Source of the DNA: Austropuccinia psidii
Lineage: Eukaryota > Basidiomycota > Pucciniomycetes > Pucciniales > Sphaerophragmiaceae
Assembly: GCA_023105745.1 (NCBI GenBank)
Contig: JALGQZ010000001.1
Coordinates: forward strand, 60,489,937 to 60,553,936
Direction of reading: 5' to 3'
Length of the DNA stretch: 64,000 nt
Both the position numbers and the translations under genes were made by a program. The notes under the pieces are model-generated. The model saw only the letters and a list, made by a program, of their open reading frames with translations, did no database searches and was not told the DNA's origin. This document shows positions 1 to 64,000 of the stretch, in pieces. Numbering within the stretch: the first letter of the stretch is position 1; every line of letters starts with the position of its first letter.

Positions 1-590
1 CTTCCTCAGCATCTTCAGTAAACTTAGTTTTTGTTTACTGGTAAGGGTAGTGCTAAACTGGCCCTCCCTGAAATCATTCAGTAGCTCCTCCAGTGGGGCA
101 TGGGCAGAGATTTGGTATATATCAAGTGAAAATTTCTTCTCCTTGTTGGTACCAATGGTAATATGCCTGTTTTTACTATTGTGAATATCTATGCCATACA
201 TACTTTGGTAATCTGTTCCCAGAAAGAACCCTTGGATGTGGGCATCATCAAGCACTAAAAACTCTGGGTTGAGTCTGATATTACCCCTCCTATGAGGTAT
301 AATTATCTCTTTAATAATTGTACCAATGGAAGTCATCTTTCCTGATGCACTCTTGAAGTTTTTTGCCTTGGTTGGAAAGAGCTGTTTTTCCCAATTTGGG
401 AAGTGGCTATCCAGATATCTTCTGGCCACTATGGAGCAGTGTTCCCCACCATCAATTATCAATGGATGTTGAGTATTGTCAATACAGACAGTCATTTTTG
501 TGGCTGTTCCATGGATATATGCCATTCCTCTGGTTCATGTAACCAGGAATGTTTGTGCATCTTGGGTATGTTTACACAAGTTTTTGTTGG
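1..590 (-). pseudogene. Protease and start of RT linker, element A pol (partial)
   Basis: This is the aspartic protease part of the Gag-Pol polyprotein, cut by the window edge. On the minus strand from about 525 down it reads MAYIHGTATKM, then CIDNTQHPLIIDGGEHCS, then FLGTDYQSMYGIDIHNSKN, matching the same region of B (31494-32132). The active-site triplet, D-S/T-G in this family, reads D-G-G here. An in-frame TGA just upstream of MAYIH and the TAG at 628 separate it from gag. It shares the gag reading frame. I translated it by eye, so small indels could be missed. Confidence 0.75.
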
Positions 591-627
591 CAGTATCCTA
601 TGGCATCCCTGCTTCTAACTGTATGTC

Positions 628-2706
628 CTAAATTTCTAGTGGGGATTCCTCTTGGTATTTCACTAGAAATTCTTCTCTTGCGTCTTGGTTATCATGAGAT
701 GGTTCTCTGATGGCATCGCCCATAGAGTCTGATTCAGAATCCTCTGTTGGGGATTCCTCTTCTGGGACTTTCTCAACGGAATAGACTTTTGTCTGAGCCT
801 TTGGACAGTTGTTGGCATAGTGGTCTGTTGAACCACAATTGTGACAAGAATTCTTCTTCTTTGCCACTTCTGCCACTCTTTCTCTGGGTTTGTCTTTAAG
901 CTCTACCCTGAGAGGTTTTTTCTCTTTGAAACTACTGCTTCTATATAGGGTAAATTTCCCTATATTAGTTCTTTTCCTTATATCTTGTAAGGTATTAGCA
1001 ATGTCATCCAGAGTGCAATTTTGGTTGCATCTGCATTTTACTGCATGCTCTAGTTCCCCTGGCAGTTGTGTCAGAAGCTTGTGATTCCTCATTTGGATGT
1101 TCATTTGAGGATCAATGGCTTTAAGTCTTTTAGACTGTCTGAGACACCACTCATATGGATCTTTGTCCACAGAGTATTTTTCATTTTCAACTGACATGAT
1201 TTTTTTCCATATCCAAGTACCATTACTGTACATCTAGATGATTTGACTCTTGCACCATGGCCAGTTTCTTCTGACATGTATTTCTTTCATTTCTGTGTAC
1301 CATATACTAGCATGACCTTTAAATGCTGTATTTAGTCTGGCAGTAATCCAGTAATCTGGTATGCTTGGTACATCAATGAAAAGTCCATCAATATAATCTA
1401 TGAGCTCCATATGATCATACTCTCCAGCTTCAGAGAATTTGGGCCAGCTTGAGGCCTTGGGAATCTGTTTCAAGGATTCCTTTTCAGAATAATATGTATC
1501 ATCTGCATCTTGGTATTGTTATGTGAATCTTGCCTTATTCACCAACATGGCATCTGGTTTGATGTCATCTGGGTGATGTGGATTATCCATAACGTGGCCT
1601 TGTGGTTGGGACTTCATGCTATGATAGACATTAAACAATTTTTTTATGTCTTGGTACAGAAAATCCCTGTCCCTTCTGCTGTGGTGTTGTTCTCCAAACA
1701 CTAGATTGAGTCTTTTGTTGGTTTCTTCAGAGGTTTTGCTCAATTGAGCATGTCCTTCTTGAAGAGTTTTAACAATTTTATCCATGGAGGCTGTTAAATT
1801 TTTCATCCTCTCATGGCTTGCTTCAAGTTCTGCAAACTGATTTTGGGTTTGCTCAGCATATTGGGACATTTGTAACCAGAGTGCATCACTGGTCAAGTTA
1901 CTCTCAGGTGAGACAGCATCATGTTCTATCTGAGTGGGGGTAATATTTCTATTAATGGTACTACCTATTCTAGAGTGGTTTACAACTACTTCTGGTTCTT
2001 GTGCACTTCTTTCAACAAATCCAACAACTTCTGGATCATTGGTTCTGACTCTCTCTTCCTTTGATTGAAAGAGGTCTTGTTTTTCCCTTTTTATCCTTGT
2101 CTTCTCCTGGAAACCTCCTGGAATTGTGAAGAATGGTGACTCCTGGTCACTGACTTGTTGGTTTTTGAATGGTGTGAGCCCACTTGAGAGCTGATTTGGC
2201 CTGCTCCTTGTGAGCCTGAAGGAATCTGAGTAGGCCCTGTCTGGGTTAGCTGTTCTTCTATAGCTTGGATAGTGGCTTGTGTCTCCCTTATCCTGTTTGC
2301 CCTTGCCTCCAGGAGTCTGAACTGCCTGGTAGGATTCAAACCTTTGGTTATTACCATAAGGTCCTTGAAGTCTATCTCTTTGAGACAGATCCTCTGGCAA
2401 CTTGCTCCAAGGTCTGCCCAGTGAGATGCTAGGTTTAACCTCTTGTTATCCATGCTCCATTGAAATGAATCTTTGAGGAGTTGGTGGACCTGAAGAACTT
2501 GATCCATATTCTTCCAGTCCTCTGCTTTGAGGTTCCTGTTGAATTGGAGTGTGAATGGCAGGTTTAATATCATCTCCCTCATTGTTTTGCCATCCACCAC
2601 TGTGTCCAAGGTGTCCTCTTCCAGGTCTTCTGGTTCTATACAAACCTTCTCTGTCGTCTGGCTGGTTCCTTTGGAAGCCAAGGTCTCTGAGGTGTACAGG
2701 TGACAT
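628..2706 (-). pseudogene. gag of element A (decayed, one frame)
   Basis: Gag structural protein of a family 1 Ty3 element. The frame begins at ATG 2706-2704 (MSPVHLRDLG), which lies inside the ORF0 intron. It runs through a low-complexity Ser/Pro/Gln part, a coiled-coil-like stretch (about 1680-1830), a capsid domain (about 970-1450; WPKFSEAGEYDHMEL, GELEHAVKCRC) and a CCHC knuckle (about 800-850, CHNCGSTDHYANNC) followed by an acidic tail. Four in-frame stops (2446, 1519, 1234, 628) break it. At 1234 element B keeps CAG, so that TAG is a C-to-T change. All pieces share one frame, so an intact ancestor would encode about 690 residues continuous with pol. Confidence 0.85.
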
Positions 2707-3054
2707 ATCAGTGTTTGCAAGCAGTCAAAAACTTTATGGTCTTAGGGTATTTACCTTTGACTTTGCCTTGTACAGATTTGTTGTCTGCTGATTTGGGCAA
2801 TTAACCTTTGGAGGTTACAACTGGGTCAATTATAGTAATATTCCCTGTACAAGTTGTCAAGGTTGGTTTACCTTCTATTGATGCAGAGTTTTGTGGTTTT
2901 CTACTCCTCTGGGTGGCTATTGGTGTCCACTTCCTTGCTGTAATCAGGCCTTGACTGTGCCTCTTTCCTTTGCCCTTGCTTCCCTCTGGTTCTGAGGGTG
3001 TCAATGGTGTGTTGGCCTGTGACTGGGTCTCTAGTTGGATATAATTTTCTTCCA
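2091..3054 (-). pseudogene. ORF0 of element A, two exons
   Basis: Second 5' protein, in a frame different from gag. Exon 1 is 3054-2755 (300 nt, opening EENYIQLETQSQANTP and rich in Lys/Ser/Pro); exon 2 is 2686-2091. Removing intron 2754-2687 joins them in frame (phase 1) and leads into ETLASKGTSQTTEK. Exon 2 carries the motif EDWKNMDQ and then TKGLNPTRQ, both shared with B and recognisable in C. A TAA at 2801-2803 breaks exon 1; B is open there. No ATG begins exon 1; the acceptor at 3055-3056 suggests an earlier exon. The function is unknown and I recognise no domain. Exon 2 overlaps the gag frame throughout. Confidence 0.7.
2687..2754 (-). other. ORF0 intron carrying the gag start codon (element A)
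   Basis: A 68-nt spliceosomal intron. The 5' site is AAAG|GTAAAT, the branch-like site is CTGAT, and the 3' site is CTCAG. The gag ATG (2706-2704) begins immediately after the branch motif (CTGATATG), 17 nt before the end of the intron. B has an intron of the same length with the same signals at 44997-45064. Splicing is predicted, not observed. Confidence 0.7.
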
Positions 3055-3631
3055 CTGAATCAAAACAGGAAAAGAGGGCTTAATGTCAGTTAAGACTTCT
3101 TAAAATGGAATTTGCATGTCTAAGAATGGCCTCTGGGCTTTATATATTACTACAATCTGCCCTTTATAATGACAGTGTAATTGAATTAACAATTCCACGT
3201 CAGAATTACAGCTGTTGGTACCGTTTTACACTGTTTGTGTACCAGTATCTCCCAGATTGACTGGTGGTTTCAAGTACAATCTATATGAAGTGGTGCTGTG
3301 TAAGTGTAGTTGAGTCAACAATACACTTAACCACGCCTCAACTGTTAGTTTCACAGGCAGAGGTGTTCTTATTTAGTGAAAAATGTAGGACTTATTAATG
3401 GCTGAAGTGTTTTTTATATGTAAAACATGCCAAAAATAAAGGTCTTGTGGTTATTAGCCATGTGACAAGTACTCTTATAAGATGAGTGTAAAATGGTATA
3501 TACACCAATTTAGAAAGAAAATATATGATATATATATTTTTCAGAAAGAATGCGCCTAAAAAACATAGAAACAATTGTCAGAAAGCAATAAAAAGTGAAA
3601 AAACCTACTTGTAAGGTCCAAAAAATTCCAA
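3055..3631 (-). other. Element A leader between PBS and ORF0
   Basis: Untranslated leader of element A. It ends (element sense) with a pyrimidine-rich stretch and the acceptor TTCAG at 3055, so at least its end is probably intronic. It contains several ATGs followed by early stops (for example at 3117), unlike the leader of C. I see no convincing ORF. Confidence 0.5.
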
Positions 3632-3654
3632 AAAACACAGCCAGGCCCCCAAAA
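3632..3654 (-). other. Primer binding site, element A
   Basis: Immediately downstream of the 5' LTR (element sense) lies TTTTGGGGGCCTGGCTGTG. It sits where a tRNA-primed PBS should be and contains the TGG expected opposite a tRNA CCA end. B has the same sequence (45946-45965) and C a related one (35112-35130). I could not name the tRNA. Confidence 0.6.
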
Positions 3655-3759
3655 TGTCAGGATGAAGCTTTGATAAAGGGGTAATATAGACTAATTACAA
3701 CTTTAACTATTTTTGGGACGCGGAAAAAAAAAGCTTAGAATAAATATTTTAAAGATAAT

Positions 3760-5181
3760 TGTCAGCCTGTGACTCAAAACCAGAGCACAAGCATGACAGC
3801 CAATATACCATAAATCAATGGTATAGCCAAGATACCACCAAAACATGGAGCTGAGCCAAATCATCTCAAAAGGTATCAAAAGAAAGAGGAAACTCACCTC
3901 TTTCTGAAAATATAAGTCCCATCACCATAGGACAAGAAATAACAAAGTTATTCCTGCTCAAAGTTATTGCTGAGCATAAACCTTAATTTTCACCTCTCAT
4001 CTAAAGTCTAGAAGGAGAGGCTTAACCCCATCAAATGGGTACTCAAAATGAAGCTCCAAGCCAGGGCTATCCAATGGTACCAGCCAAACTGAGCTAACAC
4101 CAGTATTACTTGAGTTATGGTCAAATTCAGGCCAAATAAGGGTGAACAAAACATTCACCTCTCATCTAGCTTCTACAGTTTTAGTGTGAGATACCTAAAG
4201 TGGGGTCTCTTTGGAAAGAGCACAATCAGGGCTATCTGATGGTGCCATTCACTTCTTCATATCTCAACTATAACAGAAGTTATGAGGCAAACAAGCTCAA
4301 TACAGCTTTTTGCCCAAACCACGCATATGTACAAAAAACCTTGTACATGGGATAACTTTGTCATATTTAATGATAACCATACCAAAGTGGGTATCATTGT
4401 GTAGAGCTCATACAGGGCTATCCAATGAACCAACTTTGAGCATGATATCTCAACAACTGACAGAGTTATGGCTGTTTGAAGGTTATAATCCCACAATATG
4501 GCCAATACAGCTGTATTATGACAGGATACAGTTGTACTCTGATTATGAGGTGTCAAACAGAGGCTGAAGCTTATTTATACTTCAATACCTCATAACTAAG
4601 TCAAATACAGAGGTCCATACAGGTTCTGTACAGTTTCTGACGCGTCAAGAGCACCAGAATACACCTGTAAAGTCCATTGGTGAAAATTTTCACCCTGTAT
4701 AGGGTAAAACTGACTACTTGTGGTTCTAAAACCACATTTCAACCCAATACTAGCCTGTATTGAGTGTATAGAACCACAAACCAGCCCACAGTAGTGAAAA
4801 TTTTCACTCTGTGGTCGTGTGCAGAGGTAAACCACCTCCCACTACCCCAGAACAAGATAAAAGGAGGCTTTGCCTCACCAGGAAGCAAATCCAGCATCCT
4901 GTTCTTGATATTCTTACGTGGTATAAATTCTTAAAAAGGAAGTGATACTCTTAGAATTTAACAGGTATACTTTAAGTTTAAGTATTGTAGGGTTTGCTAT
5001 TGTAAACCAACAGGCAAACACTGCACCCAGGGCTATCAGCAGTACTCACCATCACTAAATTATTTTAGTATAGCCCTTTTCACTCATATTCTCACTCTAA
5101 TATCATCATTATTTTCGTGTCACACTCAGAGTTATAGCTTTTATTATCATTCTGAAGCTATATCATAGAGTCACCCTGACA
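3760..5181 (+). mobile_element. Solo LTR, family 1, inside the element A LTR
   Basis: 1422 bp, TGTCAGCCTGTGACTC at the left end and CACCCTGACA at the right. The 5-bp TSD ATAAT is perfect (3755-3759 and 5182-5186). It is opposite in orientation to the LTR it entered. No internal sequence remains, so LTR-LTR recombination is the likely origin. The ORFs within are not genes. Confidence 0.92.
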
Positions 5182-5851
5182 ATAATAAGGGTATTTAATA
5201 AAATAAAAGGGCTTTACTATCAAGAGATAGTGGTGGTGAGCGCTGCTGAAGTCCCTGGGTGCAGTCTTACCAGTTGGATTACTATAATAAGACCTACAAT
5301 ACTAAGATTCATAGTATTATCTGGTTATTTTCCAAGAGTAAAACTATTTTTGACAGTTTACTACGTAGGAATTCAAAAGCAGGATGAGGAAAGCTTTTCT
5401 GGTTGTGAAAAGCCCCCTTTTTATTGTGTAATGGGGTGGAAAGGTTGCTAGACCTTTCCATGTAGAGGAAGTGAAGATTTTTCACTCTCTAGGACAAGCT
5501 TGTGGTTTAAAAAATGCCTGTATAGCCTGTATTGGGCTCAGATGTGGTTTTGAAGACACATCTGAGCGGTTTTCACCAATACAGGGTGAAATTTCCATCT
5601 GGGGACCACACAGCCTGATTCTGACATGTATGATGCATACAATGCTTTACAGAACCTGTATGGGACCCCAGTTTTGAATGAACTATGGCGTATTGAAGTA
5701 AAAACAAGCTTCTTCGTCAGTTTGACACCTCATAATCATGGTTATGGGATATTATCCCATGGTAAGGATGTATTGGTCAAAGTGTGGGATTTTGACCTTT
5801 AACCAGCTATAGCTTTCTCAGTTCTTGATATATCAACCTCAAAATTGAATC

Positions 5852-6101
5852 ACTGTGCAGCACTGTATGTTTTCTACCTAATGGTACCTTATGTGATGTG
5901 GTTATCATTAGATATGGCAAAGGTATCCCATGTACAAGTTTTTTGTACATATGCCTGTTTTAGGCAAAAAGCTGTAACTGTGCAGCCATGTATGTTTTCT
6001 ACCCAATGGTACCTTATTTGATGTGGTTATCATTAGATACGGCAAAGTTATCCCATGTACAAGTTTTTTGTACATATGCCTGTTTTAGGCAAAAAGCTGT
6101 A
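5852..6101. repeat. 125-bp tandem duplication in the element A LTR
   Basis: Two head-to-tail units, 5852-5976 and 5977-6101, both running from ACTGTGCAG to AGGCAAAAAGCTGTA with only a few differences. Other family 1 LTRs in the window have one unit, so the duplication arose in this copy and explains its extra length. Confidence 0.85.
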
Positions 6102-6592
6102 TTGGGATTATTTGCCTCATAACCTTTGTTCTAGATGAGATATTGGGAAGAAAATGGCACCATTAGATAGCCCTGATTGTTCTCTTTCTAAAAATACCCC
6201 ACTTTAAGGATCTCACACTAAGACTGTAGAAGTTAGATGAGAGGTGAATGTTTTATTCACCCTTATTTGGCCTGAATTTGACCATAACTTCTGTAATACT
6301 GTTGCTAGCTCAGTTTGGTTGGTACCATTGGATAGCCCCGGCCTAGAGCTTCATTTTTCATATCTATTTGATTGGGTGACGCCTCTTGCTCTGTATTTCA
6401 GATGAGAAGTGAAAATTAAGGTTTATGCTCAGCAACCACTTTGAGCAGGAATAACTTTGTTATTCTTTGTCCTATGATGATGGGACTTGTATATTTAGAA
6501 AGGGGTGAGTTTGCTCTTTCTTTTGATTTCTTTTGAGCTGATTTGGCTCAGCTCCATGTTTTGGTGGTATTTTGGCTATACCATTGGTTTAT

Positions 6593-8494
6593 TGTGAGCC
6601 TTGAGGTATGTTTTACATACCCACATAGGCCACAATTATGTTAAAAATAAATTTTGAATTATGCATAACTCATAAGTCATGAATATATCCAAAATTCATC
6701 ATTTTTGATTTCAGAAAAGATGAATAACTTTTTATTGAGTAAGTAAATCCATGGATTTAAAGCCAGATTTGGATTCTACACAAAATTTCACCAAGGGTAG
6801 CTTCATAGAGTGTATAAGCTCAAATTAACTCTTTGAGGTGGTAATATGGAAAATACTTCAATACCACATCATGAATACCACATAAAAGATCCGTGAAAAT
6901 TTTTGTTTTTCTCTATTTCACGCCAAAATAATGGGAATGTGAGAAATCCCATGTTACATATACACTGAGAATAGTTTATTTATGTTTGGGCACTTAATAT
7001 CATGGTATTATTACATGGACATTTGGTACACCCACAGTGGATATCTGACTTAAAGCTTAATTTTCTATTTTGACATGAAAAATAGGCAAGGGGGGCAAAA
7101 GACATCAAAGAGAGCCAGGGTACCCAACTTCTGAGGCCTCAGAGGTGTGGACAGCTCCAAAGCTTGGATCCATGGCTGATCTTGGACCAATTATTAAGCT
7201 AAAACACTTTGGGAAATTGGTTACCATGTTACAACTACTGTAAATCTTAAGAAAATAGCAAATAACCTGCTATTTTGACGTGCCAAGGAGGTAAAGAGCT
7301 ACTCAGACTCCTGTAATCATGTCAATTCTTAATGAATTTCCATGGAAAGACCCTAAAAGATTAATTAAAACCCTTTTTGGACTTGTATCCATTGATTCAC
7401 CTCATAGCAACCAGCTATACACTGATATTTGCAATTCTACGTAGAAATGAGGTAAAAACTTCAAAAATTCATTAAAAATACAATTCACAATGAATCTTTC
7501 TGAAACCTTCATGACTAATAGAGAACTGTATTATCTATGGTACAACCAAAAAGAACTGTGGATTTACTAGTAAAATTAAAAGTTTTACTTACAGTCCATT
7601 TTTGACTATGCTATGTGAAACACTGAAGCTTCAAAATTCACAGTAATTACAAGCTGTGATGAAATTGCCAATAACATTGATAACTTTGAGAAATCAATGA
7701 TTATTTTGGAATAAAAGAAGATTTACAGATGTTACTCCTTTTATTCTTAACCATATTGGGGTTGGTAGTCATGTAAAAGCATCAATTAAGTAATTATGAT
7801 AATCTTACATGACAACTGATGATGCAATCAATAATCCAAAAGGGTTTATTGTTCTCTCACTCACTGGTTCTTTGGTTTTCTCCATGACACGCCTCTGTGA
7901 GCTGTTGTTGACTTGAAAGAGGCCTCCTCTGGCTGTTTTTTCCACATCAAATCACCTAATTATCCATTTATATCATTATTACCAACAAGTAAGTATTAGT
8001 TAAACTATTCTTAAGTGTTTTAAATCTTTAAACCAATAAGAAAGACTTGAAATCATAGAATAAAGCTATATATTGTTGTAATCTTGCTTTAAATCATTTT
8101 GATCCCTTAAATCCACAGTTATACGTCAAATTTCTCTACTTATATCTTTCAATAAGTTCTTTGGAGTATAAGTGAGTCATTTATCTTTAATTCTTAAAGT
8201 TTTACTTCAAGAATTATCTTTATAATTATTCTTCCAAAATATAATTATATATTGAAACAATTTTATTATTTTAACAAAGAAGTTTTTATTATTAAATTCT
8301 CCTTGTAATTGATTCTTGTAGACAATTACTGCTCACTGTTAAAATCACTAGTAGTGTTTAACAAGTGAAAGAAATAATTCTTTAATTATTTCATTGTAGT
8401 TATAATAATATTTTATTATTATATTTCATAAGAGCAGACATAGTACTGTTGATAAATAGTAATATTATCATCAGTTTCATAGTCAAATCTTACA
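6593..8494 (+). mobile_element. Solo LTR, family 2-like, 1.9 kb
   Basis: It starts TGTGAGCCTTGAGG and ends TCAAATCTTACA, the same terminal style as the LTR of element C (TGTGAGCCTT...AACCTTACA) but a different subfamily. The TSD TTTAT is perfect (6588-6592, 8495-8499). A second copy in reverse orientation is at 16709-18608. There is no coding content. Confidence 0.93.
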
Positions 8495-8548
8495 TTTATG
8501 GTATTTGGCTGTCATGCTTGTGCTCTGGATTTGGGTCACAGGCTGACA

Positions 8549-9129
8549 AAACCTTTACAAGCTATGACCTTGTTCATAACTTGTCAAATAAAGCTTATAT
8601 CTGTATTTTTACATCAATTAAGCTGTAATTGTATTTGGCTCAACCCTTCATCATTTATATCTCAAGAGATATGAGTTAAAAACTATGAATATATGTACTG
8701 ATCATAAAAGTGCATATATTCAGGTTATTTTCTTAAGTATTGAGTTTGAAGATATGAAATACAAATTTTATATATGTAATGCTTAATTTTTAATGTAATT
8801 GTGAAATTTATTTCACATGTTGGTTCATTGTTTTCTGATATAATGAAGTACTTATGCCTTTTTATGGCATTTTTACTTATTGCTCAGTACGTATTGTCTT
8901 TACAGATATGACATAAAAATGTTTTATATGTATTTTACCATGGTGAATCTAATGATGCAATCAATTTCACATTTTTATCCATAATTTTCACAGATAATCA
9001 AGAGTTTATGCTGCTTTATGGCACTTTCATTTATTTTAACATAATAACTTCAATTCTTATTATTGGAATAAATATTTTAAAGTTGTTTGTGAGCTTCTTG
9101 CATATCTGCTCATATCTCAAAGGCTCAAA
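8549..9129 (-). mobile_element. Old family 2-type LTR fragment
   Basis: A decayed reverse-orientation LTR start. GTGCATATATTCAGG near 8731 and CATATCTCAAAGGCTCA ending near 9127 match the reverse complement of the C LTR (about 33550 and 33104). Element A inserted into it at 8548/8549, so its other half should lie beyond the left end of A, outside the window. Confidence 0.6.
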
Positions 9130-10724
9130 GAATTTGTAATATCATTCAGGGATCAAAATAAGCTTTATATTTATTGAATACAATTTAAAATTTCATCAGA
9201 ATATAATCATTGAGATTTATAATTTCAACTATTTGTTAAATAGAATTGAAAAAGTTTTTTTGTGGGAGTATAGCAACCATGAGCCTTATATTATGGCTTT
9301 CACAAGACAAAGTGGCACCAGAATTATTTTTACAAGAAAACGTGGCTTCTAAAAACTTTTTTAAGTGAGAAATTTAAATATAAAATATTTTCTGAAAATA
9401 AGATCAGTGAATATTCCAAAAGAATATCAGGAATCTTAACTATCCACTTAATCTTCTGATTTAATAGTAGAGACAAAGAAAGGATCAACAATTCCTTTTG
9501 AAATTGAAGATAGAACATTAAGAGTTTGTGAGTTCAACTTCATTCTTTGAAATTACACTCACTTTTCAGCTCTAAAACAGTCATTCATTCATTATGATAA
9601 TCTAACTAGTACTAATATTTATGGTGTTACTTTCATTATGGAATAAGCAAGCTAAATTATTTTGAAATTAAATTTCTGTATGATTTGGGCTCTCATTTTT
9701 ATCTTTGTAAAAGTGATTTTTCCTGAAAACATATGAAATTTTGAACCAAACCTTCAGAAATAACAGGAAATAATTTTTATTGATTTTTCCTGATTAAGAG
9801 GAGATGAATCTTCATTTTTTACAAGAAAAATAGATTCAAATAGATACCTTATTTCAGGAATTATTGTTTTTCTTCCATTGATCTATACAAATACATATCT
9901 CTTTGATATCAGATTTTTAGCTGTGATAAGTGATTCAAACTTTATCTACCATATTTTTTTTCATTCAAAAAATATTTTGAAAAAACCTGAGACAATGAAT
10001 ATTCCAAGCCCTGAGTCTTATTATAAATTTTGAGAACCAATATATTAAATAAAATTGATAAAGAACTGAAGAAAAAATGACATGCAAATCAAGAAAATAT
10101 TTTTAATTTTGAAAAGAGTGACACTGAGATGAAAGGATTATTTTCTTGAGAGAATATCTTTCATGTCAGTTGAATTATTTTTTGAGAGTTTGAGAAGGAC
10201 TTTGTCTAAAAATACAAAAGGCAATTGAGAGCATAAGTTAGATGCCAAAATATTGATCAAATAATCTGCCCGCTTTAATGAGATTATGAGTTTTTCAGGA
10301 AGAAAACTCTGAAATATCTTTCAAAATGACTCTTTCTTTTATTATTTCCTTCTATACCAACAATTTTGAATATGAAAAATTGGTGATACATTGAATTTCA
10401 AATTTGAATTATTATTAATGTTTTCAGCACTATGAACATAGTTTGTTTTGAACTATTTGAAGAAAAAGACTTCAAATAAAGTATATGTTTAATTTTTGAA
10501 GCTTTACATCTATAGATTATAAATGATAGTAGAGACTCAAAGTATATTAGATAAAATAACACATGCTTATTACAAACTCAATAGTATTAAGTATTGGTGT
10601 TGAAGCATGATAAATTGGTTGTTTCAAAAATATTATTATTTGAGTTTAGTAAGAAAATTAAAATGTTTTTTATAGCATTCCTGAATTGAATATGTTAAAA
10701 ATTTAATCAGATTTTTGAAACTTC
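9130..10724. other. AT-rich stretch, nothing recognised
   Basis: 1.6 kb with no convincing ORF (the longest candidates are about 60 codons without family signals). It is probably old decayed retroelement DNA cut by the solo LTR at 10725, but I could not align it to the families in this window. Confidence 0.4.
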
Positions 10725-12160
10725 TTTCAGCCTGTGACTCAAAACCAGAGCACAAGCATGACAGCCAAATACCATAAACCAATGGTATAGCCAGGATACC
10801 ACCAAAACATGGAGCTGAGACAAATAAGCTCCAAAGAAATCAAAAGAAAGAGGAAAATCACCCCTTTCCAAATATACAAGTCCCATCATCATAGGACCAA
10901 GAATAACAAAGTTATTCCTGCTCAAAGTTGTTGCTGAGCATAAACCTTAATTTTCACCTCTCATCTGAAATACAGAGTAAGAGGCCTAACCCCATCAAAT
11001 GGGTATGAAATATGAAGCTCTAATTCAGGGCTATCCAATGGTACCAACCAAACTGAGCTGGCACCAGTATTACAGAAGTTATGGTCAAATTCAGGCCAAA
11101 TAAGGGTGAACAAAACATTCACCTCTCATTTAACTTCTACAGTTTTAGTGTGAGGTACCTAAAGTGGGGTCTTTTTGGAAAGAGCACAATCAGGGGTATC
11201 TGATGGTGTCATTCATTTCCTTATATCTCAACTAGAAAAAAGGTTATGGGGCAAAAAAGCCCAATACATCTTTTGCCTAAAACATGCATATGTACAAAAT
11301 ATCTTGTACATGGGATAACTTTGCCATATTTGATGATAGCCATATTAAATAAGGTACCACTGTGTAGAACCTATACAGGGCTACACACTGAACCAATTTC
11401 GAGGTTGATATCTCAAGAACCGACAAAGTTATGGCTGTTTTAAGGTCAAAGTCCCACAGTCTGGCAAATACAGCCTTACCATGGGATAATATCCCATAAC
11501 CACGATTATGAGGTGTCAAACAGATGAATAAGCATGTTTATACTTCAATACCTCATAATTAAGTCAACACTGTGGTCCCATACAGTTTCTGTACAGCATT
11601 CTACGCGTCATACACATCAGAAGAGGGCTATGTGGTCCCCAGATGAAAATTTTCACCCTGTATTGGTGAAAACTTCCCAGATGTGGTTTCAAAACCACAT
11701 CTGAGCCCAATACAGGCTATAGAGGCCTTTTGCAAACACAAGCCTGTCTCAGAGAGTGAAAAATCTTCACTTCCTCTACGTGGAAAGGTCTAGTAGCCTT
11801 TCCACCCCATTTCAGGATAAAAGGTGGGCCTTTCACAGCCAGAAAAGCTTTCCACATCCTGCTCTTAAATTACTATGTAGTATAACTGTCAAAAACAGAT
11901 ATACTCTTGGAAAATAACCAGGTATAATTATAATCTTAATTATTGTAGTCTTTATTATTGTCATCCACTAGGTAATGCTGCACCCAGGGCTTTCAACAGT
12001 GCTCACCACCACTATTTTATGATAGTAAAGCCCTTTAAATTGTATTATAAACCCTTATTCTTTATCAATATCTTTATTTTAAATCTTTTATCATGTCTCA
12101 CAGTCACAGTTGAAGATGTAAATAGCCTAATTACTACTTCTACATAGGCTCAACCTGACA
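10725..12160 (+). mobile_element. Solo LTR, family 1
   Basis: 1436 bp. It starts TTTCAGCCTGTGACTC (the consensus TG has become TT) and ends CTCAACCTGACA. The flanks ACTTC (10720-10724) and GCTTC (12161-12165) match at 4 of 5 bases, consistent with an old TSD. It contains the TATA-like GATAAAAGG near 11818. The ORFs within are not genes. Confidence 0.85.
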
Positions 12161-12839
12161 GCTTCTATTTTTAGGAAAAAATGATTTGAAATTAGTCTTC
12201 TCTTGATGAAAAATTCCCTGGGTCCAAGCAAAAATTAATATGTAGAAGGAATAATTATCATTCCCTTTGTATAGTAGGGTTATGGAATCAAAGTGAAATA
12301 CTAATTCTCAATAGATGTATCTGGTACTCTTTTTCATGATTATTATATTTGAATGGGGTTGATAATTAATCTATCTACAGAAAAAAAGTTTGAGAATTAA
12401 TACTTTAGGCTTTTTCTTGAGCTTTAAGTTGAGCTGAAAGTAACATGAAATTCCTCAGGAATAATTTTTGTAATTATCTAGTAATGAAATGGTAAAGCTG
12501 CTAGTTTTGTAACTGGAGCTATTCAAATTTCCACAAGATAATTTTATATCAGAGTGAGTCAAGAGATTTACTTAAATTATATATTTAAAAGCCTAAAATT
12601 AAATATCTTGTATATTATGTGGCTTGCCTTTGCCATTTCTTTACATTCCTAATCATTAAAGCTGTGTCTCAGATTATCTGAAAAATGATTTCAATGTTGG
12701 AAGCAAGGTTTATAGTCAGGTTGAAATCAGGTTGGAGATAGGTTAGACCTGCTACCCCTACCAGCGGGGACAGCCTTTTTTCCATGGTGACTCTGACCAT
12801 TCTACTAATAAAAATCCCTTATTTTCACTTTTTATGGAA
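12161..12839. other. Unassigned AT-rich sequence
   Basis: I see no gene. By position it could be an older upstream part of element D', but I could not match it to integrase or RT of D or H. Confidence 0.35.
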
Positions 12840-13756
12840 GACATTCCAAATTGGACTCAGATCAAAGCACTCAAGATACTCCTGATGTAAATTTGAAGAA
12901 AAAAATCCACTTTTTAACAAAATATTTCAAGAGATAACTTGAAGTTTTCATGAGAACATTAAAGAAGTATGCAGCTAAAGGTGTAGAAAGCTCCCTTAAT
13001 TTGAATCCCAGTGACATGGGATTTTTTTCTTCTAAGAGCATGAAATCATCCAGGCCCACTGAAAAAACTCTCAGAAATATAGTTGTTTCTGTTTTCAATC
13101 TTGAATAAAAGTCAGTACTTACTCTTATCACCTCATTGGAAGTCTGTCCCCCACCCAGTCATCCATATTTCTGTAATTGAACTAGTCAAGATGTCATCAT
13201 TCAAGAAGAAAAGGAATGAAAACACTTTTAGATACTGAACTCTAAGCTCAAGAAGGGAAAATTATGGTATCTGGTTGAATGGAAGAGATTAAGTCAAGAA
13301 TCAAAGATATCCACCTGAGAACAAAATGAAAAACTCAATAATTGTCCTTATCTTGTAAAATATTCTCATCAATTATATTGTGAAAAGAAATTATTAGATA
13401 ATTCAAGAGCTTTATTTTCATCGTTCTTGGTTGAGAGAGTTTTTCATCTACTCTTTTATGTCAGCATCAACTTAGTCAATTTTTGAGAACCTGGAAGATT
13501 TCTTTGAAACAGGACTCTGGCCTTGGAAACAATAATACCGTCATTTGGATTGATTTTGCATTTTTGATTCCCTCATGACTTAATGTAAGTAAGATGGTTT
13601 ACTTTTTTTTGGTTTTATTCTTATATAGTGATTGGTAGGGGTGGATAGTATGAGAGTAAGTTCCTCTCCTGGTATGCTTTTCTCAAGGGATTTCTATGTA
13701 TTCATGAAATCACCATGGTCACTCTTTGATCTATAATTGTCAATATTTCTTCACAG
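12840..13756 (+). pseudogene. Element D' pol remnant: integrase end and chromodomain
   Basis: Degenerate copy of the end of family 3 pol. Its DNA aligns by eye to D 22260-23250: the integrase C-terminal part (near 12950-13090), then the chromodomain stretch GAAAATTATGGTATCTGG at 13256, then the 3' flank GAGAGTAAGTTCCTCTCC at 13656. No frame stays open. D inserted just downstream, with target GAATC, and the sequence resumes at 25228. Confidence 0.7.
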
Positions 13757-13761
13757 GAATC

Positions 13762-15314
13762 TATCACAACCATGTGTAATCCCCCTCCAATGGGTGTTTT
13801 GGCAATTCTAGCCTGAACCCAATTTATGGCCAATTGGACCCCTTTTGGTGTTTTATGGACTTTGGACCACATAAACGTTCTTCTGGCCATACCCTGCTAT
13901 CATTGGCCTTTTTGGCCAATTCTACAACTCACCAACACCCAAGCCAATACCCTTGTTGTGGGCCTGGGGGTCCCTTTGGTCTTCCAGGGGCTTCTTCCAC
14001 CCTAACCATCACCAGGGCCTTTGGCCCAACCGCCTTGATTATGGGGTCTATGGCCTAAATGGCCTTTTTGGGCCCTTTAGGCCCCCTACGGCCTTTACAG
14101 CCCATGGGCCATAATCCAGGGCCCACAGTCAGTGGGACCCTTAGGCCCCTTTTGGCCAAAAGGGGCCAAGGGGGCATTCCACAGGACCCCAAGGCCAAGT
14201 GAGCCCACCTGAGCCAATTTTGGCCCCAATTCTCAACATTCCCAAAATGGCCAAGAACCACAAGTTGGCCACCTTCAACCAATGGCCTCTGGCAACCACC
14301 AGAGGCCACCAGCTCAGGTCCAGCAAGGCCTCTTCTCCTTCATCAATGAACCCCATACCAAAGGATCCAGTCATGGTTCATGTATGGTATAACATACCAT
14401 TATGCACCATTTTTGCTCAGACATCCAATGGTGATGTTTTCAGGACCAAATTATGTCCTTTCAATTTAAGTTCCCAAGTTCATCACCCATTTCAAAGCAG
14501 GACTTTTCAGTCATTCAATCTTGCAATCCCTGGCAGCTACCAGAGGACCATTCAAGGACCCCAACCACCTGGCTCGGCAGGAGCTGGGTTGTCATTTCTT
14601 TTCAGGATTATTCCAAGAGTAATTTAAAGAGGTTATCAATCATTGAATCAGTTTTCAAGGCATCAAGTACTTCAGTATTCCTTGGACAACTCAATTGGTC
14701 CATACAGGCTGTATTCAAGCAACCTGTATGGCCTTGGCCCTTTTGGGCCAATTCATATTCTACTGTGGGAATTCAGTCACACAGCCCAAGTATCAAGATT
14801 GAAAGAGCTTTATTGACCCAAAAAGGTCAATACAGCTGGGTGATCAACCCTCTAGGATCAGTCTTCCACTTTTCACATATACTGGCCACCTTTTCTTCCC
14901 TGGGGACGTTTTCCCCAGTCAGTTAATATATTGGATTTATTTTTATCCTTATTTGATTTTCATTTATTAAACTAAATACTGATAATATTAAGTCAGTCAT
15001 TTGCACCTTTTCTTCTTTTCCTGTCAGTGGATATTGGTGGTCATATCCTTTACTAATTCAATTGTTCTTTATGGAAGGTTGAAAGAGTGAACTGAGGATT
15101 AATTTGGTTGGCTCTTTGGCCTTTGGCTTTCTATTTATTATCTTTGGCCATTGGCTTCCTTTTCTTTTATCTTTGGCATATATGTCCTTAATCTTATTCT
15201 TCTTTAAAGAAATATCATCCTTGTTATTTCTTTATCCTTTTGTAGCCCTCCAAGTGTGCTCTTGATTCCTGAATGCCAGGCCACTCTTGTCTTTCAACAA
15301 GAGCCCCTGTGACA
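13762..15314 (+). mobile_element. 5' LTR of element D
   Basis: 1553 bp, from TATCACAACCATG to CCCCTGTGACA. It includes a GC-rich block (about 13900-14350) full of GGCC words and then an AT-rich 3' half. ORFs in the GC-rich block are open on both strands because of base composition and are not genes. Confidence 0.85.
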
Positions 15315-16053
15315 TTATATTAATTATCTCATAATTTATTTTCATTCTATTCATTCATTCTTTATAATTTCATTCATTTATTTCATCAAGGTTATTATTC
15401 TTTAATTTTTATTAATTTAATGATTTATTGTCACTTCTCAATTTTCTCTCATGCATCCTTAATTCTTCAAAATTGAAAGCTGACCCATTTTTATTTTGTT
15501 TTTCTCTTTAAATCTTAAGTTAAATCATCAATCCTTTTCAAATCTTAATCCAATCTTATTTTAATTTTTAATTGATTTTCCAATTGGTCATCAAGATTAT
15601 TCAGACATGTTTTTCATATCAAGATTCAAGTTGATTTATTCTTCAAGAATTTGAATTTAAGGAAGAACTCACTTGATTTTTCATTTGATTGACTCATTTA
15701 ACATAAAATTTATTTTGACTTCAATAAATTTGATTGACCTGAAGATTATTGATTTTGCTGATTTTTTCACATCACAAATTTTGACCTAAATTGATTTGCC
15801 TCTAGATTTCATTGTTTGATTGATTTTTCTGCAAGATTTTGATTTTATTTAATTGAAATATTTATTGATTGACTACAAGACTTCATTTGATATTTTATTG
15901 ATTGATGTACCTGAGGATTTGCATTTGATTAACTGACTTTTCCTTGAGATTTGATTTTAATTTTGACTTCAAGCTTTATTTTTGAATTGCCTCAAGTTCT
16001 CATATACAAATTTTGATTTTTATTAATTTTATTTACATTCTTATCCTGAAATC
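15315..16053 (+). other. Element D leader
   Basis: AT-rich leader. The first bases after the LTR, TTATATTAATTA, are shared with F (60485 on) and lack the TGG of a tRNA PBS. Its second half is a loose array of TTGATTGA and CAAGATTT words. It contains no gene; unlike F, it has acquired ATGs. Confidence 0.65.
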
Positions 16054-16708
16054 ATGCCTTTTCAACACTCACCTCCTGCAAGGCAGACCAGATCTCAAGC
16101 CAGAGCGCAAGCTGTTTGTACTCCAACTCCAACAGCACCTCTTGACAGCACCCCAGCAGTTCCTCAACTCAGTGCCCAATTAGACAGAGGACCAAATATG
16201 GAAGGAGCAGCACCATCCAGGAAGGAATCTAAAGGAACAGCTTCAAGGTTTCTGGTGAAGATATTCAAGAGGAGGAGGAGAATTCTGTGGAATAGGAAGA
16301 GTCTGATGGTACTGAAGGAGTCCCTGCTCTTGTGGGGGAATCCCAAGGTACTGGCCATCATGCAGCAGATGACTCAAATTATGGCCAATATTAAATAAGC
16401 TTCATCTTCTGAATCATCAATACCACCAGCCTTCAAGACTCCATCTATGAAGGCACTAGAATGCTTTGATGGGACTCAGCCCCTCAAAGTTAGAAGATTC
16501 ATTCAGTCTTGTCAATTAATTTCTTATAATTATCCAAAACGTTTCTCTCAAGACAGAAAGAAAGCTCTTTATTCCACTTCATTTCTTACTTGCAGGGATG
16601 CAAAATGGATTAGTCATTACCTTTCCAATATCACCAATCAAGACCCAAGCTACCTTCTCATTTCTTGGAAATTATTTTAATCTCAAGTCTTTACTTTATT
16701 TGGGGACC

Positions 16709-18608
16709 TGTAAGATGTGACTATGAAACTGATGAAAATATTACTATTAATCAACAGTACTATGTCTGTTATTATGAAATATAATAATAAAATATTATTA
16801 TAACCACAATTATATAATTAAAGAATTATTTCTTCCACGTGTTAAGCACTACTAGTGATTTTAACAGTGAGCAAGTAATTGTCTACAAGAATCAATTACA
16901 AGAAGATTTTAATAATAAAGTTATTTTAATATATAATTATCTTTTGCGAGAGTAATTATAATGATAATTCTTGAATAAAACTAATTTTAGAAAAAAAACT
17001 TTAAGAATTAAAAATAAATCACTCACTAATATTCCAAAGAGCTTATTGAAAGATAAGATAAAGGAATTTGACGTACAATTGTGGATTTAAAGGATCAAAA
17101 TGTATTTATAACAGTATTACAAAAATATATAGTTGTATTCTATGATTTCACATCTTTCTGATTGATTTTGAAAGATTTAAAACACTTAAGAATAGCTTTA
17201 CTAATACTTACTTGTTGGTTATAATGGTTTAAATGAAAAATAATCAGATGATGATGTGGAAAAAACAGCCAGAGGAGGCCTCTTTTAAGTCAACAACAGC
17301 TCACAGAGGCGTGCCATGGAGAAAACTGAAGAACCAGTGAGTGAGAGAAAAATAAACCCTTTTGGATTATTGATTGCATCATCAGTTGTCACGTAAGATT
17401 ATCATAATTACTTAATTGATGCGTTTACATGACTACCAACCCCAATATGGTTAAGAATAAAAGGAGTAACATCTGTAAATCTTCTCTTATTCCAAAATAA
17501 TCATTTATTTCTCAAATTTATCAATGTTATTGCCAATTTCATCACAGGTTGTAATTACTGTGAATTTTTGAAGATTCAGTGTTTCACGTAGAATAGTCAA
17601 AAATGGACTGTAAGTAAAACTTTTCATTTTACTAGTAAATCCACAGTTCTTTTTGGTTGTACCATAGATAATACAGTTCTCTATTAGTCCTGAAGGTTTC
17701 AGAAAGATTCATTGTGAATTGTATTTTTAATGAATTTTTGAAGTTTTTACCTCATTTCTATGTAGAATTGCAAATATCAGTGTTTCACTGGTTGCTATGA
17801 GGTAAATCAATTGATACATGTCCAAAAAGGGTTTTAACTACTCTTTGGGGTTTATCAATGGAAAACAATTAAGAATTGGCATGGTTACAGGAGTCTAAGT
17901 AGCTCTTTACCTCCTTGGCATATCAAAATAACAGGTTATTTGCTATTTTCTTAAGATTTACAGTAGTTGTAACATGGTAACCAAGTTCCCAAAAGGTTTT
18001 TGTTTACCAATTAGGCCAAGATAAGCCATGTATCCAAGCTTTAGAGCTGTCCACGCCTCTGAGGCCTCAGAAGTTGGGTACCCTGGCTCTCTTTGATGTC
18101 TTTTGTCCCCCTTACTTATTTTTGATGTCAAAATAGTAATTTAAGCTTAGTGAGATATCCAGTATGGGTTTACCAAAAGTCCATGTACGAATGCCATGAT
18201 ATTAAGTTCCCAAAACATGCATAACACCATTCTTAGTGTATATGTAACATGGGATTTCTCACATTCCCATTATTTTGGCATGAAATTAAGAAAAACAAAA
18301 ATTTTCACGGATCTTTTATGTGGTATTGATGATGTGGTATTGAAGTATTTTCAATTTTACCAACTCAAAGAGTTAATTTGAGCTTATTCACTCTATGGAG
18401 TTAACCTAGGTGAATTTTTGTGTAGAATCCAAATCTGGCCTTAAATCCATGGATTTACTTACTCAATAAAAAGTTATTCATCTTTTCTCAAATAAAAATT
18501 GATGAATTTTGGATATATGCATGACTTATGAGTTATGCATAATTTAAAATTTATTTTTAAGATATTTGTGGCCTATTTGGGAATGTAAAATATACCTCAA
18601 GGCTCACA
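16709..18608 (-). mobile_element. Solo LTR, family 2-like, inside gag of D
   Basis: 1900 bp, the reverse-complement relative of 6593-8494. It starts TGTAAGATGTGACTATG and ends CTCAAGGCTCACA. The TSD GGACC is perfect (16704-16708, 18609-18613). It interrupts the gag sequence TTTGGGGACC|CAAATGAAG. Confidence 0.93.
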
Positions 18609-19160
18609 GGACCCAAATGAAGTTAGAAAATCTGAAGCAGAGTTTGATTCCTTAAGAATGAAAAAAGGTGGACATTTTTCATTATACATTGCTGATTTCA
18701 GAGGTTTGGTCTCAAGAATTGGATATTGGGGTGAAGGAGCTCTCATCCATCATTTCAGGAAGGGATTTCCCTCCAGGATTCTGGACAAATTGGCCTCCCA
18801 TCCTTCAAGAATTTACTCCCTTCAAGAATTAATGGATATTATGCTGGAGCTTGATAACAGGTACCATGAGAGGAAACAGGAGAATATTCATCATCAAGAG
18901 AAGAAGCCTGAATCCTCAAAGTCAAATTCTTCTCACCCTCAAAGTTCTTCAAATTCAAAGCAAAAGAAAAAGAATTTCCAGAAGAGGGACAAGCCCCATT
19001 CTTCTTTGTTGAATAAAGATCTAAATTTGATGAATTCCAGAAAAGAAAGAAGAATCAAGGAGGGTGTATGTACCTATTGTGGTGGGAAGAATAGTCTTGA
19101 GTCCTTTTTAAAATGGTCTCACAACAAGCTCACCCAAATGTTAGGCAATTCTCCCAGAAA

Positions 19161-19167
19161 GGGAAAA
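19161..19167 (+). promoter_or_regulatory. Putative -1 frameshift heptamer, element D
   Basis: G GGA AAA in gag phase, two codons before the gag TGA (19171-19173). F (62550-62556) and H (57437-57431, minus) have the same heptamer at the same place. It fits the X XXY YYZ slippery rule; its activity is inferred. Confidence 0.55.
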
Positions 19168-19173
19168 GCCTGA

Positions 19174-19904
19174 GTGAAGATTAATTGTGTTCAATGGTAT
19201 TCACAGTTTTCCATCCAGAGAACAATTGTGCTTTCTGAATACTGGTTTCAAGAATTCTCTTAAATTCTTTGTTTTTTCTTCTCTTTATGATGTTTTTTAC
19301 AGTATTCTCATTGATTCTGGTGCTACCAACTCATTCATTGCAAAGCAGTTTGTTCACAAGTATTCTTTGACTATTTCAGAGCTCCTAGAGAAGATTACCT
19401 TATTATCTTGGACTCCTCCTAGTCCCCTTCCTTATTTTGACTCACCATACAAAATATATGGTTGAGATCCCTTCCTTTCCAAGCTTTGAATGGGACTTTT
19501 TAGTCATTAATACTCCCAAGGGAGAATACCTCATATTGGGCTTTGACTTTATTAATTGTTTTAATCCATCTATTGATTGGAGGAAAGGGCTGATCACCTT
19601 TAATTCTGATCATAAGGACTATTATGATCCTTCAAGTTCTTTCAGTAATGATTTTTCTTCTGCCAAGTCATTTGCAGCTCTGGTTGGTGACTCTATAACA
19701 CCATCATTTCCATCTTCTGTCCATATTCCTTCCCTTAATTTCCATAAATCATTAATGTTCTCTGGAGATGAATTCTTCAAAGAGATTCAAGATTTTGGAG
19801 AAGATAATTCTGTATCTTCCCTTCATTTCTTCTTTGGTAATATGAACCTTCCTCCATCATCTTATCATGACTCCCTGGAGGAGTTGTGGGATGAAGAGGA
19901 ATAG
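19174..19904 (+). pseudogene. Protease region of element D pol
   Basis: Aspartic protease of family 3. The catalytic motif is ILIDSGATNSF near 19308-19340, followed by FEWDFLVINTPKGEYLILGFD (near 19484-19546). An acidic tail (SLEELWDEEE) links to RT. One frameshift near 19440 and a stop at 19902 break it. In the intact order it would be made as a Gag-Pol fusion. Confidence 0.8.
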
Positions 19905-21390
19905 CCAAAATAAGTAGAAACTGTGATGAAGGTTGTTCCTTCTGCTTATCACCAATATTTTAATGTATTCTCCAAGTTGAAGGCAGAGAAACATCCTCCT
20001 CACCATGCCTGTGATCATCATTTCAACCTGGAGGGGTCGCTACCTCCAGTTGGGGTGATCTACTCTTTATCAAACCAAGAGTCAGATACACTCAGGGCCT
20101 ACATTTCAGAGGATTTAGAGAAGGGCTTCATCCTTCCAAGCTCCTCTCAAACAGGAGCACCTGTCCTCTTTGGGAAAAAGAAGGATTGTGGCCTCTGTTT
20201 GTGTGTATATTACTGCAAACTCAATGATGTGACTAGGAAGAACAAGTATCCTGTTCCTCCTATAAATCAGATTCTCACTGTTTTTGATGATTCTTCTATC
20301 TTCTTCAAGATTTATTTGCGTTGTGCATAAAAACTGCTCATAATCAAGGAGGGTGATGAATACTTGACAGCTTTTAGAACTAAATATGGCATTTATGATT
20401 ATTTGGTTGTGCTATTTGGGCTCACCAATGCTCCTGCCCCTTTTCAAAACCTTCTCAATGATATTGTTTATGATCTGCTTGATGTTTATGTTGTGGTTTA
20501 TTTGGATGACATTATGGTTTTTTCCAAATCTGAGGAAGAACATGTCACTCATGTGTCCACTGTTCTTTCCAGACTGAGAGCCAAAAAACCTTTTGATAAG
20601 GCCTCCAAGTGCCTGTTTCATGTTTCTAGTGTAGAGTATCTGGGGTATATTGTTTCTTCTGAAGGCTTCAAGATGTACAAAGAAAAAGTCCGGGACATTC
20701 TCAATTGTACACCTCCGAGAAACCTCAAGGCTCTTCAATCATTCCTTGGCTTTTCCAACTTCTACCACTTTTTCATCAAGAATTATTCAAAGAAGATGAG
20801 TTCACTCAGCAGTTTTCTCAAGATATATTCCTGCTTTCCCCTATATGAGAAAGCTCTTAGCCAGTTTCATGAACTCAAAGAAGCCTTCACCACAGCTCCA
20901 ATCCTTCTCTACCCACCATTGTAAAGACCAATGCATCCAATTATGCCTTGGGTGCTGTACTGAGTCAGGTTTCTGACTCAGGAAAACATCCCATTGAATT
21001 TGATAGCTGCAAGATTATTCCAGAAGAGCTCAACTATGAAATTCATTAAAAGGAACTTCTTGGCAGAGTTTAGGCTCTCAGGCTCTGGAGGGTGTTTCTT
21101 CTTTGACTCACTTCCACTTTTGAAGTTCTCACCAATCACTCTTCCTTGCAATACTTCATTTCCTCAAAAGTTCTTACTTGCCATCAATCCTGCTGGGCTG
21201 GATCCCTTTCTGAATTTCATTTCTCTATCAATTGCCACCCTGGCTGCCTAGCTACCCTTCTTGATGCCTTATGACATGGGACAAAATTTATCCAGAGAGG
21301 AAGGAGGATTTCATCAGCAAGAATCCAATTTATTTTCAAGAACTCATTAAGCAAGATGAAGTTCAACCCTGAAGATTTTTTGCAGTAAAG
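19905..21390 (+). pseudogene. Reverse transcriptase and RNase H of element D
   Basis: RT begins near 19923 and keeps the order LEKGFILPSSSQTGAPV, FGLTNAPAPFQN and YLDDIMVFSK (near 20500), so the polymerase YxDD motif is present. Key residues have been lost elsewhere: VDYRKLN reads VYYCKLN and SKIDLRGAY reads FKIYLRCA followed by TAA at 20328. RNase H is shredded from 20925 to about 21390; only short pieces such as SDSGKHPIEFDS can be traced. It is non-functional. Confidence 0.8.
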
Positions 21391-22921
21391 GTGGATCATT
21401 TTTCAAATCTGATTGAATCAAGTCCAAAGAAATTAGGGAAAGATTCTCAGTACAGAAGTATCTTTCAAGAATTGGGTAAAGGTAAATCTGTCCTAGATTA
21501 TTCTCTTTATTCCTCTTCTCAACTTCTATTATTCAAAGATTGGGTTTTGGTCCCAAATTACCCCACAATTCAACTCAGAATTCTTCAAAAGCCTCATGCT
21601 TCTCCTATAGATGGACACCCTTGCCAAGGGAAGATTATGAAGCTTGTCAAGCAGGATTTACACTGGCCCTGCATGACTCAATTTATCAAGCATTACGTCT
21701 CATACTGTCAACAGTGTTCAAGAAACAAGAATATCCACCCCAAGGAGCTTGGACTCCTTAACCCTTTTCCAATTCCAAATTTTCCTTGTATTTTTCTTTC
21801 AATGGACTTTATCACTCAACTTCCACTGTCCAATTGCTTTGATTAAATTCTGGTCATAGTGAACAGATTCTCAAAAATGACAGTTTTTATTCCAACAATG
21901 TCTTCAATAAATTTACTGTATTTGGCCCATTTATTCATCAAGAATATTTTTTCAAAGCATGGCCTTCCTTCAAACATTGTAAGTGATGGAGGGTTGCCTT
22001 TTTTTCTTCATTTTGGACCAATTTTTGTCAGCAGCTCAAGATTTCAGAAGATCTGTCAACTTCTTACCATCCAGAAACTCATGGACAGACAGATAGGGTA
22101 AATCATATACTAGAAAAGTACCTTCCAATGTATGTCAGGTATCATCAAGATGATTGGAACACCTGTCTCCCTCTGGATGAATTTGCTTACAATAATTCTG
22201 ATCACTCTTCAACAAAACAATCACTGTTTTTCACTGTGTATGGAAGAGATCCACAATCTGACTCAGTTCACATCCCTCAAGATACTTCTGCTGGAAAGTT
22301 ATCAACAAAAATCTAATCAGTACAGCAAGATGTCAAGAGAGAAGTTGAAGTTGCCATAAACAGGTTTAAGAGGTATGCAGATAAAAGCAGTGCAAGTCCA
22401 CTTGTTTTCAATCTTGGTGACAAGGTATGGCTTTCTTCCAAGAACATCAAATCAGCTAGACCCACCAAAAAACTGTCTGAAAGATTTTTGGTTCCTTTCC
22501 CAATCTTGAAGAAAGTGAGTACACATGCTTACCACCTCAAGCTTCCATCCGCCCAGTCTTCCAAATTTTCCTCCTTGAAACAGTCAAGACATCAACACTT
22601 TCAAATCAGCATCAAGAGCCTCCTCCTCCAATCATCATTGAAGAAGAAGGGGAATGGGAAGTCTCTCAAATTCTGGATTTCAAGATCAAGAGAGGAAAAT
22701 TATGGCATTTGGTGGAATGGAAAGGTTTCAGTCAAGACCCAGAAAGATCCACCTGGGAACCAACCAAAAAACTCAATAATTTCCCTGAACTTGTCAAGGA
22801 TTTTCATTCTTTGTATCCTGACAACCCAGGACCCAATTCTTCCAGAGGTTCAATATTTTATGGTGCATGGTGGGGAGAGGAATTACCAAAAGTAAGTTGG
22901 ACTCCTGGTATTCACCTTTAG
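21391..22921 (+). pseudogene. Integrase and chromodomain of element D
   Basis: The integrase HHCC zinc region (GHPCQGKIMKL, YCQQCSRNKNIHPK near 21610-21740), catalytic core pieces (LSMDFITQLPLS; NRFSKMTVFIP at 21859; KHGLPSNIVSDGG) and the C-terminal region lie in at least three frames with stops at 21844, 22099 and 22314. A chromodomain follows (near 22690-22800, VEWKGFSQDPERSTWEP), marking a chromovirus-like element; such domains in related elements direct insertion to marked chromatin. Confidence 0.82.
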
Positions 22922-23641
22922 AGGTATTCTACCCTTCTTGTTGTAAGAATCATCTTGGAAACTCTGTTAGCACTTGTCAATTCTCTGGACACAGGACTCT
23001 GGCCAAGCTTGAAACATCAATTTTTTTAGATTCTTATGGCTATTTTCACTTGGGAAAATGGACCATTCACTATTCTTTTCACTTTCCAAGTCTTTTTATT
23101 TCCATTTCATTCCTTCAGAAAGATGTTTTTATTTTTATTGCACTGGCAGGAGTGGTAACTACCAAAAGTAAGTTCCTCTCCTGGTGTGCTCTTCCCTAAG
23201 GGGTCTACAATCTTTCAAAACATCACCTTGGCCACTCTGTGAGCCCCTGGCATAAAATCTTGTTTCCCAGGTCCTTGGCCAATTAAAATAAGCTGTCCAC
23301 TTTTGTGATCACGATGAGAATCCCCCTCAAGAATTTAATTTCTCTTTAATTTATCTTTTCTTATTTCATGTTTCTCTTTTACATTTATTTCTTTAAAATA
23401 TTTCAAAATTTTCTTTCTTAAAATCCTTCATGTCAAATCTTTACATCAACTCAATTCTTCAAGCAAAATTACAAAGCCAAATGTCAAAAGAAGACCAAGT
23501 CATCCTCATGTCATATGCCAACCTCTTATCAGTCATAAAATTTCTTTTCAAGATTCAATACCTCTGTATTCCCTACGTCCAATTTTTATAAACAGCCACA
23601 AAGGGCTTTTACCTTGGTTTGGTGCTCAGGAGCTCATCATT
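22922..23641 (+). other. 3' UTR of element D
   Basis: No gene. It has two related blocks, each starting with a GTAAGT word (22890 and 23165) and continuing CTCCTGG. The downstream half is AT-rich. D' and H carry the same kind of block. Confidence 0.6.
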
Positions 23642-23656
23642 CAAGGTGGGAGGTAC
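23642..23656 (+). other. Polypurine tract, element D
   Basis: CAAGGTGGGAGGTAC directly before the 3' LTR. This is the expected plus-strand primer site for reverse transcription. Confidence 0.65.
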
Positions 23657-25227
23657 ACTCACAACCATGTGTAATCACCCCTCCAATGGGTGTTTATGTA
23701 AATTCTATCCTGACCCCAATTTATGGCCAATTGCAGCTCTTTTGGTATTTTATGGCCTTTGTGCCACATCACCCTTCTTCTGGCCATCCATGGCCTCAGT
23801 CCATACCCTGCTATCATTTGCCTTTTTGGCCAATTCCCCACCTCACCAATACCGTTTTTTTGGGCCTGGGGGTCTATTTGGTGATCCAGAGGCTTCTGCC
23901 CCACCGAGCCATCATTAAGAACCTTGCCCCAACTCCTTTGAATATGGGGTCTAAGGCCCAAATGGCCTTTTTGAGCTATTGAGGCCCCTTGTGGCCTCTA
24001 TGGCCCATGGTCCATAGGACCCTTAGGCCCCTTTTGGCCTGAATCCAATGAGGCCAAAAGGGGCCAAGGGAGTAGTTCACCATCCCCCAAGGCCAGTTGT
24101 GTCCCAAACCACAAGTGGGCCCACCTGAGCCAAATTTGGCCCCAATTCTCAACATTCCCAAAATGGCCAAAAGAGCCCCAGGACCCAGATTGGCCTCTGG
24201 CAACCACCAGAGGCCACCTGCTCAGGTTCCAAAAGGCTTCCCCTCCATTCAAGGGAAGACCTCTCCTTCATCAAAGGATCCAGGCATGGTGCATATATGG
24301 TATAATATACAATTATGCACCATTTTTGCTCATAAATTGAATGGTGATGTTTTCATGACCTAATTATGTCTTTTCAATTTTAGTCCCCAAAAACATCACC
24401 CATTTTGAAGGAAGACTTTTCAGTCATTCAATATTGCAATCCCTGGCGTCTACCAGAAGAGCATTTGAGAACCCCAACCACCTGGACCTGCAGGGGTTGG
24501 GTTATTATTTCTTTTCAGGATTATTCCAAGGGTAATTTTAAGAGTTTATAAATCATTCAATCAGTTTTCAAGGCATCAAGTACTTCAGTATTCCTTGGAC
24601 AACTCAATTGGTCAATACAGGCTGTATTCAAGCAACCTGTATGGCCTTGGCCCTTTTGGGCCAACTCCTATTCTACTGTGGGAATTTAGTAACACAGTTC
24701 AACTCTCAATATGGCCATATTGTTTTTGACCCAAAGCAGTCAATACAGCCAGGTGATCAACCCCCCAGTATCAGTCTTCACCTTTTCACATATACTGGCC
24801 GCCTTTTCTTCCTTGGGGACCTTTTCCCCATTTAATTGATATATTAAGCTTATTTTTATCCTTATTTTATTTTTATTTATTAAAGTAAATACTGATAATC
24901 TTAAGTAGGTCATTTTCACCTTTTCTTCTTTTCCTGTCATTGGATATTGGTGGTCATATCCTTTACTAATTCCATTGTTCTTTCTGGAAGGTTGAAACAG
25001 TGAACTGAAGATTAATTTGGTTGGCTCTTTGGCCTTTGGCTTTCTATTTATTATCTTTGGCCATTGGCTTCCTTTTCTTTTACCTTTGGCATATATTTCC
25101 TTAATCTTATTCTTCTTTAAAGAAATATTATCCTTGTTATTTCTTTATCCTTTTGGAGCCCTCCAAGTGAGTTCTTGATTCCTGATTTCCAGGCCACTCT
25201 TGTCTTTCAACAAGAGCCCCTGTGACA
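23657..25227 (+). mobile_element. 3' LTR of element D
   Basis: 1571 bp, from ACTCACAACCATG to CCCCTGTGACA, then TSD GAATC. It is clearly homologous to 13762-15314 along its length but with many differences, in line with an old insertion. Confidence 0.85.
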
Positions 25228-25232
25228 GAATC

Positions 25233-25551
25233 AACATCAACAAATCTCAGAACCAAGAAAGAAAAATATTTTCCATCCAAGATTTTATTTTCTTTTAGCT
25301 CTTTTATTTATTTAGATTATATTTATCTTTATTCTCTAGTGGGTCTCTCCCCACCACATAAATTTTCATTTTCAAATTTTATGTTTTATTCAACTAGAAG
25401 CAAAATCCAATGCCAAAAGAAAACCCTGGGGTCATCCAAATTTCCAAATATTCCATCATTCTTGTTCATAATAATTATATTCCCTCAACTGCCTATCCAA
25501 AGTACCTTGCCAAGGTGCTTGGGAGAGCACCATTTCCAAGGTGGTGGGGAA
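25233..25551 (+). other. Element D' 3' UTR and polypurine tract
   Basis: An AT-rich 3' UTR that continues the D' pol remnant left of D (for example GCAAAATCCAATGCCAAAAG resembles the D 3' UTR near 23463). It ends in the purine tract AAGGTGGTGGGGAA before the LTR. Confidence 0.6.
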
Positions 25552-26888
25552 TGTCACAAACCACATCAACAAAGTCAGAATCATTGATTTTAACCCTTAT
25601 GGAAAGAGTAGTTATGCAATTTGTGGAGGAATTTCCACTATCAACTCAAATTCAAGTTCTTAAACCAATGTGTTAGGCCACTTTGGAGGCATAACAGCCT
25701 CAGGACCCTTGTTTCATTATTCCATTTTTCATCCTGGAACTTCATGGGGCCTCAAATGGCTTTTAAGTCCTTCTTCCCATGTTTTATGGTCTATGGGCCC
25801 TGGGCCATATCTAAAACTCCATAGGGGGTTCAAACCCTAAATCAACCCCCATGGCCAAAATTAGAAATTAACCAAAGGTTTGAAAAAATTTTCTATATGG
25901 CTTATGGAGACCCTCAGTAACCTCCAGGCCAGAAACTTGCCAAGGGGCCTTGGACCAGTTCCCCCCATTATCAGCTCATTATCATAATACCCAAATTGAT
26001 CATTTTTTACTTAGTTTTAGCTTTGCATACCACACCCCCTCAAATGAGGATTATATTATCATTATTCATATTTCAAGGTAAATTGTCTCCTGATACTCAA
26101 TTCCTTTCATTCTTCAAGTCAAAATTACTCAAAGAAACTATTATAAGAGGACATGTTCTAGCACAAAGAGCTATGGTCATTCAAGACCAGCCTCTTCCCT
26201 TCATCAGGCAGCATCCTAAATCATACAGTAGTCCCCCAAGGGAATACCATTCATGTATCTTCAAGGAATTGCGCCAAGGATGATAAAAGACAAGTTCTAA
26301 AATACATACTTCAGTAACAGAGACCTGGATGGCATTGACCCTTTTGGTCAAATCAATTCAAATTTTGTTGGTATTTCAATACACCCAGTTCATTTCCCAA
26401 CATGGCCAAGGTATATTTTTCAAAGCATAGTCAATAAAGCTGGCTTCCAGGCTTCAAGGATCAAGGTGTAAACATTTCCCATATATTGGCCCCTATATCA
26501 CCCCCTGGGGTCTTCTTCCCCAGTTGATTAATCTGATATATTTATTTTTATTCTTCATTTTCTCTGATATTTTGAAAAGTGAATACTGATAATCTTAAGT
26601 CAGGGATTTTCACCCTTTTCTCACCTGTAATTTGATCTTGTTGTTCATATCCTTATTTTTTCCTTTATTCTTTAGGGAAAGATTGAAACAGTGAGATTAG
26701 GATTTCCTTGGGTGGCTGTTTGGCCCTTGTCCATATATTTCTATTTGATATCTTTATTCTGAATCATTTGTAAGGAGATATATTTCATATCTTTTATTTA
26801 TTCAGTTCTTTGTTGTCAATCTAAGTTAGTTTTTGAACACTGACTTCCAGCCCACTCTTTCTCTCCCCAGGAGCACCTTTGAGAGTCA
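25552..26888 (+). mobile_element. 3' LTR of element D'
   Basis: 1337 bp, TGTCACAAACCACATC to about GAGCACCTTTGAGAGTCA. The right end has drifted from the family end CCCTGTGACA, so the boundary is good to a few bases. A further 148 bp without features separates it from element B. Confidence 0.7.
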
Positions 26889-27036
26889 GATTTGGATGAA
26901 ATATTTGTAAATCCACTTCCAATAATTTCAAATCAAGCTCTTAGTATTTTCTGTATAAAAATATGAAGATACTCAAGAATATTATTTAGTTAAAACCACA
27001 TCTTGTTTTAACCATCAATATTTTTGTTACAATTTA

Positions 27037-28465
27037 TGTCAGGTTAAGTCTATGAGAAAGGTGTATGATAGTAGTTCCAGCTTTAACTATGACTGTGACA
27101 TGGATAAAATGGTCTTATAAAGAGTTTGATTTATGATAATAAATGGTTAAATTAAGATATTAAGGGCTTTACTATAATAATATAGTGGTGGTGAGTGCTG
27201 CTGAAAGCCCTGGGTGCAGTCTTACCAGTTGGATTACTATAATAAGAACTACAATACTTAAGTTGAATGTATACCCTTATTATTCAAGAGTATAACTGCT
27301 TTGACAGTTTTACTACATAGGAATTCAAGAGAATGATGAGAAAACCTTTTGTGGCTGTGAATAGGCCCCTTTTTATCCTAAAATGGGGTGCAAAGGCTTC
27401 TAGACCTTTCCACATAGAGGCAGTGAAGATTTTCCATTCCCAAGCACTGGCTTGTGGTTTTCAAAAAGCCTGTGTATCCTGTATTGGGCTCAGATGTGGT
27501 TTCAAAACCACATCTGGGCAGTTTTCACCAATACAGGGTGAAACCTTTCATCTGGGGACCACACAGCCTGTTTCTGACGTGTATGACACGTAGAATTCTG
27601 TACAAAACCTTTATGAGACCCAACTATTGAATGAACTATGAGTTATTGAAGTAAAAAAGCTTCTTCATTTGTTTGACACCTCATAATCATGGTCATGGGA
27701 TATTATCACACTACAAGGTTGTATTGGCCAAACTGTGGGATTTTGAGATTAAATCTGACATAGCTTTTTCATTTTTCAAGATATCAAGCTCAAAGTGAGT
27801 TCATTGAGTAGGCCTGAATGTGGTCTATACAATGATACCTCATTTGGTATGGCTATAATAAAATATGGCAAAGCTATGCCATGCACAAGTTTTCTTATAC
27901 ACATTTATGATTTATCAAAAACTCTATGGAGCTTGTTTGCTCCATATATTTTGTTCTAGATAACATATGGAAAGACAGATGGCACCATCAGATAGCCCTG
28001 ATTGTGCCCTCTTCAAAAAGACCCTACTTTAGGTATCTCATGCTAAAACTGTAGAAGTTAGATGGGAGGTGAATATTTTGTTCACCCTTATTCGGCCTGA
28101 TTTTAGCTGTAACTTCTGTAATACTGGTGCTTGCTCAGTTTGGGTAGTACCATTGGGTAGCCCTGACTTGGAGCCTTGTTTGGAATACCCATTTGATGGG
28201 GTTCAGCCTTGTCCTATGTATTTCAGATGGGAGGTGAAAATTAAGGTTTATGCTCAGCAACAACATTGAGCAGGAAGAACTTTGTTATTCTTTGTCCTAT
28301 GATGATTTGAATTTTATATTTGAAAGGGGGTGAGATTCCTCTTCCTTTTGATACCTTTTGAGTTTATTTGGCTCAGCTCCATTTTTTGGTGGTATCTTGG
28401 CTATACCATTGATTTATGGTATTTGGCTGTCATGCTTGTGCTCTGGTTTGAGTCACAGGCTTACA
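27037..28465 (-). mobile_element. 3' LTR of element B
   Basis: 1429 bp, plus-strand ends TGTCAGGTTAAG and CAGGCTTACA. It is homologous to the other family 1 LTRs. The neighbouring PPT confirms it as the 3' LTR. Confidence 0.88.
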
Positions 28466-28485
28466 TACCCTCCCTTTAAAAAAGG
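28466..28485 (-). other. Polypurine tract, element B
   Basis: Minus strand CCTTTTTTAAAGGGAGGGTA directly precedes the 3' LTR in element sense. Expected plus-strand primer. Confidence 0.65.
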
Positions 28486-28499
28486 CTCATCACTGATGA

Positions 28500-29900
28500 A
28501 ACTGTTCAGTTCTCCTAGAGGCCCTAAATCTCCTTAGATTAAGGTTCCCATCTGGTATGGCATCTTCTGCCAACCAGTTGTCTTTGTCAGCTGTCTGGTT
28601 CTTGAATCTGACTAAGTACTATCTCTGATCCTTACCATTAAGTCACATCTTCCTTGCCTTGATCACTTTCTTCACTGGTCCAGGGGAACCCTCCACTCCT
28701 ACTATTTCTGGTGGTGTGGGGTTCTTCTTCCTGGAGGGTAATTTATCCTCCTCTTTCTGGAAGTATGGCTTGACTAAGCTAACTGGAAAGACTGGGTGTT
28801 TTCTAGAAAATGTTTCTGTGAGTTTGACTTCCACTTCATTTTTCCCTATCAATTTAATGATAGTGAATGGCCCTATAAATGAGTCTCTCATTTTCTTAGG
28901 TCCTTTGAGATTATTAAAGTTCAGTGTAGACATTAACACTTGGCCCCTTCTTTAAAGTCAGGTTCCATGTGTGATTTATCCCACCTCTGCTTATTATATT
29001 CTTTGGCCTCAGCTATGCATTTGGCAGCTGTGTAACAAGCCCTCTTCCACATTTTGTGGAAAAATTTGGCTGTGGGGTGGATGGCCAGAAGATTTTTCTT
29101 CAAGTGATCCACAGGAAATAGGGGATTCCACCCTTTCTGTACCAGTGCAGGTGTTTTTCCTGTGGTTAAGTGCTTACTTTTATTATATGCCAGCTGGACA
29201 GCTGGTAGAAGGGTAACCCAATCATGGGTGTATCCTTCATGGTCCTTGTATTCCATGCCATAGGCACAGAATCTTCTAAGGATGTCCTCCATTGTCTGGA
29301 TCATCCTTTCAGCTAATCCATCTGTTTGTGATGGTAAGCTGTGTAAAATGCAAGCTTTGTGCCAAGCACGTCATACAAGTTTATCAAAACTTCAGATGTG
29401 AACTTTGGGTCCCTATCACTAACAATGATTTTTGGGACTCCACAGCTAGATATGATTTTATTCCAAAATAACAGAGGAGTATCCATGGCTGTGTCCTCCT
29501 TGTGGCATGGTAGGCACTTCATACTCTTTCTGAACCTATCAACTATGATCAAGCAAGAATTGAAGTTTTATTTGCCTCCTGGGACAAGTCCTGTAACCCA
29601 GTCCATGTTGATGGTTTCCCATGGGTGCTTTGGGTTCTTCTATGTGTTGCAGTAACCCATACTTTTTGCCATGTTTTCTATTTTCCTTTTGGCATCTTTC
29701 ACAAGTGTTGATGTATTCACTCAACTCTTGTTGTCATGTGGGCCACCAAGCTGTGCTTGCTACCCTCCCTGTGGTTCTGCCTTCACTCATGTTTACCATA
29801 TAGGGGCAGTCATGGCATTCTTGTGGGATCAAGGATATATGGTCCCTGTCTACTATGGTGAGTGCACTAGTGTGCTTCTCTCTATGGTAGAGCAGGCCAT
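28500..29900 (-). pseudogene. Integrase of element B, with C-terminal chromo-like part
   Basis: Element order is right to left. Zinc-region remnant (EYINTCERCQKENRK near 29720-29670). Catalytic core ([15 protein letters not shown] at 29552, [14 protein letters not shown], then MIQTMEDILRRFCAYG at 29304, where the frame has shifted). C-terminal part (STLNFNNLKGPKKMRDSF at 28935). At least three frames are used, with stops between, so it is inactive. It is parallel to C 40301-41628. Confidence 0.8.
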
Positions 29901-31493
29901 CTATAAGGAAAATCTGTTTTCCTTATAGTTCCTCAACCGGGGTTCCTCTAACTGGGATTTCAATTCTGGGCTCCTGTACTTGTGTTGAAGGAGTTGCAAC
30001 AATATGCCACACTGTTTGTGTTTGGAATATGTCTTCATCACTGCATTGAAGAATTTATTATGCAGTTCTGAGGAGCTTATTCCCAATATGGGAGTTTCTG
30101 TTCCTTCTGAATCAGTGTTTCCACTGTCTGGGGTACCACTTTCTGGTGCCCATTCAGAAAATCTGAAGCTTTTCCTCCTATCTATCTCCATGAAATGGAT
30201 AGGGATCTTGGCTGCTACTTCAGGGTCATAAGCTGGGTTACTTTTGAGATTTTGCAGTGGCCATCTGATGAGCCCATCTGCATTGGTATGAATTTCAACT
30301 TCATTTTATATGATGGTCATATTTCCTCTATACTCTTGGATGGCTATTTGCCACCTCAACATGTGTCTATTGGTATTCTTCATGTTTGGTAAAGACTTCA
30401 AGGCTGTGAAGTCTGTGTAGACTTCAAATACTGGACCCTCAAAATACTAATGGAGTTTCTCCAGAGCCCAGACTAAGCATAGACATTCAGTCTGGGTGGC
30501 CCCATACCTGGCTTCTGAATCTTTTAGATGCCTAGAGATGTAACAAATTACTCCCTCCCTTGGTTCACCATCCACAATTTGTCTTTGGTGAAGGGCTTCT
30601 CCTAAGCCTTGGCTACATGCTGCATCTATATATAACTTGAATGGTAGTTCAAAGTCAGGCAAGATGAGCACAGGTGCATTTGTGAGTTCATATTTGATAC
30701 TCTCATATGCATCCCTCCTTTCCTTGGTAATTTCAAAAACTAAATCTTTTGAACATAACTTGTATAAACTAGTAGTTATGTGGGCAAAACGTTTGATTTG
30801 GTTTCTATAGTAGCTAGCAAACCCAAGGAAAGATTGCATCTCTTTGATGTTTCTTGGTACTGGCTTTTGCAGTACTGCTGCTACTTTGTTCTGGTCAATT
30901 GCCAGACTAAGACCTGAGACATTATTTCCTAGAGCTAGTAGCTCTTGTTGGCCAATATTGCACTTTTTAAGTGAAATTTTCAGATTTATGGGTGTGCATT
31001 TACTTAGCACTCTGTCTATAAACTGCACATGGTCTTATCATGTCTCTGAGTATGTAATGATGTCATCAATATATACTACCATCCAACCTTCCAATATTTA
31101 TTTTTGAAATATGTTGTCCATCATCCTCTGGAAGTGGGCTGGTGCATTCTTAATGCCAAATTGCATCCTGGTGTACTCATATATGCCCATATGACATATG
31201 ATTCTGAGTAATTTCATGGAGTTTGGTTTAACTCCATTGTGGTTGAAACCTTTCATACAGTCCATTTTGGTTATGTATTTGGCTTTTGCCAGTTTGTCTA
31301 AGGCATGAGGTATCTTGGGTAGAGGGTACCTGTCAGCTTTTGTGTAGTTTTTCAGAGCTCTGAAATCTCCACACAGCCTAGACTTGCCATCATGCCAGGT
31401 GATCAGAACAGGAGTGTTAATTTCCACTATTTCATTGTGTCCAATCTTTCTGATTAGATCCATTTCCAGGAGTTCATTGATATGTTTTTCAAT
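29901..31493 (-). pseudogene. Reverse transcriptase and RNase H of element B
   Basis: RT from about 31463 down (MDLIRKIGHNEIVEINTPV; SRLCGDFRALKNYTK; FGIKNAPAHFQRMMD). The YIDD block near 31060 lies in a gap between open segments. The connection and RNase H follow ([33 protein letters not shown]; 31028-30447). A linker continues to 29901. Most pieces share one frame but are separated by stops at 31494, 31098, 30447 and 29901. Confidence 0.8.
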
Positions 31494-32165
31494 TTACTTC
31501 CTAGTTTCCACACTTTCTGTGCAAGGAGGTCTCCTGACCATGGGTGGATAATGTCTTCCCACATCCAGATATAGCTCTATATCATGACCTCTAATTTTTC
31601 TTAGGGGTTCTTCACCAATGGCAAATTCTGTTTTGTTCTTTCTCAGCATCTTCAATAAACTTAGTTTCTGTTTACTGGTGAGGGTAGTGCTAAACTGGCC
31701 CTCTCTGAATTCATTCAGTAGTTCTTCCGGTGGATCCTGGGCAGATATTTGGTATATATCAAGTGAAAATTTCTTTTCCTTGTTGGTACCAATGGTAATG
31801 TGCCTGTTTTTACTATTGTAAATATCAATACCATACATCCTCTGGTAATCTGTCCCCAGTAGGAACCCTTGGATTTGGGAATCATCAAGCACTACAAACT
31901 CTGGGTTGAGTCTGATATTACCCTTTCTATGGGGTATAATGATCTCTTTGATAATTGTCCCAATGGAAGTCATCTTCCCTGCAGCACTTTTGAAGTTCTT
32001 TGCCTTGGTTTTCAAGAGCTGTTTTTCCCGATTTGGGAAGTGGTTTTCCAGATAATTTATGGCCACTATGGAGAGGTGTGCCTCACTGTCAATGATCAAT
32101 GGGGTTTGATCATTGTCAATGCAAACAATCATTTTTGTGTACCCCCATGTATGTATGCCATTCCT
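31494..32165 (-). pseudogene. Protease region of element B
   Basis: A 212-codon open stretch with the protease fold segments DNDQTPLIIDSEAHLSIVA and FLLGTDYQRMYGIDIYNSKN. The active-site triplet reads D-S-E rather than D-S-G, so the protease would be dead. It overlaps gag by 4 nt in another frame, showing an indel since pol and gag share a frame in A. It ends at TAA 31494-31496. Confidence 0.78.
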
Positions 32166-33098
32166 TTGGTTGGTGTGACCAGGAATGTTTGTGCATCCTG
32201 TGTATGTTTGGACAAGTTTTTATTTGCAGTATCCTGTGGCATGTCTGCTTCCAACTGTATGTCATGAATTTCTAGTGAGGTTTCCTCTTTGTATTCCACT
32301 AGTAATTCTTCTCTTGCCTCTTGGCCATCATCAGATTGTTCTCTGATGGCATCTCCCATAGAGTCTGAGTCACAATCCTCTGTTGGGGATTCCTCCTCTG
32401 GGACTTTATCAATGGCATAGACTTTTTCCTTTGCCTTTGGACAGTTGTTGGAATAGTGGTCTGTTGAAGCACAATTTTGACCAAAATTTTTCTTCTTTAC
32501 CACTTCTTCCACCCTTTCTCTGGGTTTGTCTTTAAACTCCACCCTGAAAGGTTGTTTCTCTTTGAAACCACTGCTATTATATAGGGTTTATTTCCCTATA
32601 TTAGTTCTTTTCCTTACATCTTTTAAGGTATTTGCAATGTCATCTAGAGTGCAATTGTGGTTGCATCTACATTTCAATGCATGCTCTAGTTCTCCTGGCA
32701 GTTGTGTCAGGAGTTTGTGATTCCTCATTTGGATGTTCATTTGAGGATCAATGGCTTTAGGTCTTTTAGACTGTCTGAGATACCACTCATATGGATATTT
32801 GTCCACAGAGTATTTGTCATTTTCAAATGACATGGTTTTTTTCCATATCCAAGTACCATTACTGTACTTCTGGATGATCTGACCCTTCCACCATGGCCAG
32901 TTTCTTCTGACATGGATTTCTTTCATTTCTGTGTACCATATACTAGCATGACCTTTGAATGCTGTATTTAGTCTAGCAGTAATCCAGTAATCTGGTATGC
33001 TTGGTACATCAATGAAGAGTCCATCAATATAATCTATGAGCTCCATATGATCATACTCTGCAGCTCCAGAGAATTTGGGCCAGCTTGAGGCCTCGGGA
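32129..33098 (-). pseudogene. gag of element B, 3' half (capsid and zinc knuckle)
   Basis: Capsid 33098-32588 (WPKFSGAAEYDHMELIDY; GELEHALKCRCNHNC), then a stop and a shifted frame with the nucleocapsid 32542-32129. The knuckle reads GQNCASTDHYSNNC, where A has CHNCGSTDHYANNC: the first Cys is lost. An acidic Glu/Asp/Ser tail follows. Element C cut the gene at 33103; the 5' half resumes at 43778. Confidence 0.85.
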
Positions 33099-33103
33099 AT
33101 CTG

Positions 33104-35111
33104 TGTGAGCCTTTGAGATATGACCACATACCCAACAAGGTCACAAAAAGGACTCAGAATAATTATACCTTTCATATAATTATATTAAAATTACTTAGAA
33201 TAATTATACATTAAAAATAATTACTTAAATATACAAAAAATACCATAAATTGGTACAAAATTTGGTTTAACTTAAAAACCAATGAATCAACATGTAAATT
33301 AAATTATACCATTGGATTCCCCATGGAAAAATACACATATACCATTTTTATGGCATATCTGTAAAGTCAATATTTAATGAATTATAAGGTATAATACCTT
33401 ATAAAAACCATAAAACCTTATTTATCTCCAGAACTAATGAAACAACATGTGAAATAAATTGGACCAGTGGATTCCTCACGAAAGTCCACACATAAAACAA
33501 TTAATAAGCTAATTTCCAAAGTTAATACTTAAGGAATTAACCTGAATATATGCACTTTTTTGGTCAATGCATATATTCAAGGATCATAGCTAATATCTCC
33601 TAAACTATACATGATAGAATGATGAACCAAAAATAAAGTTACCACGTAATTACTTTAAGAACACAGATATGAACTTTATTTTACAAATTATAAACAAGGT
33701 TAAAACCTATGATGAAATATTAATAAAAATCAACAGAGCTGTTGACCACTTTGTTGTGAAAGTGGTCCAAACTTAAAAAAAAGTATACAGTTGGAATATA
33801 CTAGCTCATTCGTGAAGAATGATGTAATTTTTATTATTAAATTCAGGGTATAACCCCCTGAAATCAAGGTTTGAAGTTTAAAATATTAAATTTTGACACA
33901 AAAGATGAGTTACAAGAAAAATCATCAAAATTAGAGTTTGGATGATGTAATGAAAAGCTCTTGGCAGAATAATAAGGTTATTCCAGGCTATCAGAATTCA
34001 CTCTCTGAATTGCTGTAGCGTGTAAATCTTAAAAGGTATTGAAGATCAAAGTTTGAGCTTAAATTGAGCAGTTATGATCACCTACTGTAACCTTAAATCA
34101 AGTTTAACAGTCATATGAGTGATACGATTGGTGAATACTATTAGTTTATGATTAAAACTAATAAAATCCACGAAATTTGGGGTTCTGCCAAGCCTCTGAT
34201 GTCATCAAACTTAGAGTTATAGTGATAACTCTAAATAATGGTGTAATAATGATGTGATATGGTTTGATCATGATGTAATCACCTTCAAGCTTTAAAATAT
34301 CGATTGATTCCAGTGGATATGATCAGTACACGTCTACTAGAAGCCTGTTGGACTCTAGGAGGGAGGTATTTACTATAAATAGAGTTCTTTTTACTCTATT
34401 TTTCCCCTCAGACGCATCAAAAACATTAAATCAATTAAATCAAAGGTAATTTCTTTATTCTTTATATATAAAAACATTATATTATTAAAGACCAAAGACT
34501 ACCTTGCTATAATCATCTATTTTGACGTGATTAAATCATTTATTTAATTGTTTTTGTTAAAAATCTCTCTAAAACTCATTTCCACGTAAAAATCCAGAAT
34601 AATTTGTAATTCTCTTTATTTTTATTGTAAATACAATTTGAAAAAGTTGTATTTATATTTTTTGGCGTAAAATATTTCAAAATTATTATATTAAGTGTTA
34701 AAAGTAGGTTATTTTCTCTATTATTACTCTCTTGATAATTCTTTAATTAATATAAATAGTATTTATATTAATTCATAACTTTAATATTAGTAATATTATT
34801 GTTATTAATTGTTTTTTATTAATAAAAAACAATTTTTTACGCCTTTATTATTTGTTGGTAACAATAATAAAGAACTTTTTAAATATATTAATTATTTTAT
34901 ATCAATATATTGATTTATTATTTTATATTTTCATAATATAAATTATATTATTATATTTATTTAATAATATAATTATTTTACGCCATAATAGTAATAATTG
35001 TTTATTATTATTATATTTTTAATCTCATTTATTCAATTCATAAGGACATTCAGAGTACAATAAGTAATAAATTAGTAATTTTTACTTATTGTTTCATAGT
35101 CAAACCTTACA
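33104..35111 (+). mobile_element. 5' LTR of element C
   Basis: 2008 bp, TGTGAGCCTTTGAG to CAAACCTTACA. A TATA box lies at 34374-34382. From about 34400 to the end no ATG occurs in any frame. AT content is extreme, especially 34600-35100. Confidence 0.93.
34374..34382 (+). promoter_or_regulatory. TATA box, element C 5' LTR
   Basis: TATAAATAG, the best TATA match in the LTR, repeated at 43017-43025 in the 3' LTR. Transcription start is expected 25-35 bp downstream, near the CCCCTCAGACGC stretch (about 34404-34415). Confidence 0.6.
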
Positions 35112-35130
35112 TTTGGGGGACTCGCCGTGA
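35112..35130 (+). other. Primer binding site, element C
   Basis: TTTGGGGGACTCGCCGTGA directly after the LTR, resembling the family 1 site. TGG begins at 35114. I could not assign the tRNA. Confidence 0.65.
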
Positions 35131-35603
35131 TATTTACTTAAAAGACCTTTAAAAAGATTCTAATTGGGTTTATCCAATAATAAATTATATTTATAATCAT
35201 AAAATTATATAATAATTTTATATTTTATTGATTTGAAAAGCTATTGAGGCATTTGGAAAGCAATTGTACTGTCTTACACGTGGTTTTTCACATCCTTAGA
35301 CTTGCAAGAACTTTCTTTGAGTGACTCTAGTGATTAAGAGAGATATTTTATAAATTAAAAATAATTTTATTATAATTTAATTTTATAAGAATCATATTCA
35401 TTTTTTATTTTATTCTTTAAAAATAAAAATATTAAAAAATATTAAAAACCAATAAAAAAGTTATTTTCATTCATTTTTATTCATTTCTTTATTTATTTCA
35501 ATTTTTCAAAGATATAAAAGCAATTTCTACGTGGAAAATTGCCATATCTTGCTAAAAAATAACACTTCTTATAAAAAGACTTATATTTATTTGTCTTTTT
35601 TAG
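35131..35603 (+). other. Element C leader, ATG-free, ending in a splice acceptor
   Basis: AT-rich leader with no ATG on the sense strand. It ends in a pyrimidine-rich stretch and TTTTTTAG (acceptor at 35602-35603) before ORF0 exon 1. A candidate donor AAAG|GTAATT lies at 34445/34446 in the LTR. I see no gene. Confidence 0.55.
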
Positions 35604-36523
35604 TGTTTGAAGATAACCCAACAGAAGACAACCAAGCTACTGTTGAGAGATTAGTGGAAGAAACTTGTCAAAGTTCTGCAACACCATTTATTGCTAAAAG
35701 AAAGAAAGCTAAGAAATTAGACTTTCCAGGACCCACCATTCAAGACTCTGAAGGTGAGCACCTCTTTTATAATTGCCATAAAAAGAATTTTATTCTAAAA
35801 TACTTTTATTTTTTCTTATTCCTTAAACTATGACTACCAGAAGAGGTTCCCAATACTCCATCCAATCAGATGGAGCTGGACTCAGGGGTAGAACTGATCC
35901 CTCAAAAGGGAAAAGAAAGGGCAATATCCCCAGTGGGACAGAATCCACACAAGGAAGTGCCTTATCCCAAAGGCAAGTCCCAGAAATGCCCATGATATCT
36001 GATCCTGAATTGGAACTAAGTATGAGTAACTCAAACAGGTACAAATCACATTCAGAGGGCTCAAATAGACATCTACATGAGCCAGTACAAGCAGTATTGC
36101 ACAGTGTACAAGGACAAAGATTGGGAAATGTTTCCTCAAATACACCAAGGAGTGATGAACTCCTGGCACATCCTGAAAAAGTTCCTCAAAGAGGAGGAGA
36201 TAGTGAAATACTCCAATGGATGGAATCCACTGTCATCCAAACCTCAAATCAAAAAAATCAAGGACTACCATGCCAAAAAGAGGGAGGCAACCAAGGAAGA
36301 AGCCCCAGTAGCTTCTACCAGCAAGCCCCAAGCCAACCCACTTCCCCAAGAAGGGAAGAAGAACAAAAAAAAGCATTGGAGGAAACCATATTCCCCAAGC
36401 TACAGAATCCCAAGAATCCAAAAGGATGCCATGGACAATGTTTTCAACATGGCCAGAACCTTGATGGAATTCAAGGACAAGGAAGAGAAAAGAATGAGAC
36501 AACCTCATTTCCCAAAGAAATAA
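35604..36523 (+). CDS. ORF0 of element C (spliced, overlaps gag)
   Basis: Proposed exons: 35604-35753, 35841-35972 and 36039-36523. With one base from an upstream exon this gives 256 codons including the stop. Exon 1 is acidic then basic (DNPTEDNQATVERL, KRKKAKKLDF). The last exon opens TNHIQRAQIDIYMSQYK and holds KDKDWEMFPQIHQG and SNGWNP, aligning with ORF0 of A and B. The first 87-nt intron (GTGAGC...CCAG) contains the gag ATG. A second, 66-nt intron is a GC-AG candidate and is needed to avoid stops at 35993, 36017 and 36023. The start is uncertain: after splicing the first ATG in frame is 35870. No known domain; possibly an accessory protein from a spliced RNA. Confidence 0.6.
35754..35840 (+). 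other. ORF0 intron containing the gag ATG, element C
   Basis: 87 nt, donor AAG|GTGAGC, acceptor CTACCAG, phase 1. The gag ATG is at 35830-35832, 8 nt before the end of the intron. The equivalents in A and B are 68 nt. No clean CTRAY branch motif is obvious. Predicted only. Confidence 0.65.
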
Positions 36524-37962
36524 CCTTGTCCAAAGATGTTGTACATACTTTAACAGAAATTAAAAATAGTATATTACCTCTAAAAGAAATTAAAGATAGT
36601 TTATTATCACTACAAGAAATAAATAACAATTTATCTTCTTTTACAAAAATTGTTGTGCAAAACAAGAAAGAAATTGACAACATTAAGTTTATTGTTGAAA
36701 ATAATAAACCAAAGAATTTAATTGACAATACTCAAAAATTAATACAAGGACAACAAGAATTGTATAAATACATAAAAGATATCAAAGACAAGACTTTGAC
36801 AATCAATTATGATGTGAGTATTGACAATCTTACAGAAAAATTAAATAAATTAAGTATTTCTGTAGAAAAATTTGAAGAAAAGACTTCATCACACCAAAAA
36901 TTACTTTTGGACCATGTGGAAAAAAGTGATGAAGCAAGAATGCATCTGAAAGATGATATTCAGAGTGAAATAAGGCTTATCACTGAAAAAATGGATAAAA
37001 TTAATGAGGCTAATTTAAATATGCCAAAGTTATCAACACCATTTTCTCATATAAGAAGCCCTGTTAAAACAAAAGAGGAATTGTCAAATCCTTTCATAAC
37101 AGACTTGAGTCACCAAGATAATAACCAAGTCTTAATGAAGGAAGCACCTCAATTGAAAGAATGGCCAAGATTCACAGGAGAAGGTGAATATGACCACATG
37201 TCATTTATTAAAACAATTGACATGTTACAAGAAGACTATGCCATACCAGATGAATTAATCACTACAAGATTACATTCACTGTTTGAGAAATCTGCAAAAA
37301 GATGGTATTATGGCATAAGACAAACAAATGGTAAAAATACCTGGTCTTGGTGGAAACAAGAAATAATCACCAAGTGGGCAAATGATGCCTGGAGGTATAA
37401 GATAGAAAATGCATTTGAAAACTCTTTCTTTGACCCAGAGAAAGACAAACCTTTAACTTGGCTCTTGAAACAAGTTGAAAGGCTTAATTCACTGTACCCA
37501 GAAATGTCACAAGAGATGGTGCACATGAAAATACTTAAAAAATGTGGAGGGGAACTAGAACATGCCCTAAGAAGCAGGTGTATAGAACCATGCTCCACAG
37601 AAGAGTATATAAATGCACTAGAAGATATAGTGACAAGAACAAAAATTGGCAGGACTTGGAAAAAATTGGACATTAAAAGCCCAAATAAACCATTTATCAA
37701 AAAAGATAAATCAAAAGAATCCTTTAAGCCCAATACATCCAACAATAATGAGCAAAGAAAATGCCATAAATGTGGAGGTATTGGACACTTAGCCAACAAT
37801 TGCCTTAAAAAAGCAAAGATTAATGAAATTGTGGAAACAGAAAGCCACAATGACAAAGAAGAGGAATCTGACTCTGAAAAAGAGACAGAAGAGTCAGAAA
37901 GCTCTGAAAGTGATGAAATCAATATAATTAATGCACAAATTAATAATATTGATATAACTTAA
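35830..37962 (+). CDS. gag: Gag polyprotein of element C (intact, 710 aa)
   Basis: ATG 35830 is the first ATG after the predicted transcription start, has A at -3 and is preceded by an in-frame TAA. Residues 1-230 are low-complexity (dual-coding with ORF0). Residues about 235-400 are a Lys/Glu/Ile-rich coiled-coil region. About 440-620 is the capsid (WPRFTGEGEYDHMSF, GGELEHALRSRC) and 650-664 a CCHC knuckle (CHKCGGIGHLANNC). An acidic Glu/Ser tail ends it. It stops at TAA 37960 in the same frame as pol, so Gag-Pol would need readthrough or that stop may be a recent mutation. It forms the virus-like particle and binds RNA. Confidence 0.93.
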   Translation: MTTRRGSQYSIQSDGAGLRGRTDPSKGKRKGNIPSGTESTQGSALSQRQVPEMPMISDPELELSMSNSNRYKSHSEGSNRHLHEPVQAVLHSVQGQRLGNVSSNTPRSDELLAHPEKVPQRGGDSEILQWMESTVIQTSNQKNQGLPCQKEGGNQGRSPSSFYQQAPSQPTSPRREEEQKKALEETIFPKLQNPKNPKGCHGQCFQHGQNLDGIQGQGREKNETTSFPKEITLSKDVVHTLTEIKNSILPLKEIKDSLLSLQEINNNLSSFTKIVVQNKKEIDNIKFIVENNKPKNLIDNTQKLIQGQQELYKYIKDIKDKTLTINYDVSIDNLTEKLNKLSISVEKFEEKTSSHQKLLLDHVEKSDEARMHLKDDIQSEIRLITEKMDKINEANLNMPKLSTPFSHIRSPVKTKEELSNPFITDLSHQDNNQVLMKEAPQLKEWPRFTGEGEYDHMSFIKTIDMLQEDYAIPDELITTRLHSLFEKSAKRWYYGIRQTNGKNTWSWWKQEIITKWANDAWRYKIENAFENSFFDPEKDKPLTWLLKQVERLNSLYPEMSQEMVHMKILKKCGGELEHALRSRCIEPCSTEEYINALEDIVTRTKIGRTWKKLDIKSPNKPFIKKDKSKESFKPNTSNNNEQRKCHKCGGIGHLANNCLKKAKINEIVETESHNDKEEESDSEKETEESESSESDEINIINAQINNIDIT

Positions 37963-40900
37963 GAAGTACTGGATGTTAATTCAAACTTACCACAAGTTGG
38001 AACATCTGACACAAACCTGACAAACATACAAGATGCCAAAATGTATAGGACCAAACCTGCAAGAGGAATGGGATATACAGCTGGAAAATCAAGTATAAGT
38101 ATTGTTATGGTTGATAACCAAGAAGGAAAAGTTAACTTGGATACAGGAGCATATTGCACTTGTGTTGGCAAAAGTTATTTAAAATCCATTGTCCCAAACT
38201 GGCAAGAAAACCTTATGCCAATACAAGGTGTCAAATTTAGTAGTGCAAGTGAAAGCATGAAGCCCCTTGGAATAATTGATTTAACACTAATTTTTCCTCA
38301 TCCCTCACAATGTGTCAGAATTAAAGTAGAGTTTGTAGTAATGGACAACTGTACTAGTAATCATTTCATACTTGGGAATGACTACTTATCAATCTATGGT
38401 ATAGATATCTCCAACCAAAAAGATAGATATTTTACCATAGGAGATAACAAAAGACAAAAGTTTGGCTTCTTAAGTAACAAAAAACAAATCACAGTTATTA
38501 AGAAGGAAGAAAAAATTCCAGAAAAGGAACTTTTTATATCTGAACAACTTAAAGAGGCAGAATTCAATCAAGAATTAACAGAAAAATTGAAAGAAAAATT
38601 GACTGACCTCTTATTTAAGTATAAAAATTCCTTTGCAACTGACAAAGAGCCACTAGGTGCCATAATTGGACATGAAGTGGATATAATTCTTAATGTAGAA
38701 AAGCCTTACCCACCTTTATTAAGAAGACCTGCTTATCAAGCCGGTCCAAGAGCTAGAGAAGCCTTAGAGGTGCACATTAAAGAATTGATGGACCTTGGAG
38801 TATTGAGAAAGGTTGGACATAATGAACAAGTAGAAGTTACTACACCTGTCATTATAACTTGGCATAATGGAAAATCAAGGATGGTAGGAGACTTCAGAGC
38901 CCTGAATACCTATACCATTCCAGACAGATATCCAATACCCAGAATCCATGAGACATTGACCCAATTGTCACAAGCTAAGTTCATCACAGCTATGGATGCT
39001 CTTAAGGGTTTTCATCAAAATGTCTTAACAGACAATGCCAAGAAACTACTAAGAATAAAATTCCATTGTGGAATTTTTGAATACTTAAGAATGCCATTTG
39101 GGATAAAAAATGCACCTTCCCATTATCAAAGAATGATGAATACCATATTTCCTGAAGAATTATCAGAAGGATGGTTAATTATCTATATTGATGATATCAT
39201 AGTTTGCTCAGAAACTTGGGAAAATCACCTTACAAGACTAGAAAGGGTACTACAAAAAATAGTCCAAGTAAATATGAAAATTTCCTTGAAAAAATGTCAT
39301 TTTGCATATAGTGAATTAAAAGCACTAGGACATGTTGTATCTGGCCTTAGTCTCGGCATAGACAAAAATAAAGTGGCAGCAGTACTACTTAAACCAATGC
39401 CTCAAACCAAAAAAGAAATGCAATCATTTCTAGGATTTGCTGGTTACTATAGACAGCATATAAAGGACTTTGCAAAGATTTCTAAATCCTTGTATAAGCT
39501 ATGTGACCAACAAACAGTCTATGAGATGACAGAATAAAGAGTCAAGGCATATGAAGAATTGAAAAATTCCTTAACAAATGCCCCATTTCTTCTAATGCCA
39601 GATTGGAAACTACCCTTCAAACTGTACATTGATGCTTGTGGAGAAGGACTAGGTGCTGCACTTCACCAAACACAAATTATCAATGATAAACCAGTGGAAG
39701 GACCAATTTGTTTCATTTCAAGGCAAATAAAGCCAACAGAAGCAAGGTATGGAGAAAGCCAAATGGAATGCTTATGCCTAGTGTGGGCTTTAGAAAAACT
39801 GCATTATTATTTGGATGGCACAGTATTTGATGTAATCACAGACTGTAATGCTGTGAAATCACTATTAAATATGAAGACTCCAAATAGACATATTCTGAGA
39901 TGGCAAATTGCTATCGAAGAATATAGAGGAAATATGACTATTGTTCATAAATCTGGAAATATTCATAAAAATGCAGATGGTCTCAGCAGATGGGCTCTAG
40001 CAAATACCCCTGACAATCCAGCATGGGTACCACAAGAAGAACACCATATAGAAGGAATATGTGTTACAGACATTGGCACAGAATTCTTTAACCAAGTTAA
40101 AGAAAGCTATAAGACAGACAAAAATTTCCATATCTTAAGCCAACTTCTAATGAAAGACTGCAAAGACCCATCACTTTCATCAAAACTAGATGAAATATGG
40201 AAAAAGGCATATGATTAAGGAAGATTCCACCTCCTTGATGGAATCCTTTACCATAGAACAAAACACACATGTGTTATGGCCTTAACAGATAGAACACTAA
40301 TAAACACTATTTTACATGAGTGTCATGATAGTGTTGCATCTGGACATCTCTCAGAAGACAGGACACTAGAGAGGGTGAAAACCTGCTCTTGGTGGCCAAA
40401 TTGGAAGAAAGATGTTGCAGAGTAGTGCCAAACCTGTGACAGATGTCAAAAAGCCAACAGAGCCACAGGAAAGAAATTTGGAATGATGATCCAAATCCAA
40501 GAACCAAAATCCCCATGGGAAATAGTTCATATGGATTGGGTAACAGCTTTACCTCCAGGAGGAGACAGGAGTTATAATGCATGCCTAGTGTTAGTTGACA
40601 GGTACAGTAAAACTCCCATGTTCTTACCATGTAATAAAGATGACACAGCTATGGATACAGCCATAATGACATGGAATAAAGTCATTAGCCACACAGGCTT
40701 ATTCCAAAATATTATAAGTGACAGAGACCCAAATTTCACTTCAGCATTATGGACAAATCTCCATAACTTGTTTGGGACAAAGTTATCATTCTCAGCAGCT
40801 TATCATCCTCAAACTGATGGTTTAGCAGAAAGAATGATACAGACCCTAGAGGATATAATCAGAAGATTCTGTGCTTATGGGCTAGAATTCAAAGATTCTG

Positions 40901-41628
40901 ATGGTTTTACCCATGATTGGTGTACACTAATACCAGCACTTGAACTGGCATATAAGACATCAATCCATTCTTCTACTGGCAAAACACCAGCAATGCTAGA
41001 GAAAGGTTGGAATCCAAGACTTCCTTATGATACCCTCAAAAAGGACTTAGTGGACATACATCCAACAGCAAGCAGTTTTAAGATAATGCTTGACAAAGCA
41101 AGACACCATGCAAACAGATGTATGCAAGACTCTTTTAAATATGCAAAAGAAAGATGGGATAAAAGTCATAAGCCACCTGATTTCAAAATAGGAGACTTGG
41201 TCTTAGTATCAACCCTTAATTTCAATAACATAAAAGGCCCAAAGATATTGAAAGATTCCTTTGCAGGACCATTTATGATAAAAGCACTTCATGGACCCAA
41301 TGCTGTGCAATTAGAACTCACAGGTGAACTAATGAACAAACACCCAACTTTCCCTGTAAGTCTGGTAAAACCTTACAGTTCAAGTGAAAAGGAGTTATTT
41401 CCACTAAGAAATAAACCCCCACTTGAGATTCCCCCCTTGGAAGAAGGAGAGGAAAAGAAAATAGTAAAAGTCCTTAAAGAAAGAAGGACAAGAAACAAAA
41501 AAGAAAGGGAATACCTTGTAAGGTATAGAAATTCAACTCAAGAAGATGAATGGCTACTTGAGAAAGATATAACAAATGCTGATAAACTACTAAGAAGTTT
41601 CAGACATGAAAGAAAGCCTGCAAAATAG
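37963..41628 (+). pseudogene. pol: pol of element C: PR-RT-RH-INT, three nonsense codons
   Basis: One frame, continuous with gag. Protease: VNLDTGAYC, with the catalytic Asp codon at 38140. [34 protein letters not shown] and YIDD at 39184-39195. RNase [19 protein letters not shown] from about 39616. Integrase: zinc residues HECHD near 40315 and CQTCDRCQ near 40426, then core VHMDWVTALPPG, IISDRDPNFTSAL and [12 protein letters not shown]. The C-terminal part ends in a chromo-like LVRYRNSTQEDEW near 41516. Stops: TAA 39535, TAA 40216, TAG 40423. No frameshift seen. B has Lys at the first site, so that stop is a single substitution. Confidence 0.92.
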
Positions 41629-41734
41629 AAAAGTTAAGCGTTATTGAGCTTCAAGACTAACAAAGTCTATTGAAGAGGTAGGACAGTGGATGATACCCTA
41701 ATCACACATATCAGATTGTGGTACAATCTTTTTT

Positions 41735-41746
41735 GGTGGTAGGGAA
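41735..41746 (+). other. Polypurine tract, element C
   Basis: GGTGGTAGGGAA immediately before the 3' LTR, preceded by a T-run as is common for plus-strand primers. Confidence 0.7.
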
Positions 41747-43772
41747 TGTGAGCCTTTGAGATATGACCACATACCCAATAAGATCACCAAAAAGACTCAG
41801 AAGAATTATACCTTTAATATAATTATATTTAAATTACTTATAATAATTATACATTAAAAATAATTACTTAAATATACAAAAAATACCATAAATTGGTACA
41901 AAAATTGGTTTAGCTTAAAAACCAATGAATCAACATGTAAATTAAATTGTACCATTGGATTCCCCATGGAAAAATACACATATACCATTTTCATGGCATA
42001 TCTGTAAAGTCAATATTTAATGAATTATAAGGTATAATACCTTATAAAAACCATAAAACCTTATTTATCTCCAGAACTAATGAAACAACATGTGAAATAG
42101 ATTGTACCAGTGGATTCCCCACGAAAGTCCACACATAAAACAATTAATAAGCTAATTTCCAAAGTTAATACTTAAGGAATTAACCTGAATATATGCACTT
42201 TTTTGGTCAACGCATATATTCAAGGATCATAGCTAATATCTTCTAAACTATAAATGATAGAATGATGAACCAAAAATAAAGTTACCACGTAATTACTTTA
42301 AGAACACAGATATGAACTTTATTTTACAAATTATAAACAAGGTTAAAACCTATGATGAAATATTAATAAAAATCAACAGAGCTGTTGACCACTTTGTTGT
42401 GAAAGTGGTCCAAACTTAAAAAAAAGTATACAGTTGGAATCTACTAGCTCATTTGTGAAGAATGATGTAATTTTTATTATTAAATTTAGGGTATAACCCC
42501 CTGAAATCAAGGTTTGAAGTTTAAAATATTAAATTTCAACACAAAAGATGAGTTACAAGAAAAATCATCAAAATTAGAGTTTGGATGATGTAATGAAAAG
42601 CTCTTGGCAGAATAATAAGGTTATTCCAGGCTATCAGAATTCACTCTCTGAATTGCTGTAGCGTGTAAATCTTAAAAGGTATTGAAGATCAAAGTTTGAG
42701 CTTAAATTGAGCAGTTATGATCACCTACTGTAACCTTAAATTAAGTTTAACAGTCATATGAGTGATAAGATTGGTGAATACTATTAGTTTATGATTAAAA
42801 CTAATAAAATCCACGAAATTTGGGGTTCTGCCAAGCCTCTGATGTCATCAAACTTAGAGTTATAGTGATAACTCTAAATAATGGTGTAATAATGATGTAA
42901 TATGGTTTGATCATGATGTAATCACCCTCAAACCTTAAAATATTGATCAATTCCAGTGGATATGATCAGTACACGTCTACTAGAAGCCTGTTGGACTCTA
43001 GGGGGGAGGTATTTACTATAAATAGAGCTCTTTTTACTCTATTTTTCCCCTCAGACGCATCAAAAACATTAAATCAATTAAATCAAAGGTAATTTCTTTA
43101 TTCTTTATATATAAAAGTATTATATTATTAAAGACCAAAGACCACCTTGCTATAATCATCTATTTTGACGTGATTAAATCATTTATTTAATTGTTTTTGT
43201 TAAAAATAACTCTAAAACTCATTTCCACGTAAAAATCCAGAATAATCTGTAATTTTCTTTATTTTTATTGTAAATACAATTTGAAAAAGTTGTATTTATA
43301 TTTTTTGGCGTAAAATATTTAAAAATTATTATATTAAGTGTTAAAAGTAGGTTATTTTCTCTTATTATAATAATTTCTCTATTATTACTCTCTTAATAAT
43401 TCTTTAATTAATATAAATAGTATTTATATTAATTCATAACTTTAATATTAGTAATATTATTGTTATTAATTGTTTTTTATTAATAAAAAACAATTCTTTA
43501 AGCCTTTATTATTTGTTGGTAACAATAATAAAGAACTTTTTAAATATATTAATTATTTTATATTAATATATTTATTTATTATATTATATCTTCATAATAT
43601 AAATTATATTATTCTATTTATTTAATAATATAATTCTTTTACGCCATAATAATAGTAATTATTTATTATTATTATATTTTTAATTTTATTTATTCAATTC
43701 ATAAGGACATTCAGAGTACAATAAGTAATAAATTAGTAATTTTTACTTATTGTTTCATAGTCAAACCTTACA
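41747..43772 (+). mobile_element. 3' LTR of element C
   Basis: 2026 bp, same ends as the 5' LTR, TATA box at 43017-43025. It has an extra short direct repeat around 43363-43385 (TTATTATAATAATTTCTC) relative to the 5' LTR near 34720. Followed by TSD ATCTG and the resumed gag of B. Confidence 0.93.
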
Positions 43773-43777
43773 ATCTG

Positions 43778-45016
43778 TTTCAAGGATTCCTTTTCAGAAT
43801 AAGACATATTATCTCCATCCTGGTATTGTGATAGAGATATTGCATTATTCATCAACATGGTATCTGGTTTGATGTCATCTTGGTGATATAAAATAATCAC
43901 AACATGGCCTTGTGGTTGGGGCTTCGTATTATGGTAGACATTAAACAGTTTTTTCATGTCTTGATCCAGACAATCCCTGTCCCTTTTGCTGTGGTGTTGT
44001 TCTTCAAAGACTAGATTCAGTCTTTTCTTGGTTTCTTCAGAGGCTTTGTTCAATTGAGCATGTCCTTCTTGAAGGTTTTTAACAATTTTGTCCATGGAGG
44101 CTGTCAATATTTTCAACCTCTCATGGCTTGCTTCAAGTTCTGAAAACTGCTTTTGAGTTTGCTCAGCATATTGGGAAATTTGTAACCACAGTGCATTACT
44201 GTTTAGGTTACTTTAAGTTGTGACAACATTATGTTCAATATAAATGGGGGCAATATTTCTATTAATGGGACTACTAATTCTAGAGTTATGTACAACTAAT
44301 TCTGGTTCTTGTGCACTTCTTTAACCAAATCAAACAGCTTCTGGAAAGTTCAGTCTGACTCTCTGTTCCTTTGGCTGAAGGTGGTCTTTTTTTTGCCCTT
44401 GTATCCTTGTCTTCTCCTGGAAACTTCCTGGAATTGTGAATAAGGGTGACTCTTGGCCACTGATCTGTTGGTTTCTGAATGGTGTGAAGTCACTGGAGAG
44501 CTGATTTGGCCTGCTACTTGTGAGCCTGAAGGAATCTGAGTATGCCCTGTTTGGGTCATCTGTTCTTCTATAGCTTGTATAGTGGCTTGATTCTTCCTTA
44601 TGCTGTTTGCCCTCACATCCAGGAGTCTGGACTGCCTGGTTGGATTCCAACCTTTGGTGATTACCATAAGGTCTCTGAAGTCTATCTCTTTGAGACATAT
44701 CTTCTGGCAGCTTGCTCCAATTTCCGCCCAGTGGGCTGCCAGGTTGAACCTCTTTTTTTCCATGCTCCATTGATATAATTCTTTGAGGACTTGGTTGAGC
44801 TGAAGAACTTGATCCATATCTTTCCAGTCCTCTGGTTTGAGGTTTCTGTTGAGTTGAAAAGTGAATGGCAGAGTGGGTATAATTTCCCTCAGTGTCTTGC
44901 AATCCACAACTGTGTCCAAGGTGTACTCTTCCAGGTCTTCTGGTTCTGGACAAGCCTTCTCTGTCCTCTGGTTGATTCCTTTGGACGCCAAGGTTTCTGA
45001 AGTGGACAGGTGACAT
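43778..45016 (-). pseudogene. gag of element B, 5' half
   Basis: Frame from ATG 45016-45014 (MSPVHFRNLG), inside the ORF0 intron. It is open for 228 codons to 44330, then broken by stops to 44116, then open again (SMDKIVKNLQEGHAQLN, coiled-coil-like) to the C insertion. The frame matches the capsid part at 33098. The open 5' stretch runs antiphase to ORF0 over nearly its full length. Confidence 0.82.
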
Positions 45017-45364
45017 ATCAGTGCTTGAAAGCAGTCAAAAACTTTATGTTCTTAGGGTATTTACCTTTTAATGTGCCTTGTACAAATTTTTTGTCTGCTG
45101 ATTTTGAAAATTTAACTTTAGAGGTTAAAACTGGGTTAATTATGATAAACTTCCCTGTACAAGTGGTTAAGGTTTGTTTACCTTGTATTGAAGCAGAGTT
45201 TCATGGTTTTCTATTCCTCTGAGTGGAAATGGGTGTCCACGTTTTTGCTGGAATCAGGCCTTTTCTGTGCCTCTTTCCCTTTCCCTTGCTGCCCTCTGGC
45301 TCTGAGGGTGTCACTGGTGTGTTGGCCTGTGACTGGGTCTCAAGTGGTATGTAGTTTTCTTCTG
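44350..45364 (-). pseudogene. ORF0 of element B, two exons
   Basis: Exon 1 is 45364-45065 (300 nt; I read at least one stop, near 45198) and exon 2 is 44996-44350 (open). The junction is phase 1 and leads into ETLASKGINQRTEK; then EDWKDMDQVLQ and TKGWNPTRQSR. It ends FQEVSRRRQG plus a basic tail. The exon 1 acceptor is TTTAG at 45365, but the first two exon bases are CA where A and C have TG. Function unknown. Confidence 0.65.
44997..45064 (-). other. ORF0 intron carrying the gag start codon (element B)
   Basis: 68 nt, donor AAAAG|GTAAAT, branch-like CTGAT, acceptor CTTCAG. Gag ATG 45016-45014 directly follows the branch motif. It is the same size and arrangement as in A. Confidence 0.7.
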
Positions 45365-45965
45365 CTAAATAAAACAGGAAAAGAGGGATTAATTTCAGTT
45401 AAGACATGTTAAAATGCTTTTTGCACATCTAAGAATGGCCTCTGGGCTTGTATGTTACTACAATATGCCCTTGTATAATGACAGTGCAATTGAATTAACA
45501 ATTTCACATCATAAATACAGCTTACAGATTTCTGGTACACTGTTTGTATGCCAGTATTTCACAGATTAACTTGTAATTAGCAAGTATAATCTGACAAAAC
45601 TGGTATGTAAGAGGATAATTGAATTAACAATACACCCAACCACGACCCAACTGTTAGCTTTACAATAAGAGGTGCCTTTTTTTAATTAAAAAAGGACTTT
45701 ATTAATGGCTTCAAGTGTTCTTATATGTAAAACATGCCAAAAATAAGGGCTTTTGTGGTGATTAAATTATATTCAACCATGCCACAATCTGATTCCAGAA
45801 GATAAATAATGGTGGTATATGACATATACCACTGTAAATATATATATATATTTATTAAAGAATTAAACCTAAAAAGATAAAACAATTTTTCAGAATAAAG
45901 AAAATAAGAGAAAAACACACTTATAAGGTCCAAAAAGTTAAAAAAACATGGCCAGGCCCCCAAAA
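45365..45965 (-). other. Leader and PBS of element B
   Basis: About 600 bp between ORF0 and the 5' LTR. The PBS lies at 45946-45965 (TTTTGGGGGCCTGGCCATG on the minus strand). The rest is AT-rich and homologous to A 3055-3654. No gene. Confidence 0.6.
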
Positions 45966-47365
45966 TGTCAGGCTGAGTCTATGATAAAGTTTTATAATTG
46001 TATTTAAATGCTTTAACTATGTTTGTGACACGCTAAAAATGGTAATAAAAAGATTTTTTTGAAAGTAATAAGGACTTGACTATAATGATATAGTGATTGT
46101 GAGCACTGCTGAAAGCCCTGGGTGAAGTCTTAGCAGTTGGATTACTATAACAATAGCTACAATACTTAATTTTAAAGTATAACCTGGCTATTTTCCAAAA
46201 GTATAACTGTTTTTGACAGTTTTACTACATAAGAATTTAAGATCAGGATGGGGATTCTTTTTCTGGCAGTGAAAAGGCCTCCTTTTATCCTGAAATGGAG
46301 TGAAAAAGCTGCTGGGGCTTTTCACATAGAGGAAGTGAAGATTTTTCACTCTCTAGGACAGGATTGTTGTTTTGAAAATACCTGTATAGCTTTTATTGGG
46401 CTCAGATGTGGTTTTGAAACCACATCTGGACAGTTTTCGCCATTACAGGGTGAAAATTTCCATCTGGGGACCACATAGCCTGATTCTGATGTGAATGACG
46501 CGTAGAATGCTGTACAGAACCTGTATGGGACCCCAGTATTGAATGAACTATGAGGTATTTAAGTAAAAACAACCTTCTTTGTCTGTTTGATACCTCATAA
46601 TCATAGTTATGGGATATTATCCGATGGTAAGGCTGCATTGGCCAAACTGTGAGATTTTGACCTTCAAACAGCCATACCTTTGTCAGGTTTTGAGATATCA
46701 ACCTCAAAATTGATTCAGTGTGTATCCCTGTATGCGTTCTACACAATGGTACCTCATTTGATATAGCAAAGTTATTCCATGTACAACATTTTTGTACATA
46801 TGCATGTTTTAGGCAAAAAGCAGTAAAGGGCTTGTTTGCATAATAACTTTTGTTCTAGATGAGATATGGGGAAATAAATGGAACCATCAGATAGCCCTTA
46901 TTGTGCTCTTTCCAAAAATACCCCACCTTAGGTATCTCACACTAAAACTGCAGAAGCTAGATGTGAGGTGAATATTTTATTCACCCTTATTTGGCCTGAA
47001 TTTGGCCATAACTTCTGTAATACTGGTTCTAGCTCAGTTTGGCTGGTACCATTGGATAGCCCTGACTTAGAGTTTCAATTTTAATACCCATTTGATTGGG
47101 TTAAGCCTCTCCCTCTGTATCTCAGATGTGAGGTGAAAATTAATGTTTATGCTCAGCAACAACTTTGAGCAGGAATAACTTTGTTGTTCTTTGTCCTATG
47201 ATGATGGGACTTATATATTTGGAAAGGGGTGATTTTCCTCTTTCTTTAGATATCTTTTGAGCTGATTTGTCTTGGCTTCATGTTTTGGTGGTATCTTGGC
47301 TATACCATTGATCTATGGTATTTGGCTGTCATACTTGTGCTCTGGTTTGGAGTCACAGGCTGACA
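45966..47365 (-). mobile_element. 5' LTR of element B
   Basis: 1400 bp, plus-strand ends TGTCAGGCTGAG and CAGGCTGACA, next to the PBS. On its outer side lies CTACCCTCC, which resembles the start of the family 1 PPT (TACCCTCC at 28466) read from this strand. Confidence 0.87.
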
Positions 47366-48676
47366 CTACCCTCCAAACATTTATCAATTGATTGTAACCA
47401 AATAAATGAAAAAAATAAGCTACCTTTTTGGAAAGGTTTGACTGTAGAGGATGTAAATAGCTTTTTTTGAGAGGTACATTTTCTTTAGCAGAGATCCTTT
47501 GGGAGCTATTTCTAAATAATTCATCAGTGAGCTGCAATTATTAAATCAATTATTGAGTATTCTTAATTGAATATGTATGGCTTGAAAATGTGGCTTATAT
47601 ATATTCCGAAAACTTCCATATAGAATTCAATGTCTGGCTAATGATAAAACCCAATTTGCTTCAAAGTTCTTCTTGATTTCCATTCAAAGTTAAACGTGTG
47701 TCCAACTCAAGTACAGTATCAAATTTTAAATGGTACAACTTCCACAGGTATTCATTCTCTTTTCATGGTGAATAATACCACACATTACATGAATTTTACA
47801 AAAACATTTAATTTCTTCCCAGCTCTTTTCATCCTTTACTTCTGGAAATCAGTCAAGCATGTTCTGTCACTTCAATGGGTCAAAATTTTTTGAAAACATC
47901 ACTCATACAATTGTTAATGGGTACAATACTTTTGTAATTATCTCTACTGCATTAAGAATAACCTTATAATCAGTGTCCTTACCAATGTGACAGATATGAC
48001 CAATATTCAAATAGCTACAACTAGGTGCCATTGGATATAATGCCTCCCCCAACTGGCATTAAATTGATAATGGACTGCTTTCTCTTTCCACCTTTATTTG
48101 CAGGTGAGGATCTAGAGTGTCAATAAGCCAATCAAGCCTGTAGTGATCCATTGAAACATCAATTTAAGTCACTCCACTCCAAATAGTTATTAATCCTTCC
48201 ATGGTTCAAAGCATGGTGAACTCCAGACTACCTTGTGAGTACTTGGTTTTAAAATGAAGTTAAGATTATTTTTTCCCTGAATTAATAGAACAAATATTAT
48301 CTATATAGCCCTCAAAGATTGTTTAAATTCATTGTAGAGTTGAAAAATAGAAATCCCATGTATACTTCAAAGGTATTGTGATGATGGATTATTTTTATGA
48401 AAGCATCATATTCATTGAGGTCATGTATCTTTTAAATCCGATGGAAAGTGCAACATTTCATTGTATGGAATCCTATTTCTCAAAAGCATACTTAGCTTAA
48501 AGGGTGCTATTATTTATGAACAATCCATATTTCATGATTTATTTCAAAATAAATTTTGATTATTATTTTTCAGTTTGCAAGTTTGCATGGTGATTAAAAA
48601 ATATTCAAAATTGGCCTATCTCTGACTACTGTAACTGCAACTACTATCATCATCGCTATGATCATACCCTGATGAT
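47366..48676. other. Non-LTR stretch with a possible decayed coding frame
   Basis: No family seen in this window matches. On the minus strand from about 48052 to 47750 one frame stays protein-like for about 100 codons (LGEALYPMAPSCSYLNIG; IGKDTDYKVILNAVE; KSWEEIKCFC) with three internal TGA codons. I do not recognise the protein. The remainder is AT-rich and featureless to me. Confidence 0.3.
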
Positions 48677-49096
48677 TTATTGATGATTCTCACCATCATC
48701 ACTACGCTCATAATCAGAGCTTCTAGAAAATGCATGTGGATGTTCCTCATCTATTCGATATAAGGGTGTCGTCCTCTGAGGTACAGCATGATGGTTGCAA
48801 GAAGTGCACAACCTCGTTCGATGGTCCGCCCCGCAGTCCGCATCCACCATAGGTGCTACCTTGTACACATTGCATTTTTTATCGCAAACCAACCAATACA
48901 GTGGAGCCTGCCCGTCACATAGCTGGAAAATCGTAGGGCATCTTGTATTGGCGCACCGAAGATGTTTATCGCATTTGGATGAGTATATCTGGTTGGATTC
49001 AACCAAATCTCCCACATCGCAATGGGGGCACTTTGTCGCAAGTACTTGATAGCAGTCCATAAACAAAAAAAGGTACAATAGTTTGGGAAGCATCAT
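48677..49096 (-). CDS. Small secreted cysteine-rich protein, 139 aa
   Basis: An ORF unlike its transposon neighbours: CpG-rich and single-copy in the window. From Met at 49096 (MMLPKLLYLFLFMDCY) a hydrophobic signal peptide runs to about residue 20, with a plausible cleavage VLA|TK. The mature part has 11 Cys, several in CxxC or CxxxC pairs (CPHC, CANTRC, CDKKC, CTSC), and a polar acidic tail ending SSDYERSDDGENHQ. The frame extends 26 codons further upstream, but that would bury the signal peptide. No intron is needed. The layout matches small secreted proteins of rusts, some of which act in host tissue; no family is assigned and an effector role is only a guess. Confidence 0.6.
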   Translation of the reverse strand: MMLPKLLYLFLFMDCYQVLATKCPHCDVGDLVESNQIYSSKCDKHLRCANTRCPTIFQLCDGQAPLYWLVCDKKCNVYKVAPMVDADCGADHRTRLCTSCNHHAVPQRTTPLYRIDEEHPHAFSRSSDYERSDDGENHQ

Positions 49097-49518
49097 CGTA
49101 GCACGTAGAAACAGTGCGAAGAAGCGTGGCTCAAGCTTCTTGCTTGCATGAATTAATAATCGTATTATTAGCAAAATGGCCGATGTTGAAAGGATTCATG
49201 GCTCATAACTTACCTCAAAAATTAAAGCTCAAATAACATTGACCGAGATTAACAAGGATCCGTCGAATGAATATCTTAATCGAAATCGAAGAAGTCAAGC
49301 TGTGTAATAACAAAAATTTAATATTTTTTCAAGAAAATTCAAGTAAAAAATAAATCTAAAAACTCCAGAACCTACTTCAATAAGCTAATAGCACAACGAA
49401 TATGACAATTTCAATTATTAAAGGCTGAATTATTTAACTAATTAATCTATAGTATTTGAGATTCTCTGGCACTTTGATGGATCTGGACTAGGGGAACGGT
49501 GAGAAGTCAAAACTCTGG
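49097..49518. other. Upstream region of the secreted-protein ORF
   Basis: Non-repetitive by eye and moderately CpG-rich at the left end. It would contain the promoter of the minus-strand ORF at 48677-49096. I see no clear TATA box and no other gene. Confidence 0.35.
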
Positions 49519-49725
49519 TCATTTTATGGTCCAAAGGCCTGGCTTCTTGCGCATTTCATACCGCTTGAGAAACAGCTGAGCTAGCTTTTCCTCAAATTAC
49601 ACTGACGGCTGCGATCGATCAAAGCTGTCATACTAACACAAGAACAAATCTCGGTGAGGTTCTGCTAAATCTGTCAACTCGTCCCTTGTGAGCTCGTAGG
49701 TACTTTGGAAACACCTTTTCTATTG
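49519..49725 (-). pseudogene. Possible decayed coding exon, unknown protein
   Basis: One minus-strand frame reads protein-like to a stop at 49519 (TYELTRDELTDLAEPHRD, then EEKLAQLFLKRYEMRKKPGL), interrupted by one TAG and one TAA that could each derive from a glutamine codon. No family recognised. It might be a pseudogene or chance; the opposite strand gives a less convincing frame. Confidence 0.3.
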
Positions 49726-49740
49726 ACATAAGTGCTGCGT

Positions 49741-51336
49741 ATACGCCCCACGACTGAAATTGTAAGTCTTATTATCAATCAAACTTGGTTAGTTCAAATA
49801 CCCAGCTTTGACTTATCAATAATCTAACCTCGTCCAGCATGTTGGATTCCCGCAGCTCTTCCCCTGACTGAAACCTAACCTGGTTATAGATCAGGTTATC
49901 ACCATAGCACACACCCTGAAGAGTTGCAACCCCTAATAGAGAAGATTACCCGGAATTCCGAACAACAAGGCAACCCTGATAACGTACTCAAAACTCTCCA
50001 CGAAACAGCACTAAAAGGAGAAGGTCTCTCCAATGAATCCTCTAACGCAGTAGCACTTAATCGCGAAACTTTTCCATCAAAAACAGTACACTACTGCGCC
50101 AACGGGAAGTACAACCCCTTAGTCAAAAGCCATGGTCCTGAAAAATGCTGGCAATTGCATCCGGAACTTAGGACAGAGCAAAAAACTAAAGAATCTCGTT
50201 CAAACTTTACCCTCGCTCGAGCTCTATTGACCCAAAAAGAGAACAAACTAACCACTAGCTCTCTGGTCCTAGAAACAGGAGCATCAAATCACATGTTCAA
50301 CGACAAGTGATTCTTCACTTCAATCTCAACTGGAGGTGACAACTCATCACTGAAAGCAGAAGCCACTGCAACAGCAAAAATCATCAATAGGCAAGGGAAA
50401 ACCTAGAATCTACCAAACAGTCTCTGTGTACTGGCACTGACTATGAACCTACTCTCTCAAACCCATCTCGCCACCTCAGAAACCAGAATTAAGAATGAAA
50501 AAGACTACCATGAGGTCTACCTAGACAAAAACATTGTACCATCCTTTATATTCTCTACATTGAACTCAGTACTCAAGACAAAAATACAGCTATTGACAAA
50601 CCAATGTTATCATACCAAGCATTTGAGTCAGCTATGGCATGATTGACTAGGTCACATGAACAACAACAGCATCACAAAGCTAGTAAATAACCAAAAAGGA
50701 AAGTAGACTTGTGACATTTGTCTAAAAGGAAAAATAACTGACCTACCTTTTTCCTCAAAATTGATTTCTGTGACCTCCATTCTAGAAAATATTCACCTTG
50801 ACCTATGTAGACCAATATCCATACCAATACTTCATGATTATTATTGACCAGTCCAGCAGTTTCATCTCCATTAAGTTACTAAAACATAAAAGTGATGCAT
50901 TTTACCATTTCAAAGACTCCAAAAAAACAGTCAAAAACCTTCATTCAAAAAAAATCAAAAGAATTATCTCCAATTGAGGAGGCAAATTCCAGAAAGAATC
51001 CTTTGAAAAAATGTGCGCCAAAAGTGGCATTGAACAATGATTCAGCCCTGCTTACACTGCTCAACAAAATGGCATCTCCAAAAGAGGAACTTGCTCTGTC
51101 ATAGAAAAAGCTAGGTGCATGTTAATCCAATCCCCTCCTCTGATGAAATTTTGGGGTGAAGCCATAGCCACTGCTACCTTCTTATGCAATCTAATACCAA
51201 AACAGGCCAACAACACAACTCCTTTTGAAAATTGGTACAATCAAAAACCTCTGCTTAAGCACTTAAAGCCTGGATCCAAATTCCACCACAATTACATGAT
51301 CAAAGGTTTGCTCCCATGTCATGGGAAGGAGTATTT
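49741..51336 (+). pseudogene. Ty1/copia gag-pol fragment
   Basis: Plus-strand copia polyprotein remains. Gag tail (EELQPLIEKITRNSEQQGN). Cys/His segment HYCANGKYNPLVKSHGPEKC. Protease LVLETGASNHMFND (near 50269-50310; the usual DTGA reads ETGA). Pre-integrase LWHDxLGHMNNNS and CDICLKGKI (near 50633-50740). Integrase core pieces (HLDLCRPIS; IEKARCMLIQSPPLMKFWGE; PKQANNTTPFENWYNQKP). Many TAA/TAG/TGA codons, several at positions where CAA, CAG or CGA would be expected. It is truncated by element H at 51337. Confidence 0.85.
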
Positions 51337-52078
51337 TGTCACAGGGGCTCTTTGAAGTGAAGAGGGCCTGGCACTCAGTAAATTGGGACTCACTTATGGA
51401 GGGCTCAAAGATATGGTAAGAAAGGATACACTTAAGAGTGTTAAAGATGAATTACCAAAAGAATGAATATAAGAAATCAGCAACAAAAGAATTAGAAAAA
51501 AAGAATAGAAGAGCCAACCACAAATAAGTCCAAGTCCACTGTTTCAACCTGTCAGAATGAAAAGAGAAGGGTTAATAAGGATATGGCCACCCAACTCATA
51601 CTGTACAGGCAAAGAGAGAAATGCAAAGACTAACTTAATATTAAATAAATATAATACCCAAAATAACGATAAGAATATTCATAAAATAATAAATAAAATA
51701 AATTAATTAACTGGGGAAAAGTCCCCAGGGGGAGAAAGAGGGGCTGGTATATGTGAGAAACACCAGCCCTGATCCAGACAATTGAATTATTGAATTCAGT
51801 CTGGCAAATACCGGTCCTGTACAGCTGTACAGAACCTGTACAAGAGGTGTGGTGTATTTGAGTGATCATGTGGTTTCATACTGGTGTATTGAAACTGTAT
51901 TGGGTGAATCCAACCTGTACAGGTATTGACAGGCTGTATTGATGTACCAAGCTGTATGCATGTTTCAGAATGAAGATTTCTGAAACTGAATGCTGATGCA
52001 GATACTGGATCTGCTGATTTGAGGTGTTTGAGCGGGTGTATTGATGAATACCCTTACCCCTGGTGAGTGGTTGTTACA
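51337..52078 (-). mobile_element. 3' LTR of element H, short form
   Basis: 742 bp. Plus-strand ends TGTCACAGGGGCTC and GTGGTTGTTACA. The first part is homologous to the 3' ends of the D and F LTRs. It lacks the GC-rich 1-kb block that those LTRs carry inside; a similar block lies in the H 3' UTR instead. Confidence 0.85.
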
Positions 52079-52095
52079 GTATCCCCCTCTTAAAA
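52079..52095 (-). other. Polypurine tract, element H
   Basis: Minus strand TTTTAAGAGGGGGATAC directly before the 3' LTR start TGTAACAACC. A textbook position and composition. Confidence 0.75.
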
Positions 52096-53708
52096 CTGGT
52101 GGGCTCCTGAACACCATAATACCCTTCCACTGTTGAGTGGCATCTCAATATCCCCACATTTTTTCAAAAAAAAATTTCTTTTTAATTTTCTTTTCCTCTT
52201 GACCATTATCCTGAAAATCCTTCTTCAATTCTTCTCTGTCAATTAAATTGATTCCCCCCTTCTTTCAAGTTTTGAGTAAGTATTCCACCTTGAAATATGC
52301 TTTTCTTTCTTCTGATTCAATCAATCTTGTCCTTGGAGTATGGCCTTGGGATGTATCCCAAAATGATGGCCACTGAGCTCTTGTGCTCAAAAAATGATGA
52401 CCAATGAGTATATGAAGTGTACTCATTGGGAAAGGCTTAATCCAAATGAAATCTTGAAACATTTCTTCCAAGGGGTCTTGTCCCCATTGTCCATGGAAAT
52501 TACCTCAAACAGCCCTCTATAGTGTTTTTGGGCTGTGGCCTTTGCCCTGATGAATCTTGATAAAAATTGATTTTATGGCCTTTTGGGCCTTTTTGGGGTT
52601 TTGGTGAATTCTTGGTGAGTTTATAATTTATGGCCATTTTTGGGCATTTTGGGTCTTTGGGGTCCTATGGTCCATGGGCTGTGGACCGCACGCTGCGGTC
52701 CGCGGTCCATGGGGGCTATTCAAGGCCCCCAGGACCAAAATGGAGCCCCTGGGCCCAATTTTTCTGGGGACCCAGGGTGACCAAGGGGCCCAGAATTGGC
52801 CCAAACCCAAACTTCACCACATATGGCCTGGACCCATTGATGGGGTCCAGGACCATCAAGATCCTGGCCTCCCCAAAGTTGCAGGGGAGGCCCTGGTTGA
52901 AGAGTTCAGCCCCAAAGGGGTATGAACCTTCTCCTTAGAGGCTTTGAGGGGGGGCATAATTGAGTTATGGCCTGCATTTCCTTCTTTGTGTTTGGTTTGA
53001 CTTCTATCCCCACTCTTATAAATACTAAAAAATGAAAAAATAATGGAACCTCCCAATACATGATTTGGGAGGGGATGCTGCTGCTTTAAAGAAATAAAAG
53101 AAAGAAAATTATAAAAGTAAAGAAAGAAAGAAATAAAAGAAAAAGAGAGTAAAGAAACAGAAATAAAGAAAAATCCTGATGGCTGGTCCTCCTTGTGGTG
53201 AGTTGCTTTATTCTGGCCAAGAAGTGTCTGAAAAATGAAAACCAAGCATTTGATGCTCACAGAGTGGCCAAGGTAATTTTTTACAAGAAGTAGAACCCTC
53301 AGGGATGCATACCAGGAGATGGAACTTACTTTGATAACTTCCACTCCCCACCAAGCACCATAAAACTGAAATGAATTGCCATAATTGACTTCTGAAATGA
53401 AATTCCATAAATGACTTGTGAGATGATATGCCATAAGTGACTTGAAGTAATGAAGGTCTTGAATTATGATGATTGGAATAAATGGAATGATAAATAAAAG
53501 AGAAAGAAAGATTTGGCCATATCTTGATAAGGTCCAAATGGAGGGTATTGATGTTGTATGCTTCCTGAACCTGTCCAAAGAATTGACAAGTGCTCACAAA
53601 GTGGCCAAGGTGATGCTTACAACAACACATGGTAGAATACCCCCTTAAAGGTGCATGCCAGGAGAGGATTTTACTTTCATAACTTCTTCTCCCCACCAAG
53701 CACCATAA
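52096..53708 (-). other. 3' UTR of element H with GC-rich block and duplicated module
   Basis: No gene. 52590-52920 is GC-rich, with a near-palindrome GGACCGCACGCTGCGGTCC at 52683-52701. 53245-53370 and 53575-53700 are two diverged copies of one module (GAGTGGCCAAGG...CTCCCCACCAAGCACCATAA), about 335 bp apart. ORFs called here are by-products of composition. Confidence 0.55.
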
Positions 53709-56700
53709 TCAAACTCTTGAGGTATTTGGACCAGGCTTGTCTGGATATAATGAATGGAAATCCTTGACAAGGTCTGGTGAGTTGGTAAGGTTGGAAGCTG
53801 GTTCCCAAGTGGTTCTTTCTGGGTCTTCACCAAATCCTTTCCACTCTACAAGATACCATAATTTACCTCTTTTGAGTTTTGAGTCCAGAACCTGAGCCAC
53901 TTCCCATTCTTCTTGCTCCTCCACTAAGACTGGTGGTGGCGGCAATTGATGACGATTTGGGATAGTTGATTGCTTGACTGGTTCTAATAAGGACACATGG
54001 AATACAGGTTGAACTGTCTTCCATTGCTGAGGCAACTTGAGGTGATATGCATGGCTGCCAATTTTCTTCAAAACTTCAAAAGGTCCCAACCATCTTTCTG
54101 ATAATTTCTTGGTGGGTCTTGTTGTCTTGATGTTCTTGGAAGCTAGCCATACTTTGTCCCCAGGTTGGAAATCAGGTGTAATTGCTCTATTTCTATCTGC
54201 ATACTTCTTGAATCTCCTTATTGCTGACTCTAATTCTTCTTTGACAACTTGCTATACTGATTGGAGTTTTGTTAATAACTTTCCAGCAGGTGAATATTGA
54301 GAAATATGGATTGAGTCAAAGCTGGGATTTCTTCCATAAATGGTGAAAAAAGGTGATTGCTTTTTTGATGAATGTTCTGCATTATTATAGGCAAACTCAG
54401 CCAGAGGGAGCCAGGTGCACCAGTCATCTTGATGATAGCTGACATACATCCAAAGATACTGTTCTAGAATCTGATTTACCCTCTCTGTCTGTCCATATTT
54501 TTCAGGATGAAAATCAGTTGAAATATCTCTTGATATCTTGAGCTGCTGACATAATTTAGTCCAAAATGATGAAACAAATAAAGATCCTCTATCACTGACA
54601 ATACTGACTGGAAGGCCATGCTTGGAAAATACATGACTAATGAAAATTTGAGCTAAGTCCAGAGCGGTGATTGTTGAATAAGTTGGAATAAATATTTCCA
54701 TTTTTGAAAATCTGTCAAGAACTACTAGAATTGAGTCAAAGTTATTTGACAAGGGCAATTGAGTGATAAAGTCCATTGATAAGGAATTCCAAGGACCAGA
54801 TGGAACTTGAAGAGGCTTGAGTAGTCCAAACTTCTTGTGATGAATGTTCTTGTTTCTTGAACATTGCTGACATGAGGACACATAGTCCTTTATGAATTGA
54901 TTCATGCCAGCCCAATGAAAATCCCTCTTGATGAGCTTGAGGGTCTTCTCCTGGCCAGGATGGCCAGCCAAAGGTGAGCCATGATGCTTTTGAAGAATAT
55001 TGAGTTGAAGTTCTTCATTGCTTGGGATTACCACTCTATCTTTGAATAATATCAACTTGGCTTGAGGTTCAAGAAAATAATCTGGAATTGATTTGCCTCT
55101 TGCTAGTTGCTTGAGTATTTCTTTATAGTCTTTGTCTTCCCATACTTCTTTTTGAATCTTGTCAACTAAATCTGAAAAAACTTCCACTTTGATTGAAAAG
55201 AATCTTGACTCTTGAATTCCATCTTGCTTGATCAATTGATGGAAATTTTGAGGATTCTATCTGATGAAGTCCATTCCCCTCTCTGGGTACACGTTGTCCC
55301 AACATGACAAGGCATCTGGCAAAGTGGCCAGCCTGCCTGGGCGGTAAGTGATAGTGAAGTGAAATTCTGAAAGGAATTCAGCCCAACGGGCCTGACAACA
55401 AGTAAAAACTTTGGAAGACATAAAATACTGCAAGGAAGAGTGGTCTGTCAAGACCTCAAAAGAATTGGAAAGAGAGAGAAGAAATGCTCTCCAGTGCTTG
55501 AGAGCCCAAACTATGCCAAGGAGTTCCTTGTCATGAATTTCAAAGTTCAGCTCAGCTGGGAAAAGCTTTTGACTATCAAATGCAATGGGATGCTTTCCTG
55601 AGTCATTCACCTGGCTCAGTACAGCACCCAAAGCATAATCAGGAGCATCAGTCTCTACTATAGTAGGCAGAGAAGGATTGAAGTGAGATAAGATAGGAGC
55701 AGAGGTGAAAGCCTCTTTGAGTGCTTGAAACCGACTAAGAGCTTCCTCATTGAAGATGAAAAGAGAATCTTTTTTAAGGAGGGAAGTGAGAGAAGTGATT
55801 TTTTTAGAATAATTCACAATGAAACAACGATAAAAATTGGCAAAGCCAAGAAAAGATTGAAGGGCCTTGATGTTTTTGGGCTGAGGCCAATTGAGGATTT
55901 GCTGAACTTTTGAAGAATCCATCTTGAGGGCATCACTTGAGACAACATAGCCCAAGAATCCCACACTTGAGGCATGGAATACACACTTGGAGGCTTTGGA
56001 AAACAAATTATTGTCCCTCAGTCTTTGGAGGACAGAGGCCACATGTTTGACATGTTCCTCCTCAGAACTGGAAAAGACCATAATATCATCTAAATAAACC
56101 ACAACAAACACATTCAAGAAATCTGCAAAGATATCATTTACTAGATTCCGCAAAGAAGCAGGAGCATTAGTCAAACCAAATGGCATGACCAAATACTCAT
56201 AACTACCATATTTGGTTCTAAAGGGAGGCAAGTGCTCATCCCCCTCTTTGATTCTCAGAAGGTTATATGCACCACGCAAGTCTATCTTGGAGAAGATAGT
56301 GGAACCGTTGAATATGGTAAGGAGCTGGTTCATTGGAGGAACAGGATACCTGTTTTTCCTAGTAACAGCATTGAGTTTGCGGTAATCAACACACAAACAA
56401 AGACCTCCATCCTTTTTTGCAACAAAAATGACAGGTGCCCCTGTTGAAGAGGAGCTTGGTCTAATGAAACCTTTCTCTACATTCTCTGAAATGTAGGCCC
56501 GTAGTGTTTCTGACTCTTGATTTGATAAGGAGTAGATAAAACCAATTAGAGGTAGAAGACCCTCCAATTAGATATGGTGATCACAGGCGCGGTGTGGGGG
56601 AAGTTTCTCTGCTTTCACCTTGGAGCATACATCCAAATAATGGTAATAAGCAGGAGGGACTAACTTCAACACAGTTTTAATCTCTTCTGGCTCTTCCTCC

Positions 56701-57410
56701 TCATCCCACTGCTCCTCCAGGGAGGCATGAAAAGACAAAGGAGGAAGGTACATATCCCCTTGAAAGAGATGAAGTGAAGATATAGCAACATCTTCTCCAA
56801 CATCTTTTATCTCTTTGGAGACTTCATCTCTTAATGGAAGTAATGACTGAGAGGGAAAAATGGAGGGGTTATGGACAGAAGGAGGAAGGGAAGGTGTCTT
56901 AAGTTCACCAACCAGAGCAACACTGTTGACAGCAGTGGAAAAGTCATTACCAGTAGAAGAAGTAATACCACTAGAATCCTTATGATTAGAATCATAGGTG
57001 ATCAATCCATTTTTCCAATCAATAATGGGATTAAAATGGTAAAGGAAATCATAGCCCAATATCAGGTCTTCTCCCTTGCGTGAATCTATTATAAAGAAGT
57101 CCCATTCAAAGCTTGGGAAGGAAGGCAAGTCAACTATCCACTTGGTATAATGGGTGATGAATAAAGCAGGGGATTCCTCAGAATTCAGAATGAAAAGAGG
57201 AATCTTTTCAGGGAGCTCTGACAGAGTCAATGAGTACTTGAGAACAAAATTCTTTGCACTAAAGGAGTTTTTAGCACCAGAATCAATGAGAATACTATAA
57301 AAAATATCAGAGACAGAAGAGAAAATAAGAAATTTTAAAGATTTCTTGACACTAGTATTCAGAGTGCACAATTGTGCTCTTGAAGGAAATAAGTGAGAAC
57401 TATTGAACAC
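53709..57410 (-). pseudogene. pol: pol of element H: PR-RT-RH-INT-chromodomain, three stops
   Basis: One frame. PR: ILIDSGAKNSFSAK near 57300, LILGYDFLYHFNP near 57050. RT: KKDGGLCLCVDYRKLN, FSKIDLRGAYNLL, FGLTNAPASLRN and YLDD at 56085-56096. RNase H: VETDAPDYALGAVLSQVND (about 55660-55600) and LTDHSSLQYF. INT zinc CQQCSRNKNIHHK near 54860; core SMDFITQLPLSNNFD, SIVSDRGSLFVSSFW and HPEKYGQTERVN. Chromodomain WYLVEWKGFGEDPERTTWEP near 53815. Stops: TAA 56568, TAG 55257, TAG 54252; F has Lys (AAA) at the first. No frameshift seen, so it decayed recently. Confidence 0.9.
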
Positions 57411-57430
57411 ATCATGATCCCCACTAAGGC

Positions 57431-57437
57431 TTTTCCC
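57431..57437 (-). promoter_or_regulatory. Putative -1 frameshift heptamer, element H
   Basis: Minus strand GGGAAAA, in gag phase and upstream of pol, at the place used in D and F. In H the gag stop that normally follows it has mutated (GCC TTA). Confidence 0.5.
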
Positions 57438-58773
57438 TGCTTGCTAGGGAAGCCTCTTGATGATGACCCAGGCTTGTTCTGGGGTCTCTTGAAGCATTAT
57501 TCAATTGGGTGCTTTCCACCACAATAGGTACACAACCCCTCTTTAATCCTCCTCTCCTTTTCAGAACCAATTAATTTATTGTCCTTATTGAGGAAAGCAG
57601 CATGAGGCTTTTCCTTTGAAGATTGAAACTGCTTGCCGTTCTTATTCTTCTTCTGGTGAGGCCTCTTTGATGATGAGTTTTGAGGAGGCCTAGATTGATT
57701 GGGTCCATTGACTGGAGGCTTCTTTTCTTGATTTCCACCCTTTTGTTTTTGCCTCTCATGATATCTTGTGTCTAACTCTAAAGTAACATCCATAAGTTCT
57801 TGAAGAGTATCAAAGGTTCCAGGGTGAGAAGCCAACTTATCCAATAGTCTTGATGCCAATCCTCTTCTGTAAACATGGATATAAGCTCTTTTCCCCAATC
57901 TCCAATTCTTGACATTAAGCTTCTGAAATCTGCAATGTACAAGGATACATGACCACTTTCCTTCATCCTCAAATTGTCCAACTCTTATCCAGCTTTCCTG
58001 ACTTCATTGGGGTCACCAAACAGAGTGAATAATTGAGATTAAAATAATTGCCAATTATTGAGGAGGTAGGAAGGGTGTTCATTGGAAATATTTGAGAGAT
58101 AGGGTTCAATCCACTTTCCAGCTCTACCAGTGAGAAAAGAAGTTGAGTAAAGAACTTTCTTCCTGTCAGGGAAGAAATTTGCTGGATCATTATGGAAGAT
58201 TAATTGACAGGATTGGATAAATCCTCTCAATTTATGAGCTTGAGTACCATCAAAAGAATCAGGTGCCTTCATGGATGGAGTCTTGAAAGAAGGGGCCTTG
58301 GAATTGTCCCTGGAAGAAACTGCTTGAGTGAGTTACCCCATGAATTGAGTCATCTGCTCCATCATCTTGAGGAGACTTGGATCAGTTTGAGAGACAAGAG
58401 GTTGACTAGAAAGGGCTAGATTAGAACCCTGAGGCACCTCTGGAGCATTTGCCAAGGCATCTGCCACTTCAGTTTCCCCAGAATCTTCCTCTTCCACAGG
58501 CTCTTCCCCCTCTTCATCTTCAACTTCCCCTAATCTTCCTCTTGCACCTTCAGACATGCCAAGGTAGCCACCCAAAAGCCCAGAAAAGGATCTTGATCTT
58601 CTAGATTTCATTCCACCTCTTCTTGAGGGTGCTGCTCCTTCCATTGGTGGTCCTCTGTCCAAGTTTGCACTCAGTTGATGAACTGATGGTGTGCAGTCAA
58701 GAGGAGCCCTTGCTGTAGGAGTGAGAACAGCTGGAATTTTTTGGGATCTAGTGTTCTTTGCTCGGGGACTATG
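57432..58773 (-). pseudogene. gag of element H (5' truncated, stops and one frameshift)
   Basis: Gag from the F insertion (58773) down. The Arg/Ser/Pro-rich N-terminal part (APLDCTPSVHQLSANLDRG) and an acidic stretch are followed by capsid MKAPDSFDGTQAHKLRGF (58272), a stop at 58039, then NLRMKESGHVSLYIADFRS. A frame change near 57900 leads to GLASRLLDKLASHPG. The knuckle CTYCGGKHPIE is followed by TAA at 57497, where Glu is likely. The first codons MPVQ... are lost to F; the ORF start at 58854 lies within the F LTR and is artificial. Confidence 0.82.
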
Positions 58774-60484
58774 TGTCACAACCACGTATTTTGACCCTCC
58801 TCCTTGATGGCGGCGGCAATCCAACCAGGAGCCAAGTTGGGGCCAATTGGCCATGTCATATCATTTATGGCCAATTGACCCCTTTTGGGTGTTCCATGGC
58901 TCTTACGCCATAACCCATTCCATTGGCCACGTATGGCCACCATCATCTTTTATGGCCTCAGGCCATATCCTGCTTCATTGGCCCTCTTGGCCAATTCCGA
59001 TCTCACCAACCCCCAGGCCTCCATCACTGTTTTTGGGCCTGGGGGGTCCCTTTGTCTTCTAGGGGCTTCCAGGCCCCATGGCCACCTTCATTGGTTTCCT
59101 GGCCACCCCTTTCATTATGGGGGTTTTGGCGTAAACGGCCTTTTTGGGCCATTTAGGCCCCCCACGGCTTCTACGGTCCGCGGTCCGTAGGCGGATTAGG
59201 CCCCTTTTGGCCTAAGCCAATGAGGCCAAAAGGGGCCAAAGGGGGTAGCCACCTAGCCCCCAAGGCCAGGTGGGTCCCAAACCACAATTGGGCCCACCTG
59301 AGCCATTTTTTGGCCCCAATCCCTTGGACCCAAATTGGACCAAAAACACCTTGGATCCATTTTTGGCCATAAATCCCGTAGGACCCATTTTTGGCCCTGG
59401 ACCACCATGGACCAACTTCACCGTCATTGCCTCTGGCAACCACCAGAGGCCACCAAATCATCTCAACAAGCATTTCCCTCAACTTAAGGGAAGATTGCTT
59501 CATTCCTCCATGAACCTCGTACTCAAGGTTGCAGGAGTGGTGCATATATGGTGTTATATACCATTATGCACCATTTTTGCTCAGCAATTCAATGGTGACG
59601 TTTTCAGGACCCAAATCAACCTTCTTAACTCAAGGTACCAAGATCCAACGCCCATTCCAAAGGAGGACCTTTGGACTCATCAGTTTAGTAATCCATGGCG
59701 GCAATCAGAAGACCATTCAAGGACTCCAACCACCTGGCTCAGCAGGAGTTGGGTTGGCAATTTCATTCAGGGTTATTCTAAGGGCAATTCTCAAAGGTAT
59801 TACATCTTTTCAATCAGTTGTCAAGGTATCAAGTATTTCAATACTCCTTGGACAACCCAATTCATCCGTACAGGCCTTGTTCAATCAATCTGTATGGCCT
59901 TGGCCCAATTGGGCCATTTCTTATTCCACTGTGGGAATTCCATCACACAGTTCAAATTTCAAGATGGCCAGAACTGTATTTCCCGATTCGGACAATACAG
60001 TCATTGATCCACCTTCCAGGATTAATCTTTCAGTTTTTCACATATACTGGCCACCTTTCATCACCTGGGGACTTTTTCCCCAGTTAATTAATATACTGGA
60101 TTTATTTTTATCCTTATTTTCTTTTACCTTATTAAAGTTAATACTGATAATCTTAAGTCAGTCATTCAGCACCCTTTTCTTTTATTTCCTCGCCTGTCCA
60201 GTGGATATTGGTGGTCATATCCTTATACTAATTCCATTTCCTTTTCTGGAAGGTTGAAACAGTGAATTGAGGATTCACTTGGTTGGCTTCTTGGCTTTTG
60301 GCTTCTTTATTATCTTTGGCCATTGGCTTCATCTTTTTCTTATCTCATCTTTTGGCATACTTGTTTCCTCCCATATTCTTTCTTAAAGAAATTCATTCTT
60401 ATTATTCTTTTATCTTTGGAGCCCTCCAAGTGAGTTCTTGATTCCTGAGTGCCAGGCCCTCTTCTTCCAAGAGCCCCTGTGACA
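58774..60484 (+). mobile_element. 5' LTR of element F
   Basis: 1711 bp, TGTCACAACCACG to CCCCTGTGACA. It includes a GGCC-rich block (58850-59470) with the hairpin CTACGGTCCGCGGTCCGTAG at 59171-59190, and an AT-rich end. ORFs on both strands of the GC-rich block, up to 245 codons, reflect composition only. Confidence 0.87.
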
Positions 60485-61224
60485 TTATATTAATTAACTC
60501 ATAATTCTTCTTCATTCATTCATTCTTTTATTCTTATATTTTAAATTCATTCATTCATTTCATCAAAATTATGATTCTTTAACGTTTTATGATCTTATGA
60601 TTCTTCGTCACCTCTCAATTTTCTCTCATTCATTCTTCATTCTGAAAATTGAAAGCTGACCCAGTTTCTATTTTTTGTTATCTTTTCAATCTCATTCTCA
60701 ATCTTAATCAATCTATTTTTATCCATAATCCAAGCATTTTTATCTTTGGTTCTCAAGTTATTCATCAGGTTATTCAGACACCTTCTTCATATCAGGATTC
60801 ACTTTGATTTATTCCTCAAACATTTTTGATTTTTCGGAAGAATTCACTTGAAAATTGATTTGATTGACTAATTTGACATAATTGAAATTGACCTCAAGAT
60901 AATTGATTGCCCTGAAGATTTTATTAACTTTGCTGATTATTCACATCAAGATTTTTGACATAAATTGATTTTGACTCAAGAATTCATTTTGATTGATTGA
61001 ATTTTTCTGCAAGATTTTGATTGTTTGATTGATTGATTTATTGACTTCAAGATTATCATTGATATTGATTTTTACTTCAAGACTCATTTGATTTGATTGA
61101 TTGACGTATTTGAAGAATTTTGATTCATTGATTCTCTGATTTCCTCAAGATTTGATTGTTGATTTCGTACTTCAAGAAAATTTTGATCTTATTTCATTTA
61201 TTTTGGTTGATTATTCCTGAAATC
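60485..61224 (+). other. Element F leader with TTGATTGA/CAAGATTT array
   Basis: It starts TTATATTAATTAACTC, as in D, with no TGG for a tRNA primer. From about 60800 to 61200 loose repeats of TTGATTGA and CTTCAAGA words recur many times. No ATG occurs from about 60600 to the gag start. No gene. Confidence 0.65.
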
Positions 61225-62562
61225 ATGCCAGTTCAACATTCACCTCCAGCAAGACAGACCAGATCTCAGACCAGAGCTCGAGCTGTTCTGACTCCAACTC
61301 CAAGGGCTCCTCTTGACGGTACCCCAGCAGTTTCTCAACTGAGGGCCAGATTGGACAGAGGACCCATTATGGAAGGAGCAGCACCATCCAGGAAGGAAGG
61401 AAGAGGGCCAAGAAGATCAATGTCTTTATCAGGAGTGGTTGGCGGATTCCCAGGATTTTCAAGAACCAGTCCCAAGGTTCAAGGTGAAGATGGTGAAGAG
61501 GAGGAGGAGAATTCTGTGGAAGAGGAAGAGTCTAATGGCACTGAGGCTTCTCCTGCTCCTGTGGGAGCATCTGAGGGCACCAGAGGACCAACTCTAGCCC
61601 AGTCTGATCAGCCTTCCTCTCATCAGTCTGAACCGTACTTATTGGCCATTATGCAGCAAATGACTCAGATTATGGCCAATCTTCAAGCAGCTTCTTCTTC
61701 TGAATCATCAAGACCACCAGCCTTCAAGACTCCCTCTATGAAGGCTCCAGAATGCTTTGATGGGACTCAGCCCTTCAAAGTCAGAAGCTTTATTCAATCT
61801 TGTCAACTCATCTTTCATAATGATCCGGCAAACTTCTCTCAAGACAGAAAGAAGGTTCTTTATGCCACTTCATTCTTAGTTGGCAGGGCTGCAAAATGGA
61901 TTGAGCCTTATCTTTCCAACCTCAATAATCAAGACTCAAATTATCTCCTCAATTCCTGGCCATTATTTGAATCCCAATTGTTCACTTTATTTGGTGACCC
62001 AAATGAAGTTAGAAAAGCAGAAGCTGAATTGGATGGCCTTAGGATGAAAGAAGGTGGGCATGTTGCTTTGTATATTGCCGATTTCAGGAGTTTGGTTTCA
62101 AGAATTGGGGATTGGGGTGAAAGGGCTCTTATTCATCATTTCAGGAAGGGCTTGGCCTCCAGGATTCTGGATCAATTGGCCTCCCATCCTTCAAACATTG
62201 ATTCTCTTCAAGACTTAATGAACGTCAGCCTGGAACTTGATACCAGGTACCATGAGAGGCAGAAGGAAAAGAATCATCATCAAGAGAAGAAGCCTGAAGC
62301 CTCAAAGTCTCACTCTTCTCATCATCAAGTTTCTGCAAGCTCAAGACCAAAGAAGAAATTTCATTCTCAAAAGCGGGACAAGCCCCATTCTTCATTGTTG
62401 AATAAGGACTTCAAGTTGAAAGGTTCTGAAAAAGAAAGAAGAATCAAGGAGGGCTTATGTACTTATTGTGGTGGGAAGAATAGTCTTGAGTCCTGTGTCA
62501 AAAGGCCTCAAAACAAGCTTACCCAACCGTCAGGCAGTTTTCCCAGCCAGGGAAAAGCCTGA
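61225..62562 (+). CDS. gag: Gag of element F (intact, 445 aa)
   Basis: Start ATG 61225 (MPVQHSPPARQTRSQTRARA), conserved with D. The open frame extends 23 codons upstream but not in the relatives. Residues 1-75 are basic and Arg/Pro-rich, 85-150 acidic Glu/Ser-rich, about 170-345 capsid (MKAPECFDGTQPFKVRSF; RMKEGGHVALYIADFRSLV; HFRKGLASRILDQLASHP), then a Lys/Ser/His linker. The knuckle is CTYCGGKNSLESC, where H has His in place of Asn, so one zinc ligand is missing. The TGA at 62560 is preceded by G GGA AAA, for -1 frameshifting into pol. Confidence 0.92.
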   Translation: MPVQHSPPARQTRSQTRARAVLTPTPRAPLDGTPAVSQLRARLDRGPIMEGAAPSRKEGRGPRRSMSLSGVVGGFPGFSRTSPKVQGEDGEEEEENSVEEEESNGTEASPAPVGASEGTRGPTLAQSDQPSSHQSEPYLLAIMQQMTQIMANLQAASSSESSRPPAFKTPSMKAPECFDGTQPFKVRSFIQSCQLIFHNDPANFSQDRKKVLYATSFLVGRAAKWIEPYLSNLNNQDSNYLLNSWPLFESQLFTLFGDPNEVRKAEAELDGLRMKEGGHVALYIADFRSLVSRIGDWGERALIHHFRKGLASRILDQLASHPSNIDSLQDLMNVSLELDTRYHERQKEKNHHQEKKPEASKSHSSHHQVSASSRPKKKFHSQKRDKPHSSLLNKDFKLKGSEKERRIKEGLCTYCGGKNSLESCVKRPQNKLTQPSGSFPSQGKA

Positions 62563-64000
62563 GTGAAGATCATGTTGTGTTCAATGGTCTTCACCGTTTT
62601 CCTTCCAGAGCACAATTGTGCATTCTGAATACTGGTGTCAAAAATTCTCTTAAATTTTTTGTTTTCTCTTCTCTTTCTGATGTTTTTTACAGTATTCTCA
62701 TTGATTCTGGTGCTACACACTCATTTATTGCAAAGCAGTTTGTTCACAAGTACTCATTGACTACGTCAGAACTTCCAGAGAAGATTCCTCTTATCATTTT
62801 GGACTCCTCTGAGTCCCCTTCCTTATTTGTGACTCACCATACTAAATATATGGTTGAGCTCCCTTCCTTCCCAAGCTTTGAATGGGACTTTTTAGTCATT
62901 GAAACTCCCAAGGGAGAAGACCTCATATTGGGCTTTGACTTTCTTAATCATTTTAATCCTTCTATTGATTGGAGGCAAGGGCTGATCACCTTTAATACTG
63001 ATCAAAAGGACTATTCTGATCCTTCCAATTCCTTCCGTAATGACTCTTCTTCTGCCAAATCATGTGCAGCTCTGGTTGGTGATTCTAGAACACCATCAGT
63101 TCCATCTTCTGTCCATATTCCTTCCCTTAATTCCCATCTGTCATTACCATCATCTGGAGATGAAGTCGTCAAAGAGATTCAAGATGTTGGGGAAGATAAT
63201 TCTGTATCTTCACTTCATCTCTTCTTTGGGAATATGGACCTTCCTCCTTCATCTTATCATGACTCCCTGGAGGAGTTGTGGGATGAAGAGGAAGAGCCAG
63301 AAGAAATAGAAACCGTGATGAAGGTTGTTCCCTCTGTTTATCACCAATACTTGGATGTATTCTCCAAGGTGAAGGCAGAGAAACTTCCTCCTCACCGTGC
63401 CTGTGATCATCATATCAAACTGGAGGGGTCTCTACCTCCAGTTGGGGTGATCTACTCTTTATCCAAACAAGAGTCAGATACACTCAGGGCCTACATTTCA
63501 GAGAATGTAGAGAAAGGTTTCATCCGGCCAAGCTCCTCCTCAACAGGAGCACCTGTCCTCTTTGTTAAAAAGAAAGATGGTGGCCTCCGTTTGTGTGTTG
63601 ATTACCGCAAACTCAATGCTGTCACTAGGAAGAACAAATATCCTGTTCCTCCTATGAACCAGCTTCTTAATGTCTTTAATGGTTCTTCTATCTTCTCCAA
63701 GATTGATTTGCGTGGTGCATATAACCTGCTCAGGATCAAGGAGGGTGATGAACATTTGACATGCTTCAGAACTAAATATGGCAGTTTTGAGTACTTGGTT
63801 ATGCCATTTGGGCTCACCAATGCTCCTGCCTCTTTTCAGAATCTTGTCAATGATATATTCCAAGATCTTCTTGATGTTTTTGTTGTGGTTTATTTGGATG
63901 ACATTATGGTCTTTTCCAAATCTGAGGAAGAACATGTCACTCATGTGTCCACTGTTCTTTCCAGACTCAGAGCCAATAACCTTTTTGCCAAGGCTTCTAA
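62490..64000 (+). CDS. pol: Pol of element F (open to window edge; PR and RT)
   Basis: The -1 frame relative to gag opens at 62490, overlaps gag by 73 nt and I found no stop to the window end. From the heptamer it reads QPGKSLSEDHVVFNG, then protease ILIDSGATHSFIAK (catalytic Asp codon 62703) and DLILGFDFLNHFNPS. An acidic linker SLEELWDEEEEPEE precedes RT: DGGLRLCVDYRKLNAV, SKIDLRGAYNLLRIKEG, FGLTNAPASFQN and YLDD at 63891-63902. All RT catalytic Asp motifs seen are intact. It would be made as a Gag-Pol fusion; RNase H and INT lie beyond the window. Confidence 0.88.
62550..62556 (+). promoter_or_regulatory. Putative -1 frameshift heptamer, element F
   Basis: G GGA AAA in phase with gag (CAG GGA AAA GCC TGA). 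After a one-base slip the pol frame continues GGG AAA AGC CTG AGT. A conserved position in D and H supports function. I could not assess a downstream structure. Confidence 0.6.

What the first reader, a model, noticed from the sequence alone, without database searches (positions are those of the whole stretch)
35604..36523. Splicing switch between ORF0 and gag in element C
An 87-nt intron (35754-35840, GTGAGC...CCAG) lies between two ORF0 exons and contains the only gag start codon (35830). Unspliced RNA presents the gag AUG; spliced RNA loses it and fuses ORF0 in a different frame. The first ATG of the spliced RNA is 35870, in the ORF0 frame. This would divide one promoter's output between genomic gag-pol RNA and an accessory-protein mRNA, as retroviruses do, which I do not know to be described for fungal Ty3 elements.
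Basis: partly seen in the sequence, partly recalled or inferred. Interest (0 to 1): 0.88.

Follow-up and report, generated by a model that had tools for sequence, protein, structure and literature searches.

The report
Splicing switch in a fungal retrotransposon
A jumping gene that is abundant in a rust fungus seems to make two different proteins from one stretch of RNA by splicing out the start signal of its capsid protein, and a few genomic copies of already spliced RNA show that this splicing really happens.

Summary
Element C (33104-43772) is a Ty3-type LTR retrotransposon, host almost certainly Austropuccinia psidii. The 87-nt intron 35754-35840 is real: a genome-wide search for its exact exon junction found five copies lacking precisely these bases. 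Three were checked at both ends and have two LTRs and 5-bp target duplications, so they are reverse transcripts of spliced RNA. No ATG lies in the 1.5 kb before the gag AUG, so unspliced RNA starts Gag and doubly spliced RNA starts ORF0 at 35870 (195 aa). Subfamily differences in exons 1 and 3 fall on ORF0 third positions (25 of 32); in the overlap 17 of 24 are silent for ORF0, 7 of 24 for gag: ORF0 is the constrained protein. Relatives A and B share the layout, but splicing was not shown there. Exon 1 is constrained without an ATG, so a longer form with another start is likely. Function is unknown; a Rev/CERV-like role is my guess.

The parts
33104..35111 (+). 5' LTR of element C; TATA-like box about 34371, TSS inferred about 34400-34412
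   Evidence: 96.3% identical to 41747-43772; TG...CA ends; ATCTG on both sides of the element
41747..43772 (+). 3' LTR of element C
35112..35130 (+). stretch just inside the 5' LTR, probable primer binding site (primer tRNA not identified)
   Evidence: position next to the LTR; a TTTGGGGGCCTGGCC-type sequence is seen there in other copies of C and in the relative B
34320..35829 (+). leader without any ATG, scanned by ribosomes (inferred)
   Evidence: 0 ATG in 34412-35829, shuffle mean 16.5, minimum 5 of 2000; longest ATG-free run of the window on either strand
35604..35753 (+). ORF0 exon 1 (150 nt, no ATG, encodes KRKKAKK)
   Evidence: 8 of 11 subfamily differences at ORF0 third positions; preceded by TTTTTTAG, a possible 3' splice site
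35754..35840 (+). intron 1 (GT-AG, 87 nt), holds the gag start codon
35830..35832 (+). gag start codon
   Evidence: ATG in 30 of 30 copies
35841..35972 (+). ORF0 exon 2; first AUG of the spliced RNA at 35870; overlaps gag in the other frame
35973..36038 (+). intron 2 (GC-AG, 66 nt), holds three ORF0-frame stops and also encodes part of Gag
   Evidence: absent exactly in L062 and L063
36039..36523 (+). ORF0 exon 3 with stop; overlaps gag
35830..37962 (+). gag frame (CCHC knuckle, just below the Pfam cut-off); its stop at 37960 is seen in the window copy alone among the forms listed
37963..41625 (+). pol in the gag frame (RT, RNase H, integrase), broken here by stops at 39535, 40216 and 40423

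Best explanation
One LTR promoter makes one primary transcript. If it stays unspliced, the ribosome scans an ATG-free leader of about 1.4 kb to the gag AUG at 35830 and makes Gag(-Pol); this RNA is also the genome. If intron 1 (35754-35840) is removed the gag AUG is gone, and if the GC-AG intron 2 (35973-36038) is also removed the first AUG (35870) opens a different frame to 36523: ORF0, 195 aa, or about 255 aa if exon 1 is read from an upstream or non-AUG start. Shown: both introns are removed precisely in vivo (inferred from reverse-transcribed copies), ORF0 is under protein-level constraint, the leader lacks ATGs. Inferred: relative RNA amounts, translation, and function. My best guess for function is a basic nuclear RNA-binding accessory protein that helps the intron-containing genomic RNA leave the nucleus, as CERV does for Cer1 (about 0.3).
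For: Junction pattern: 5 places, 3 with 0 mismatches, backward control 0. L062 and L063 also lack exactly intron 2, and a genome-wide search for that junction (up to 3 mismatches) finds these two and no other. L061, L062, L063 have both LTRs and target duplications AGGCT, AATTC, ATTTT. The five fall in at least three lineages of a FastTree tree. A rival acceptor at 35869 has 0 hits at up to 2 mismatches, 1 at 3. ATG-free leader. L062 as it stands reads ORF0 for 195 aa from the first ATG, with 0 ATG between TATA and the junction. Subfamily differences by ORF0 codon position: exon 1 2,1,8; exon 2 0,2,1; exon 3 1,3,17; of the 24 in exons 2+3, 17 are silent in ORF0 (expected 22%, p=4.5e-7) and 7 in gag (expected 25%, p=0.38). 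Variants shared by at least 2 of 30 close copies: 4 of 6 in exon 1 and 6 of 8 in exon 3 at ORF0 third positions. 808 proteins match ORF0 exon 3; the 120 listed are all named A. psidii MF-1.
Against: No RNA or protein data could be examined. Exon 1 is constrained but has no ATG, which the AUG-35870 model does not explain. Three of the five intron-1-less copies keep intron 2, so RNA with only intron 1 removed, giving a 41-aa peptide from that AUG, also exists. L063 has a stop early in exon 3 and L064 a gap in exon 1, as decayed copies. A guessed leader junction (34703|35604) has 0 hits (weak, as such RNA would lack the primer site). In relatives A/B the direct junction has 0 hits. Clade-consistent changes within the 30 close C copies are too few to test constraint, and those in A copies show no third-position excess.
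Confidence: 0.85

Rival explanations
1. The five junction copies are chance or microhomology-mediated deletions, and there is no splicing.
For: The intron ends share a short repeat, so the gap can be slid by two bases, and the genome has thousands of decaying copies (2810 candidates).
Against: Five places in at least three lineages have exactly the GT-AG junction. The only two copies found with the exact GC-AG intron missing also lack intron 1. A shifted acceptor gives 0 hits at up to 2 mismatches and 1 at 3.
Confidence: 0.04
2. Splicing is real but ORF0 is not a protein: it only removes the gag AUG to tune Gag output, or is noise.
For: No protein evidence; no Pfam match; low-confidence fold, pLDDT 57.
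Against: Third-position excess and 17 of 24 silent changes in the ORF0 frame. 25 of 30 copies keep spliced ORF0 open, as many as keep the overlapping gag part open. The +1 frame of exon 3 is open against a codon-permuted fraction of 0.0001.
Confidence: 0.07
3. ORF0 is a leader-spliced gene with an additional upstream intron (3' splice site at 35603) whose junction creates a start codon A|TG, giving about 255 aa; the 195-aa form is minor. This is a refinement of the best explanation, not an exclusive rival.
For: Exon 1 constrained (8 of 11 at third positions). Exon 1 of C and of A both begin TG right after a pyrimidine tract and AG. 34704 AAAA|GTAGGT is the best-scoring leader donor preceded by A. 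Three MF-1 gene models begin exactly at exon 1.
Against: All five copies of spliced RNA keep the leader. The guessed junction has 0 hits. A better-scoring donor, 34446, would give GTG, not ATG. Relative B reads CA, not TG, there. A GUG at the same place is an alternative start.
Confidence: 0.45
4. The ORF0 frame is simply the old coding frame of a decayed or captured host gene.
For: ORF0 is richer in hydrophobic and aromatic residues (32%) than the gag part over it (22%).
Against: Same position and layout in distant relatives A and B, and constraint between subfamilies.
Confidence: 0.05

Closest known systems
Cer1 / CERV of C. elegans (PMC10309623, passages seen)
   Same: LTR retrotransposon; a spliced mRNA encodes a protein with an exon in a reading frame of its own; the paper names a KRKK nuclear signal; unspliced RNA serves gag-pol
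   Different: CERV shares exons and frame with Gag for much of its length and is longer (517 aa); no sequence test of homology was made here; here the splice removes the gag AUG
BARE1 of barley (PMC3735527, passages) and EVD of Arabidopsis (PMC8892269, passages)
   Same: An alternative intron in the gag region divides one transcript between two products
   Different: There splicing yields a Gag-only RNA; here it abolishes the Gag start and makes another protein; those are copia elements of plants
Complex retroviruses (multiply spliced mRNAs for Rev/Tat; recalled, Rev also in the passages)
   Same: Multiply spliced RNA encodes an accessory protein, unspliced RNA is genome and Gag-Pol mRNA
   Different: Fungal Ty3 element; no homology tested; function untested
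Known fungal Ty3 elements (yeast Ty3, Tyl3, Tyl6; PMC5014426, passages)
   Same: gag and pol with LTRs of the Ty3 type
   Different: No spliced accessory frame in the passages seen; a search of their own for Tyl6 failed three times

Membership tests
Ty3/gypsy LTR retrotransposon (Metaviridae) | RT and RNase H upstream of integrase | tested here: met
   RVT_1, RT_RNaseH, then rve and SH3_Tf2-1, in order
Ty3/gypsy LTR retrotransposon (Metaviridae) | Two LTRs and target-site duplication | tested here: met
Elements with spliced accessory protein (Cer1/CERV type) | Spliced RNA formed in vivo | tested here: met
   indirectly, by integrated intron-less copies; no RNA data
Elements with spliced accessory protein (Cer1/CERV type) | Protein part in a frame other than gag's, under selection | tested here: met
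Elements with spliced accessory protein (Cer1/CERV type) | Homology to CERV | not tested
   no CERV sequence was fetched
Elements with spliced accessory protein (Cer1/CERV type) | Needed for export of unspliced RNA | not testable with these tools
   needs experiments
BARE/EVD/copia type (splicing makes Gag-only RNA) | Spliced RNA encodes full Gag | tested here: not met
   the splice removes the gag AUG; a shortened Gag by reinitiation is not excluded

The most novel reading that the evidence does not exclude
Rust Ty3 elements run a retrovirus-like early/late programme. Multiply spliced RNA (leader intron, GT-AG intron 1, GC-AG intron 2) makes a basic nuclear ORF0 protein that exports the intron-retaining genomic RNA, and this programme is shared by very numerous families (C and A/B) that fill a 1-Gb fungal genome.
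Probability: 0.3. Interest if true: 0.88.

Novelty: new variant of a known kind. Interest (0 to 1): 0.8.

Why it matters
Splicing as a choice between Gag-Pol and an accessory protein is known from retroviruses (recalled) and from Cer1, but no title or abstract in the capped lists describes it for fungal Ty3 elements. The element belongs to a numerous family (2810 candidate places) in a 1-Gb fungal genome, so the accessory protein may bear on how rust genomes inflated. The overlap has an odd polarity: at the depth tested the accessory frame is constrained and the capsid gene's N-terminal extension is not. At least 120 hypothetical proteins of A. psidii in public databases (those listed of 808 matches) could be labelled.

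Tried and rejected
Leader intron from 34704 to 35603: junction pattern 0 hits; not decisive, because RNA without the primer site should not be copied. The junction from donor 34446 was asked once and not answered. Alternative acceptor 35869, suggested by gene models P0012 and P0027: 0 hits at up to 2 mismatches and 1 at 3, rejected. Direct junction in family A: 0 hits; the second A junction did not complete. A search for divergent C copies with protein P0092 did not complete. Homology of C and A/B ORF0 by sequence: not significant (hhalign E 0.15, 0.26 on an alignment spoilt by long gag rows; shuffled scores reach the real one in 216 of 500 for A and 55 of 500 for B), so only the layout is shared. 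Structure: pLDDT 57, not used for a fold search. Other overlapping ORFs in the window (14247-14926, 59510-60257) lie in repeat DNA apart from gag and have no Pfam match: open overlapping frames alone prove little here. Within-family shared variants in A copies show no clear codon signal (overlap 30,35,36; exon 1 8,10,11), and clade-consistent changes were few. The ORF0 translations printed are in the wrong frame after the junction because of gap placement and were discarded; one search reads the copies straight. In one search one column of the table was read in the gag frame by mistake and is not used.

Full report
What it is. Element C spans 33104-43772: two 2.0-kb LTRs, 96.3% identical, flanked by ATCTG on both sides, with a CCHC gag, reverse transcriptase, RNase H and integrase in Ty3 order. 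The host is almost certainly Austropuccinia psidii: 57 of 58 gag relatives found are from A. psidii MF-1, and the assembly is 1.015 Gb, close to the just over 1 Gb reported for this species (PMC8063080, search listing and passages). This copy is decayed: in-frame stops at 37960, 39535, 40216 and 40423. The first is seen in the window alone among the forms listed (29 of 30 copies listed, two of them not aligned well there).

The observation. The 87-nt intron, the gag ATG inside it and the ATG at 35870 are as described. Scoring every GT in 34412-36600 (and GC from 35900 on) with a simple home-made donor matrix, averaged over 30 copies, ranks 35973 (GC) first, 35754 second and 34446 third. In 30 copies (window plus L002-L030, from 40 places scored of 2810 candidates) the intron-1 signals are kept: GT 30, AAGGTGAGC 27, CCAG 30 of 30; intron 2: AAGGCAAGT 29, ACAGGTA 30 of 30. 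Before any genomic test I had noted a GC-AG intron 35973-36038 that would remove them (note), prompted by the MF-1 model P0019.

Leader. From 34320, just above the TATA-like box, to the gag ATG there is no ATG; in 34412-35829, 0 against a shuffle mean of 16.5 (minimum 5 in 2000), and this is the longest ATG-free run on either strand of the window. In the 30 copies the leader has 0 to 5 ATG, mean 1.5, 9 of 30 with none, as expected for decay after insertion. So the unspliced RNA presents the gag AUG first, and an RNA without intron 1 presents 35870.

Evidence of splicing. I searched the whole genome for the exact exon 1|exon 2 junction (26 letters, up to 3 mismatches): 5 places, three with 0, one with 1 and one with 2 mismatches; pattern read backwards 0. 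All five are element copies with the leader, lacking exactly 87 bases there. L062 and L063 also lack exactly the 66 bases of intron 2, and a genome-wide search for that junction (27 letters, up to 3 mismatches) finds these two and no others. L061, L062 and L063 have both LTRs and duplications AGGCT, AATTC and ATTTT. L061 has further gaps (36330-36347 and 39630-40949). For L064 and L065 no target duplication was established; L064 has a 14-base gap in exon 1, and L065 has an insertion near 37786 and no match beyond 39232 in the fetched stretch. L061 and L063 are sisters (98.0%), L062 is nearest to L024 (96.9%), L064 and L065 are sisters (94.6%): at least three lineages (tree support not examined). 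These are what reverse transcription of spliced RNA would leave. A control junction with the acceptor at 35869 gave 0 hits at up to 2 mismatches and one at 3. The tool warns that its counts for repeats are lower bounds.

ORF0 as a protein. L062, read as it stands, is open for 254 codons from exon 1 and for 195 from the first ATG. L063 has a stop early in exon 3. Copies without intron 1 only give a 41-aa peptide from that ATG (L061, L065; also L064), and the next ATG is in the gag frame in L061 and L065, so a shortened Gag by reinitiation is possible (inference). Differences of L064 and L065 against the rest fall by ORF0 codon position as 2,1,8 in exon 1 (p=0.009), 0,2,1 in exon 2 and 1,3,17 in exon 3 (p=1e-5); in gag alone, by gag position, 10,4,32; leader 4,4,3; R-U5 16,12,9. 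Third positions of ORF0 are first positions of gag in the overlap; 17 of 24 overlap differences are silent in ORF0 (22% expected) and 7 of 24 in gag (25% expected). So ORF0 is constrained and the gag extension over it is not, at this depth. Among the 30 close copies, variants shared by two or more fall on ORF0 third positions in 4 of 6 (exon 1), 0 of 1 (exon 2) and 6 of 8 (exon 3). Spliced ORF0 and the N-terminal gag part are each open in 25 of 30 copies. Exon 3 open in the +1 frame has a codon-permutation fraction of 0.0001. ORF0 of L062 from 35870 is basic (net +15, pI 9.7); exon 1 is acidic (net -3) with KRKKAKK. No Pfam match; predicted helical at low confidence.

Distant relatives. Elements A (from 3161 down to 701, minus) and B (interrupted by C at 33103/43773, minus) have gag 34-37% identical to C over the part compared. 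Both carry an alternative frame over the gag N-terminus (76% identical A to B), a gag ATG shortly before a CAG, and an upstream open exon after a pyrimidine tract and AG; it begins TG in A, as in C, and CA in B. A against B differ at ORF0 positions 6,6,15 (exon 1, p=0.014) and 19,23,35 (overlap, p=0.018). In 30 A copies (window plus L032-L060) the ORF0 frame holds 0-7 stops (none in 13), the gag frame 0-3 (none in 8) and the third frame 7-14. The family has 6958 candidate places. Against this, variants within A copies show no clear codon signal, sequence homology of ORF0 between C and A/B was not established, and splicing in A/B was not shown.

Start of ORF0. Exon 1 is constrained but no ATG lies between 34320 and 35829. 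Either the leader is spliced into 35604 so that A|TG makes a start, or initiation is non-AUG (a GUG lies at the same place). The former fits the pyrimidine tract and TG in C and A, but the donor is unknown and a guessed junction has 0 hits.

Function. By position, splicing logic and the basic, NLS-like sequence I think a nuclear accessory protein that helps intron-containing RNA out of the nucleus is most likely, following Cer1 CERV (PMC10309623, passages); about 0.3. Alternatives: packaging helper, silencing suppressor, Gag regulator.

Novelty. The lists of searches (25 of 70, 20 of 85, 15 of 207, 10 of 17 and 8 of 38 papers shown) hold no paper that by title and abstract describes a spliced accessory frame in a fungal Ty3 element; I saw passages of six papers and of one review. 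The search for Tyl6 failed three times. No bioRxiv preprints are held.

Noticed in passing
35511-35552: Hairpin in the leader (GATAT..GCAATTT..AAAATTGC..ATATC; -9.7 kcal/mol for the 55 bases folded), present with few changes in the nine copies compared; possible packaging, dimer or export signal.
   Followed up: partly
28511-33103 and 43773-45471, minus strand: Older Ty3 element B interrupted by element C; it has the same gag/alternative-frame overlap as C.
   Followed up: partly
701-3161, minus strand: Element A, relative of B, 6958 candidate places in the genome, with three AAG|GTAAA-type donors before the gag ATG in most copies listed.
   Followed up: partly
L061-L065: Copies of spliced RNA lack the gag AUG, so Gag was probably supplied in trans for their making; 2 of 5 lack both introns.
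   Followed up: yes
13500-16400, 24000-26000, 58800-61300: Repeat DNA with long open frames, up to about 250 codons, without Pfam match where scanned; shows that open overlapping frames alone are weak evidence in this genome.
   Followed up: partly
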